64,000 nt of DNA from Dryococelus australis. Taxonomy: Eukaryota; Arthropoda; Insecta; Phasmatodea; Phasmatidae. The translations under genes were made by a program, and so were the position numbers. The notes under the pieces were generated by a model. That model did not search any database and was not told the origin of the DNA. It saw nothing but the letters and a program-made list of their open reading frames with translations. This document shows, piece after piece, positions 1 through 64,000 of this stretch (its first letter is position 1; each line of letters begins with the position of its first letter). The DNA is taken from NCBI GenBank assembly GCA_029891345.1, contig CM057005.1, positions 60,963,760-61,027,759 of the forward strand. The letters are read 5' to 3'.

Positions 1-3000
1 GTTCTCTAACTATCACTAAAGTTATTAAGTTGATACTTGAAGAAAATTACAAATTACACAAAAAAAAGTTTCTTCTGTATTAAAATTTTTTAATATTAAT
101 TACCTAGCTCAGGGTGAAGTAAGAAATCGACTCAGGTTTATACGTAAGCAAGAAGTCAGTAAGAAAATTACGTGATGAAATATGGAGTCGTCTCACTGCT
201 TAAGACGTTTCTAACATATATAAATTATGTATATAAATATATAAATAATATATATACACATACGTATATATACACACATATATGTATATATATATATGAC
301 GCTATCAGTAGAACCGTAGATCACATATGAATAATTATTACTTGATCTGAAGTTAGAAATCGTGGTAGCTCCTGTAGATGTAAACTCTCATCTCGTAATA
401 CGTCATCAACGACGCAAAAGGACCTCTGCAGTGATGTAGGTGATGCGTCATACTAGGCGTTGCGGAGTACTAACTGCAACGCAGAAGAAACTACTTCCAC
501 CTCCTGACTTCTAGGGATCCTAGCTGGGGCGTAAATACTCGCACACATCAGCTGGCACACTTAGAAAAGTCGGAGAAAATAATTAACACCCAGCTCTCTA
601 ATCAAAAATGCCTATACTACACCCACTCGCAGGGGAGAGTCCTGCCTTACATCACAGTATTGCGTCGTGCAAACAAGTGCTTCTTGCTCATATGGTTGGA
701 GCATGCGCAAAGGGCCTAGAGCTTTCAGCCAATGGGGGGGGGGGGCAGGGGTGTAAACCTGTTGTCAAATGGGATCCTGAAAACTATCAACCAACCCTGT
801 ACGCACCAGTTTTTCCGTCCTAACTAGCAAAACCTAGAGTTACGGCTCGCTAAGCAATGTATACAATATCTAATTAATAAGAATGACTTACAAATGAGAC
901 CAAAAAGAATCTAGTAAAATTTAAAAAAAAATCTAGCACAAACAGCTTAAACAGAATAAAGTTTGCCACCTTACAACAAAAATTAAATATCCTAATGTAT
1001 TATAAAAATAAATAAAAAATATTACATGCACAGAAAAATGCAAACAATGTGGCATAAAAGTGCAAAATATACGAAGACGATATTTACATATAGGATTATG
1101 AAACAGAAGTGTAACGTGTGTAGTATAATTATTACCATGAAACATATGTTAATGATATCCCTTACACAATACATTATTTTATCATTACAACTGGTAATAT
1201 AAACACCTGTCACCGCGCAATGCCGATTTAAGACTAACTACAAAGCACGTTTACCTACGATGCTCTAACACGAAAGATTACAAAGCGCCGCACACTACTA
1301 TAACGGTCGCATTTAATCGCCTCTCTCCAGTAGACGATGACGTAATTAACTGCGTTCAGTGTGATTACGGATGCGAGTGTTGCCTCGATCATCCTATACA
1401 AATTACGTTTCCCTTCACGGCGAAACAAGCGTGACGAGATATGGCGGCGGGTCTCGGATGTCGCCTGTCCGCTACAAAAACACCAGCCGTCGCGTTTTGC
1501 CCAAATAAACCAACCGCTGTACAGTCACCCTCAATTCATTTCACTCACAACGGATATAGCTACAAAGAATCTTTTGATGTTTTATTTCCTCTACATCGCC
1601 GGTACGAAAATACAAAGTTGAATTTATTTTTACGTTGCGCGTTTTCATCATAATTTTAGACACGAGAGAAACCTTTGTTCTATACTTCCGAAGATAGGTA
1701 GCACTTAGCCGTGTGAGGTGTAGATAGAAGATATAACATTCTACTTTTACGTTCAATTGGTGGCAATAATAAATTTTACCTGCCGTTTATTCACACTCAG
1801 AGCTATTAAGTTTTAAAGATTCCTGCAGTGAGAATGCCTTGAATATGAAAACGCACCGGTTATAAATATTACAAAAATTTCACACAAACGCAAATTGTAC
1901 CTCAAGGTATATACCCTCAGCGTTCTTAAATAATATTCCTAATTTTATGAATTACAATTATTTAATCAAACTCTATTACTTTTATCTTGCGTATTGTTTA
2001 TTGTTTGGCCTTCTGAATGTTTTATCGAGTGGCCGCGGTACTACGACCGAACAAAGTCACTCTTTATGTCATGCATAACCAACCTCATTTGATTTTAACA
2101 CTTCAAATATTTTCGTAACTTTTGAGTGCATAAAACAAACCTAATTTAATGTAATTGTGGCGTGTACATATGATTTAGAAACTATTGTCATAATTGGTAT
2201 GTTTTACTACTATTATTTACATTTGGTATAACAGGAGTTTCACGCAATTCATAAAAAAAATATGTTCAAACCGGCAGGTGGTCCGCATTTGGCATGTGCA
2301 GTTTCGGTCAAAGCATTAAAGTAACGCTGTATTCAGCACCCAGAAAGTTCTGAGTATTATATTTTAAACGATATCCAGAATATGAAGCAGTGCAAATAAC
2401 CGATCATTATTACACTTAAGACAAATGGATGCTGGACATAACAAAATTTTAACAATTGTATAAGTTACATAACGATCTGTTAAATCGAGTACAATACATT
2501 AAAATAAATTATGGACTGGCGAAATTTTCAATTAGCAAACGTCTGCAACTACATGTAATCATGTAATCATATTACGATAAATAGCAGTTATGGGCCTAGT
2601 AGAACATAAATCTATATAAAAATGGTATAACGCAAGTAGGCCCTATTTTTTAAGATCATTAATTTTGCCTGATTAAAATATATATATATAGTTATTATTT
2701 AATATTTAATATTTTCATAGATTCCAAAACTCTCAAATAAAAAGATATATAATTTTCGGTGTTTGGGTTATCCAGATCAGGTTCGCGCCTCTTGACTGTC
2801 CATGCTGCGAATACAGAATAAATTCAGCCGAAGGCTACATTATTTAATTAAAATTACGTGAGCGTACGAATGCGATGAAAGCGTGTCGAAAATACCACGC
2901 TCACCATACGCGGTAAATTTGTAACGGTGACACATACAACATCAACCTTCTCTCGTAATCAGCCCCTCCATACGGCCTCTTTTAAGTGTCTCTGTGTGTG

Positions 3001-3023
3001 TTTCCGTGTATGTAGGCAATAGT
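1..3023. other. AT-rich non-coding DNA, no gene recognised
   Basis: The stretch contains only short open frames without family features. A TA-rich microsatellite lies at 217-298 and a run of 12 G at about 734-745. The 350-560 part is more mixed in base composition but shows no exon-like frame. I see no TIR element or transposase here. Confidence 0.6.
217..298. repeat. Imperfect TA/TACA microsatellite
   Basis: An interrupted run of TA, TATG and TACA steps over about 80 bases. Simple sequence with no other content. Confidence 0.8.
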
Positions 3024-3302
3024 CAGAGATCCGAGAATTTCGCGGGTTCATTTCTAGACAAGTTGGAATTCACACACATGTACGTTCATGTTACTTTTGT
3101 AATTGGTCGACGTGTTGTTTGACACCTCCTGGAGGTAAATGAGCCAATAACAAACATGCAATAAACTGTGCGCCCAACCACCGCTTATTACTACCACAAC
3201 AATCAACCAATAATAAGCTGGTATCTGCGTGTGTTTGAGAGTATATAAGACTGTGAAGTCTAGCTTACAGGTAATTGAACTCCCGAATTTCTCGGGGGTC
3301 TA
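3024..3302 (+). mobile_element. hAT-like MITE, left half of a head-to-head pair
   Basis: The left end reads CAGAGATCCGAGAATTTCG and the right end CGAATTTCTCGGGGGTCTA, which are imperfect inverted repeats of each other. The roughly 280 bp length and the CAGAGA(T/C)CC start match the elements at 3766-4060 and 8692-8984. Its right part holds ATTGG/CCAAT boxes and TATATAAGACTGTGAAGTC, close to a matching stretch in the 8692 element. No coding capacity is seen. The hAT assignment rests on the sister copy with an 8 bp target duplication and is inference. Confidence 0.6.
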
Positions 3303-3312
3303 ACTATTACTA

Positions 3313-3562
3313 GAGACCACGAGAAATTCGCGATTGCAGTGTCCTATAAGCTATACTTCACAGTCTTATCTACTCTCTTACAGATACCAACGGTTTATTG
3401 GTTGATTGTTGTGGTGATAAAAGGCGGTGGTTGGGCGCACAATTTATTGCTTGTTTGTTATTGACTCATTTATCTCCAGGAGGTGTTAAAGAACACGTCG
3501 ACCAATTACAAACGTACATCCCCGCTAAAGTTTTACTGTCGGGCTATTTCCCCCGTCTCATT
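3313..3562 (-). mobile_element. hAT-like MITE, inverted right half of the pair
   Basis: From AGAGACCACGAGAAATTCG onward this copy is the reverse complement of the 3024 copy: GTCGACCAATTAC, CCTCCAGGAGGTG, TGGTTGATTGTTGTGG and CACAGTCTTAT all have partners in the left copy. It is diverged by roughly 15% by eye. Its outer end near 3562 is eroded and the inverted-repeat end is barely visible. The two copies face each other across about 10 bases and together form a long palindrome. Confidence 0.6.
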
Positions 3563-3594
3563 GAAACAAAGCTTAACTAAACCTTGGAAATTCC

Positions 3595-4175
3595 AAGTGG
3601 CGTGTGGTTAAGTGTTGCAAGGTAAGCTGGTGTTATCTGTGTACCTTATTGCATTGCTCGGTAGTTTACACTCCCACTACTAAGACGTAGCTCGGCAGCT
3701 GACGCCACAGGACGCGTGTAATGGGTCCCCTGCTGCTCGCTTGTGAGTGGTCGGAATGCAATCAGCAGAGACCTGCAAAATTCGCGTAATCCTTCGGTGA
3801 CAGGATAGACTCCACAGCCTTGTACATAAGTGAGCACAGTCAGTGGTCTCATTGGCCTCTGACTTTTAAGTGGAGTCACCTGCCTGTTCGACTACGTCAA
3901 AGAAGATTCGCCAGTCCGCCGCTGCAGTTAAGTTATTGGCTCAAGATTCCCACCAGACGTGTTAGTCATACTGCAGGCCTATGACAAAAGTCGGCCAAAT
4001 GCACAGTAACTTGGAGTTCAGTCTGCCGCTAAAAAATAACGCGAATTTTGCAGGTTTTTAGCAATCAGTTTCCCCTAGGCTGCACGGTGGTTACTGGCTC
4101 CTGCTGCGTGCACCGAGAATGTACAGCACTCAGCAAGCACCACCTTACCTTGCAACACTTCACCACACGCCACTG
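3595..4175. mobile_element. TIR element with AGTGGCGTGTGG ends
   Basis: The left end (AGTGGCGTGTGGTTAAGTG, then TTGCAAGGTAAG) is matched in inverted orientation at 4135-4175 (CTTACCTTGCAACACTT, then CACCACACGCCACT). The repeats are about 38 bp with few mismatches. The ends resemble the CAGTGGCG ends common in hAT elements. A second element (3766-4060) is inserted inside, so the host element alone is about 280 bp. No transposase frame is present, so it is non-autonomous. Confidence 0.7.
3766..4060. mobile_element. hAT-like MITE with perfect 8 bp target duplication
   Basis: The ends are CAGAGACCTGCAAAATTCG and CGAATTTTGCAGGTTTTTA, a 20 bp inverted repeat with a few mismatches at the outer edge. 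The 8-mer GCAATCAG lies directly outside both ends (3758-3765 and 4061-4068), a perfect target duplication of the length typical for hAT transposons. It sits inside the 3595-4175 element and is therefore younger. A closely matching family member lies at 8692-8984. Confidence 0.8.
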
Positions 4176-5206
4176 AAAATTACACCATAGGAGGTACAAC
4201 GCATCACATTCGGTGTGCACTCAGTTCAATAACACATTGCGTGCGAAAGAATTCTTACTAAAGACTACCAGCACAGCTATTTTTTTCTCTTCTTACATTC
4301 ATATTAATGATAAGTGATATAGTCCAATGTACGGATAAAATAGATGTAAAGTTAAATTTTACAATAATAGTACGTTTTTATGTAAACAAAAATATAAAAT
4401 GATTGTGATTCACGACGTGATCAAACTCGTCATACTTTGAATGATTTTTCAAAGGCATATGCTTAACTGAGCTAAAAAAAAAAAAAATAAAGATGATAAA
4501 AATTACGTTAAATTAAAAGGGAAAATCAAAATAAGTCACTGTTAGTTAAATTAACTTCCGGGAAAGGACTCTGAGCTTTTTTTCTATCCACATAAAAAAT
4601 ATCATTTTTCCTTCTCTGTTTAACGAGTGCATTTAAATGCTGGTTTTGCACGAATATTTTCCTCCATGACAAGGCTGTAAGACTGGCTTGATGAAACTAA
4701 CGGTTAAAGATTTTCCGGAACTATGGGTTGGACCCCGGATCATATGACTGCGCCTGTCAGCATTTTTTAAATTTTAGGAAACTATATGATAAGTCTTGAT
4801 TGGAAACTGATCTACGCTACACCACATCTTCAAATTATTTGCCTACACCCAGTATGTTTTCTCATGCAAGTAAATGAAATTATTCGTAGCACGTCGACAT
4901 ACTTTACCTTTATTTAAGTAGCTTTAAATCGGAATCGAAATCTAAACAGGCAAATGTTGAGTTACGTAGTGTGGTTATTGTCTAGTCCTTCATCCCCACA
5001 CTTCGGAAGGTAATTATATACCACCATGAATCAACTCGCCCACAGCAAGTCTCTGAGGCTAGCGCCTAAGGCCTCCATTCGCACGTATTTGAAGAACGTC
5101 GTAGCGAGTTATAAATCCTCATTTTTAACGAAACTGCTACACATATTGCCACGAACGCTCACTTCCGATGGCTAACGAGGGTCATTTCCAAGACATCGTG
5201 TATACA
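4176..5206. other. Unique AT-rich DNA, nothing recognised
   Basis: No open frame of note, no inverted-repeat ends and no tandem repeat beyond short A-runs (about 4473-4486). Confidence 0.5.
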
Positions 5207-5491
5207 TACAGGGTGTTTTCCGCGAAAAGATTTCACGACCAGTTGTTCTCCAAAACACTTTAGTTCATATGCACTTTCGTGGTTGGATGATTTGAAATGT
5301 CACGTGCCTCAAAAGTCTGTCCGCGACTCATGGACGTTCAGTAATGTAGTACTTTATTCTGATTGGGCCAGTCAAATAGGAACACGTCTTCTCACGGAGA
5401 CACGCAGCCAACATTCGAAGGAAGTTGTGGTTGTAGACGAAGGATATTGAAGCCTAGCATTGCCATAAATATTATCGCGAAAAACACCTGT
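5207..5491 (+). mobile_element. MITE with GTGTTTTTCGCGAAAA-type ends, copy 1
   Basis: The left end is CAGGGTGTTTTCCGCGAAAA and the right end reads TCGCGAAAAACACCTG, an inverted repeat. The interior (for example ATTCTGATTGGGCCAGTC and CCAAAACACTTTAG) reappears in reverse orientation at 59936-60217. Both copies are about 280-285 bp and non-coding. No clear target duplication is visible. Confidence 0.6.
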
Positions 5492-7173
5492 CCCTAATCA
5501 TGTATAATGTACATATTGATTTGAAGCTCTTTAACATTGCAGTAATCTGCCTTTATCTGGTTCTAGTATCTCAACAAATATGAGCAGAAAGGGTGCGAAA
5601 CTACGATGCACACGGGTTTTAAATAGCTATTTCAGTGACCTCTATGTGAATAATCGAATGCACCTACGTAGTGATACCACGATTGTAGCCATTATTTTTA
5701 TTCGTAACGATAGAAATACATCTCAAGCAAATTATAAATTGGATTTATCGTATAGTGCTACCATTACAACTTTAGTCTTTTTTTTTGCGCAAGTTAATTT
5801 TCCGCTGTGAATTCATGAGGGATGGATTGACGAGAGAGAGAAAAAAAAAACGAAAAAAGAACTCCCACGAAAGACTGCGGTGCACGAACGATAAATTAAA
5901 ACACGCTCATTTGACACGCGGTCATTTTTAAATGTTAACTTCAAGAACGAAAAAAAAACTTGACGTCGAAACGGTTCGATGCGTATAGTGTTACGCTTTC
6001 GAATGTGCACTGAGACGCACAAGCGTAACCAGAGGACACTGCGATTCTTTTCCAAAGGCAACCGGAAATGGGACAGAAGTGAGTGAGCGAGTTCAAAACA
6101 GATTTGTTTACGTTCGACTTAAACTGCAGTCAACAGCGGGGGCGTCAGAAAACGGAACAATTTTCTCGGACCTTCAAGAACGGGTAAGTAATGTGCCATA
6201 TGCTGTACTAAGGAACTAACCCCGTCATTCTCTTACCGGGATTTCGGAATAGCAATGGAAAATCAGAATCAAGACGACAGAACGAGGAGCTCTTACTCGC
6301 TCGGTAGTACCTATAAGAAATATAACACAATCCAAACACGATATACCATTAAGGTGACTGGAGTAGTATAAAGAATGATGGAAACTTAATATAGACCCGT
6401 ATTTAGACATTTGTTTTTATTTAATATAATGTTTTATAATATTTCAGGTGCGTGTTATAATACGAGATTCATTATAGTGAGTTTTCAACTACTTAAATTT
6501 ATTTTAAAATAATGCCTACAAAATTTAAATTTGAATCCAAGAAAATTTTAAATTATATAAATTAGAACTAGATATTCGTGTGATAGCGCCAATTCTATTA
6601 TTTAATTTTTCTGTAGCAGATCACATCTGTAGAGCGCAGTTGTTTAAAACGATGCAATTCTAACATATTTGCCTAGAATATAATCATCAATTTAAAACAT
6701 ACTGGAGACGTACTCTCTGGAAATATAACTGTAAATATAAAATAATTTTCGTTCATTGATGAAAGTATATTAACTTTATAATATTTCCGATAGATATAAC
6801 GTAAGGAAATACCAGTTTCTAAGATTTCTATAATTTTATACGGGACACCTACGAATTACGACATATATGGTAATACCGTTTCTCGTGACCAGAATGGCAC
6901 GATAAGTTCGATTTAATGCCAGATGTGATAATAATTTAAAGTAGCAGTTTCCAATTGGAGGATTTTCCCAGTCAGCGTTTAGTTCAGGGTGATTAATTTG
7001 TTATCATTTAATGTTTCTTCGTTGAATGGGCTATTTTAAGTTTGTCCAGGCGCCACACACTAAGCAAATCACCGCATGCATCATCATAAGAGTTTTTTTT
7101 TTTTAGACTTGTTGAAAAATCCGTAAAATTTGGGCATCTAAACATTATACGGTTTTGATTCAACACTTTAGAA
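5492..7173. other. Unique AT-rich DNA, no gene recognised
   Basis: Short open frames only. The 5820-6190 part is richer in G and C and contains GA-rich runs, but I see no splice-bounded exon or recognisable protein. The 6410-7010 part is strongly AT-rich. Confidence 0.5.
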
Positions 7174-7352
7174 TGAGTGAGTGAAGAGATTCGGGCGGCT
7201 CCTAACATCGAGGTCTTGAGAGCCGATGAGGGTGAAACGAGGCGAGTATGGAGCAGCGCCTGCCGACCAGTGGCATCGTCTGGTACGATTCTCACGAGCA
7301 AAAATCCGGGAACGACACAACTGAGAGTCGAACCCGATTTACCTTGGAAGGA
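7174..7352 (-). mobile_element. tRNA-headed SINE, diverged copy
   Basis: Read on the minus strand it matches the body of the SINE at 59562-59830: a GGATTTTTGCTCGTGAGAAT-type start after the head, TCGTACCAGACGATGCCACT, then CTCATCGGCTCTCAAGACC and CCGCCCGAATCTCTTCAC. A central part of the body is missing. The head is weak but keeps a GGTTCGACTCTC-like B box near 7330. Confidence 0.65.
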
Positions 7353-8691
7353 AGTTTTCTACAGTATGTTTTACAGTAGTACGGTTATCAACCTGCAAGG
7401 AAGTTGAAGAGAGACTGAAATTTTGAAAGCCTCAATTTTAAGTAAAATATTTCTAAGTCTTATACTTTGTATTTCGAGTGCTATGTTTGAATTTATGGCA
7501 TATAAATGAGTTTTTTTATTTAAACATGCTATAATACGAATTGCCATGGTAAAAACACATTTAGTTCCCTAACTACTTAGCGTAGTCACCTGGATGGCGT
7601 ATGAACAAAGTGATCCGAATTGTTAAGGTTCCCGCCTAGCTTTATTCCGCATTTGAGACCGAGAAGCACTGGAGCTATTAGGGCGACACTGCCACGCACA
7701 TCAAGCGTGCCAACGACACTAATCGCAAGGCTCTGAACTGGTGTGATCTTGCTTTGCTGCGTGTACCAATGGGACTTTCAGCTGTCACCCTATTATTGTA
7801 ATGGTAGAAAGTCTGTAGGAAGGTTCAATGCAGGGCACTTGAGTCGTGTTGTATGTTTCTGACGAGTATGTTTTCAGATACAATGCTTTGAAAAGAAATG
7901 TACTGTGAAATAATGTTTCTAATGTGCGAGACGTCTTGAAAGCACGTAACAGCCCTCGTTCGTGTGTTATTTTCGTAGATCAGTATACTGGGCGCATGTT
8001 TAATAGCTTCGTAGAAAAACGAGTATTTCAAAACCCCTGTAACGCAGTTTAAGCGATACGTAGGCAAGAGCCTTAACTTTTAGGGCCTGCATACGAAAGA
8101 ACGATACAAAATGAGGAGAAGTAAATCTTAGGAAGGGCCTTCGAAAGTTCCAAAGTAACTTTGAACATATTCTAAGTAACTAGCGAAAAGCTGAAAACGG
8201 TTGATCGCCGTTTTGTTTTCGCGTAACTTAGGCCTTGGGAGCTCTGCCAATGTCGGGCCACTTACCCCCCGGGAAAGGAAACAATTGTACGACGGAGGTA
8301 AGGCAGGTGGGAGAGAGTGCCTGCAGATTCGTCTGCCCGCCAGCCTGTGGTCGGTGCTTTGCGAGTAGTTCTGCCTCTCTCTTTCACTCGGGTGGGCGGA
8401 ACCAAGAACGTTCTCAGGCCAGCGCGACCGTGGAGCGTGCCAAGGTTTATTGGTTTCGGTTCAACGCCAAATACATTACACGGCCGCGCGTGGCGACTGT
8501 CGATGCAATTAGTTTCTCCGCAGGCGGGGCAAGCATACCATCAACCTGAAGGGCGCGAGACACTGCACACAACTTTAACCCTTTCAGGTCCCACTTTAAT
8601 TTACGGTTTCAAGTGTTGCTAACAAAAAAAATTACGATGCGTGCTGTACTTAAGTTGGCATAACACTTGTTTCGTTGTCATAGCCAATAGG
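7353..8691. other. Mixed unique DNA with a GC-rich patch
   Basis: At 7672-7742 a 70 bp fragment matches 56723-56800 in inverse orientation (GCGCAAGGCTCTGAA core). From 8230 to 8560 the base composition turns GC-rich, with two overlapping open frames of about 100 codons and a donor-like GGAGGTAAGG at about 8294. Neither frame shows a family motif, and I do not call an exon. Confidence 0.4.
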
Positions 8692-8984
8692 CAGAGACCT
8701 GCAAAATTTTGTTGTTATTTGGGGAGACGTTAAACCTCAAACATATGTACCTTTGGAATAAGTTTCTAATTCGACGGTACTTTATTTGACACGCTCTGTG
8801 TAACACTGCGCCAATAAATGAACACTTCATATTTGTGTAGTCCAATCACGTGTAGTCCATTCAGAAAGGGCGTGACTTCACAGCTACGTAGCAGCCAATG
8901 GAGAAACAACTCCAGCTCGACTATATACGGTACTGTGAAGTTTAGCTTGATGCCAAAAAATAACGCGAATTTTGCAGGTCTCTA
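8692..8984 (+). mobile_element. hAT-like MITE, second CAGAGACC copy
   Basis: The ends CAGAGACCTGCAAAATT and AATTTTGCAGGTCTCTA are inverted repeats. Flanking 8-mers CCAATAGG and CCAATGAG agree at 6 of 8 positions, consistent with an aged 8 bp target duplication. Length is 293 bp against 295 bp for the 3766 copy. Near the right end TATATACGGTACTGTGAAG matches TATATAAGACTGTGAAG in the 3024 element. Confidence 0.75.
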
Positions 8985-9893
8985 CCAATGAGCTGTAGAC
9001 TGTATGCTCGGGTACAGTTCTGTGAACCAATTATGACCTAGACAAGTAAGACGGTTTACGATTCATTTACCCACAGGTAAGATCATTGGTCTTTGAGCTT
9101 CGCAGCGTGCAGTACAGAACAAAAAATTACCTACACCTGCGTTATGTACGCAATTGGGTACACTGGGTCTGAAAGGGTTAAAACTGCTTACGCAAATGCA
9201 TTTAAAGTTCCCGCGTTCAATTTTGTAAAAAAAAAAAAAAAAAAAAAAATACTGAACCCTGAGTCATTAGATTTATTAGTAAGTCTTGTTTTCGGATTAT
9301 TATTTTTTTTTTTTTTTGTTTTTAAGGTTTCCTAACTTCTGTACGATTTTTTTCGTCAACTTTTTTTATGATTGGCCTTTCGATATATTAGAGGGACCCT
9401 CTTGACAATTATTGGGGGGGGGGGGGGATACTTGGGACCTTAGATTATGGATTAAATAGGGACTCCTGTTTTTAGTGAAAAGATTTACGTGGAGGCTAGA
9501 CTTCAATACCCTATGTGCACACTTAAGCGTCTTCAATTGATTATTGGCCGCTTTATATTTCTCAGTTACTGAGCGTCCGCGATTTGGGGGCAGACATATA
9601 AGACGCACGACAATTCAAATGTTTCAATCACAGAGGTGGTTCTGAAGTAAAGTGCTTTGGAACGCAACTTGTCCTGAAATGTTTTAGTTAAAAATAGGTG
9701 CTCCTGCGCAAAAAGAGTTCGGAAACGCCGAAGTAAATGCAGTACACACAACAGGCGTTGTTACTTAAAAAAATATATGGAAGACCATACCGTTCTTTAT
9801 AGGTTGAATCACTGGTATCGAATTATCAACGTTATTCTGAAACGACGTAAATTGGTGACATACAGTATTAAATGTTCGAGAGGGCAAGGATTA

Positions 9894-9974
<81 letters not shown>

Positions 9975-10123
9975 ACACATTTGCACGATAAATATTTCCT
10001 TAATTACCCAAATTTTCGGACATCCGCACTGATATTCTGCAGCAATCTATGCCAAGAAAATGATCTGTGAACTCCTGTACAAAATATTTTGGCTGACTTG
10101 TATTTCCCATTGTTGCATTCTTA
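8985..10123. other. Unique DNA with homopolymer runs
   Basis: It holds an A-run at 9227-9249, a T-run at about 9302-9318, a run of 13 G at about 9415-9427 and a 76 bp A-run at 9897-9972. Open frames are short or run through the homopolymers. No gene is recognised. Confidence 0.55.
9897..9972 (+). repeat. Uninterrupted 76 bp poly(A) tract
   Basis: Seventy-six consecutive A residues follow unique sequence and precede CCACACATTTGC. It may be the tail of an old retroposed sequence, but I cannot recognise the retroposon upstream of it. The exact length may be affected by sequencing error. Confidence 0.85.
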
Positions 10124-10889
10124 CACTGAGAGGAAATCGAACAAAATATTAGTTTGTATAGGGCCAAATATATATTTAGTTGCCCTAACAAAATATATTG
10201 TTGAGCAAACAAAATTTGAAACGCAACAAAATTACTTTTGTTCGTCTAACAAAAATATATGTTTGAATAAACAAAATCTCTGTGTTGGGCCAAAACAATT
10301 AGACTGTTAACTAAATATTTTGTTGAATCAACTGCATGTATTTGTTTGGCCACTCATTTGACTGCCTTCGTTCGAAAATACGGCTCGAGTGTTTTTTTTT
10401 TTTGTATTTTTGTGACAATTAGGATAGTAACAGCGTTTGTTAGAGCGTATATTGATGTTTATCAATCGTATAAACACATTAATAAAACAATGCAATAATC
10501 AACTGACAAGTAAAGCTAACAAATTTGAAATATTTGTTTGCACACTTTGTCCAATATTTTCAGTATATCTATATAAAAGCTTTTCGATGACATCAGTTGT
10601 CTCAATAGCTGTGATTACTAAGGCGTAGTGCACGGAAACAAGTGCTCCAAGGTTGAAACTCCGTCGAACTTGTAATATTTATTTTATATCGGCCCGGACT
10701 GTTTAATTGTACGTGTAATCAAACAAATGTTTAGTTGCACCAAACAAATCTTACAGTTTGGAGCAACCAAATGAGAAGAAAAAAATAATTTGGTTTCAGC
10801 AAAAAAAAATATTTCTTTGCCCCTATACAACAAATAATTTTATTGCACCGAACAAGTCTTGTTTGATTCAACAAAACATTTTCTCAGTG
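10124..10889 (+). mobile_element. CACTGAG-ended TIR element, copy 1 (766 bp)
   Basis: The ends are CACTGAGAGGAAATCGAAC and TTTTCTCAGTG, each flanked by TA, a plausible 2 bp target duplication. Long subterminal regions on both sides are built from short motifs such as ACAAAATAT, TTTGTTTG and TATAGGGCCAA / GCCCCTATAC in inverted orientation. The same element occurs reversed at 48767-49471 and, more diverged and disrupted, at 39957-41124. There is no transposase frame. The interior carries a tRNA-like sequence (10599-10672) shared with the 48767 copy. Confidence 0.75.
10599..10672 (+). pseudogene. tRNA-like sequence inside the CACTGAG element, copy 1
   Basis: TAGCTGTGATTACTAAGGC resembles a tRNA D-arm/A-box (TAGCTCAGTGGTTA-type), and GGTTGAAACTCC, starting 45 bases after the T of TAGCT, resembles a B box; a canonical tRNA has about 44. 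The reversed copy at 48955-49025 has TAACTGAGATTACTAGGGC and GGTCGAATTT at the same spacing. The clover-leaf stems are poor, so a functional tRNA is unlikely. Confidence 0.45.
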
Positions 10890-13800
10890 TAGATACTGTG
10901 AAATAACACTGGTTTAAGCGTTTATCTGAATTAATTTAATTTCTGTGCACGAAATTAGTGTCTGCATTTCCGAAATAATTTTGTTCGGTAAGTTATATCA
11001 CGTCCCTATTCTTTCAGGATTCAATAAATCACGAACACTACGCTTTTACAATGTACGCATTGCAATTGCATCTAATTCATAACACAAAAACGCCTGTAAA
11101 AACTGAATTTCAGGAGTTTTCTATCTGAAAATCATCAATTTTTTTCACAGTCTCTTTATGAAGCAGACGTGTTAAGGCGAAGCAAATATTATTTGAGCAC
11201 CCAAAACGACGCTATTCTTATAGGCGAAAGAGCCACGTGTTGACATATCTGTGCGATTTTTTAGATTTGAATAAAGCACAAATGACGCAATTTAAACGAA
11301 ATAGCAAGGAGTAGAAGCTCTAAAGGGAGAATTTATGACACTAAAATATAAGGTTTAATTTCTCCAATGATAAAAATTTAAGTTTTGCTGCCAGTAATAT
11401 CATTTCATATTCATCACAGACAAGATTGTTTTGTTACAGGATCTGTTTAAGTTTAGCAATGATATCAGGTACTGGCAATCTTTTTGAGGAAAGTTCGATT
11501 TTTTTTTTTTCATATTGGATCAAATACTGTATATTGGCTGAACCGAGACAACTAATATGGTTTTTGCCACAACGTCCGCCAAAACATGGACGGTAGGGGA
11601 GGTGTTGATTAGTGAACTGCATGAATGGTAGGGGAGGTGTTGATTAGTGAACTGCACGAATGTAAGTTTTCAAGTTTATTTCGAGTTTCACAATTTACCC
11701 GAAATTAAATAACTGCAAGAAAAATTTATTATCGTATTGTTGTGGCTGTGTCAGGCCTATGTATCGGATCAATTGGACATTTATATAAAGCTACAGTCCC
11801 ACGAGATGAAGCATTAAAAAGTGAGGTTATATAAGAAGTCTGGGTTTTGTGCCAGTGCGAATAGTTAGTAAGGGTTTAAATGCTGCGAAACATGTTGAAA
11901 GTATACAGTTATTTGTCGTTTTAAGACAGCAATTCATAATTCTAACTGAAATTTTATTTTTATTTATAGGTGTATTCTTAAGGTTATGTTGAACGATTTC
12001 CAATTTCGGCCCCGGACACAAAACATAACTATATAATTTTCATCCATAGTAGTAGTTTCTAAACGTCTTCGCCTCACATTCTGTTAAAACGTAGTAACTT
12101 TATCACAAGTAATTGACATAATAGACACAGCCTGTATCCTGAGCCGAATATGATAACAATACTTCATTACCTACTGATTATATTTATACAAATTCGTTAA
12201 ACGACGCTAAAAAAAAATAAAATATTTAAGCACTCAAATCAGCAAAAAAAAAAAAAAATAATAATTACATTCAAAATTCAATAAACGGATGCGATTTCGG
12301 GCACGTGCGGAAAGTAAACCTTGAACAGGAACTCCAGGAAAGTTGGAAGTGGCGGTGAATGGGACAGTTAGGCCGGAGTCTCGTGCCTGCTGGAGCGTGA
12401 TGTCGAAGCGGGTATGTTATTTTTAGTGGGGAGGTTTTTCCGGGCAATCGATAGCCCGTGCCACGTCGCCGGCTGGCTGGCACCGACCAAGTGGCTACAA
12501 CGGCCGTAAGGAACGTGCCCTCGCACGTGACTCGTCCGTAAAACTTATTATTTGTTTTTGTTAATTGTTCGTGAAAGCCATATTTCCGCAACACGCAGCA
12601 CTCTTATTGTATCGCGGATTTCAGCGTCGACAGTAAATCGAGATTTAAAAAAAAAAATTGGGTTTTGTTGTGTCGGGGAGGCGGCTGCTTGTTTTGCGTG
12701 AATACGTCTACGTTGATGCGCTCGGACGCCTTGATGTTTATTTTACGTTCCCGGCAACCCTATACGATTTCTGCATATCGACTTGGCTTATTGACGAGTA
12801 TAGGCCGAAATAGTGTTGAGTTTTCTTTTTTTTTTTTTACATTAAACGCAAACAGCTACACAAATGTTTTTATACACGCAATCGATTGATCTTGTCGAGA
12901 GCTGTCGATTGAACCTCAAACGAGCGTCGCAACTTCTTCTAGTCAAAAGTTATACTACGCGGATGTTATAAGACGCGGCGAAACGAACTCAAAAGTGCGC
13001 GTCCCCCCTCCCCCCCCCCCCACAATCGATACTTCGCAGTCCTCACTCAGCGTAACATATTATTTGATGTTATTGCAATAGAGTGCCATACTTGAATTTA
13101 GAATGTTGACAATACATTCGGAGCTGCAATGCCAAACTGCATCCCCCCGATTTTGTTATCAACAGATTTTCTGGATTGCCTCCCACTGTGGTTGCAAATT
13201 TGAAGACGTGTTCACGTCAAAACATTCAGTGGCATGATCCTGATGCTAAATTTTTTACAATGTGTGATTTGTCAATTTTTCATGACTGAGCATACATTCA
13301 TGAAGCTTTATCCTACCTAGGTTGGTAAGATCAATGCTTTTAGTTTGTCAACTTCAAATTTTCGCCGCCAGGGTGCACTTGTGTTCCGTGTGTACTGAAT
13401 TTTCCCGTTTTGTACGTATGGGATTATTGCAATTTTCATAAAATTAACCTACTTGCACTGAAAAAAAAAAATTTGTAATTTGTACTGAGAAATTATTTGT
13501 AATTTTACGAAGGCTTGTAATAGTACAACAATTTCTCCCGTGAAACTACTCGTTTGTTAAACTACAAGGGCCGCGTTTGTAATACAACTCAATAAATGTT
13601 TGCGCTATACTTGCCCGTTTCCACGAGCTTCAGCAAAATTTCGGACACTTAACAACGTAAAAACCGCATTCAGCAGTTTGTTGCAAAAACTATGGGTTGT
13701 GTAAAGCGTAGCTGCGTGCAAGGAGAAATGTATTGCAAGTTTGAATTACGTTAAACACTTAAAACAATTCAAACAATCACAATGAAACGTGACCTTATTA

Positions 13801-14109
13801 TGCATTAACTGTTAACGTTTCATAACTACACAGAACTCACAAATCGGCTCTGAAAACCACCTGAAGAGTAAAGTTAGCACTTGTAAAATCAACTATTGAG
13901 AAAAAAAAAATTACTGACTGTAGCTATGCTTACCTTCACCGCCACGCGGTACACCAGTTTAGGTGGCAGTAAATTAATAAATATATTAATATCTGATGTT
14001 GCGTTGAGAGTGTATTATGTAAATTTATAAATACTAAAGTGTAAAATTTTTTATCTTACACACGTAAGAGCACGAATTCTTATAATATTAAGCAAGTTAC
14101 TTTCCTAAA
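10890..14109. other. AT-rich DNA with one GC-rich patch
   Basis: A 35 bp duplication lies at 11592-11661. From 12290 to 12545 the sequence is GC-rich (GCCGGCTGGCTGGCACC, CGCACGTGAC), with a 107-codon minus-strand frame that shows no family motif. A C-run lies near 13008-13021. At 13459-13640 a CACTGAAAAAAAAAAATTTG start and repeated TTTGTAATTT motifs look like one end of another TIR element, but the partner end is uncertain. Confidence 0.45.
11592..11661. repeat. 35 bp tandem duplication
   Basis: GGTAGGGGAGGTGTTGATTA and the following 15 bases occur twice in direct succession, with one C/T difference near the end of the unit. A recent local duplication. Confidence 0.9.
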
Positions 14110-14242
14110 CATTCCTTGTTTAAAGTGACATGGTCCATGTCAAAGTTAAACTTACATATAGCGGAAGGATACAAAATAAGATGGTAAGTAGTTCCTAAGC
14201 ATGACTTACAAAACGTCTTTATTAACCTTGAACAGCCTATAG
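14110..14242 (+). mobile_element. Family A MITE, partial (right end)
   Basis: It contains AGCGGAAGGATACAAAA and ends in CCTTGAACAGCCTATAG, matching the right part of the long family A copies (GGCGGAAGAATACACAA ... GAACAGCCTATAG). The left two thirds of the long form are absent. Confidence 0.6.
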
Positions 14243-14668
14243 GTTTCTTACTAAAATTGTTCAACCTACTTTTGCTTTTTATTTCTCTGTTAAAAGTATC
14301 CCAGGAAAAACACAATCCCTATACTTAAATATCAATTCAATTTAAAACTTCTCTCCTGCTTGACATGGAGTCAGAAATTACGACGCTACAGTCCTGCAAA
14401 AAAAATGTTATAGTCCATTCACGGTTAATTGAAATTTTCTGAAGCCTTGCTGAAGTTCTACTTTCAGGATATTCCTCCAGCCATTGCATGCAAAGCTTAC
14501 ACAAGTTTAGAAAACTACACCGAAGGGATAGCGCACCGCATTCGAGGGCATTCACTTTAATAATACTTTCCGTAAGAACTATTTCTTACTAGGCATTACC
14601 AACGCACCTATATTCTCCCTGTTTTTCCACACAAAATTATAAATGGGATATTATAGTTTAGATGAGTG

Positions 14669-15072
14669 GGATGGAGCCGCGCGTCCAAGGTCAAGACGCG
14701 AGGGAGCGATACGGTCGACACTAACACGCACGCCTAGGTCCCCATCGCTCCTACGAGCAAGACTTGCAGTGTTTGCGTCGTGATGCTGCAACAGTGGGAC
14801 TTTATTACACGCCATGAAAGCCCACAGATTGAACTGCGCCGTATACTTATACTTTTCTCTTGCTGCTCAAGAAAATTCATAGGCAAAATTTAAAAATGCT
14901 ATATTTAACCATTTCCATTAATTTTTTTCTCCAAGAATACATTTAATATGGCAAAAGTAATATAATATAGGGCATATATAATTGTTCTTTTTATTTTGTG
15001 ACAAAATTCGTATTTGCAGAACAGCTGTGTTCGCGTAAACAGCTGTTTCACAGAAAATGTTTCAGTCCATCC
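14669..15072 (+). mobile_element. Family B repeat, copy 1
   Basis: It matches 55422-55860 in direct and 16030-16490 in inverse orientation. Shared blocks are GAGGGAGCGATACGG, CATCGCTCCTACG(A/C)GCAAG, GCCCACAGATT, TTTTTTCTCCAAGAATACA and TTTCACAGAAAATG. Short ends GGATGGA and TCCATCC may be the tips of inverted repeats. Non-coding; superfamily unknown. Confidence 0.65.
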
Positions 15073-16029
15073 TCTTGTTAACAACAAATAAGATACTTCT
15101 ATGCATGCATGGCTACAAAACTCCTGCGATACACGACGTGTTTAGGAAACAACCAATCGCGCAATACGTGGGGTATTTTATCAAAGGTTGTATCTAAAAA
15201 GCACGAAGAAACTGCGAACACACTACGGCGCATTGCCTTGTCTGGCAAAAGCGCCTTCTTTGGCACGCAGCGACTCGTTCAGTTCACATTAAACCGCTGA
15301 GAGGCGGTTTGCATAGTTTCGCGAGAAAAAAAGGCGCCGAACACTTCAAAGTCACTCGAAACTTCTTTCAACAACACCCCGGATCCCGAGCAATCAAACT
15401 GTTTTTTTTTTTTTTTTATCTTCTCCTTTCTTTACTGCGGCCAATTTCAAGTTGAAACCTGAAGCGTCGCTACGATTTAGAGCGAGGTTTTTATTTTCGA
15501 GAAAAAAATTTAAGTTTCGGGAGACATCTGCACGGCCGTTAACGACGCGATCGGTTCATGGTTCAAATACCGGTCAGTGCATGGGCGTGGTTGCAATTTG
15601 AATAATTTTTTAATGGTTTTGGTTCTTAAAGAGTGTTATGGACCGTAGACTAAAGATGAGGTAGGCCGATCTCGCTGGCTGCGTACAGCGTATCTCCGTG
15701 TCCCAACATTAAAACGCTTTTCTGCCAACACGTCTAGCGGAAAAAGCGTGGGTTGGATTTGAGGTTAGAACACTGTTTAGTAAACAAGTGCTTTTGAGAC
15801 GTTTTCATACTTCCTCTAATCAATTTGTATTGCAGTTTGACTAAATTCAAACTGATAAAAGTATTTTATTAATATGATAGTGCATGTCATATAAAAATCA
15901 AGATATAAACAAACACATTGATCACTGTTGACCACGTGACTTTGACAGTTGTGCAGGATTGGGGTAGGTCAATGTTGGGTAATGCGCAGAAGACAAATAA
16001 GCGGTCTACCTCATTTTTAGTCTATGTTA
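15073..16029. other. Unique DNA between two family B copies
   Basis: A 7 bp stem hairpin AAACCGC-TGAGAG-GCGGTTT lies at 15291-15310. A short inverted pair (TAGACTAAAGATGAGGTAG at about 15657 and its partner at about 16006-16026) brackets 15680-16003. No coding frame is recognised; a B-box-like GGTTCAAATACC at 15564 stands without a convincing A box. Confidence 0.4.
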
Positions 16030-16490
16030 TGGACCCCCGCATTTTCTGTGAAATAGTTATTTGCGCGAATACGCGCATCTCGGTAAATAAATGTTCTGCA
16101 AATACGACTTTTTGTCAGAAAAGATAAAAAAAAAAATATATATATCTATGACCTAATTTTGTTACTTTCGTCATATTAAGTGTATTCTTGGAGAAAAAAA
16201 AACTCGTGGAAATTGTCAAATATCGCATTTTTAAAGCTTGCTAATGCAGTTTCCTTTAGCGGCAAGAGAAAAGTACAAAGATACGGGCGTAGCTTAATAT
16301 GTGGGCTATCATCGCGTGTAATAAAATCCATATGTTACAGATCTAATTTGCACATTACACAGCGTTACGGCGGAAACACTGCGCGCCTTGCGCGTAGGAG
16401 CGATGAGGCGCTAGGCATGCGTGTAAGTGTCGCCCGTATCGCTCCCTCGTTTCTTGACCTTCGAGCGGGGTTCCCACGGGGGTCCGTCCC
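16030..16490 (-). mobile_element. Family B repeat, copy 2, with short TIRs
   Basis: This is the longest family B copy (461 bp). The ends TGGACCCCCGC and GGGGGTCCG form an inverted repeat of about 10 bp. The interior matches copies 1 and 3 in reverse orientation (GCGCGTAGGAGCGATGAGG, GTATCGCTCCCTCG). Open frames here are incidental. The short TIR suggests a DNA-transposon derivative; no target duplication is clear. Confidence 0.65.
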
Positions 16491-17662
16491 ACTCTTAACA
16501 CGGTACAAAAAAAGGGAGAGGTGACAGCTTTACAAACGTTTTGAAACTCAACATTTCTACTTCCACAGTTATTTTCCAATAAATAACAGCCAAGATAAAC
16601 AAACGGTTACTTTATGTGGGTTTCTACAGATGCGCTGAAGGTAAATATCCAAAATTCCCATACTTCAGGAAGTACACAAACCTTTCCATCCTCTTGCAGC
16701 CAATACACATTAAAATAAAATGTGCGCTTGCAATTATGGGAGAGAAATTCATAAACTCAAAAGTCTGGGATCAATTTACCTGAATTATTGCTTTCTATTT
16801 TGGTGTCACATAGCTGAGATACAAAGCTACATACATTTACACAAAAGCAGTTTAACTCGTGGGCGGTATGAATGATCGGAAAAACAACAACATCTATGTT
16901 TCGTTAAGTTAGCATAATAGTCTAAGTAGTGACGTGGCATGTTTTGTATCGCTATCTCTATAATCTTGGAAGTTTGTATGGAGTAAGACAATGTTTAAAA
17001 CACCCTCTCTAAAGTCACTTCGTTTTAATTAAAACTTCTCCGCTTTTCCGTTTCTTGTGCTTGAGATTCCGTTACTTACGGTTCATTTAATCTTTCATTA
17101 AGCTGCAAAGCAAACCACGCCGTGATTAAAAAAAGTGCCAAAGAATTAAATAGCAGTGTTATAGTGTCTTATCTACTGTTTTAAAACCTTTAATATGCTA
17201 TGCTCCCAATTCCTGTTATTTACTCTTTCCTTAGCAGGTAATATAACAGTTTATGAGAGCAATTTGGAAAAATGTTTCAAAGAAGTGTCCTCGATTTTCC
17301 TGGAGTAATGTTTACCAGAGTTGTAATTCGGAAGATAACTGGACCCTTATTCATAAATTCGTTGAGAGGGATATTTGTAATTAATCTGAGTTTCCCAGAA
17401 TGCCAAAGCTCAAAGTTTGTTCAACATTTGCGCAAGTGAACAGCAACTAAAATTCGGTCGTTGTTGTGTTAAGTGGGTGGCTCCCTTCCAAGAAACTTTT
17501 TAAATTAACAAACTTATTCTGAATATAATTATTTTTACACTTGTAATATAAGACTATACGGAATTTATTCTAAATATTGCCCTTCAATCGACTTTATACC
17601 TATGGCACTGTGAAGTTAAATTCCATAATCTAACACTGTCAGTCATTAAAATTGCAATGACG
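16491..17662. other. Unique AT-rich DNA
   Basis: No repeat ends, tandem repeats or recognisable frames were found. Confidence 0.5.
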
Positions 17663-17665
17663 TTA

Positions 17666-18339
17666 AGTCCCTGTCACACTGTAAAATTTTTCCATCTAAC
17701 TACTTCCAATAAGTTGGTCAAATAAAGTTGGACAGTTATGACGTAATCGAAACGTCATAAACGTCGCCAATTTTGTCTGAGAATGTTGGATGGCTTCACT
17801 TTCCATCAAACATTTGAAAGTTCGACCGCTTATCAAATTTATTCGACTTTTGACGGTCTCAGCCAATCAGAATCGTGCACGACAAAAATGGACGTCAAAA
17901 AACTTAAAATACGGAACAATTGCTGGAAACGTAGTAAGTTATGAAGATAACTAGTTTATGTAGAAACTGTCTGTGCATGAATGTTGCACATAATATTACG
18001 AACTCAGCGGCATTTATTTCATTGTGCAGGGAACATATCTTATAAATAAATTTTTTATTTAGTAAAGAAACGAAAATAAATTACAATAGTATTTGCATTT
18101 ATTCCTATAATGGACCACATGGAAAAACAAAAGCAATATCTCACTATGAAAATAATTTTTAAATAATATTTGAAATCAGATTCTGCCAATAAAAAAAATT
18201 TAACACTGTGACAAATTTCCAAACCCATTCGAGATTATTTGATAAAATTTGTTGGAAGGAAAATTAGACGGCCGTATTTTGCCCTTAAATTTCGTCAAGT
18301 ATATTTGAAGGGAAAAAATTTGATAGTGTGACAGGGGCT
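17666..18339. mobile_element. PIF/Harbinger-like MITE with TTA target duplications
   Basis: The left end AGTCCCTGTCACACTGTAA and the right end ATAGTGTGACAGGGGCT are inverted repeats, and the similarity continues inward (AAATTTTTCC against GGAAAAAATTT). TTA lies immediately outside both ends (17663-17665 and 18340-18342), the 3 bp duplication typical of the PIF/Harbinger superfamily. At 674 bp, with no transposase frame, it is non-autonomous. The interior is AT-rich and includes a CCAATCAGAATCG box. Confidence 0.8.
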
Positions 18340-18397
18340 TTAGGTATAACAACCAAATTTATTCTACAGTGTACTCATCATGCACAGGTGACAAGGG

Positions 18398-19373
18398 TTA
18401 CTCTTCCACCTCGGCATACAGGATATGGGAAGACCTGTGCTGAGTGGCCCCATCACGAGCAGCAATAACCACTGCTACACGACGCAGCATTGAGAGGAAG
18501 GGACTTCGGATACCCGTCTGGGGTATCTCCGCCCATGCTGCTCCGATGCGTGCCCGAAGTTCATCCACTGTAGCCTTGGGTCTCCTGTGACAGGCCACTC
18601 TTTGTTCCCGCTTTCGATGGGCGAGAGATCTGGTGAATGCGCAGGCCAAGAAACTTTGGTCATCCAGGAACCGTCGGACGATTCGTGCCACACGCGGTCG
18701 TGCATTGTCTTTTTGGTACGGTGTCCTATGGTGGTCCTGAAGACAGGGGACAGCAACAGGCTCCAACACATCCACGATGTAACGGTTGCCGGTCGGTGTT
18801 GCCAGCGATGCGGACTATGTGCGAGCGGGAACGGAGTCCAGTGGCACTTCCTGCCGGAACTCCAGGTGCTGGGCTGGAAAAAAAAAGTAGGACTTGCCAT
18901 GCGTACACCACGGCGCCGCCAGGTACGAGTTCGACCATTGCGCTATTCATCCCTACAGGCTCGACGCTCCACGCTCCATTGCAGCTGCAGGCGCCTGTGA
19001 TGGGCGCAGTTAGTGGAAACTGTAGTAACGGGCGTCTGGAAATGACGCCCTGATGCCGCAGACGGCGGAAGAACCGCACGTGCAGACGCTGATTGACGTG
19101 TCACGTGCCTGAACTCCTGAGCAAGGATGTTTGATGTGGATGTACGGTCCGTCATCGCGATGCGCACCAGATGTCCGTTCTCGCGCTCTTTGACGCGACG
19201 GAGCCATCGGCGTTCTCCATGTCGCTCAGCCCGTCCCATATCCGGTCCACCGCGGTTGCAGTTATCCCAACACGAAAACCAATTTCGCGGTAGGATAATC
19301 CACAATCCAGATAGGCCACGATTAGGCCGCGATTCTCTCGCAGTAAAGGGCGGGAACCTGTTCGACGCGACAT
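18398..19373 (-). pseudogene. Tc1-like transposase pseudogene
   Basis: Three minus-strand frames, read in series, cover most of a Tc1-type transposase. The N-terminus (19373 down) has a helix-turn-helix region with GLSYREIGFRVGI and a DRIWDG segment. A middle frame holds ARTVRRRL-like and RRPLLQFPLT segments. The C-terminal part has QKDNARPRVARIV with the second catalytic Asp and, in another frame, PAHSPDLSPIE with the third acidic residue. At least three frameshifts are needed, and the region expected to hold the first catalytic Asp is not recognisable. No terminal repeats are obvious, so boundaries are those of the coding remnant. Clearly dead. Confidence 0.85.
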
Positions 19374-19454
19374 GCTCGTTCATTTCGTGTACTGTTTGTC
19401 ATGCTTAAGGCCTGGTAGGGTTATGGTTGACTACGGGAAGGAGTATTGCGGGAG

Positions 19455-19637
19455 TAGATTTGTAAAGCTTTTAATTTTCTAATAATTCCACAATTTCAGC
19501 TGACCGACGCATGAATAAAGTTATGAGGCCCTTGGCCATGTTAATTTCACATAAGGCGGAAGAATACACAACGTGCATACAAGTAGCTATTAAGTATGGC
19601 TTTCAAAAATGCTCATTTTACTGTGAACAGCCTATAG
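19455..19637 (+). mobile_element. Family A MITE, partial long form
   Basis: It matches the right half of the long family A copies: TTTCTAATAATT(C/T)CACA, GACCGACG(C/A)ATGAAT, ATGAGGCC(C), AAGGCGGAAGAATACACAA, and the end TGAACAGCCTATAG. The left half is missing. Confidence 0.75.
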
Positions 19638-19743
19638 TTTACGATACACGTTAACAGTAACTTTCAAAAATGTTCTCCCCCATTGTCTGTGCAGTGGGCA
19701 CAGCAGCTTACCATAAACGCAAGACAGTAGTATTGCATATGTG

Positions 19744-19990
19744 CTATAGGCTGTTCTCGGTAAAGTGAGCACTTTTTAAGACCCTCCCAACAGGCACTAA
19801 CCACTAATAAATATATCTTATTCCAGCCTCAGGAATTAAATTTTGAGGGTGGTGAAATGTATATACACTGTGTTTATTGGTCACATTGCAATGTTTATAT
19901 AAAAAAAGCAGCCGGAAGATGGAAATTGGACGAAAGGAAAAGTTTATAAGGGCCTTAAAAAGTGCTCACTTTACCGTGAACAGCCTATAG
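19744..19990. mobile_element. Family A MITE, complete short form
   Basis: The ends CTATAGGCTGTTCTCGG and CCGTGAACAGCCTATAG are inverted repeats that continue inward (TAAAGTGAGCACTTTTTAAG against TTAAAAAGTGCTCACTTTA), about 37 bp in all. The 247 bp interior (CACTGTGTTTATTGGTCAC, GGAAGATGGAAATTG) is shared with the copy at 27473-27788. Non-coding. TA or TATA bordering GGCTGTTC may be the target duplication. Confidence 0.85.
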
Positions 19991-22064
19991 GCTCTGTTTC
20001 TCTGCAGCTGAAGATTCCTTTGAATTTTACATGAAACTGGTGGGTCCTGAGCAGTTGCCACAAGAGGCCAATTTCTGTTGATTAGATCACACTCCTCAAC
20101 AAACCAGCATAAAAACTCATTGTTCCTGGGAGTAAATTAGTGGTCTTCATTAAGAGGTTGGCCACCCGTGTTATTTCCATTACGGCGTGAGGTATTAATG
20201 AAAGTTTGCTCCTAGGTTGAAGATTCCTATCAAATAGATCAACGTTCGGAGAATCATGACATAATTTCAGTTCGTTTCCAACAGTTGCGCAAAAGTACAG
20301 TTTCAAATATCAATTTTCTTGGGTTCAATATATATCCCTTAATATTCAGTTTAGATAGAAGTGTCCCTATATTTTCCTCTTGATTTTTCACAAAGAATGA
20401 CCTCACGAAGTCTGCGGTAGAATTCGGCCCCATTCTGTATAAACGTATGCGACGTCCATTCCGCTCCTGCCTGTCAGGTTTACTACGTAATTTGAATTGC
20501 GTTTGTACGTCGCATTGAAAACACAGTTTCTTGTACGTCCCTATATTTTTATGCATCAACAAGCAAACCGTTGCGTGTTGCCCGTCCCGTTTTAAACAGA
20601 CCCAAGTCCTTCGGTTTGGACTGTGCGATGATAAGTCAGTGTGTGAGTCGGTAATTGAGTGGATCATTGATTGAGCGAGAACAATTTTAAAAATTTTTTT
20701 TTTTCATCTGAATTCAGTAACTGACAAAGAATTAGTAGAAGATAGTCATGCATGGTTTTTTTTATTTGACGATCACGCGCAAATATAATTGCGTTATAAT
20801 TAAAATAGACTATAAGTAGATTGTTGTTGGTTTTACTCGATATGTTGCATCGGCTAGCCGAATACAGTTTTCGTGCTTTAGTAGGTGAGGTAATATTTAA
20901 TTTGACTTCTAACGACTACACATTTGGATCATTTTAACACCTTTCATTTACCAGTGAATGTGCATTACTTGTTATTTATACTTTTCCCCTACTTACGATT
21001 TAATTAATAATTCTGACCTTCATCACTACCTTTATCTATTGAGTACCCCCTGAAACGAGGAACAATTGAAACACACCAGAAAACATCTAAGAAATAATTT
21101 CTCTCTGTCAAATTATTATTTTTGGAGAGGGAAACTGCATCTGCTCAAAGGCGTATACTTGATTCGAAGATCAATTTAGCGAATCGCGCAATCTTTATCG
21201 CTTCTTTTTTAATGTCCAGTATCCGAGAAATTAATGTTTTGTATGGATTAACTCATCGAGTGGGCAGCACAACGGTATAGCCAGCACAGTTACCTATGCT
21301 CTATTCGCAACTTAACAAGAGTCCTAATTTTCGTACTTCGGAAACATAGGGGATGTTGCCGATGGCAGATAGTTTTTCGTTAACTCCAAATTGTATTCTG
21401 TCCCTTCGCTAATATAAATTCTGATTTTGTGTTATAATATGAGGACAAAGCTAGTCTGTGGCCCCGCGTAAAAATACCTCCAGTCCAGTTGGTCTTACCC
21501 ATTCTTTAGTCTGTAAGTCTCGCTATATGCACCTTTCATACCAATTGATATTGATAAAATTTGTTAAAGGGGTTACACATTGATAATTTAAGCGAGCTTA
21601 ATGTATTCTGGTGTAGTTTTCCACGAACTTCATATTTATGTAGCCATGGTACTCGTATTATATATTTTTTAATTGGTTTTAGAGCAAAGAAAAATAGAGG
21701 TCTTAATAACCGCAAAAGTTTTTATGACATATGTTGCAAAACTCAGAGCATGTTGCACTTTACATAAAAGCCAATGTAACGTTTGTTATTTGCAGCAAAT
21801 ATTTTGTCATGTAATGATGAGTCATTAATCAACTAGGAAAACTATTTTTTCTAGCATATATTTATGTAATTAAAATTCCTGGAAGAAAATTATATATTGA
21901 ACGAAAGAAAGTTTCCTTGGTCTCGCATATAGAAGGGAACTTGTTATTTCAATACAGTATTTTTTCTAACTAATTCGCAATAATATGGGTTTGAATTTTT
22001 AATGATCCTTGTTTAAGTTTATCTTCATCTAAGTGAAACTCCTCCTAAACTAAGAACACCTTAA
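19991..22064. other. Unique DNA with one longer unassigned frame
   Basis: A 137-codon minus-strand frame (20254-20667) is the longest here. It shows no signal peptide, membrane segment or family motif that I recognise and no convincing splice context, so I do not call a gene. The rest is AT-rich unique sequence. Confidence 0.4.
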
Positions 22065-22065
22065 A

Positions 22066-22076
22066 ACACACACACA

Positions 22077-22116
<40 letters not shown>

Positions 22117-22118
22117 CG
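22066..22118. repeat. (CA)n(GT)n(GC)n alternating purine-pyrimidine tract
   Basis: An AC run passes without a phase break into TG repeats and then GC repeats, giving 53 bases of strict purine-pyrimidine alternation. The CA and TG arms are also self-complementary. Such tracts favour Z-DNA and cruciform structure. Confidence 0.9.
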
Positions 22119-24040
22119 GTTACAGGACATTCTCATTCCAATATCTGAACAATTTTCTGTCCGACATAACAAAGAGTAGTTAACTTCGTTCCTACAAGTC
22201 TTCAAAACATTCTTTCAAGTCGTCTAGGTTGCGATTTTGTTATCAGGGATGGTGCCAGCAGCTACAAGGATTTAAATCTCAGTGGATTAATTTGAGTTTT
22301 TAAGCACGACACGAAATAGCCCAAAATTACAATCCTAGCTACTTTCTGTTTCTGCCAGGTAACTGACAGACATAAACGTACAACACATTAAACATTTATA
22401 TTATCTAACAGTTGTTTTTACTGCAGTTTACTTGTGCGTGCTCACATTATGATTATTGGTGTTTTTATATTTTCTGTGATTAAAAAAAACTACGAAGGTA
22501 GCCGAATTTCTATTTTTTTTTTTCGGCACTAGGGTTGAAAGGCTCAAGATGTCGGGAAATCATATTCTAATAGACATCGACCCTCATTATTGCGACTAAG
22601 CGATTATAAAATCACAAATCTTGCAAGGGTCTAGAACACGAATCTTACAACTTTTTCACTTGTGGACTTGTTTCAAAAGAGTCACGTAACACAATCTGAG
22701 AGACGAGACTTGTAAAAATCCCAAAATAATTCTACAGTATGTATATGGATTCTGCAAGACTAGTTAACAACTGTGACGAATGTGCCTTCATGGTTTTGTA
22801 TATTACGATTTTTTTTTATTTTGGTATTCCATAACACTGCCCATTGTTTCCCAGTCAATACAATCCAATTTACAGCGTTTGTTCTCCTGACAAAGGGTAA
22901 AACCAGTTTGCTATGTTTTCAAGGAATCCGGACATTTCGCCCAACCCATTTTCAAACTGCGTAGTAATTAAATTGAACTGCACTTTATATTTAAAGTCGT
23001 TGACTGCAGCAAACATGTCTCGTTGCAAGTACACGAGCAGTTCTCTTGCACCAACAGCATAGCCTTCGTTATCCATAAATATGCACATGTTTCATGTTTA
23101 TATAGGACTACCATGGCTAAAGAAAACCCTCAAAACTTAAACGGAAAAATCTTTAACCTGAAAAATTTTTAACCTGAAAAATTAATCATATTTCCATCGC
23201 AGGTGCACTTAAAAAAAATGTAATTTCTAACACAAATTTCACGTATGTAAGTCTGTGTTACAGAACTTATATACAAGGATTGATTTCACTTGTAGTTACA
23301 AGTCCAGCAATAGTAGCTACAAGTATACTCGCGTTACAGAAAATATGCAAGTGTGGAATTGTACCTACAACTTGTATGACTTGTACGTGTTATTTTATGG
23401 TGTACAATTTGAACCATTAACGTTACCGCCAATGAAGATTAAAGAAATACATTGTATTAAAATGTGTTTAATATACACCTACTATTCTAAGAAATAACCT
23501 CCTGTCGGATTTCCCCTTCGATACTTCACAGTTCTTAAAATTCTTTATCTATCCCAGCAAAGTTTTAAGCAGGAAATTCAAAGAAAAATGCGTTATATTG
23601 TTAATATACCACGTAGAGTGTGGTGTCATATTAAACATCAATATTTATCAATTGTATTTTGTATAAAGACATTTTCCCCGCAGCCTGTAATGTGTTATAC
23701 TCTAATGAATGTATCACGCTATCCAAGTCCGTATTTTCTAATCAGGCGATTTAACTTATCCTATTTTACTAAAATATTAAATATTTCTTCATTTAAAATT
23801 ACATTTATTTCAGAAAAAAATCTTATGGTGAACGTGTTACGGAATATCTGTGCCGTGTTTATTTTTGGTTACTTGGGTTAGTAGGTTTTCTCCATTATAA
23901 CATAAGATTGGGTTATATATCATTTTCTCGTATTCTCAGGAAATGATTTAGCCTATTACCCCTACAAATCAGGAGAACTGCTTTGGTTGATGAGCGGAGA
24001 AAAGAACAAACCATTTTAAACGATAAAGTTATGTGTATTT

Positions 24041-24104
<64 letters not shown>

Positions 24105-25073
24105 AACCGTAATGACAATCTTTGTGAAAATTTAACGGATTTTGCTAGATGACACGAAGAATTTTTGCCAACGATTGAAAATGTCCGAAAACTTCCACAA
24201 GGAGCTGTAGACGTAAATAGAGAAGGGGAAAAAATGCATGCCGGCACATGGAGTATTAGAATAAGTCGCTTTTTATTACATAACCCATGCATACAATTTG
24301 TCTGTTTCGTGTTCACAGTACGGCCGTCGAGCAGCCATTTCACGCTCGCAACAGAAAATTGTCACATTCCATGAGCACAAAATTATGTAGCCTAGAACAT
24401 TGCGCCATGCTATTGAACGCCTCTGGTGCTTTAATCACAACACGCGTGATGAAGATACGTAAATATTTAGTAAATATTTATCCATTATTTGTGTTACAGA
24501 TATGGCTTTACCAAAAAAAGCACCTACGTCAACATTTAAAAATTGCGTGCATTGCCCGGAAATTTCTCCATAATAATGGCATAGTATTTTTTATTTTTTT
24601 TTCAAAACTGCACATGACACTCGTTCAAAGACTGCTGGTAAACAACATGAATCCGGTGCATTACATTTCGTAATGTTTGAAATAAAGGTTGCTATACTTA
24701 CACTTTGGCTTACCTGCAATATAAGGTCTTACACCTCTCCATTCCTGAGCCAACACTAGCCACTCATGACGAACCGACAGAGAGTAGCAGTATCGCAGAA
24801 TAAACGAAGACGACATTATCAATACGGACTTTTTCAAATGTAGCCTACATTGAAGCCGGGGTGTGCTTATCAAGGCACTAGTCCGTATCTAATGACCTCG
24901 TTGTCGACGAGACGTTAAGCCCAACTACCTACTTCCCACCTCTTCATTAGGAAACATTTCTCGAAATGTTAAGATAGCAAGCATTTCGTAACGCTGTAGA
25001 ATTCTTCGTTCGAAAATACTTGGAGATGGGATGTTTCTCCACGAAGCGAGTGCTATTGGTATTTCTTTTAAAA
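22119..25073. other. AT-rich unique DNA with a TA microsatellite
   Basis: Contains the pure TA run at 24045-24102. Open frames of up to about 128 codons (24287-24673) show no recognisable domain. No repeat ends are seen. Confidence 0.45.
24045..24102. repeat. (TA)29 microsatellite
   Basis: A pure AT dinucleotide run of 58 bases. Confidence 0.95.
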
Positions 25074-25490
25074 GCTGTTACCGATGTAGTGAGCACTTTT
25101 GAAATCAACCGTAGAAAAATGTCACTATCCATGCCTGCATGTACTTCAACGGGCGCACTGGGTGACACGCGCCCGCTCAAGTTGGTAACGGTAGATGGAA
25201 AGCAGTTCCGTATCTCAACGTCGAATAAAAAGTATTCAGTAACCATTTGTGATTATTTAAATTATTTACTTCGCTTTCTGTTTTTCTGATGTATAATTGT
25301 GTAAAAATTAGCAGATTTATAAAATATTTACTTTTCCAATAATGTCACATTTTTACTTGACCGACGTATGACTAAAGAGATGAGGCCCATGGCAATGATA
25401 ATTTTACACAAGGCGGAAGACTACACAACGTGCATACGAGTAGATCTTAAGCAGGGATTTCTTAAGTGCTCGTTTTACGCGAACAGCTTA
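25074..25490 (+). mobile_element. Family A MITE, long form
   Basis: It starts GCTGTTACCGATGTAGTGAG and ends GCGAACAGCTTAA, both eroded family A ends. The interior of about 417 bp matches 29105-29528 directly and 56292-56712 inversely: AAGTTGGTAACGGTAGATGG, CGTATCTCAACGTCGAAT, CTTCGCTTTCTGTTTTTCTG, GACCGACGTATGA, AAGGCGGAAGACTACACAA. Non-coding. Confidence 0.8.
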
Positions 25491-27472
25491 AACCAGACTT
25501 TTACGTTTGCTGCTTGGAGCAACCGCTTCTGAAATGAAATTTTCTTAGTGCAGAAGAAGCAAAATTTTTAAGTGAGAATGGCGGTAAAACTCGAAGAGCG
25601 TGCTCGCAGCAGGCCTAACTCAGCTGCCGTGCTAACATCTGCGTCTGTGTGTACGCGCGCCCGCGCCTTAATTGGAAGTAAAAAGGGGGGAAATAATGTC
25701 AGTTTAGCACTCCAGTTTACTACACCAAGGGGTAAATCGCTCCGAGTTATCAGCTTACAGCATTTCCGTACACCTCCAATACGCTAGGAGCGTGTGCAGT
25801 GCGCTCGTCCTCGAATGATTATAGTATATTCGCGGTTTCTTCACACTTTTTTTTAACTAAACATTTGAAAAATCACCCCATGTATGACGTGTTTAGTTAT
25901 TTTCTAAATGTTCCATGTGACACAAGCGTTTTATACCTTTGTTAACATAAAAGTATTTTATTTTTCGTTAAATTAAAAATTGTACATATATTTCGTCTAT
26001 AAATTATAATATTTCATTTATAATAAATCTTAATACAAACAGTGAGAAAACTTGTGTGTTGGTACCGCCTAGTAAGAAATAGTTTTCATAAAAAATATAA
26101 TTACAACTGAGTGCGCATGAATTCGGTGCGTTGTCCATTGGTGTAATTTTCTAGACTCAGTTAAGCTTTGGTTGCATGAGGCGAAGGAATAGCTCGGAAG
26201 TAGAACTTTAGCAGGGCTTCAGAAAAGTTTGTAGTAGGCCTAATCCTGAACGGATTATACTCGATTATACCGTGGTGATGACGGAGGACAAAGCGAAAAA
26301 GTTTCTTGTTAATAACGGAAGGTTGGTTCTATTATGACGGAATAGAGATTTGTTGCACAGCGCTTATTTTTAAAGCCATTTCAAAATGGTCGGAAAAATG
26401 CACTTCACATGGAGTTGTTATAGTTTTATCAGTTCATTTTCCAACAATGTTGAACACCACGATCCTTCAATAACACTTTATCTAATTTACTGTTCAATCA
26501 GAAATTATCTATGTTCAATAATGCTTGCATAATTCTCTGAGTCCTGACCGAATCCGTCTCTGATTTGACTGAAGTGCAAAGCACGCTCTTAAAATTTTAC
26601 AAGCAACGTATTTCGGTCGCAATTGACTACAGTTTTTGTAGTTTACTGCGGTAGTTCCTTTTCATGTAAAAGTAAGATAAACTCCCTTACTAAGACCAAA
26701 GGCCAACAGAAAATTTAACTTTGGACTTTGTATTTGAAGTTAGTTTCGTTCTTTGTAAATTAAGTTGTACCGTTGATAATTAAAACAGTTAGTAAACAAA
26801 TTTATTTATCAGAAATAAATGTCGTTATTTGTAAACAATGGGATGTTGACTTGCTTCTCATAACAGATTAAATGCGTGTCATTTTAATGGAATTTTTAGC
26901 TTGAGTTAATGCATTATGACAGTACTTTTAATCATATTTTCTATTAAACCCCATTAAAAATTTTCCTTAAGTGGAAGAAAGGAATTTTAATTCATATTTT
27001 TTTATATTGCAATTTTTATTTTCGCTAGTATGGTTGTCTAGTAAAGGAATTGGTAACCCTTGATACAAGGAATTAACTGCAAAAATTTCAACCTAACATT
27101 ATGCCAGAGAAGAAAACAAAATAAATAAAAATTATCAAGTATTAATTACATCAGATATTTTAACATGATTTATAGAGGTAAAATTTTAAAAAATCCAGGA
27201 GTAATTCAAGCGAACATATATCCAAGCAGAGACAAACTTTTCCATCTTGAGCTCTGGACCTTCACACAGCAAGCGATTTACTTTCCCCTGTAACAAAAAA
27301 AAAAAAAGTATTATTAAGTACGGTAGTTGAAAACCAGAAAATATTTTATATTAAAAATGAAACATAGTTTCTAATTGGATCTAAAATATGTTATGAAAAT
27401 ATCAATCATTTTAACGTCACTTAAAAATATTGTCTCGACGTGAAAGTATAATTCACAAAGTGGTTCTGCCAC
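25491..27472. other. Unique DNA with traces of a family A end
   Basis: At 26190-26230 AAGTAGAACTTTAGCAGGGCTTCAGAAAAG resembles 34726-34760 and weakly the right end of family A; both may be old fragments. The remainder is AT-rich, with no frame of interest. Confidence 0.35.
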
Positions 27473-27536
27473 CTACAGGCTATTCATGGTAAAATGAGCA
27501 CTTCTTAAGCCCTCCCAACAGCCACACTAACCACTA

Positions 27537-27621
<85 letters not shown>

Positions 27622-27788
27622 GCAGCCTCAGGCGTTAAGATTTTGAAAGTGGCGAAACGTATACACTGTGTTTATTGGTCACATTGCAAATGTTTATATT
27701 AAAAATAAATAGGAAGATAGAAATTGTGCGAGAGGAATAATTTTGAAGGGCCTTAGAAAGTGTTCACTTTAGCGTGAATAGCCTATAG
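27473..27788. mobile_element. Family A MITE, short form, with internal TA expansion
   Basis: The ends CTACAGGCTATTCATGG and GCGTGAATAGCCTATAG are inverted repeats, and the interior (CACTGTGTTTATTGGTCAC) matches the 19744 copy. A TA run of about 80 bases (27537-27619) occupies the place where the sister copy has only CTAATAAATATATCTT. Confidence 0.85.
27537..27619. repeat. (TA)n microsatellite inside a MITE
   Basis: Nearly pure TA over 83 bases with one phase break. Confidence 0.9.
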
Positions 27789-28663
27789 TTATATTGATGT
27801 CAGAGGTCGTACTCTAATAATAAAAGGCTCAGTACTGTAAGGTTGGTGCCAGCACAGCGGTGTTTGAAATAAATCTCCAAGGATAACATAATCTGACAAG
27901 TATTTCCACGAGGACAACACGCCAAAATTTTAAATTATCGTAATTTTAGACAAAATGCATCTCTGTTGCCTCTCGGATCTCCATTATACACAACTTTGAC
28001 ATTATTTCGCTTAGTTTTTAAACGATGCCTATGTGCACATACTCAACTGAAGAGACGTACCAATTTAATTATTAAAACCACGAAAGCCCACAATTCAAGC
28101 AACTATTTGAACCTGTAAGCTGCATTTCAATTTTTATAAGCCTGCCTTGGCACGATTTTACACCCAGTTATTTAGAGAGCAGCCAACTGTCTAAAAGTGT
28201 TTCATATATATTTTGCATATCTGAAGTTTCCCGAAAATACATTAACATAGCCTGATAATAGTATCAAGAACGAGGGGAAAAAAAAAAAAAAAAGGCGGGG
28301 GATAAGCGTTTCAATTAAAACTGCCACAAAAATTTGATTGTAAATTTATATCTTCTGTTTAAAGAAATTAGAAATGTTGCATAAATAATACATGCTGCTA
28401 CATCACAAAACAACTATAAATGTGACAAGAGGAAGGTCAAGATATTTATTCGAAATTCATTATAATGTGGGCAGTAATTTCGTTTTTTAAAATTCAAAAT
28501 TGAATAAAAATTAAATACTAATAATAAGCACGTATTGCAGACATGCCAAGTTTGCCATAAAATTTATAAACTTTAAAATTTCTCAGCACCCCTGAATAAT
28601 GTGTCAAATCTTATAATGCATAGATGTGACTCTTCGTAAAATTTATAATAATGTAAATAAATT
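27789..28663. other. AT-rich unique DNA
   Basis: An A-run lies near 28278-28293. No recognisable frame or repeat. Confidence 0.5.
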
Positions 28664-28900
28664 AAAATATATAAAGTGAGCCCTTTTGAATGCCCTCTCA
28701 TTTGGAATAATTGCCAATAATTATAATTATAATTTAGCATTAGATGTTAACTTAAGAGTGCAATGGAACTTATACTGGGTTTATTACTGGTATGGCAATA
28801 TTTATTTTAAAATGTAGTTAAAGGATAAAAAATAAATAGCTGAAAGGAATAAAAGTAACCATGACCTCAAAAATTCTCACTTTACCGTGAACAGCCTATA
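28664..28900. mobile_element. Family A MITE, short form, eroded left end
   Basis: The right end TTTACCGTGAACAGCCTATA is intact. The left end keeps only ATAAAGTGAGCCCTTTTGAA. The interior (GCCCTCTCATTTGGAATAAT, GGCAATATTTATTT, AAATAGCTGAAAGGAA) matches the copy at 38855-39087. Confidence 0.75.
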
Positions 28901-29104
28901 ATACACTGTAACACTAAAACAGTCATAATTCTGTGTTTCATTTCATACTTAATTACAAATTTGAATATGTTTACAAGATAATATGGTTTTATGTTAAAAC
29001 TAATTAACATAAAAAAATATTGGCGAAAAACGTACAGTTTATTACCGGTTCGTGTATTGCCACCGTCAGCCAAGTTTGTTTCCCAACGAGACAGGGCGAA
29101 AAAA

Positions 29105-29528
29105 AGCCTGTTCACTATAAAGTGAGCACTTTTGAAATCTCCCTTTGCAAAATGTCACGGTCCCTACCTGCATATATTTTAACGGGCACCCTGAGTGATA
29201 TGCGCCCAGTACAGTTGGTAACGATGGATGGAAAGTAGGTCCGTATCTTAACGTCGAATAAGAAGTGTTAGGGAACAATTTTTGATAACTTAAATCATTT
29301 CTTTCGCTTTCTGTTTTTTTATAATACATTGCAGTTTAAAAATGAGCAGATTTGTAAGATATCTACTTTTCTAATAATTTCACAGTTTCACTTGACCGAC
29401 GAATGAATATAGTGATGAGGCCCACGACAATGTTAATCTTACATAAGGCGGAAGAATACACAACGCACGTACAATTAGATACTAAGCAGGGCTTTCTAAC
29501 GTGCTCATTTTACCTTGAATAGCCTATA
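29105..29528 (+). mobile_element. Family A MITE, long form
   Basis: The left end GCCTGTTCACTATAAAGTGAG and the right end TTACCTTGAATAGCCTATA are inverted repeats. The interior matches 25074-25490 closely in the same orientation (CAGTTGGTAACGATGGATGG, ACTTGACCGACGAATGAA). Only about 200 bp separates it from the short-form copy at 28664. Confidence 0.8.
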
Positions 29529-30069
29529 ATACAATCAAATAAACAATTTTCTTGTCAGCAATATTAAGAATGAAATTATCGTTCTTTCTCACGTGGCCTT
29601 ATATAGCAGCTGTGGCATTAAATGTGAATAAGGAACTGAGTAAAGTGTTGCACGGCTTAACGCATTATGTTCGGGTATAATCACAGACGTAGTGATGCAG
29701 CCCTTGCACCTTTCGACAAGACCGTCGCTCTTGGCCGTTATCCTTTAGCAGCGGGCTTTACTGCTGGATCGACGTCTCAACCCCCTCCCACCTCACTCCC
29801 TCGCTTTGTTAATTTCCCTTTGTTTGCCGTTAGCTACATTTACCTTCTTAGAGGCGTCTGCCGTGTTACCTTGCAACAATCTTCACCGCACCCCGCCATC
29901 CAGTGTTAATTAAAACCAGTATTGCTGTAGCTAGAAACCTTTGCTTCAGCGCGCAATTTGGCTTTTCCTTCTGTACCCCGACCTGCTTGACGTGGAACAA
30001 AAGATGACCATTTTTTACTTCTCTCTATCTCTGTCTTTCTCTCTTAAAACTTCCATTGGCCTGCTACTA
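29529..30069. other. Unique DNA, moderately GC-rich near 29690-29910
   Basis: An 80-codon plus-strand frame (29667-29909) has no recognised domain. I do not call a gene. Confidence 0.4.
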
Positions 30070-30698
30070 CACTGTAAAAAAAAAAAGGGAAAATTAGCTG
30101 ACAAGTGTAAGGTAATATTGGCAAAACTTGTGGGGGAAACATAGTTTCCCTTACAGGAAAGATAAAATTACCGCACTCTGGAGTAAAATTCACGTACATG
30201 GTAGTGGAAAAGCCCAAACATGGATGGGATGATTACCTTACGACGCGTGCATCTCTTCAGAAAAAAAGAAAAGAAAAGTGGGGGGTGGGGTGGAAGAAGC
30301 AATCATTTAAAACGCTGATATTTACTGTTGCTGACACGTCGTTGTCGTGTAATGGATAGCACATCGGCCTGTCGTGATAGAGGGCCATGGTTCGCTCTCA
30401 CACACCAGCAAATGCCGAGGATTTTAGCGTTGAAGTTTCATTACTATTCATCAGAGGATACAGACACTAAAATAATTAACGGTACTTATACTCCGGGATA
30501 ATTTTAATATAATTTTATTACACATTATAGTTATGTGATTCCCCCCCCCCCTTTTTTTGTCGAGCACTTTTCCCGTACAATTAGGGAATAGTACTTCACT
30601 TGTTATATAAATTTACTCTACATTTAAGAGGAAATTACATGTAGAGGTAATTAGCTTCCCTTACATGTAGGGGAATTTCACCTCACTATTTTACAGTG
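30070..30698 (+). mobile_element. CACTGTAAAA-ended TIR element with a tRNA-Asp-like core
   Basis: The ends CACTGTAAAAAAAAAAAGGG and ATTTTACAGTG are inverted repeats, and TA lies on both outer sides as a possible target duplication. Subterminal parts repeat short motifs such as GGTAATATTGG / GGTAATTAG, TTCCCTTACA and GTAAAATTCAC in both orientations. The 629 bp element has no transposase frame. A tRNA-like sequence sits at 30338-30409. The ends resemble those of the CACTGAG family, so the two may use related transposases; that is inference. Confidence 0.7.
30338..30409 (+). pseudogene. tRNA-Asp(GTC)-like sequence inside a TIR element
   Basis: TCGTGTAATGGATAGC stands at the A-box position, and GGTTCGCTCTC begins exactly 44 bases later, the canonical spacing. 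The loop expected to hold the anticodon reads CTGTCGT, giving U33-GUC-G37 as in tRNA-Asp. Five of seven acceptor positions can pair (GTCGTTG with CACCAGC, one of them G-T), while the T stem is weak. It is probably a degenerate tRNA-derived module, not a working gene. Confidence 0.55.
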
Positions 30699-31571
30699 TA
30701 GCTCTTGTAAAAATATGCGCACCCTCAGTCAAGGCGTTTACTCGATGGTCTAGGTCAGTGCTGTTGATATTTTATCACTGCCGCCGTGGTCATCCCAGCT
30801 ACCTTCATTCGGGGTCTCGCGTGTGCAACGCAGGAAAGAGAATATTCACTTGACTCACAGGTGTATTATCCATTCCCGGTTTGTTCGGATGTTTCGAAAC
30901 GAACCTTTGAAAAATCATCCTTTTAGTAGGCCTATCATTCAGCCTGTTTTTTTTTTTAAATAACTTGTATACTACAATTATATAGCACTGTGATTGACCT
31001 TCAAGTATTGTATTCTCGAATAAATGAAACTTTAACTTAGTATCTTCTATAAATAGTAATACTTATTTCGTATTAAATAGGAATTAAAATCAGTGAGAGC
31101 AGCGACGTGTTGCCAACGGCTATTAAGATATAGTTCACAGTTAAAATGTTGTATTGACCTAGTTTGTTGGCACGCTATTTGTAAATTAAACGTTGCCTCT
31201 TGATATATTTAAATTGTAGCACTGAAAGAAACATATTTCATTGTTACAGTTAAAAAAAATCAGCGCAAATTACAGTGCCATGGAGATATTTTTTCACCCG
31301 AGGAAGAAACTTGAACAGGCGGGGCTGAGCTTCTCTCTCTCATTTTCTTTCTCTCTTTATTTGTCTTGGGAAGTTTCACACCGCTAGTAATAGCAGGAAA
31401 TTACACATGTTTTAAATTTTAGCATAAATCATACTTATTATAGCAAAAAATAATGGATTTTAAATGTGTAATTTACAATTTTTTATGGCCGTCAAAGATA
31501 ATGGACAGGCATAACGACGGCCTGGTAGAGCTGGTCAGTCAGGAAAACAGAAAGGTGAAATCGAGGACACG
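30699..31571. other. Unique AT-rich DNA
   Basis: A CT-rich run (TCTCTCTCTCATTTTC) lies near 31330. No repeat ends. An 86-codon frame at 31453-31713 runs into the inverted-repeat arm and has no recognised motif. Confidence 0.45.
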
Positions 31572-32276
31572 TGGTCAGACTATACAGAATGTTGCAAAAT
31601 TGCATGTCAATACGCCGGGGAAACATTCCTCACATTTGGAGGATGGGAAAAAATGTTTTGAGGACATAGGTCCGCAAACGCTTCGTTTCTTTACTACAGC
31701 TCGTAATACTTAACGTACAGTGTATGACCCGTAGGATGGATCATGTTACTGTGGAATGCCATAGCAGCCGTAATCGGCAGCCCCACACCAGCCCCCGAGG
31801 AGTCCTAATTTGAATCAACTAGACTATTATTTGTGGGCACATCTAAAGGCACTTGTGTATGCAACCACTGTTGACGTTGTGGGCAACCTCCGTAATCGTA
31901 TTGTGGCAGGTGTCCACTGTCTATGCAACGACAGGTTGTTGCATGTGTTCATGCTTATGGATGGCATTTTGAACGTTTCCCTTAGTGCCGACGATAAGCT
32001 GTCACACATGTGTAACTAATTCCTGTGCAGTTCCTACTGGTCTAGGTGTAGTGTGAGGGGTCGTGTATCATGCAAACGAACGCTGCGATGGCATTCCACA
32101 GTAACATGATCCAGCCCGCGGGAAATACACTGTACGTTGTGTATTACGGGCTGTAGTATAGAAACGAAGCATTTGCGGACCTATGTTCATGTAACATTTT
32201 TCTATCCTCCAGATGCTAGGAATGTTTCACCAAAATATTGGCATGCAATATTACACCATTCTCTATAAACGCTGAG
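31572..32276. mobile_element. Long inverted repeat flanking a transposase remnant
   Basis: The arms 31572-31769 and 32081-32276 are inverted copies about 197 bp long with moderate divergence. Shared blocks are GATCATGTTACTGTGGAATG, CATAGGTCCGCAAA(C/T)GCTT, AACGTACAGTGTAT and TTGCATG(T/C)CAAT. The 311 bp between them encode a transposase fragment. This looks like an internally deleted DNA transposon with long terminal repeats, or an inverted duplication of one end. Confidence 0.65.
31801..32019 (+). pseudogene. mariner/IS630-type transposase C-terminal fragment
   Basis: The frame begins SPNLNQLDYYLWAHLKAL and continues VYATTVDVVGNLRNRIVAG before a stop at 32019. Family knowledge: SPDLxPLDFxLWGHLK followed by VYATPV and an LRxRI segment is a recurring C-terminal pattern in mariner-like transposases of arthropods, with the last catalytic acid in or near it. 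The usual SPD is SPN here. No N-terminal or central catalytic part is present. Only about 70 codons remain, enclosed by the inverted arms. Confidence 0.7.
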
Positions 32277-33003
32277 ACAACAAGTTTGAAGGTCGCCATT
32301 GCTGCAAGACTCCTGCGGACGTCAGTTGCCGAGGCGTGGTCTCGGGGGACGATCGACTCCGCATACGCGTGACCTTCAATGCGGAGTGGACCTGATCGAA
32401 TCGGTTCCAAGTGTATTTGAAAAGTACCTGAGAAGCTTCGGAGCTATTGCCAGCTCTAGTGGCGGAGAGTAAGATGGCGTGTGAAACGAGGAAGGACTAG
32501 TGATGCGTCTCTTAAAGCCTCTCCTAGCCCAAGGGAACCCACTACCTCCTTGTGGTACTGCCGGGTAACCTCTTCTAGAGATTAGCCAAAGTGGGAAAGT
32601 CCCGGGCGTGCCCTATGCCTCTGAGTTAAAAGGGGAATCCGTCACCCATGCTAAGGTTGAGTCATGGGCAGTTATAATGGCTGTGCATGGGGGCGGGATG
32701 GTCGACTCCTTGACACTGAGGAACAGTGTTCCTTAGGGAACACCTTGGGAAAAGGGGCGTGACCTTTTTGGAACGACGTCTGTTGATACTCTTGGTGTAA
32801 GGCAGTTGCCGTGTCAGGGAGGACCCGCGGACTTGTCTTTATAGGATGTAAAACCCTACATGAAAAGTACGTAGGAGCATGGGGTGACCTCATTTCCCAG
32901 CTGGATCCTCAGAGGTCAGGATGAGGAAGGACTCGTGCAGGCGGTGGTTGGAAGATCGCACCAGCGTGCTTTGGTCAAGACAAGCACAAAATACTCAAAC
33001 ATT
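32277..33003. other. GC-rich stretch of unknown origin
   Basis: Base composition is clearly richer in G and C than the flanks, with stretches such as GTGGTACTGCCGGGTAACC and GGACCCGCGGACTTG. Two similar segments, GAGGAAGGACTAGTG (about 32490) and GAGGAAGGACTCGTG (about 32925), lie about 430 bp apart. It could be the untranslated region of a non-LTR retrotransposon or an isolated CpG-rich segment. No reverse transcriptase motif is present. Confidence 0.35.
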
Positions 33004-33247
33004 GAGCAAAAACAACCGATCGTTCACCCCTACCAGTCCGTAAGGACTGTAAGGCGGTATTCAAAGCCGGGCGATAGAACTGGTAATGGACATTTATTCG
33101 CAATACGACCAATATTGCGGATACTGGTCAGCTTGGTGTGGTTGAGACCGGAGGGTCCCTGGTGTCCAGCGCGATTCTTACTGAGGTCGTTACTGGGCTC
33201 CTGGGTGGCCTGTGTAAGGAGGCTACATGAGGCGGGCCAATATCACT
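33004..33247. mobile_element. 244 bp insertion flanked by a 15 bp direct repeat
   Basis: AAATACTCAAACATT occurs at 32989-33003 and again at 33248-33262, perfectly conserved. A 15 bp target duplication around a short GC-rich insert suits target-primed retrotransposition of a SINE or a 5'-truncated LINE. There is no poly(A) tail at either end and no tRNA-like head, so the family is unknown. Confidence 0.55.
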
Positions 33248-33262
33248 AAATACTCAAACATT

Positions 33263-36200
33263 ATTAAATACTGTATCTCAGTTGCAGTGAAGGCTTCACG
33301 CTGGGGACTGAGCCGATAATAAACTCCTTGATGTTGTAGTTGTAGTATTTTAACAGTGTTAAGTCAGACAGCTATTTCTGATGTAGAGATCTTGAGTATA
33401 CACCTCTATCTAAGTGCATTTAAGTCACATCCCTTAGACATGACTCTAAGCAATTTGTATATTGTTATTGAAGCAATAAACGCAATATTTTTCACTTGAA
33501 CAACACTGTGTGTTAGTGATTCGTTATATTCTGAAACTAACTGACAGCCAAATCGGTTAAACGTAACAAATAGAAACGAGATTTTATACTTTGAATACTT
33601 ATTATAATACAATTAGATGTAATGGCGGAACGGTTACAAATCCGAAGTTGGCAGAAGTGGCGACTCGCGACGTGACATAACGTGTTGCTCAATGAAGCAT
33701 AATTTTCTCTTTTTGTGAAAAATTCTTAAAATTACCACGTCAAGTTTGTACACGTTGTGTTTTTTAATCTTATATAGGCGAGTTAGATGTTGTGACAGTT
33801 CTGTTTTTCCATGGCGGGACTAAATATACTGGAACGTGCGTTGTGACCACTGTGTGTAAAAAAAAAGTATTGATGCCTTTATGTTACGGTGTGCCAGCGA
33901 GTGTGTGTGAATGCAAATATTTGACGTGCGAAATTGATACGTTTTTATGACGAAATTAATTTTTGAAAGTCACGCCTATTTAATTACAACGACGTTGTGA
34001 CTTTGCCCTAGGTGTTTGAAACACTGTGTAACGTTCTTACGTTTAGGTGATTTGGATGTTAGTCACAATCACAACAAAATAATAAGCCCTGCCAGATAAA
34101 TTTAAACAAATAATGAAATAAAGCTGGAAAACAGTACTCACCAATGCATAAAAATATGATAGGAATAAAAGTTACGGGAGGATTATTTGTGTGCATGTTC
34201 ACCAATATATTTTAAGTTTGTCGCTGCTACAAACAAAAAATATAAGACACGAGTTGCGTACTTGAATTTACAGTGTTTTTTCGTTGGACTGGCTGTTCCT
34301 TCGTTTTAATATTTATTCCAACTGAGGCCGTTCTTTTAATGAACTAACCCAACACGTATCAATAACAAGAGGTTAACTGCTACAGCTCTTCCCCCCGCAG
34401 TTGTAACAGGGTTAAACACAGTCGCCTGCAAAATATTAACGTGTATTACGTGTAATGTGTTAAGTCGTGTATAACAAATATGTTAACAATGCAAAATAAT
34501 AAGCGTAAGAAACATTCTCAATACAAACGTTATTAAAAAGTCGCAAAGCTGTCATAAAATGGTATAGGCCTAAATTTTAAACATTCGTATGAAACGGTTT
34601 TTGAAATATGACAGAATTCTTTGAACAACTGAAAACGGTAAACAAATCATTTTACAGTTAAAACGTGGAAGTCACATGGCAATGTTTATGTTCACATGGA
34701 GCGGAAGGATACATAATCGGTAACCAAAAGTAGAACTTCAGCATGGCTTCAGAAAAGTGTGAAGTAACCGTAATTGGCGTACAGTTCTTTATCAAGACTA
34801 CACTACTTAGTCTTCATCTATATTTGTGCAGGTATGTATTTTAACCACTCTTTCAACAAACCGATGAAACTTGGCGTATTGAACAGACTGGAGACATTTT
34901 CAAGCATAATGATTGAATAATGGCTAATCTAAAATTATAACTGAGTTCTAGTTTAAATTTTACATAATACTATAGTAAATATGATATTTCTGTTCCTTTT
35001 TCATGTGGGTCGTACCAATACAATATATTAGAATCTGATGAAAAAATTACACCTCAAACTTTAACATTCACGTAGACAAATTTACTCTTTTTTTACTGGT
35101 ACTTGGATAAATGATAATGAATTTTAGAAACAATCGTTCCTTATGGCGGCATATTTTTCCTCCTATGCTCTTTAATTTTAAAACGTAACACTCACCAATG
35201 TGTAGGGAAGTTTAAGAAGTCAGTTATCTTTTCTTGCGTGTTTATTTCTATACATGGAAAAAAAAAAAAAAAACAAATATTCAGGTGGAATTAACGCATA
35301 TGCAATGGGCAGTCTTTACAGTAAGTTCTTTCGTTGCCTTTTCTTCTAAATTTATGAAAACTTAAAAATAGTTTTGTTACCCATGCCGACCAGATAATTC
35401 ACTACTCAATTATTTAACAAGCTAGGATTGAAACATTTATCCATTTATACTATAACGATGATCCGTGGAAGGCTAGTCTGTTAACAGTTAACATTAATTA
35501 CTGACTAATGTTCAATCTAATTGACAAAACAGAATGTAATGATAATTACAGTATATATATATGTAGTATGTTTTGTCAATTAGATTGAACATTAGTCAGT
35601 AAATATATATATATATATATATATGGCAGAAAACTCAAGCCTAATGCCCAAAGAACTGTTCACATAATATTTTACTCTGTATTTAAAACCAAACCGACAT
35701 CCATGTTAGGAAACATTGAGGTGTAGAGTAAATTTTGATGTTTAACTAACTAAACGCCAATGCATAGGACGAAAAAAGAAGTTAAGTGCACAGCTACGTC
35801 CATGTCATAAATAAATGTGTCGGATAGTGTTCGTTAAATATTTTGTGATAATTTTTTTTCAGCTTGCTGATATTGTTACCTATTATTTTTCTAACTGTAC
35901 CCACCTTATAGTTGCAGACAATTCAAGGTGGCTTACATAACAAAAAACTGAGGCTATTCCTAAACCTTAAAACGGCATATGTAACTACACCTCTTCTTTA
36001 ATTCTGAAAAAAAAAAGACCTCTGGCAGTATGATCTGAAATCACAGCCATGTATGCTGTGGAGATTGGTAGGCCTCTTCTACTTTTTTACTAATACCGCA
36101 GAAGGCAAGTCGCTTTTCCTCCAATACCTTGTATTTTTGTAATGACACCTCTGTTATGAAGTTTTCAAATATCTCGGGTTTCGTGAAGATGATTTCGAAT

Positions 36201-38854
36201 GAACTTAGAATTTCAATAATATCCTAAATAATTTCCTGTTTATAAAGACGTAATATATTCAGTTTTATGTGATTCGAAATTACAACCAAATTGGTCAAAT
36301 GCTATACCTAATACCTGCGATAGAATAATCTCTTCAAGGTCAACATTTATGGAGGAGTTGCTCTTAATTGCGATAGGTATGGATGGGGCAAACATACGTA
36401 TAAAGCCGTTATGAAATGTCTTCAGGCATTAACTATTTCCCGCAGTATTTCGTCCAAGTGTTAGATTTTCATTAACTGAAGTATTTAGACTGAGAAACGG
36501 TGATAATTTGGAAAACTTTTATAGTGAACTCAAAGTATATCTAATAGTTTGTAGCCATCTGAACATTTATTTTGTATCAAGAAGTGATTATGCAACGTAA
36601 AACTTCTGAAATGGGGATAGTGTTCACTATACATCGGGAATGTATATCTTTATTTTTAGTACAAGGTAAACATTTTACATTTTAATATCTGCACGCAATT
36701 GCGAAAATGCATTTCGCTGTCTAACAAACAACTCTCTTCAAAGCGCTCGCCATATCAGGCGTTGAGTGCATCTAAAAACTGATGGCAGCCCTCATTATTT
36801 TTTTTTTTCGTTTGTTTTTCAATATCCTCGCTCGCCCGACACAAAGAGCTCTTTCGTTTCGAGACCTTTCGCTGCTTTTAAAATCGCTGAGCTCAAAATG
36901 TACAGCACGCGCATTATTTTTACAAGAAGAGATGAACAATTATTTTGGACGACCCCATCTGCACAATATTTTCCAACGTAAAGGTTTAAGCTCAACTAAT
37001 TTACAAAAATTCTGTTTTTTGTATAAGTTTAAGACCTTTACCGTTCTGCTACAAATTTGAAATTAAGCCGAAAATTTGCGTAAAAATGGTAATATTCACT
37101 ATATTAAAAGATTTAAACTCATGAAAGGAAGAACTACTTGAAATAATTTTAATTTGATTGAAAATTTATGAAGAAAAATCTTACGCAAGAATTTGGAATA
37201 TGAAAGCCATTAATTTTATTATACATAAATATCAGTTTTCTGTATTTTGTTTTGCATTTTTGCCAACATTAATGAGGCAAAAATACTGGAACTTCAATAT
37301 TAGTAAATTAAATTTATGTAACATGTAGAGTATATTAATAACTAAAATTTTATAATAAGGCGAGCTGGAAAGAAGAGAAAGTTAAAATTAAAACGATCTC
37401 TTTAAATTAAATATGACACCAAAATACTTTCATCTCCCCCAACCCTAAAAAAAAAACTACAGCGAACAAAACTATCAAACTCACACTGTTCAAGTAGGCC
37501 TAACTAGAATTTCTAAAAAAAATATAGAAACATTCGTTTTCCTAATGAATGTGTTTCTATATGGTTTGTCAGAGAAAGATATATCATATTTTATTGTCAT
37601 TATCGAAAGTGCTATGAACCGAACAAGAACAACTGGACGAGTGGATTTCATCGGAAAAAAAGATAAAAAAAAAAAAAAAAAAACTCTCAACAACTCTCGC
37701 CAAAGCAGATTGTAATTGACGGCGTATTCGCATGATAAGTTTGTACGATCGGTAGTGACACCCGTGTACAGCAGAATACGTAGATAATCAGAGAAAAAAT
37801 ATTGCGTCCACCGCATTCTCTATGCGTCGGGATTACCCGACTCTGATCTGACGAGGATTATATTTGAAACGTAGCAAGTCAGTTCCCGTAACCTTCCCCC
37901 CCCCCCCCCCAAAAAGCGCTTATTATCCTGTGCTTTCCGTAGCGTAGACATACCCGCTACCTATCTGTAATATACGTTACCTCGTTTCTGCGATACTGTA
38001 TACCATATATTCGGGCTCTGTTAATTGGCATTTTTGCTTTATCCCGAAAACCATCCAATTAAAGTAGAATGGGCATGAAGGCAAAGGGAATCTGGCTGGG
38101 AAACGGAGAATGAAGTGCTAGACAGTGTACTTCTGAATCTATGTACTGTAGTAAGTCATTGGAATCATCATCTGTCGGCTGATCTTGCTCGGATGCTATT
38201 CGCATGCGTGTCTGCGGATGAGTGACAATTGTTTGAATTTTGCATATTATATATTTGTTTGCTGTGACATCAAATTGTAGTCTGGTACAAGACTGAAAAC
38301 GTTGAGAAATTGCTTTATTAAAAAAGAAATAAAATACAAAAATAACAGGAATTTAAAATGAATACCTCTTTTCGTACAAATATCAAAATTGAGCAAAATC
38401 AATACAGCTCAAAATTATTGTCCATGTCATCAGAATATCACGAGAATATTTTCCCGGTAATTTGGCCTGCTGTTCACCCGTATTTCAAATGTAACTTTTA
38501 AGATAACATTTGAAGTCAACACAGCCAAACGTTAAATCATTATAGCAGAAACATTTTAACTGAAATTCAGCTTCTTGTTAAAATAACTTTTTGGAACTTA
38601 TACGAATCAATATTTTAAGTTGATTGTCTGATATTTAATCACAAAAAAAAAAAAAAAAAAGAAACACGAAAGCAGATTATTTAATTATTTGGTATTTTCA
38701 TGAAGTGATTATTGATGGGGTGTCACGAAAATATGAAATTTCCTCAAAATTGATATTTAAAAATAGCTGTTGAACGATTTTTGAGCGAGTGAGACACATA
38801 CTCGATGAAGCGCAATGGTAAATGATGTCTGGTGTATCTCTTGCGATTCTACCT
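33263..38854. other. Long AT-rich unique stretch
   Basis: No gene is recognised. Items seen are a 33 bp perfect inverted repeat (35498-35602), a possible eroded family A end at 34665-34770 (GCGGAAGGATACATAAT), A-runs at about 35260-35275, 37667-37683 and 38642-38660, and a C-run near 37898-37911. Open frames reach about 108 codons (37490-37816, minus) but run through homopolymers. Confidence 0.45.
35498..35602. repeat. Perfect 33 bp inverted repeat, 39 bp loop
   Basis: The arm at 35498-35530 (TTACTGACTAATGTTCAATC onward) is exactly reverse-complementary to 35570-35602. The loop contains a short TA run. A TA run also follows the right arm. No target duplication is obvious. Confidence 0.95.
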
Positions 38855-39087
38855 CTATAGGCTTTCACGGTGAAGTGAGCACTTTGGAAAGCCCTCTCAT
38901 TTGGAATAATATTTGATTTTAGTCTTAGACACAAGCCTCCGAGCGCGGCTGATTATGTACACTGTGTTTTATTACTTGCTGTACATGGCAATATTTATTT
39001 CAAAAGGTGGTTAAAGTATAAGAAATAGCTAAAAGGAAAAAGTAACTAGGGCCTCAAAAGTGCTCACTCTATCGTGAACAGCCTATA
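38855..39087. mobile_element. Family A MITE, short form
   Basis: The ends CTATAGGCTTTCACGGTG and ATCGTGAACAGCCTATA are inverted repeats, with inner continuation AAGTGAGCACTTTGGAAAG against CTCAAAAGTGCTCACTCT. The interior GCCCTCTCATTTGGAATAAT and AATAGCTAAAAGGAAAAAG match the 28664 copy. Confidence 0.85.
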
Positions 39088-39956
39088 TGTGTCACGATAA
39101 ATGGACGGGTGCGCATGTGTTTTCGTTGAGAAGAGTACAACTATGACAATTTAAACGGTGACTCGAGCGTTTATTAGCAGTGTAACGATTTTTCTCTTTG
39201 CGAGTACAAATATATTACCCTGATAATCTTGGCTCTGGTGCGGCTATGCAAATTATGCTTGGGATACGTATGCTATTCTGGGTTGGAAGTAAACATACGA
39301 AGGAATTTTACAAACAAGTAGGCTTACTTCATTACTTGGTGACAAATACGCAGTAGAATATGCTTTCTTCTAAACGACTTAAATTGAGAGTCACGCGTTT
39401 TAAGTTACATCGATCACAAATTTCAAAAAGGTAAATTTAAACATAAATTTCAGTTTCCTATTGTTTTGATGCCTTCATTAAACAACTTGCAGTCGTATAC
39501 CGAGGTAGGATCTCCCGAAAGCTACGACATTTCAAGAAAAAGAACAATATATATGTGAATAATTTTGATGTCTTCTTAAGGACCCTACGTCGATCGCTTT
39601 ACAGTATAAATCTTATGAATGTCGAAGTGATACCAGGGTGTTGGAATATCACATTATTTTAGAAAGTCCGGATATAGAATCATTAGAGCCCATTATCATA
39701 ATTCATATATCCTTGTATTGTATTTCAGGCACATCATTTCAATAAGACAGATTCTAGCTATGCTGAGGGATACGGAATAGGAATATCTAAATGGCGTAAT
39801 GTATTAAAAAACCATTACTTATTAACTTAAAGTGTGTGCTAGTTTTGTAGATAAATACACTCAGTAGCTATTAGTAGTTTTGGAGAAAAATGCGTGTCTA
39901 AACAGGTTACAGGTATTTCGCATTGATTTTAGGCAGGTGCTTTAATTCTATGCTCA
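39088..39956. other. Unique AT-rich DNA
   Basis: Nothing recognised on either strand. Confidence 0.5.
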
Positions 39957-41124
39957 CCCTGAGAAAAAGGTTTTTTTTTAAAAATGAAACAAAGGTTTTT
40001 TTTTTTCGGAGAAAATTGAATTGGTTTGGAAAGGGCTTATTAACGTTCTCCAGTGTTATGCCTGAAGGCTTATTAAGGGACGGCTTATAAACTAACTTAT
40101 GTGACCTAACATAAACTAAGGCTAGTGCCTTACCTGAGATTCGAGCCCCGAACAACCCCCCAACCCCCGGCCCAGCTTCCGCGGACTTGCAGTGCACCAA
40201 CCGATTGCACCATGGGATGTCATATTTTGGAGCAAAAAATATTTATTTGTATAGGGGCGATTGGATATTTTGTTGCTGAAACAGAATTATTTGTATATTG
40301 TCTTATTTTGTTTATCTAAACGTGTAAGATTTGTTTAGTGAAACTAAATATTTGCATGGCTGCATGAATATTAGAGTTTCGGAAATGGTTAAAAAAAAAA
40401 AAAGAGAGAGAGAAAGAAAGAAAGACCGAAATTCTAACAAGAAACGTTTACGAACGAGCGCTATGTATTTAAACCGTCGTCAAGTTATGACTATCACGAA
40501 AGTAGATATGTTATTCTTTTTCGTATATTATCTAATGTATGCCAATGAAATGAAATATTTTTGAAATTTATAGTTTTTACTGTTTGAGTTTTAACTGAAA
40601 TTGCTTCAATTTGATTGTCTGTGCCATTATAAAGCATCAACAAACGCACTATAAAACACTTTGGTTATCCTAATTGTAACATAAATTATAAACAAGGTCT
40701 AGAGCTGCACATTCCAAAGAAGTCAATCAAATGGTCTGATTATCCTTCGGCAAAACAAATAAATGCTGGAGCTTGACCAAACTGATTTTACTGTTGTCAC
40801 AGCTAACCAAATACTTATTCACTCCAAACGAAATGTACATTTGACTATACCATGTTAATTATAATGTTTGCAGCATCCCAACCAATCATTTGGACGTACT
40901 TGTAAAACGGCTGTGTGTACCAAAACATGTAGATGATACCGGAACAACCAAATATGTATTTGTTCGGCTCAACAGATTATTTTTAAATGGTTTATTTGGT
41001 TCAAAGTAACACGTGCAGATATTTGGAGAGCCGATTAGTTGAGCGAACAAAATATTGCTTAGCGTAAACAAACTCTTGTCAAATAAATTAGTTTGGTGTC
41101 TGAAACAAAATATCTCTCTCGGTG
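39957..41124 (-). mobile_element. CACTGAG-type TIR element, diverged copy with nested SINE
   Basis: The left end CCCTGAGAAAAAGGTTTT resembles CATTGAGAAAAAGGTTTT of the 48767 copy. Motifs such as TTTGTATAGGGGCGATTGG, ATATTTTGTTGCTGAAAC and GTAAGATTTGTTTAGTGAAA follow, and the right end is CAAAATATCTCTCTCGGTG. It is the most diverged of the three copies. Extra sequence at about 39985-40225 with a tRNA-like head looks like a SINE inserted near the left end. A purine-rich microsatellite lies at 40390-40427. Confidence 0.5.
39985..40225 (-). mobile_element. Possible tRNA-headed SINE nested in a TIR element
   Basis: On the minus strand a head near 40210 reads GGTGCAATCGGTTGGTGCAC and later GGGGCTCGAATCTCAGG, A- and B-box-like with an enlarged spacing due to a G-rich insert. 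About 150 bases of body follow and end in A-rich runs near 39990-40010. The flanking CACTGAG sequence is interrupted at this point. The family differs from the 59562 SINE. Confidence 0.4.
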
Positions 41125-43496
41125 CTGGAAAGTTCTCTAGTTTCCATCATTATCAGTTTTTTACGTGCCCTAAGTTGATAATAATATACGTAATAGTTTC
41201 CACAACATTCAGTGCTTTCGTGATTTCATTTTATACTCATCCACGATGTAGTAGATTTAACTTAACACTAAGCAATGTTTTTTTTCTTAAATATATTCAC
41301 TGCGATTAACTTTCTTTAATTTGATACTAAAGTACGATCTGTTTTCACAGTATTGAGTGATCTATCGGGGGTAAAGTGGTGCGTGAAACTGCGATAAACC
41401 CGTATTCGCATTAAACTGAGCGCGATAACGAAACAACTGTTTATTTTATTTGCGCTGGCACATATACGCATATACAGTTACAAGTTTGTGACGTTACGTA
41501 TCGACCTTCGTTAACGTAAAGATTATCTGTCACTTTCATTCCGATGCCTTAAAATACGTGGAGACAGTGCAACCATACAAGCACCTTAAAAACGTTACGG
41601 AAAAAACGTGGAAGGAATATGCAATAGTTAAGGTATATTTATTTATCTCGTGCCTCCCGTTTGTAGAATACTGCAAGAGAATTATTTCCCAATCGTGGTT
41701 TGTGGTGTCAGCTGGTGCGAGAGAACTTTTGTTAAGACTAATAGCAGAGATAAAAACTGAGATCTTCTAAGTCACGAACTTTTCCCCCGCCGTGTTTCAA
41801 GTTCCGCGAAGGTGGCATCTGGTTTTTATTTTTATTCGGTTCAACAGTACATTTGTCTGTCGACCGCCTGCGCCTTTTCGAGAAACGAAAAATTGCTGCA
41901 ACTTTGGGTTGTTCGAGAGCGCGAAGAAATAAAAGGAAGTGATATTTCCCACGAGTACCTCTCAGGATTTGTTCTGAGAACTTAGTATTTTTATTTGTCA
42001 GCACGGAAGTCACTCAAGAAAGTTTTTTTTTTCCCCCAGCATCCTATGTATAGTAGAGAAGAGACAACCTGCGAGATGCATGTGTATGAACGGTACTAGT
42101 AACCATTTGTGTATCATTTTTTGTTGCGTTAAAGTCCCGCGATCGGAGTGAAAACATTAACATAAATAAATATTAGTTTACGGGTATTTGGGAGCGAATA
42201 CAGACTAACCAATAGACAATTCTAAACACAGATTTTCCGTAATATTTGTGAGCAAATATTTGGCAAAGGCGATACATTCCTCTTTCCAAAGGCACCGCGT
42301 ATTTGTACATGTTTCTCACAGGCTCTAGATACGATTCGCTTGTGGAACGTACAGGGGCGAATTGTTCTTTATACAAGTGTATACTCAGAAGTATTCTAAA
42401 ATATTGCCTGTAGCTGAAGTATGCCAATAGCGTTTCGGTTTACGTGAGTTAACGATAATGGAAAATGCTAAAATAAAACACGTTCCCAGGTTTTGTATGT
42501 TGCGCTGAGGAGTGCCCATTCAGTTCCCTCAAATTCACAGATTTTTTATTTTCAATGCTTATTATATTTCATTTCTTTGCTCATTCCCTCTAAAATACTT
42601 CTGTTCTTTGATATTTTCAACAACTATCCTAATCTGGAGGACGTGCATATTTAGTCGATTGAACCGCATTTCAAAGGTGTTTAGAGTATGTTGATATTGC
42701 ACTGATGCAAATAAAAGTGGTTTGTTAAGAAATAAGAATAAATTGAAAATGTTCTTAACTGTTTACAGAATGAAAGAAACAACAGACTATTTATTTGACT
42801 AGCCATTGTAATTGACAAATACTTAGTTTACCGAAACGGCAGAATCAACTTCCTGTAAAAGTTGCTAATGAACCTCTTTAAGTTTATTCACAGAACACAA
42901 GCTACACTTTTTGCAGTGGCAGAATCTCTCTTTAGTTTTCAAACATATGAAGTTTAGATTAATACATGAGCGTGGCGTATGCTAACAATAATAATTACTA
43001 CAATTATTGTCACGAGTATTCCTACTAGAGATGAAGAATTAAAAACATGTCGGCTATGGTCGCATTTTGCGGTATGTTATACCTATAATTTTGCTCGTAA
43101 AGCATTATGACGACTTCATAAAAGAAAATGATCGATTCTTAGTACAAACGTCTTGCTTCGCGTAGTTATTTAGCTTAACCTCGTTTCTTTCGGCACGAAA
43201 ATGAAATCGTTATCTTTCAAATACACGTTACTTTTTTTAAAAATTTAATATTTTTCATAAAATGTTACTCACATTTTAATATAATTTTAAAATTGCTAAT
43301 GAATTGGTAATGTTTTAAAAATCGCAAAAAATGAATTTGCGTATTTTTCTGCTTTTATATTTTAAAATTTTACAAAGTAGCAGTTTAGGACCCAGTGCTC
43401 CGATTTGTAAACTAGAAGTGGACTTTTATCGTTTTCTCTTTAAATGTATAAACCATTATTTGAAACCCACTAATTAGTTAAAGTGTAATAATCGTT
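41125..43496. other. Unique AT-rich DNA
   Basis: Open frames of up to about 91 codons show no recognised domain. No repeat ends, tandem repeats or RNA genes are seen. Confidence 0.5.
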
Positions 43497-44556
43497 CACT
43501 TTAAATTCGAATCAGTGGGAAATCACTGATTCACAGAGAAATTCAACTACTATAATCAATGAAAATGGCTCCACTTAGAATCAGTAGAAAACCACTAATT
43601 GTTTCAGTGAAAAATTTCACTGATTGAATTAGTGACGTGAAACGATTGCACTGAGTGAGTAGATCTCAGCTGATTGCAGGGGCGAATTAAATATTGCTTT
43701 ATTGAATGTAGACAAATAATTACATTAAATAAACGTATTTACAATAATTTAGTATTTATATTGTGCAATTTACCGTAATTTAAAAATGTAAAATAATTTA
43801 GTAGTTGGCTAGGATTGAACTCGGGTACCCTTCACCTATAGACCATTTGAGCTACCACTCCAAGTTGAAACTGGTAGAGGAAAATATATGTCTTATAGTA
43901 TCGCTACGAAATCGTGTAGTTTGAAATTCTTTGCTCATACTTTTCGTTTTTGGTTTGATTAGTACCGTTAGGATTGATAAAACGAATAGTACATATGAGT
44001 GTACGCTCTTCGCCGCATTAAATGCAGTTTAAACCTTCAAATAGAGTGCTCTGACGACTACATGCAAACCAAATTAAAGACGTAATCACGAAATGAAAGA
44101 CGTAAAAACGGAATGAAAGTCTGTGTGTTCATATTACCTCGTAAAATGGCGTTTTGAAAGACGAAACACATTTTATAAAGTATTTAGTATTTGTTTTATT
44201 AGTTTATTCGTTGTTATAGTACTTCACTTGATACACGTCGTTTAATGGCCATTTCTAAACGATGTTTGACGGCAATTTTTACACGCTGTTTCACTGATAC
44301 ATCAGTCAAAAATAGTTAGACGGAGCAAGTTGCTCAGATGTTTCACTGGTCAACCAGTCAAAAAATAAACCACTGAGAAAACAGTGGAAAAAATGACTGA
44401 CGGATCAGTGGGAAATGTCACTGAATCAATCAGTGAAGGAAATATGGCATTTTTTCACTGGCTCATCAGTTAAATTCACTGAAGTGACTGTTGTATTAGT
44501 CAGATACGTTTGACTGATTGCAACAGTGTTATTCTCACTGATTCAGATTTAGAGTG
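43497..44556. mobile_element. ATCAGTG-rich TIR element (1,060 bp)
   Basis: The left end CACTTTAAATTCGAATCAGTGG and the right end CTGATTCAGATTTAGAGTG form an inverted repeat of about 25 bp. Both subterminal regions carry many copies of the heptamer ATCAGTG or CACTGAT and close variants (for example at 43511, 43524, 43572, 43583, 44400, 44428, 44515, 44537). Such motif clusters are typical binding sites for a transposase. No coding frame. A degraded tRNA-like sequence lies at 43797-43868. Confidence 0.7.
43797..43868 (-). pseudogene. Degraded tRNA-like sequence in the ATCAGTG element
   Basis: On the minus strand GGTAGCTCAAATGG is a good A box and GAGTTCAATCCTAGCC a good B box with T arm. The distance between them is about 12 bases shorter than in a tRNA, so the anticodon arm appears damaged. 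No A-rich SINE tail follows; AT-rich DNA leads on to the ATCAGTG motifs. Confidence 0.45.
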
Positions 44557-44674
44557 TTATCTGTTCAAATATATTTCCTACACGCCTTTGTAAGTCGAAT
44601 CCATTGAATGAACAGTGAGGGCAAACTTACACGTTCGAAGTGATCAACGCATGTATTATGTTGTACATTATAAT

Positions 44675-44928
44675 GGGGTGCGGTGGTGTAGTGGTTAGGC
44701 TACTTATATTCCACCTAGGCAGGCCAGGCGGGGTCGCTCCTGGATTTTCGCATGTGGCAATCGTGCCGGACGATGGTCGGCGGGTTTTCTCGCGTATCTC
44801 CCGTTTCCCCGCCCCCTTGGATTTCAGCTCTGTTACATATTCACCTCTTTTCACCCTCGTCGGGTCTCAAAACCTCGATGTTACGAGCCGCCCAAATCTC
44901 TCCACTTCACTTACACTTTACATTATAT
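44675..44928 (+). mobile_element. tRNA-headed SINE
   Basis: The head GGGGTGCGGTGGTGTAGTGG is followed by a body with GGATTTTCGCATGTGGCAA, GTGCCGGACGATGGTCGG, CGGGTTTTCTCGCGTATC, CACCCTCGTCGGGTCTC and CCGCCCAAATCTCTCCACTT, the same order as in the 59562-59830 copy on the other strand. The B box is eroded. Immediately downstream lies a family A MITE. Confidence 0.8.
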
Positions 44929-44932
44929 TGTA

Positions 44933-45271
44933 TGTTGTTCACGGGTAATTGCCTACACTGAGTGGCATGCACCCTGTAAAGTTGGCAACGACGGGACGGA
45001 GCGAAATTAGTCCCACGTTTTAACGTCGAATTAAAGTGCTAAGTAAACATTAACGAATACTGATTTTTTTTTGTTTTACTTTTTGTGTTTTTTTTATTTA
45101 TCCAAGCGTACGAATAAACAAGTGTGTAAATTATACACTTTTTTATTAAGTTCACAGCTGAGCTTGACCGATACATGAGTAAAGTGATCACGCATATGTA
45201 AATTCTAATTCTACATATTGCGGAAGAATACAAAACACGCATTGTACTCCGTTTGTCGTGAACAATCTATA
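44933..45271 (+). mobile_element. Family A MITE, long form, diverged
   Basis: The left end GTTCACGGGTAATTGCC and the right end TGTCGTGAACAATCTATA are eroded family A ends. The interior keeps AACGACGGGACGGAGCGAAA, TTTAACGTCGAATTAAAGTG, TTGACCGATACATGAGTAAA and TTGCGGAAGAATACAAAAC. It is about 80 bp shorter than the other long copies. Confidence 0.65.
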
Positions 45272-45548
45272 CTCGTTTAGTTTTGTAGGACATTACGTTC
45301 CCTACTTGATGATAACTACACTTAATAATAGTCTTCTGTGTTTATCATTGCATGTTCGTGACAATAATACATATAAAAGCTTCTTAACTGAAATGCGCAT
45401 GCAAAATCACAGGGTCCAAATTATTTTATCTACTGCGAAGCGAATTTAGTTAAAGATGTGGACGTAACAAAAATTTCGTGAACGACGGGGCGCTTTGTAA
45501 GTAATGCAATTTTTTTTTTCTTTTATGAATAATAATCTATACTAATAT

Positions 45549-46631
45549 CCCAAGTAGCAAAATATAGTTGGCCCACAAGTGCAGATCTGATTGCGAACAA
45601 GCAGCCCACATGCTGCATCCACAGGCGTTCAAGAAGCGGAATGCACTCGCAGATTCATATGTCACACATGATGAATGATGGCTGTGGTATGATGTGTTTA
45701 CGCGTGGGCCACATACGGATATTTAACTGTCAGCAGATTTCTGGCAATCCAAGAGCTGCCCATAAGTCTACCACAAGCGGGCCACTTAATATTTTACAAT
45801 TAGTAAATTTCTTTGGATAAATCTGGAATTGAACTCACAAATCTTTCGTCTACAACCATGTATTCATTCAACTACTCTACCATGTATTAATATACGGCCT
45901 TTTAAGTAAATCTGGATACTTATTTCACATACATAATACATTATTAGCTTTGCTATACAGACAATGTTAGCATCACGAGTCAACACTGGGATTTATATGT
46001 TTTGTTTAAAAGATTAGTATTTTAGTTTCGGACTACTTTCAGGTAGAATCTAAAATGCAAAATAATGAATTTTTTTGCGTGTTATGTATTGCAGGTTTCT
46101 GGTATAAAAACTATTTTTACTATTACTAGCAATGCCACGTGATAATTTTACTTCATATATCCATGAAATAAAAAAAATCAATTGAATACGCATATGCTGT
46201 TTGCTACTGCACAACGACATATAGTCGGTATGCCATAAGTGGAACATAAGCTTGCTGATCATGTTTCCTCAGTAATAAGGAGCAGTTGGTATTCCACAAA
46301 AGGCTGTAAGTATGCTGCTATTATGTCCCCAGCAGTGAACAACAGTTGGCATGCCGTAAATGGCCCATAAACATGCGGCTAATATTTTTCAAACAGTGAG
46401 TAGCAGTTAGCATTTCCTTTATCAACTTCTTGTGGGGCGTCTGTTGAAATCTAACAATCGTCGTGAGAGCATTGGTGCACATTACGAATATCTGTAAAAT
46501 AGGTACTGTCACTTTTGTTTATATGACCTGATTGTTAACCATATAAGAAATGCTAACAGTCATAAATGCAAACGTTGTCACCACTGGCAACAGTCGGCCA
46601 ACTGTTAACTTCTTGTTGCTTGCTACTTGGG
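45549..46631. mobile_element. CCCAAGTAGC-ended TIR element with a tRNA-like core
   Basis: The left end CCCAAGTAGCAA and the right end TTGCTTGCTACTTGGG are inverted repeats, with AT on both outer sides. The right part has three imperfect 60 bp repeats with (T/C)GGTATGCCATAAGTGG-like cores (about 46211-46395). The left part repeats GTGGGCC / GGCCCAC motifs. A tRNA-like sequence lies between them at 45815-45886. There is no transposase frame. It is inserted in the Helitron at its TA-rich start. Confidence 0.75.
45815..45886 (-). pseudogene. tRNA-Tyr(GTA)-like sequence inside a TIR element
   Basis: On the minus strand GGTAGAGTAGTTGAATGA stands at the D-arm position and GTGAGTTCAATTCC at the T arm. 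Position 8 (45879) and position 54 (45833) are exactly 46 bases apart, as in a standard tRNA. The anticodon loop position reads TTGTAGA, that is U33-GUA-G37, as in tRNA-Tyr. Acceptor and T stems pair poorly, so function as a tRNA is unlikely. No SINE tail follows. Confidence 0.55.
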
Positions 46632-46674
46632 ATTATAGAGATAATGTAAGATATGTAACGGCTAATCTAGGGAA

Positions 46675-47010
46675 CTACAGGGCCGATTCTTATCATTGTT
46701 TCACTTTTTGAAAGATACATTATTCCAGGTGGATATAGGCTATGATTAATTTTAAAAAATCCTTGATAAATTTCAATATTTGTAAAACAAGTCGGAGAAA
46801 TAAAGAGCTACTTGGCTGGTTCTAAGCATGCCCTATCAAAACTACAGGGTATATTCTTATAATGATTTTACTATTAGAGATCTACATTCTTCCACATAGA
46901 CATAGACTCTGTGTAATTAAAAAAATATCCTTGAGAAATTTCAAAATTTGTAAACCAAGTCTGAGAAAAATGAGCTACTTGGCTACTTTCTAAGCATGCT
47001 CTACCAAAAC
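46675..47010 (+). repeat. 167 bp direct duplication within the Helitron
   Basis: Two diverged units begin CTACAGGG at 46675 and 46842. Both contain TAGGCTAT or TAGACTCTG-like centres, AATCCTTGA(T/G)AAATTTCAA, GAGCTACTTGGCT and TTCTAAGCATGC. Divergence is substantial, so the duplication is old. Confidence 0.75.
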
Positions 47011-47046
47011 CATGAAAGATAAATTGAAACAATTTTACAAGAAAAT

Positions 47047-47354
47047 GTCGCAAGTTGTCGCAGGTAGTCGCAAGTAGTCACATGTGGTCGCAAGTTGTCG
47101 CAAGTAGTCACATGTGGTCGCAAGTTGTCGCAAGTAGTCGCAGGTAGTCGCAGGTTGTCGCAAATAGTCGCAGGTTGTCGCAAGTAGTCGCAGGTTGTCG
47201 GAAGTAGTCGCAGGTTGTCGTAAGTAGTCGCAGGTAGTCGCAAGTGTGTCGCAAGTAGTGGCAAGTAGTCGCAGGTAGTCGCAGGTTGTCGCAAGTAGTC
47301 GTAGGTTGTCGCAAGTAGTCGCGGGTAGTCGCGGGTAGTCACGCGTAGTCACAT
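47047..47354 (+). repeat. 10 bp minisatellite (TCGCAAGTAG)n
   Basis: About 30 units of 10 bases follow the pattern TCGCA(A/G)GT(A/T)G. Variants with TCACATGTGG occur near the left end and with TCGCGGGTAG near the right. It ends just before the Helitron 3' end. Minus-strand frames through it give repeated Thr-Cys-Asp-Tyr-Leu-type peptides that are artefacts of the repeat. Confidence 0.95.
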
Positions 47355-47418
47355 AGGTATATAAATATGTCTTTCAATAACTCCATAAAACCTGAGCGAA
47401 GCGATGACTTACTGCTAG

Positions 47419-47824
47419 TTTATAATAAATAGTCATTCACATGGAAAAAATGACATTAAAAATAGTTATTTGAAGGATCATTTACAGCATTTTCTTCGAA
47501 TAATGACATTCGTAAACATGCTTATAGAAAATTATATTTCATATCTAACTAAGTTACTCCTAAACAATAAATATTATGTCTTTAAAAATTGCACGTGTTC
47601 AACATAATTTAGCGATCAAGTGTTGCTATTAAGAACGTAGTACAACTATCTGGAAAAGTGACAATTTTATCAACTGGGATATGTTGAATTCCTTCAATTG
47701 TCATTGTACTAGAATGATCTGTAAGATCAGGGGAATATTTAACTCTTAGTAGATTAGACAACTGCAAAGGGTTGCAGATATTTATGAACGGCAAGTTCTA
47801 AATAAATTTGAACGTGGGATAGGG
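47419..47824. other. Unique AT-rich DNA
   Basis: No repeat or recognisable frame. Confidence 0.5.
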
Positions 47825-47980
47825 TAGGGAAGAAGTTTGGGTGGTGATTAACGCCTGAGTGTTGAGAACCAATGAATGCGAAAAGAGGGCGAGGATGGCG
47901 CAGTGCCGGAATGCAAGAGCGGGGGAAGCTGGAGAACACCAAGAAAACCCGTGCCGACCTGCATCGTCCAGCACGCATGG
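47825..47980 (-). mobile_element. tRNA-headed SINE, fragment without head
   Basis: On the minus strand the body segments GTGCTGGACGATGCAGGTCGG, CGGGTTTTCTTGGTGTTC, CATTGGTTCTCAACACTC and a CACCCAAACTTCTTCCC tail match the SINE order. The tRNA head is missing. Confidence 0.6.
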
Positions 47981-48628
47981 GAAAGATATGTAAACATAAG
48001 TGTAACTGAAATTTTTCAATAACTTAGTAATTTCATAATTTCTGTATGAGTGAAGACATATTTCCATACCATACACGCGACAATCCTTTTGACCAGCTAA
48101 GAGAAAAAGATCAACGGTAATGACGGAATGTGTATTTTCTCTGAACTGCCTCGGCCACAACAGACTATTTTATTTGTCACAAAAACCGCCCTTCATCATT
48201 ATTCATGCGTATTACACTCTGTAGGAACAATATGCAAGTTCAGTATTGTTAACAAAGGTATAAATGTTGATATAATTCGTTTAGTGATTATTTGTCACAG
48301 AAGGGGAGTGGAAAAGTTTCCTCTGCTAGGAGCGCCAAATATCGGAAATCGCCCGTGGGTAAGAGTTCTTGTAAACTACCCAGAAACCGTACGCAGAGAC
48401 ACAAATAGCATACGATTCCATAGCTTACGCCAGAAACTTAAGCTCAGAAGGAAACGCCTAAGCGTAGGTTGGAGCGGCGAGAGGTAAATGGACTCGCAGG
48501 ATTAAGGGATTTCGGAGAGAGAAATTACACGGCGAGATACCTCCCAATTTTATCTATCTCCTTTATCTTCCTCTAAATCCAGCCACAGCGATGGTAACAT
48601 TTTAAATTATAAAAGCACTTATATCTTC
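47981..48628. other. Unique DNA
   Basis: Frames of up to about 120 codons (47798-48160 minus, 48128-48487 plus) are present. Neither has a recognised domain and the first overlaps the SINE fragment. I do not call a gene. Confidence 0.4.
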
Positions 48629-48766
48629 GGGCGCCGCGGTGGCTGTGCGGTTAGACTGCTCGCCTCCCACCAAGACGAACCAGGCTCAATCCCCGGCCGG
48701 GTCACTCCAGAATTTTTGCAAGTGGAAATTTGTGCCGGACTATGCCGCTGGTCGCTTGACCACTTT
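48629..48766 (+). mobile_element. tRNA-headed SINE, 3' truncated by insertion
   Basis: The head GGGCGCCGCGGTGGCTGTGC and CAGGCTCAATCCCCGGCC, with an intact-looking B box, lead into GGGTCACTCCAGAATTTTTG and GTGCCGGACTATGCCGCTGG. The body stops at the left end of the CACTGAG element at 48767, which appears to have inserted here; the SINE remainder is not evident beyond 49471. Confidence 0.75.
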
Positions 48767-49471
48767 CATTGAGAAAAAGGTTTTGTTTGGTGCAACAAAA
48801 TTATTTGTTTGTATAGGGGCAATGAAATATTTTGTTGCCGAAACCAAATTATTTTGTTGTTCTCATTTGGTTGAACCAAACTGTAAGAATTGGTTGGTGA
48901 AACTAAAGATTTGCTTGGCTACACGTACATTAAACTGTTTGGTCCGATATAGAAAAATCTTTCAAATTCGACCCTAGGTCACTTGATTCCGAGCGCTAAG
49001 CCCTAGTAATCTCAGTTAATGTGAAAACTAATAAAGCCTGAAAGCTTTTAGATAGACATACTGCAAATATTGGGCAACGTGTGCAAACAAATATTTCAAG
49101 TTCGACAGCTTTACGTGTCAGTTTATTGTTGCATTGTTTTATTCATGTATTTATACGCTTGTTAAGCATCAATATATGCACTAACAAACACGGTTAGTAT
49201 CCTAACTGTCACAAAAAACACAAACAAACTCTCGAGCTGTATTTTCGAACGAAGACAGAGCTGACTTAACAGAATATTTAGTTGGCAGTCTAATTTTTTT
49301 TTGCCCAACACAGAGATTTTGTTCATTCAAATATATATTTTGTTGTTAGATGAACAAGAGTAATTTTGTTGCTTTTCAAATTTTGTTTGCCCAATAATGC
49401 ATTTTGTTAGGGCAACTAAATATATCTTTGGCCCTATACAAACAAATATTTTGTTCGATTTTCTCTCAGTG
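48767..49471 (-). mobile_element. CACTGAG-ended TIR element, copy 2 (705 bp)
   Basis: The ends are CATTGAGAAAAAGGTTTTG and GATTTTCTCTCAGTG. Read in reverse it matches the 10124-10889 element almost throughout, including TTGTATAGGGCCAA, GCATATATTGATG(C/T)TTA, ACTGACA(C/A)GTAAAGCT and the tRNA-like centre. The two copies differ by many substitutions and small gaps, so both are old. Confidence 0.75.
48955..49025 (-). pseudogene. tRNA-like sequence in the CACTGAG element, copy 2
   Basis: On the minus strand TAACTGAGATTACTAGGGC fits an A box / D arm and GGGTCGAATTTG a weak B box 45 bases later. The anticodon loop position reads CTCGGAA, a possible U33-CGG (Pro-like) loop. The homologous place in copy 1 (10599-10672) has the same two boxes, so the module belongs to the element. 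Confidence 0.45.
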
Positions 49472-49842
49472 CATGAATATCTCCTTTTCGCCCATGCTGT
49501 TTATATGTCAGCTCATAAAGACACGTTTATAACTAAAAATATAAAGATTTCTGCTCTTCAAGTAAATAAATACAAATTTAAGGACAGTAGTTTGAATTGC
49601 CGCTACCTGTACACTAATACGTATACTTATGTTCATTAAAAAACGTGCCTGAATACGTGTGGAAACAATAAAGGTCCACAATATTTCAGCGATGGAGTCC
49701 ACCTCGGCTCTCTACGACCTTAAAAAGTTAAGTTAATACCGCGCCAAATGATACTATCATGGGTATAAAACGAAGGGAAAGAACCAATTTCATGGACCAT
49801 CAATTCCTATAATACACACAACAATTCGTTTAGATATATATA
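49472..49842. other. Unique AT-rich DNA
   Basis: Nothing recognised. TA runs begin at about 49832. Confidence 0.5.
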
Positions 49843-50240
49843 TCTTTATATATATATCTTTATATATATATATATATATATATATAATTCTTCTGTGCGT
49901 GTGTATGTCACTGAACTCCTCCTAAACGGCTGGACCGATTTTGATGAAATTTTTTGTGTGTTCAAGTGGATTCGAGAATGGTTTAGATTCACGTTTCGGT
50001 CCACTAGAAAATGTTTTTTTAATAATTTTTTTATTTATAAGTTATTGTTGATCTTGGAATGTTTTACATCGATAGGTCGAATTGTGGTAACTGTACATGT
50101 GATGACGTCAGGGAATTGTAATAACTTTTTTTATAAAAAATTTCATCAAAACGGTCCAGATTGTTACAACTTATTAAAAAAAGTTTGAAATTTTCGGATT
50201 TAAGACATATGTACAGGACAACGTCTGTCGAGTCCGCTAG
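49843..50240 (+). mobile_element. Helitron-like element 2, short non-autonomous
   Basis: The 3' end AACGTCTGTCGAGTCCG-CTAG is followed by T, as expected for a Helitron, and GACAACGTCTGTC can form a small hairpin before it. Near the start, GAACTCCTCCTAAACGGCTGG then ACCGATTTTGATGAAATTTT is a widespread motif in insect non-autonomous elements of this kind (family memory, not checked). The 5' end lies within TA repeats and is uncertain. The interior has an inverted pair of GATGAAATTTTTT / AAAAAATTTCATC. Confidence 0.55.
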
Positions 50241-50241
50241 T

Positions 50242-50667
50242 GTATATATATATATATATCCTTAAATCATTGACAACATTATTGTACAGGTATGACAATA
50301 TTTACATAGTAGATTTATAGATTCAATTACTGATATTAAAGGGTGATTTGAGAAGTTTTGCAATGAATCTGATAGCGTTATTGTTGTTATTATTATTTAG
50401 TCTTTAACGTATCATTTTTAATGCTGTAAGGTAAAACAATTTATGCTTATATACTAAACTAGCTATAACATATAGTTAACGTTAAATGGAGCACAATTTA
50501 AATTTCTTGTCAGTATCTAGTACTGTGCGGAGAATGGAGAATTTTTATTCTTCCACAACTTATAAATGTATGTGTTTATACATCTAATGATTTGTTCTTA
50601 CGTTGACCACGTAACGTTAGAAATTAATAGAAAAGTAAATATGTTACTGATATACCAACTCTTACCC

Positions 50668-50740
<73 letters not shown>

Positions 50741-51353
50741 AAACAAACAGAAAATGATGTAAATAAAGTCAGTCTGGACAAAGTTAAACACAACAGTTAA
50801 AATCGTTGGCCAAGGAAAATTTGTTATTTTTTTATGTTTGTACAACTGTTTAACTTTTAAAAATAATCATTGATTGCTCATCCCTCGGAACAAAAAGTGT
50901 TGAGTTCATAGTTTTCGCATAAATGCATGTCAAAATCACAATTTCTCGGTTTTAAAAATGTACACATAATGAAAAATAACTTACGTAAATAAACGAGGTA
51001 ATTCGCACTAAAAGGAAGATGCTGAAAGCTACTTAAAGACGTTTACGAAATCGTTCAAGTTAGCTGTTTAGAATATCAAAAATCAATTTCTCCGAAACGG
51101 TGGGGTGTAGCGTGACAACACAAGGAAATATTTTTGGGGCTAAATGCATAATGCTGCTTACGTCGGCAGATAAATTCTCTCATGTTCTGGAGGATTACAT
51201 TTTCTCATGCACAAATGGGGTGCCGATCCTCATTTTCTCATGGACGGGTTACCGGCGAACAAAGTTATCATGAACTGCAGGTCTTTGTTTGACAAAATTT
51301 TATCCGGAACTCTGAGATTAAGCTCAGGTACCACCTGTTTTATTTGCAATAAA
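50242..51353. other. AT-rich DNA with a TA microsatellite
   Basis: A pure TA run lies at 50670-50738. At about 51180-51245 CTCATG(T/C/G) segments with TTTTCTCATG recur three times. No gene is recognised. Confidence 0.45.
50670..50738. repeat. (TA)n microsatellite
   Basis: A pure TA run of about 69 bases. Confidence 0.95.
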
Positions 51354-54300
51354 CATGTGTTTTACCTCCACTTTAAAGGACGGGTTCAGCCTTAGTCTAT
51401 AGGTAGAGTATATGTTTTACCTCCACTTTAAAGGACGGGTTCACCCTTAGTCTATAGGAAGTGTATATGTTTTACCTCCACTTTAAAGGACGGGTTCACC
51501 CTTAGTCTATAGGTAGAGTATATGTTTTACCTCCACTTTAAAGGACGGGTTCACCCTTAGTCTATAGGAAGTGTATATGTTTTACCTTCACTTTAAAGGA
51601 CGGGTTCACCCTTAGTCTATAGGAAGTGTATATGTTTTACCTCCACTTTAAAGGACGGGTTCAGCCTTAGTCTATAGGTAGAGTATATGTTTTACCTCCA
51701 CTTTAAAGGACGGGTTCACCCTTAGTCTATAGGAAGTGTATATGTTTTACCTCCACTTTAAAGGACGGGTTCAGCCTTAGTCTATAGGTAGAGTATATGT
51801 TTTACCTCCACTTTAAAGGACGGGTTCACCCTTAGTCTATAGGTAGAGTATATGTTTTACCTCCACTTTAAAGGACGGGTTCACCCTTAGTCTATAGGTA
51901 GAGTATATGTTTTACCTCCACTTTAAAGGACGGGTTCACCCTTAGTCTATAGGAAGTGTATATGTTTTACCTCCACTTTAAAGGACGGGTTCAGCCTTAG
52001 TCTATAGGTAGAGTATATGTTTAACCTCCACTTTAAAGGACGGGTTCACCCTTAGTCTATAGGTAGAGTATATGTTTTACCTCCACTTTAAAGGACGGGT
52101 TCAGCCTTAGTCTATAGGTAGAGTATATGTTTTTACCTCCACTTTAAAGGACGGGTTCAGCCTTAGTCTATAGGAAGTGTATATGTTTTACCTCCACTTT
52201 AAAGGACGGGTTCAGCCTTAGTCTATAGGTAGAGTATATGTTTTACCTCCACTTTAAAGGACGGGTTCACCCTTAGTCTATAGGAAGTGTATATGTTTTA
52301 CCTCCACTTTAAAGGACGGGTTCACCCTTAGTCTATAGGAAGTGTATATGTTTTACCTCCACTTTAAAGGACGGGTTCACCCTTAGTCTATAGGTAGAGT
52401 ATATGTTTTACCTCCACTTTAAAGGACGGGTTCACCCTTAGTCTATAGGAAGTGTATATGTTTTACCTCCACTTTAAAGGACGGGTTCACCCTTAGTCTA
52501 TAGGAAGTGTATATGTTTTACCTCCACTTTAAAGGACGGGTTCAGCCTTAGTCTATAGGTAGAGTATATGTTTTACCTCCACTTTAAAGGACGGGTTCAC
52601 CCTTAGTCTATAGGAAGTGTATATGTTTTACCTCCACTTTAAAGGACGGGTTCAGCCTTAGTCTATAGGTAGAGTATATGTTTTACCTCCACTTTAAAGG
52701 ACGGGTTCACCCTTAGTCTATAGGAAGTGTATATGTTTTACCTCCACTTTAAAGGACGGGTTCAGCCTTAGTCTATAGTAGAGTATATGTTTTACCTCCA
52801 CTTTAAAGGACGGGTTCACCTTAGTCTATAGGAGGTATATGTTTACCTCCACTTTAAAGGACGGGTTCACCTTAGTCTATAGGAAGTGTATATGTTTTAC
52901 CTCCACTTTAAAGGACGGTTCACCTTAGTCTATAGGTAGAGTATATGTTTTACCTCCACTTTAAAGGGAGGTTCAGCCCTTAGTCTATAGGAAGTGTATA
53001 TGTTTTACCTCCACTTTAAAGGACGGGTTCACCCTTAGTCTATAGGAAGTGTATATGTTTTTACCTCCACTTTAAAGGACGGGTTCAGCCTTAGTCTATA
53101 GGTAGAGTATATGTTTTACCTCCACTTTAAAGGACGGGTTCAGCCTTAGTCTATAGGTAGAGTATATGTTTTACCTCCACTTTAAAGGACGGGTTCAGCC
53201 TTAGTCTATAGGTAGAGTATATGTTTTACCTCCACTTTAAAGGACGGGTTCACCCTTAGTCTATAAGAGTGTATATGTTTTACCTCCACTTTAAAGGACG
53301 GGTTCACCCTTAGTCTATAGGTAGAGTATATGTTTTACCTCCACTTTAAAGGACGGGTTCACCCTTAGTCTATAGGTAATGTATATGTTTTACCTCCACT
53401 TTAAAGGACGGGTTCACCTTAGTCTATAGGAAGTGTATATGTTTTACCTCCACTTTAAAGGACGGGTTCACCCTTAGTCTATAGGTAGAGTATATGTTTT
53501 ACCTCCACTTTAAAGGACGGGTTCACCCTTAGTCTATAGGTAGAGTATATGTTTTACCTCCACTTTAAAGGACGGGTTCACCCTTAGTCTATAGGAAGTG
53601 TATATGTTTTACCTCCACTTTAAAGGACGGGTTCACCTTAGTACTATAGGTAAGTATTGTTTTACCTCCACTTTAAAGGACGGGTTCACCTTAGTCTATA
53701 GGTAGAGTATATGTTTTACCTCCACTTTAAAGGACGGGTTCACCCTTAGTCTATAGGTGGTATATGTTTTACCTCCACTTTAAAGGACGGGTTCACCCTT
53801 AGTCTATAGGAAGTATATGTTTTACCTCCACTTTAAAGGACGGGTTCAGCCTTAGTCCTATTAGGAAAGTGTATATGTTTTACCTCCACTTTAAAGGACG
53901 GGTTCAGCCTTAGTCTATAGGTAGAGTATATGTTTTACCTCCACTTTAAAGGACGGGTTCACCCTTAGTCTATAGGAAGTGTATATGTTTTACCTCCACT
54001 TTAAAGGACGGGTTCAGCCTTAGTCTATAGGTAGAGTATATGTTTTACCTCCACTTTAAAGGACGGGTTCAGCCTTAGTCTATAGGTAGAGTATATGTTT
54101 TACCTCCACTTTAAAGGACGGGTTCACCCTTAGTCTATAGGAAGTGTATATGTTTTACCTCCACTTTAAAGGACGGGTTCACCCTTAGTCTATAGGAAGT
54201 GTATATGTTTTACCTCCACTTTAAAGGACGGGTTCACCCTTAGTCTATAGGTAGAGTATATGTTTTACCTCCACTTTAAAGGACGGGTTCACCCTTAGTC

Positions 54301-54820
54301 TATAGGAAGTGTATATGTTTTACCTCCACTTTAAAGGACGGGTTCACCCTTAGTCTATAGGTAGAGTATATGTTTTACCTCCACTTTAAAGGACGGGTTC
54401 ACCCTTAGTCTATAGGTAGAGTATATGTTTTACCTCCACTTTAAAGGACGGGTTCACCCTTAGTCTATAGGTAGAGTATATGTTTTACCTCCACTTTAAA
54501 GGACGGGTTCACCCTTAGTCTATAGGAAGTGTATATGTTTTACCTCCTCTTTAAAGGACGGGTTCAGCCTTAGTCTATAGGTAGAGTATATGTTTTACCT
54601 CCACTTTAAAGGACGGGTTCACCCTTAGTCTATAGGTAGAGTATATGTTTTACCTCCACTTTAAAGGACGGGTTCTGCCTTAGTCTATAGGTAGAGTATA
54701 TGTTTTTACCTCCACTTTAAAGGACGGGTTCACCCTTAGTCTATAGGTAGAGTATATGTTTTACCTCCACTTTAAAGGACGGGTTCAGCCTTAGTCTATA
54801 GGTAGAGTATATGTTTTACC
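51354..54820 (+). repeat. 55 bp satellite array, about 63 units
   Basis: The unit contains TTTTACCTCCACTTTAAAGG, ACGGGTTCACCCTTAGTC and TATAGGTAGAGTATATG and is 55 bases long; 3,467 bases give about 63 units. Units are nearly identical except at two places: TTCAGCC or TTCACCC, and GGTAGAGTA or GGAAGTGTA. Clusters of 1-3 base gaps at about 52775-52990 and 53630-53870 may be assembly noise. There is no A-T homopolymer bias and no frame conserved through the unit length (55 is not a multiple of 3). Confidence 0.97.
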
Positions 54821-55274
54821 CGTAATTTTTGTGAGAAATCACCTCCCGGAGATTGTAGGTAATTTTTAGTAACACGTCGTATAGCTAGCTTGTGTTCGAC
54901 CAGGAAACTTGAACGTTAACGTTAACTTTGCGCTATTGATATGTTTACGTAAATGTCGCATGACAGTGTACTAACATTAAGATAATATAGTTGTATAGTT
55001 AAATTTTCCATATGAGATGTTGAACACACTTCAAACTAAATTAAAGGTAAAAAAGATACAATCAATCGAATTCACAAACGATTTTTTCTTTTGTCTGGAT
55101 GTACCTATATTGTATTATAACATCAGGTGAATACTAACATAAGGTGAATACTCCATACGAATGATTTAGTTACACTGTAATTTTGTTTGTGGGTAAATAT
55201 GAGTTACGCATTATTAATAAATAAAAATTTTTGAAACATTTCAAACTTACACACACACACATACACACGCACAC

Positions 55275-55329
<55 letters not shown>

Positions 55330-55421
55330 AACATAGATTTTATTTACAGATTTGAAAGAAAGTTAATTCATATTTAACGTAATGAGCCCCGCGTTATGTT
55401 CACTGTAAATATGCCTTATGA
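54821..55421. other. Unique AT-rich DNA with CA/TA microsatellite
   Basis: A CA run passes into TA repeats at 55249-55327. No gene is recognised. Confidence 0.55.
55249..55327. repeat. Compound (CA)n(TA)n microsatellite
   Basis: CACA steps with single interruptions, then about 25 pure TA units. Confidence 0.9.
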
Positions 55422-55860
55422 GGGATATGTAGCTGCGTGTTCAGGGTCAACTTGCGAGGGCGCAATACGGACGAAACTAACACTCGCCCCTAACAACGCA
55501 TCGCTCCTACGCGCAAGACATGCAGTTTTCCCGTCGTGATGCTGTGCAAATTAGATCTGTAACAAGGGGACTTTAGTACACGTGATGAAAACCCACAGAT
55601 TAAACTACGCCCGTCCAGTCGTACTCATCTGTTAACGATTTAAGGAAACTGTATATCGCAAGATTTAAAAATGCGATATATAACCATACTTACGAGTTAT
55701 TTTCTCCAGGAATATACATTTATATGGTAAAATTGTTTTTAACTTTTCTGGCAAAATGTTTTATTTCCAGAACATTTATTTACGGAGATAAGCGTTTTCG
55801 CGCGCAAAAAAAAAAAAAAAAAAAAGCGATTTCACAGGAAATGTTTTAGTACATACTCCT
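55422..55860 (+). mobile_element. Family B repeat, copy 3
   Basis: It matches copies at 14669 and 16030: TTGCGAGGGCGCAATACGG, CATCGCTCCTACGCGCAAG, AAATTAGATCTGTAACA (also in copy 2), GATTTAAAAATGCGATAT, TTATTTTCTCCAGGAATA and TTTCACAGGAAATG. An A-run of about 20 bases (55806-55825) is inserted near the right end. Confidence 0.65.
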
Positions 55861-56291
55861 CTTAAGAGATAACTCACTTTTTTGGCGGTTGGGGAGGGGG
55901 GATGGAGACGCATGATAGCATCATCGTGGAACAGCATTTGTGACTCCTGCCTGCCTGGCTCTTTAACTACGTTACAAGAATATTTGATTTACTCGCTTTC
56001 CCATGAAACTATTAATTAAACGTGCGTCCAGTCTGCTGTTCTACGAAAAGAACACACACTTCAAACGATGGCTGTTGAATTCTTTCAAAATGTCACGCAC
56101 ATTAGAAATACCATTTCAGGCCACTAAAAAGCCGGCTATTAACGATTTTTTTTCAAAGCGCTGTAGCTCAAAATATACGCATCAGTTTCATACAAAACTC
56201 CTGAATAGCCCTGCACTCAACCGTCCTACAGACTTTTAAAAATAAAATAATGGGGTCACCGCTGAAAGTCTCAAAGGTACACGCAATGCGA
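55861..56291. other. Unique DNA
   Basis: A 78-codon plus-strand frame (56003-56239) has no recognised motif. Nothing else is seen. Confidence 0.4.
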
Positions 56292-56712
56292 CTATAGGTT
56301 GTTCACGGTAAAATGATCACTTTTTAAAGCCCTGCTTAAAATCTACTTGTATGAACGTTGGGTATTTTTCCGCATTATGTAAAATTAACATTGATATGGG
56401 CCTCATCGCTGTATACATGCGTCGGTCAAATGAAACTGTGAAATTGTGAATAAAGTAAATACTTTTCAAATCTGCTCGTTTTTACACTTCGGTGCATTAA
56501 ACAAAAAGAAAGCGAAAGAAATAATTTTAACTTATCACAAATGGTTACCTAACACTTTTTAGTCGGCATTAAGATATGCAACAACTTTCCATCCAACGTT
56601 ACCAACTTAACTGGACGAATGCCACTCAGTGCGCCCATTAAAATATATGCATGCAGCGGCAGTAATTTTTTTCTAATGTTCATTTCTAAAGTACTCACTT
56701 TATCGTGAACGT
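56292..56712 (-). mobile_element. Family A MITE, long form, inverse orientation
   Basis: The left end CTATAGGTTGTTCACGGTAA is well kept; the right end CACTTTATCGTGAACGTAC is damaged at the tip. The interior is the reverse complement of the 25074 and 29105 copies (CATGCGTCGGTCAA, AGAAAGCGAAAGAAAT, CACTCAGTGCGCCC). Confidence 0.85.
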
Positions 56713-56722
56713 ACTTCAGAAC

Positions 56723-56800
56723 ACTGCGCTCCAATTCAGAGCCTTGCGCTTAGCGGCGATGGCGCACTTGATGAGCTAGGCAGCGTCGCCCTTATCGTTC
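56723..56800. repeat. Short dispersed repeat fragment
   Basis: It matches 7672-7742 in inverse orientation (CAGAGCCTTGCGCTTAGCG against CGCAAGGCTCTGAACTG; GCGTCGCCCTTAT against AGGGCGACACTG). Parts also resemble the GGAGCGATGAGGCGCTAGGC region of family B. Confidence 0.5.
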
Positions 56801-56845
56801 CAGATAGGCGGGAGACTTATTATTCGAGGGCAATGACCGACTCAC

Positions 56846-57107
56846 CATCCGAAGCTGGAGGATTGGCTCGAAGCCTGGCTGGAAGACTGGCTGAAGGTGC
56901 CACCACCGCCACCTCCGAAGCCCCCAGGGTAGCCGCCGCCGCCACAGCCGCCCCCGCAGCCGCCAACGTAGCGTGGTGGGGGAGGCGGCGGCGGCGGCCT
57001 GTAGCCGCGTCCGCCCCCGAAGCCGCAGATGTAGCAAGGCGCCCTCTTGCTGCGAGCGACTTCAAACGGTGGCAAAGCTGAGTCCGGCGACAGGTGCGCG
57101 CCAACTC
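56846..57107 (-). CDS. Candidate exon of a secreted glycine-rich protein
   Basis: The minus-strand frame entering after an acceptor-like TCATTGTGCTCAG at 57108 encodes about 87 residues. In order they are a leader-like acidic/hydrophobic stretch (HLSPDSALPPFEVA), a dibasic site RSKR, APCYICGFGGGRGY, a run of eight Pro, a Cys-containing poly-Gly block (GGCGGGCGGGG), and a Ser/Gln tail (TFSQSSSQASSQSSS). At 56845 GTGAGT is a strong donor match, so it may be an internal exon of 262 bp; if it is not spliced there, the frame stops at TGA (56842-56844) after FGW and this is the last coding exon. Glycine-rich secreted proteins of insects include cuticular, adhesive and antimicrobial types; I cannot choose among them. 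No partner exon is found. A Tc1 element begins 30 bp upstream of the acceptor. Confidence 0.5.
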
Positions 57108-57137
57108 CTGAGCACAATGAAATTATATATATATATA

Positions 57138-58763
57138 CAGTGGTGGACAAAAGTATTCGCCCTCTCGCATTTACAATAATAAAGTATATAATATCCCATG
57201 TTCCACTCACAGATACACATTTATATTACAACAGATGAATTAATTAACTTTATCCTACGTTTCTACGCCCAACAGTTCCAGATTCAACCAGCAAGCACGC
57301 TAAATTCTCAAATTATGATGTTGTGTCGGTCGCTGGGGATGCCTGGACAAAAGCATTCATCCGCCTAACGTATACAAGTGTGCATGGGCTCTTTCCGCTA
57401 ACACGTATCGGTTCTGCGTCTTCTGTTGAATTCCGCGGTCAGATAGTGAAGTTTCCACCTGCTGCAGTGGAACAGTGTCGTGAGAGGGGCGAAAAAAAAT
57501 GAAGGAACCGTCCATTGAAGAAAGGGGAACTATAACAAGACTTATGTCAGAAGGAGAAACATTCTCCGATATCGTAAACATTGTGGTAAGAAGTTGTTCG
57601 ACCGTTAAAAGTGCTGTACGATGGTTTCCAAATCAAGCAGTGCTCGCCAGCAATGAAAGAAGCGGCATTTCGCAGAAACTATCACATGGGGAGCAGAGGT
57701 ATGTGGTGAGTTCTATTAAAAAAGAATCCAAAAGCGATTTCGTCCGTCATAACAGCTCAAGTAAACAAATATTTACATGAACAGGTTTCTTCACGAACTG
57801 TACGAAGGGTTCTCAATCGTGCTGGGTACCAAACTGGGGTCCCACGGAAGAAGCCCTTCATTAGTAAGACTAGCAGGGCTAGACGACTGCAGTTCACGGA
57901 AGAATACGTGCAGAATGATACTGAATTCCGGGAGAAAGTGTTACTTTTAGATGAAAGTAAATTCAGTGTTTATAGTAATTTTGGTAGATTGTTGGTGTGG
58001 AGCAAGTCAAATACTGAGTTTGAACAAATGAACTTGCAGATCACAGTTAAGCATGGAGGTGGTGGAGTCATGATTTGGGGGTCCATGTGAGCCTCGGTAG
58101 TTGGGGGGGGGGGGACCGATTTTCATGGAAGAGAGCATGGACAGATTCGTGTATCTTCAAATACACAAAGACAATCTAAAGAAGAGTGCAGAAAAACTAG
58201 GCATTTCAAATGATTGCCACTTTTCACGACAACGATATCAAGCAGACGATGGAAATTGTACGTCTGTGGCAGCGCTACAACACTCCTCAGTCATCAGATG
58301 TTAGTCCGATAGAACATCTGCGGAGTGAGTTGGAGAAAAGGCTGGGAAAACCCCACATCGCCAGCAAACCACGACTGGAACAGTTACTTAAAAAATAATG
58401 AAATAATAATGGCTCGAATATTACACGGAACCTTGTGCATTCCATGCCAAAAAAATGCTTAAAATAATAATAAACAGGATTGTTATGCAAACTAAGTATT
58501 GAGATGATTATTAATGGTTTAGATTTATAAGTTTCAGGGAATGGACGAATATTTATGTTCACGCAAGAAATGTCCCTCAAGGAAACTTCATGTATTATTT
58601 TCGTTTTCTGTAAAAAATATATTCGTTTTCTGCTATCAGAATGTTTCATTTATCTGTTCCTGACACCTCTGCAGACAATCGCTTGTCAAATATTTCCATT
58701 TTAGAAATAATAATGATATTCCTCTTAACATTCTCCCTGGGCGAATACTTTTGTCCATCAATG
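57138..58763 (+). mobile_element. Nearly full-length Tc1-like transposon, inactive
   Basis: The ends CAGTGGTGGACAAAAGTATT and AATACTTTTGTCCATCAATG are inverted repeats of about 27 bp, each bordered by TA (57136-57137 and 58764-58765), the standard Tc1/mariner duplication. The 1,626 bp length is normal for the family. It holds one broken transposase gene on the plus strand. It lies within the presumed intron upstream of the glycine-rich exon and in opposite orientation to it. Confidence 0.93.
57499..58398 (+). pseudogene. Broken Tc1 DD34E transposase
   Basis: The N-terminus has a paired-like HTH region (GETFSDIVNIVVRS, STVKSAVRW). After a frameshift near 57735 the frame resumes with SSRTVRRVLNRAGYQ, EKVLLLDESKF holding the first catalytic Asp, and GGGVMIWGSM. 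A stop at 58088 and a G-run near 58103-58114 disrupt it. The later frames carry KLGISNDCHF, then TFHDNDIKQT with the second Asp, and SSDVSPIEHL with the Glu. Between second Asp and Glu only 27 residues remain against the usual 34, so about seven codons are deleted. With two frameshifts, a stop and this deletion the gene is dead. Confidence 0.9.
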
Positions 58764-58883
58764 TATATACAGAATGTCAACGAATAAGTTTTACAAACTA
58801 ATAGAAGTGTTACATGAAAGAAAATTGAACATATTTTACTAAAACACCCATGTCCAGAAACGCCTTATTATACTAAAACACGG

Positions 58884-59065
58884 CTATATAGGCTGTTCAC
58901 GGTAAAATGAGCACTTTTGAAAGCCCTGCTTACGAACTATTTGTAAGCACGTTGTGTGTTCTTCCGCCTTATGTAAAATTATCATTGCCATGGGCCTCAT
59001 TACTTTATGCATGCGTCGGTCAAGCGAAACTGTGAAAATATTATAAAAGAAAAAATATTCTACGA
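58884..59065 (-). mobile_element. Family A MITE, partial (one end)
   Basis: TATAGGCTGTTCACGGTAAA and GAGCACTTTTGAAAGCCCTG, then TTCTTCCGCCTTATGTAAAA and CATGCGTCGGTCAAGCG, match the long family A form. Similarity ends at about 59065 and the other half is absent. Confidence 0.8.
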
Positions 59066-59561
59066 ATGGGTGCTTGTACCGAAGGAGAGTTTGAAAGCCA
59101 CAGGATGTTAGTGGCGTGGTTTTAATTTGACTTTTGCAGTGCGGTGATGTAAGTCGGAACGGGGGGCGACACAAGACCCAATTCCATGTTGTGTCATTGT
59201 AGGCGAATTTTTTCTTAATTTTGCGATAAAATTTCACGTCTTTTTGTTACGCGCTGTCACTGAATTATCCTGGGTGATTTGAAATGCACGTTGCACTGCT
59301 TCTCTAGCCTCGCCGATATCGACTTTTCCCTTTCATCGGAGGTCGCAAGCACTTCTCTCTGGTCAAGTGGAATTATTATCTGTCAGCCTTGTGGACCTTC
59401 AATCGTATTCTTGCCATGGTAAATATGCTACGAGTACCTTACTGTACGCCAGATCTAATGCCACTTTTCTGTAGTTTTTAAATTAAGAATTTTGTGGATT
59501 CGTTAAAAGCATGCGCTATTACTAATAAAAAAAAATTCTAGACTAAGTCACCAACATATTT
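59066..59561. other. Unique DNA
   Basis: No frame or repeat recognised. Confidence 0.5.
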
Positions 59562-59830
59562 TAGTGATAATGAGAAGTGATTGATTGAAGAGATTTGGAC
59601 GGCTCTTAATGTCGAGGTCTGGAGAACCGATGAGGGTGATTGAGGAGAGTATGGAGCAGCGCTGGAGTGAAAGGACGGGAGAAACGGGACATGCCAGAGA
59701 AAACCCGCCGACCAACGGCACCGTCCGGCACGATTCCCACATGCGAAAATCCGGAGTGACCCGGCCGGGTATTGAACCCGGGTCGCCTTGGTGGGTGGTA
59801 GCAGGCTAACCGCTTAGACACCGTGGCCCC
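59562..59830 (-). mobile_element. tRNA-headed SINE, best-preserved copy
   Basis: On the minus strand the head starts GGGGCCACGGTGTCTAAGCG at 59830, followed by GGTTAGCCTGCTACCACC and the B-box region CCCGGGTTCAATACCCGG. The body runs GGGTCACTCCGGATTTTCGC, GTGCCGGACGGTGCCGTTGG, CGGGTTTTCTCTGGCATG and CCTCATCGGTTCTCCAGACC, and ends CCAAATCTCTTCAATCAATC. The 270 bp are diverged from copies at 44675, 48629, 7174 and 47825. This copy defines the family in the window. Confidence 0.85.
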
Positions 59831-59935
59831 GAGAGTGAGAAATGAAATGTGTGTCTACATATCCCACGTGTTTATAAAATATGGAGACAAACTAAGGCAG
59901 GCAATTCCTTACGAAATTATATGTACAACTTATTC

Positions 59936-60217
59936 CCTGAAGTGATTGCGAAAATATTCACGGTGAGGCTATACTTAAATGTCCTATGGTACACGTGCAG
60001 TTTTAATTTCGTTATTGGTCACGTGTCTTCGTCGGAAGACAATTCCTTGCCTGACTGGGCCAATCAGAATTAAGTTACTCTAACAGTGAGTGCCCGTGAT
60101 TCGCTGGCAGGCACTTACAACGCGTGACATTTAAAGTAAACCAATTACAAAAGTGTATCTGAGCTCTAGTGTTTTGGAGTACAAGTTATCCTGAAATATT
60201 TTCGTGAAAAACAGGTG
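59936..60217 (-). mobile_element. MITE with GTGTTTTTCGCGAAAA-type ends, copy 2
   Basis: The left end AAGTGATTGCGAAAATATTC and the right end GAAATATTTTCGTGAAAAAC are inverted repeats. Reversed, the interior (TTCTGATTGGCCCAGTCAGG, CTCCAAAACACTAGAG, AAATGTCACGCG) matches the 5207-5491 element at roughly two thirds identity by eye. It contains three CCAAT/ATTGG boxes. Confidence 0.6.
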
Positions 60218-63200
60218 GCTCTAGTGATTATTAAAAGAGCAATGCGCCCCCAAAATATGAGTTTTAAAATGTGTTTGGTTGAAAATATTATAAATTACTG
60301 GTGATCAAACAAAAAATCGGTGAATGGTGTTTGGTATGAAGGAGATCTTACACCTAAAAAAAACGCGATCTTTAATATCACCCCCCCCCCCTCTTCCATT
60401 TGAAAATGGGTGTTGGCACTCTATGTTTGCCTCGAACCTTGTAACACTACATTGTAAGAAATTTTTGAAGACAACCTGCGAATCGGCACGTCTAAATTGA
60501 CATAAATGTTCGTCGAGTCGGAACACACTAGGGTGAACCGTTTGTGAGATGATTCCCATTGAACATTCTAAACAGAACGCGTGTTGCCTACCACGTACGC
60601 AAACCGTACTACAGAGTAAGGCAATTAAAATCGGGATTTCTCAGGGGTGCACAGCTCCCTTAAAAATCACTCGAGGAAAAATGTGGTATTTACATTTTAG
60701 TTTTATATTTTCGTCAGAAATACACTGCCGAAGTTTGTATCCGTGTTTTAGAAACACGTTGTATTGTACATACATTGAAAAAAAAAAAAAAACCAACTAA
60801 ATTTAAAATTTAATGTACAAATAACAGAAAAGAATTGATTTCAGTTGCAAAAATTCAAACATTCATTTTTGATAGATGTTAAGCACAGACCAATAATTTT
60901 TAGTTCTTGGTAAACGTTAAAATTCCCAGAGGTTGTGTATGTAAAAAAAAATTCATCGTCATTGATTAGGTCTACACAATGAAATGTACCGCTAACCGTC
61001 GTTGATATTTGTGTAACTTTAGAAGCATAAATGCTAAGTTAATTGTGAGCTAGCTGAGTCACGAATTTAAACTGAGACAAATGAAGTAAAGGAAATTAGT
61101 TACATATGTAGGAGTTATACCGTAATATTCCTCGAATGTAGATGAGGATGTACCTGAAAAGATACAAACCTTTGTGTGTTTTCAGTCGGGATCAAACCCG
61201 AAATATCTGAATACGATTCAGGACACGCTAGCGTTTGGCCAAATGCTCTCTTGGCCGCCACTGGTTCAACTGCACTAAAATGTGAATTGCAATATGGAAC
61301 GTAATAACAGCGGAGTTGGAACTGGAGTTTACGCCAAGCTACTCTGCACCGAAATGTATCGCGCAGGCGATATACTTTGGTGGCTAAATACTCTACAGTA
61401 AAGCAGAAGTAATACAACGGCTGGATATAGCTGTGCAGCCTGAAACTAAACCGAGAAGACCTAAGCTAACCCATGATTATTCAACTATAAATAATACATA
61501 TTGTAGTACCTTTGAAGTATAGTGTATTTGAATTTTCTTATTTTGAAACTGTTTAGCAAATTTATTTTTTAAACACCACTTATGCGTAGAAAAGTTATGT
61601 CATTCACCGACACAGTGCCAATATTTTATTTATTGGCAAGTATCTCGCACATTGAGAGTTAGTTGATTAGGTTTTGAATTTGATTCATACAGATGCTAAA
61701 GCATTTGAGATATGATACCTTATTAAGTTAATTTTATTTTTATATTTATTTTTAATCAAACGAAATTAGTAATAAATAGTAACAGACAAAAAAATTTCTA
61801 ACTGTTGACGAGTGAGTGTAGTGCAGTTTAAATAACGGACGGTTAACTTTCTTGGCAAACATTTCTGAGATAAATTTTTTTTAAATACTACGGTGAAATT
61901 TGTTAAGTATGGCGTCTGATCGGAGGAAGTTACGTTGATTCTGGACAACACGAGATTTTAAATGTGAAATTTTATTTTATCAGTGTTGTAGTCATAGCTA
62001 TATTTCAATTTAATCCTCTCTGAGCCGTGCCTTCTGTATGAACTGAAAGAAGTCATGGAAAAAACTGAAATCAAGTATTTGGGATAACAACTTCAACTGC
62101 TTCTTAAATAGACTAATATTTTCCCCTCAATTTAGCGTATCAATTAACTAAGATGTAGTCGAACATGATTTATCCACATTTTCTACAAAGAAGTATCATA
62201 GTTATATAATGCAGTTCTGGTTTTACACGCAGTTAGCAATTTAGGCGATGTTGAAGGAAAAAAAGTGTTACTTTCTACCGAACTTATTGCAAGTTAATTT
62301 TGAATTACAATTTCTAATAAGTTTAGGTTAGAGGATTTAATTTTATAGTCGCTAAATATGCCACTACTTAAAACAAAGAATTTTTTTCTCTTTGTATAAT
62401 TGAAGGATATACTTCTTCTGTATGAAACACTGTGAAAACTTCAGTACTGCAAATAATAAATATTTACAGAACTTTTTTCATGTTCATGTTCTTTTTGTAT
62501 TTCTTTTTTTACTGTAGGAAAGCTATGTTATTTCAATAAACATTAAACGCCTATTTTATCTACCAGAGTCTTATCATTTTATTTTAGAAAACTGATTAAC
62601 AGATCTTTAATTTGAGGAGAGATTGTTGCGTGTGTTAGAATGCATTTGCAAAACGCGTCATCCCTATTTAGAACAAACTCATAGTGTTAGACACACATTG
62701 CCAGCTAAAATAGAATTATGTTTTTGTACAAAATCTATGTTAATTTTGAAAGAAGGGGGAGGATATTTCGCTGTAGTCCATTTTTTTGCTTAGCCAAACA
62801 CTTAGTCACTAACACTGTTTACTTTACATGTTCGCCACCATTCAAATTCTGCGCTCTGTGTTCAGAAATAATTTTCGTTAATATTCGGTACATACACTTT
62901 CAGAATAATAAAATCATATACATGATGCAGTATATCGTGGCAAAGGCACACTGGACCAATTTTAAGGTCAAATTATTTGCCTTAAATATTAACGAATACA
63001 CGCAATTGAAATGATGATCATGCTTCGATACAAAATAAAAAATATAATAGCCTGGAAATTGTATACGAAATATGTCTTTCTTAAATGATAAATTAAATAC
63101 ACAATTCTATGTGTATTAAATCAATTTTAATCGTGGGGATAACCATACAGTTTAATAACTGTAGACATAGACATTAAAAGAGGTTTATTGTCAGCTCCTT

Positions 63201-64000
63201 TGAGATTTGGCGAAATACTGGGCAGACAAAACTGATTGATGAATTGAATTAGTGGGCTGGAATTATATCATAGTCAAATAAGCGGTTCATCACGTGCTTA
63301 CAAAAAAATATCGTCCTCAGTTAGCTAAATGTCTTCCAGCTTGGGTATCAGTGCTGTACCGACCTTGTATAAAACAAATAAATAAATAAATTTATAAAGT
63401 GATATTATTTTGCTATCCTACTTGGGCGTATATTTACGGAGCTAATTTTTATTCAACTCAGCTTCTGTAACGATAAACTAATCCATGGGTAATGTTAGCA
63501 TGATTATAATCGCCACTGAACCAATGTTTAAATTGTTAACTGTACTAAATTTACAGTCACGTGAAAACTTTCAATCGCCCTGGTTAATTTCTTTATTCCT
63601 CCAAAGCATATCTTCCCGTGCATATAAAAAAAATGTTGTCTTTTACCTGAGTCTTTTTAACATTTCTTCAGTCACGTGATTTTCTATAATTTTTAGGAAC
63701 AGAAATATTTTTTCTTGCGTGATTTTTAAGGTTATTATCAAAAGTATCCAGATCAGTGTGAATGCGATGGGGCTAAAAATAATTGTTTTCGGTAAGTTGT
63801 AAGATTTTGCAATCAAATAAGTAAATACATACTTCCGAACCTGAAATTAAGTTTCAATTTAAACACTGTATTAATACCGTCTGCCATCTACTTCAAAGTG
63901 TAAATATAGGGATATTGTCAATGTAATTTTTATACTAATACCAAGTAGTGACAAAATGGAGAAATGATGCATGTGTAAATTGATGAATTCGTGTTCAAAA
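60218..64000. other. Long AT-rich unique stretch, no gene recognised
   Basis: Short open frames only (at most about 100 codons). A B-box-like GGGTTTGATCCC on the minus strand near 61192 has no convincing A box. A C-run lies near 60380 and an A-run near 60778-60792. No TIR, satellite or transposase is seen. Confidence 0.5.

Follow-up and report, generated by a model that had tools for sequence, protein, structure and literature searches.

tRNA-derived SINEs have a type 2 RNA polymerase III (Pol III) promoter with tRNA-derived A and B boxes and a degraded cloverleaf, and an internal tRNA-derived piece is normally the hallmark of a mobile-element class other than DNA transposons. For DINE-1 of Drosophila, the available part of the published description counted the absence of Pol III sites and of tRNA similarity in favour of a MITE rather than a SINE (PMC2374699). 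MER6/MER6A of mammals is the closest case returned by our full-text literature search, in which no description of DNA transposons with tRNA-derived modules was found; it is a Tc1/mariner MITE that spread with a SINE piece inside, and this piece, as the accessible part of that report has it, runs from body to tail, ‘excluding the tRNA-related head’ (PMC6887750).

We analysed a 64-kb stretch of DNA from Dryococelus australis (the window), together with further copies of its repeats; all evidence comes from the sequence of this one genome. An earlier note had described inverted-repeat elements in the window that each hold an internal tRNA-like module, and this observation is confirmed here for four families, A to D. 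A fifth repeat family, E, which turned up in a scan of flanking DNA and holds the strongest module (42 bits), is probably a fifth DNA-transposon family with an internal tRNA-derived module. The elements of the window and their modules are as follows.

30070..30698, + strand: family A element, TIR CACTGTAAAAAA.., 2-bp target duplication TA (from inverted arms, copies and consensus, and flanks)
30338..30409, + strand: predicted tRNA-derived module of A, closest to tRNA-Arg; 64/72 identical to the consensus module (consensus HMM 24.6 bits)
10124..10889, + strand: family B element, first copy, consensus TIR CACTGAGAGAAA.., 2-bp target duplication
10600..10672, + strand: predicted tRNA-derived module of the first B copy; 61/73 identical to the consensus module (consensus HMM 13.1 bits), with a T-run downstream in the consensus
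48767..49471, − strand: family B element, second copy (from inverted ends and match to family B)
48967..49024, − strand: module of the second B copy, partly decayed; 50/73 identical to the consensus module
45549..46631, − strand (that of the module): family C element, TIR CCCAAGTAGCAA..
45811..45887, − strand: predicted tRNA-derived module of C, closest own-genome tRNA-Cys(GCA), GTA at the anticodon position; 66/77 identical to the consensus module (HMM 20.4 bits)
43497..44556, − strand (that of the module): family D element, consensus TIR CACTCTAAAT..GAATCAGTG..
43803..43864, − strand: predicted tRNA-derived module of D, closest to tRNA-Ala(TGC); 54/75 identical to the consensus module, the window copy lacking 11 bases

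Like MER6, families A to D are MITE-like elements that spread with a foreign piece inside, but the piece differs: a SINE body without tRNA head there, as far as that partial account goes, and here, for four families and probably a fifth, a tRNA-like module that has no SINE body with it. The modules of A to E share tRNA-derived A and B boxes and a degraded cloverleaf with tRNA-derived SINEs, whereas the TIRs, the 2-bp duplications (A and B), the interior position of the module and the absence of any SINE body or tail seen here set them apart. With DINE-1 they have in common the character of an abundant non-autonomous DNA element with inverted ends, yet they break the rule of thumb applied to it: tRNA similarity as a SINE-versus-MITE criterion, in the form given in the available part of that paper (PMC2374699), breaks down in four and probably five families of one large genome.

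Families A to D are multi-copy, non-coding, non-autonomous TIR DNA transposons, MITE-like in character. Inverted ends are present where they had been described, and a search of the own genome found further copies, with at least 40 (A), 43 (B), 100 (C) and 44 (D) among the matches listed; the first-look numbers of 3632, 5112, 1806 and 7606, respectively, are candidates and not counted copies. Consensus sequences were built from 21 (A), 30 (B), 30 (C) and 11 (D) copies, window copy included. TIRs are present in all four families, and in E the left end is the one established. The 2-bp flanks are identical in 8/16 cases for A and 19/27 for B, against 3.7 and 7.7 expected from shuffled pairs, and a 2-bp target duplication was judged by eye in four copies of C. 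From their CACTG-type ends and 2-bp, mostly TA, duplications, a likeness confined to these two features, we take A and B to resemble MITEs of the CMC (CACTA/Mirage/Chapaev) group, in which we know of no tRNA cargo. The elements had been said to lack coding capacity, and the window's A, C and D elements and its first B copy contain no open reading frame (ORF) of at least 110 aa; one such ORF (48639-48977) overlaps the second B copy at its left edge. Ten of the window’s 17 ORFs of this size were scanned against Pfam, with no match at 0.01. Copies of family C other than that in the window contain internal subrepeats of approximately 70 bp.

The tRNA likeness of the modules was assessed with three profile HMMs (E ≤ 100), built from 19 human tRNA genes (each of the 19 is recognised as a tRNA by ARAGORN), from 15 E. 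coli tRNAs, and from 29 distinct own-genome tRNAs out of 40 fetched, which comprise only Ala, Arg, Cys, Lys and Thr. Each profile gave a single match per A–D consensus, at the module. For A, B, C and D, the consensus scores were 24.6, 13.1, 20.4 and 8.8 bits with the human profile, 6.0, 12.2, 13.4 and 22.1 bits with the E. coli profile, and 15.9, 7.2, 10.0 and 23.3 bits with the own-genome profile; D, which the earlier note had called weak, is among the better cases at the level of the consensus. None of 250 dinucleotide-model shuffles per family equalled the module score for A to D with the human and E. coli profiles, and the E consensus (9 copies) reached 42.3, 24.5 and 29.3 bits with the three profiles, against a top null score of 7.1. 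The description of one internal tRNA-like stretch per element stands, and all four consensus sequences contain such a stretch.

Box-like motifs arising by chance in AT-rich elements would fit a cruder test of the A and B boxes, in which a loose box-only pattern was equalled by 219/1000 shuffles of A and 203/1000 of B (approximately 20%), as well as by 42/1000 of C and 0/1000 of D; this test was indecisive for A and B, and the full tRNA profiles were used instead. Weak pairing in B, C and D and a weak pairwise alignment of B, both described below, also favour chance. The profile results and the score of E speak against it, and we consider it very improbable.

Dedicated tRNA finders were less responsive. 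Neither ARAGORN nor Rfam at gathering score found a tRNA in the 64-kb window, and Rfam at E ≤ 10 was likewise negative for 20 copies of A and 10 of D. Across all loci, most calls of a relaxed ARAGORN run were low and scattered; two fell in D copies (L105 and L108), and we read these as D modules. Two other tRNA-like matches, L166 and L022, were set aside as further elements, having no convincing TIR pair.

In a free scan, the distance between A and B boxes is 45 in A, B and D, within the 43–45 bases first described, but 48 in C. With A-box starts supplied by hand, the T8–T54 distance is 46 in all of A to E, compared with 46 in the own tRNA-Arg and 45 in tRNA-Ala and tRNA-Cys; both B and C have an imperfect A box. 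A run of four or more T lies 26–33 nt from the B-box start in A, B, D and E (P = 0.012 for four or more of five), and that of C lies at a distance of 87 nt. Of the 21 cloverleaf pairs, all of which form in the three own tRNAs shown, A and E retain 14 and B, C and D retain 9; shuffles equalled the count retained in 7/1000 cases for A, 5/1000 for E and 420–550/1000, which is chance, for B, C and D. Because pairing is at chance in B, C and D and Rfam finds no tRNA in the copies tested, the modules are not working tRNAs.

The best tRNA alignments exceed the maximum of 300 shuffles in A (41 versus 31), C (47 versus 30), D (41 versus 29) and E (52 versus 32), whereas that of B (30) was equalled by 2/300 shuffles, with a null maximum of 38; the tRNA derivation of B stays less certain than that of A, C, D and E. 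The nearest tRNA is Arg for A and E, Cys for C and Ala for D, with no clear one for B. Different tRNAs, as proposed, thus appear to be involved among A, C, D and E but not demonstrably for B, and the C and E modules may share one origin. Against four single SINE heads of the own genome the modules score 11–29, a comparison that leans to tRNAs because the tRNA score is the best of approximately 50 references and the SINE score the best of four single copies. Of the anticodons read in the window, GTA in C (45853-45851) is in the consensus, whereas GTC in A (30371-30373) is a minority variant of a consensus ATC.

The module is part of each family rather than of single copies. With at least 85% of its columns filled, it occupies the same place in 21/21 aligned copies of A, 30/30 of B, 29/30 of C and 9/11 of D, and is also present in the 9 aligned copies of E, from which it follows that it was present in the progenitors, before the spread, as had been claimed for the two CACTGAG copies. 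As the A–C and E copies are the best matches to a module-holding query, their selection favours module-bearing copies. A flank-anchored count in D, which measures module-length spacing and not tRNA likeness, gave 18 places with two exact flank words 96–126 apart and 0 at 10–40 apart; among 3/18 of these viewed in part, none has a profile match and two are much altered.

An origin of the tRNA-like stretches from SINEs inserted into individual copies has one such event in its favour, an A-type element (L005) with a SINE-like insert. It is ruled out because the module has a common place in the family consensus; neither the body nor the tail of a SINE was seen beside the modules, and we give this origin next to no chance. 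Comparison of the module regions with 17 outside contexts by blastn gave no match to a SINE body, and strong matches arose only where the context itself contains DNA of the family concerned, namely L005 for A, L014 for B and L060 for E. Together, these observations support the view that several DNA-transposon families took up tRNA-derived DNA before they spread.

In the reading that we favour, and to which we assign an even chance, the progenitor of each TIR transposon family would have acquired a tRNA gene of the host, or a tRNA pseudogene, and carried it along in its spread, with a putative Pol III/TFIIIC module aiding the element. The module would act as DNA and not as tRNA: TFIIIC could bind to its A and B boxes and Pol III transcription could start from there, yielding a short RNA of approximately 90–100 nt that ends at the T-run; transcription would keep the centre of the element open and accessible to transposase, and copies keeping the boxes would be favoured while the cloverleaf decays. 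The tRNA-derived piece may in this way give the transposons their own RNA polymerase III signal. The earlier note had suggested capture of tRNA genes as promoter, boundary or replication cargo; the capture is supported, and the role is hinted at by the spacing, the T-runs and a mutational peak that is clear in D and debatable in B.

The Pol III function is our inference, and a functionless passenger has almost the same likelihood: by chance, each progenitor would have received a tRNA gene, a pseudogene or the head of a SINE, which then hitch-hiked, an account to which we give somewhat less than an even chance. tRNA-headed SINEs are common in this genome (of the 18 profile matches outside A–D, 17 were examined, and 13 of these were recognised as SINE heads from the similarity of their bodies or by visual inspection), L005 is an instance of a SINE-like insert, cloverleaf pairing is lost in B, C and D, and the module is no better conserved among copies than the rest of the element, being lost fastest in D. 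Against a passenger stand the recurrence in four families and a probable fifth of one central module with tRNA box spacing and, in 4/5, a near T-run, and the lack of blastn matches to a SINE body. If the modules recruit TFIIIC as in the favoured reading, sites for Pol III or TFIIIC could be spread in very large numbers by DNA transposons, and this could affect chromatin boundaries, the annotation of tRNA genes and the pools of small RNAs; the high copy number of the families makes the role of the boxes in spread directly testable. We regard as doubtful the wider proposal that several DNA-transposon lineages, each independently, turned host tRNA genes into an internal module for Pol III/TFIIIC that helps persistence or movement, and so form a class of cut-and-paste parasites marked by Pol III, with germ-line transcription visible as a mutational footprint in some copies.

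The mutation pattern bears on a further account, in which Pol III transcribes the module in the germ line and raises its mutation rate (transcription-associated mutagenesis) with no benefit to the element. Consistent with it, the module is the fastest-changing window of its own length in B (1 of 221) and in D, where it ranks 1 of 319 when 11 copies are compared and 5 of 88 when 31 partial copies are, and the gap fraction in D is 0.063 versus 0.004 (11 copies) and 0.056 versus 0.013 (31 copies). However, the module ranks 46 of 185 in A and 114 of 442 in C, which is not exceptional, and in B the peak is matched by 159/683 windows once base composition is allowed for, with private changes not raised (0.0266 versus 0.0247). 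We judge this account unlikely, and a footprint common to every family was rejected, being clear in D, debatable in B and absent in A and C. The sense strand shows an excess of A>G over T>C (1.38–1.97) in all four families, with P = 0.006 when copies are counted and P = 0.24 when distinct events are; this excess was discarded as a signature of the module, since windows as high occur within the element in 50/185 (A), 44/221 (B), 92/442 (C) and 40/319 (D) cases.

Four families of DNA transposons in the window, A (30070-30698), B (10124-10889 and 48767-49471), C (45549-46631) and D (43497-44556), have carried a tRNA-derived internal module since their progenitors, and a fifth family met in flanking DNA, E, probably has too. 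Consensus sequences were built from oriented copies in the source genome (3.4 Gb, 646 contigs; A, n = 21; B, n = 30; C, n = 30; D, n = 11, with the D centre later aligned with 31 copies). The window copy is included in every sample, and sampling took the copies most similar to the window element, which biases the set; the first-look candidates (A, 3632; B, 5112; C, 1806; D, 7606) are not counted copies.

The consensus sequences start with CACTGTAAAAAA (A), CACTGAGAGAAA (B), CCCAAGTAGCAA (C) and CACTCTAAAT (D), each with a matching inverted end opposite. Among copies with both ends located (16/21 A and 27/30 B), to which the target-duplication count is limited, the flanking 2 bp are identical in 8 of 16 A copies and 19 of 27 B copies, where shuffled pairings give 3.7 and 7.7. 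The most frequent pair is TA, with TG, CA, TT, AA and CG also present. Target duplications of C are readable, by eye, in only four copies whose flanks differ, because many C copies have common sequence past the right end. C also carries a subrepeat of approximately 70 bp in variable copy number, with the tandem array internal and on one side of the module (for example, in loci L050 and L059). No open reading frame of at least 110 amino acids lies within A, C, D or the first B copy.

The resemblance of the modules to tRNA is real and not a product of chance. Profiles were made from 19 human tRNA genes (all called tRNA by ARAGORN), 15 Escherichia coli genes and 29 distinct genes of 40 fetched from the same genome (five isotypes only). 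Each gave one match per consensus of A to D, at the module (E ≤ 100), and none of 250 shuffles per family attained the observed score with the human and E. coli profiles. The tRNA-like module described in the earlier note is borne out in the consensus of all four families. The module columns are at least 85% filled in 21/21 A, 30/30 B, 29/30 C and 9/11 D copies; because they are filled in nearly all aligned family copies, we reject insertion of a SINE into single copies. Two exact 14-base words flanking the D module lie 96–126 bases apart at 18 genome places and 10–40 apart at none (distances of 41–95 fall outside the query), a count of spacing and not of tRNA likeness. Three of these places were read in part, one of them L089, which is also in the copy sample; all three lack a profile match, and in two the interior is much altered.

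At a threshold of 11 bits, the window and 65 fetched loci contain 38 matches to the human profile and 9 to that from E. coli. By position, 18 match places fall outside families A to D, and 17 were inspected, the other being a 21-base E. coli-profile match in L048. Judged by eye or by similarity of the body, 11 represent one SINE type and 2 a second; 1 is a SINE-like insert within an A-type element (L005), 2 are unexplained and 1 (L060/L165) lies inside family E. The features concerned are as follows.

Window 44724-44906, tRNA-headed SINE copy of the abundant type, with the common body
Window 48635-48753, same SINE type
Window 59592-59823, same SINE type
L165:243 onward, continuing in L060, family E copy with the strongest module

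In L005, near the match at 220-275, the module of the A-type element is interrupted by the insert, which has its own tRNA-like head and is partly similar to L016:3290-3419. The matches at L022:671-704 and L050:122-153 could be placed neither with the SINEs nor in any clear inverted-repeat element. The E copy in L165/L060 contains an inserted family C element with TA on each side.

The left end of E, CCCAATAGCAACTT, is the match start in many copies; its inverted ends are putative, as the candidate right end differs at 3 of 14 bases. The module in the E consensus, which was built from nine copies (eight fetched plus L165), outscores those of the other families: the three profiles give it 42.3, 24.5 and 29.3 bits, where the null reaches 7.1 at most. 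It aligns best with tRNA-Arg (score 52 versus 32), as does the A module (41 versus 31), whereas C is nearest to the genome's own tRNA-Cys(GCA) (47 versus 30) and D to tRNA-Ala(TGC) (41 versus 29), the second figure being the best of 300 shuffles in each case. The B module is ambiguous, its best tRNA score of 30 being attained by 2 of 300 shuffles (maximum 38). Compared with SINE heads from the genome (four single copies, fewer references than for the tRNAs), the modules score 11–29. Module against module gives 12–25, apart from C and E, which reach 38 and also have similar left ends. By these scores, tRNA DNA was likely taken up separately three or more times, not necessarily five.

The modules are not working tRNAs. 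Families A and E each keep 14 of 21 stem pairs, a level that 7 (A) and 5 (E) of 1000 shuffles attain, and B, C and D keep 9 of 21 each, the level of shuffled letters; three of the genome's own tRNAs show 21 of 21. Rfam finds no tRNA within the window at gathering score, and none in 20 A copies and 10 D copies at E ≤ 10. Still readable are A and B boxes spaced as in a tRNA, which together with the T run resemble the layout of a type 2 Pol III unit; the A boxes of B and C are imperfect. The T8–T54 distance is 46 nt in all five families with box starts supplied by us; a free scan spaces the box starts at 45 (A, B and D) and 48 (C). A run of at least four T lies 26–33 nt past the B-box start in A, B, D and E (E from L165) and 87 nt past it in C; with the background of each element as the null, P = 0.012 for a near run in at least four of five families. 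The source tRNA cannot be told from the anticodons: of those read previously, GTA is the consensus in C, and the GTC at 30371 occurs in a minority of A copies, whose consensus is ATC.

The preferred, if unproved, mechanism is that the modules serve as Pol III/TFIIIC sites; nearly as likely, they are simply passengers in the elements. Germ-line transcription of the unit might raise its mutation rate, and the mutational signs of possible activity are a lead. In D the unit does change faster, with private changes raised 2.2-fold (11 copies) or 1.55-fold (31 copies) and a gap fraction of 0.063 versus 0.004 or 0.056 versus 0.013, respectively; the mutational peak sits on the module. The B unit changes faster than any other window of equal length (1/221) and is unexceptional once base composition is allowed for (159/683 windows equally high), with private changes not raised; the A and C units are unremarkable in change rate (46/185 and 114/442). 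On the sense strand A>G exceeds T>C in all four families (1.38–1.97; P = 0.006 counting copies, 0.24 counting distinct events), an excess equalled by many other windows within each element.

Among the papers listed by narrowly phrased searches of open-access full text, none was seen to describe a DNA transposon that carries a tRNA module. The nearest described system is MER6 (PMC6887750), a MITE that contains the body and tail of a SINE, ‘excluding the tRNA-related head’. For DINE-1 (PMC2374699), the absence of both Pol III sites and similarity to tRNA served as an argument for a MITE.

Four other inverted-repeat structures in the window contain no profile match of at least 11 bits.

Window 3094-3514, inverted repeat
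Window 14701-16447, inverted repeat
Window 31661-32189, inverted repeat
Window 57137-58764, inverted repeat with ends flanked by TA, like those of a Tc1-type element
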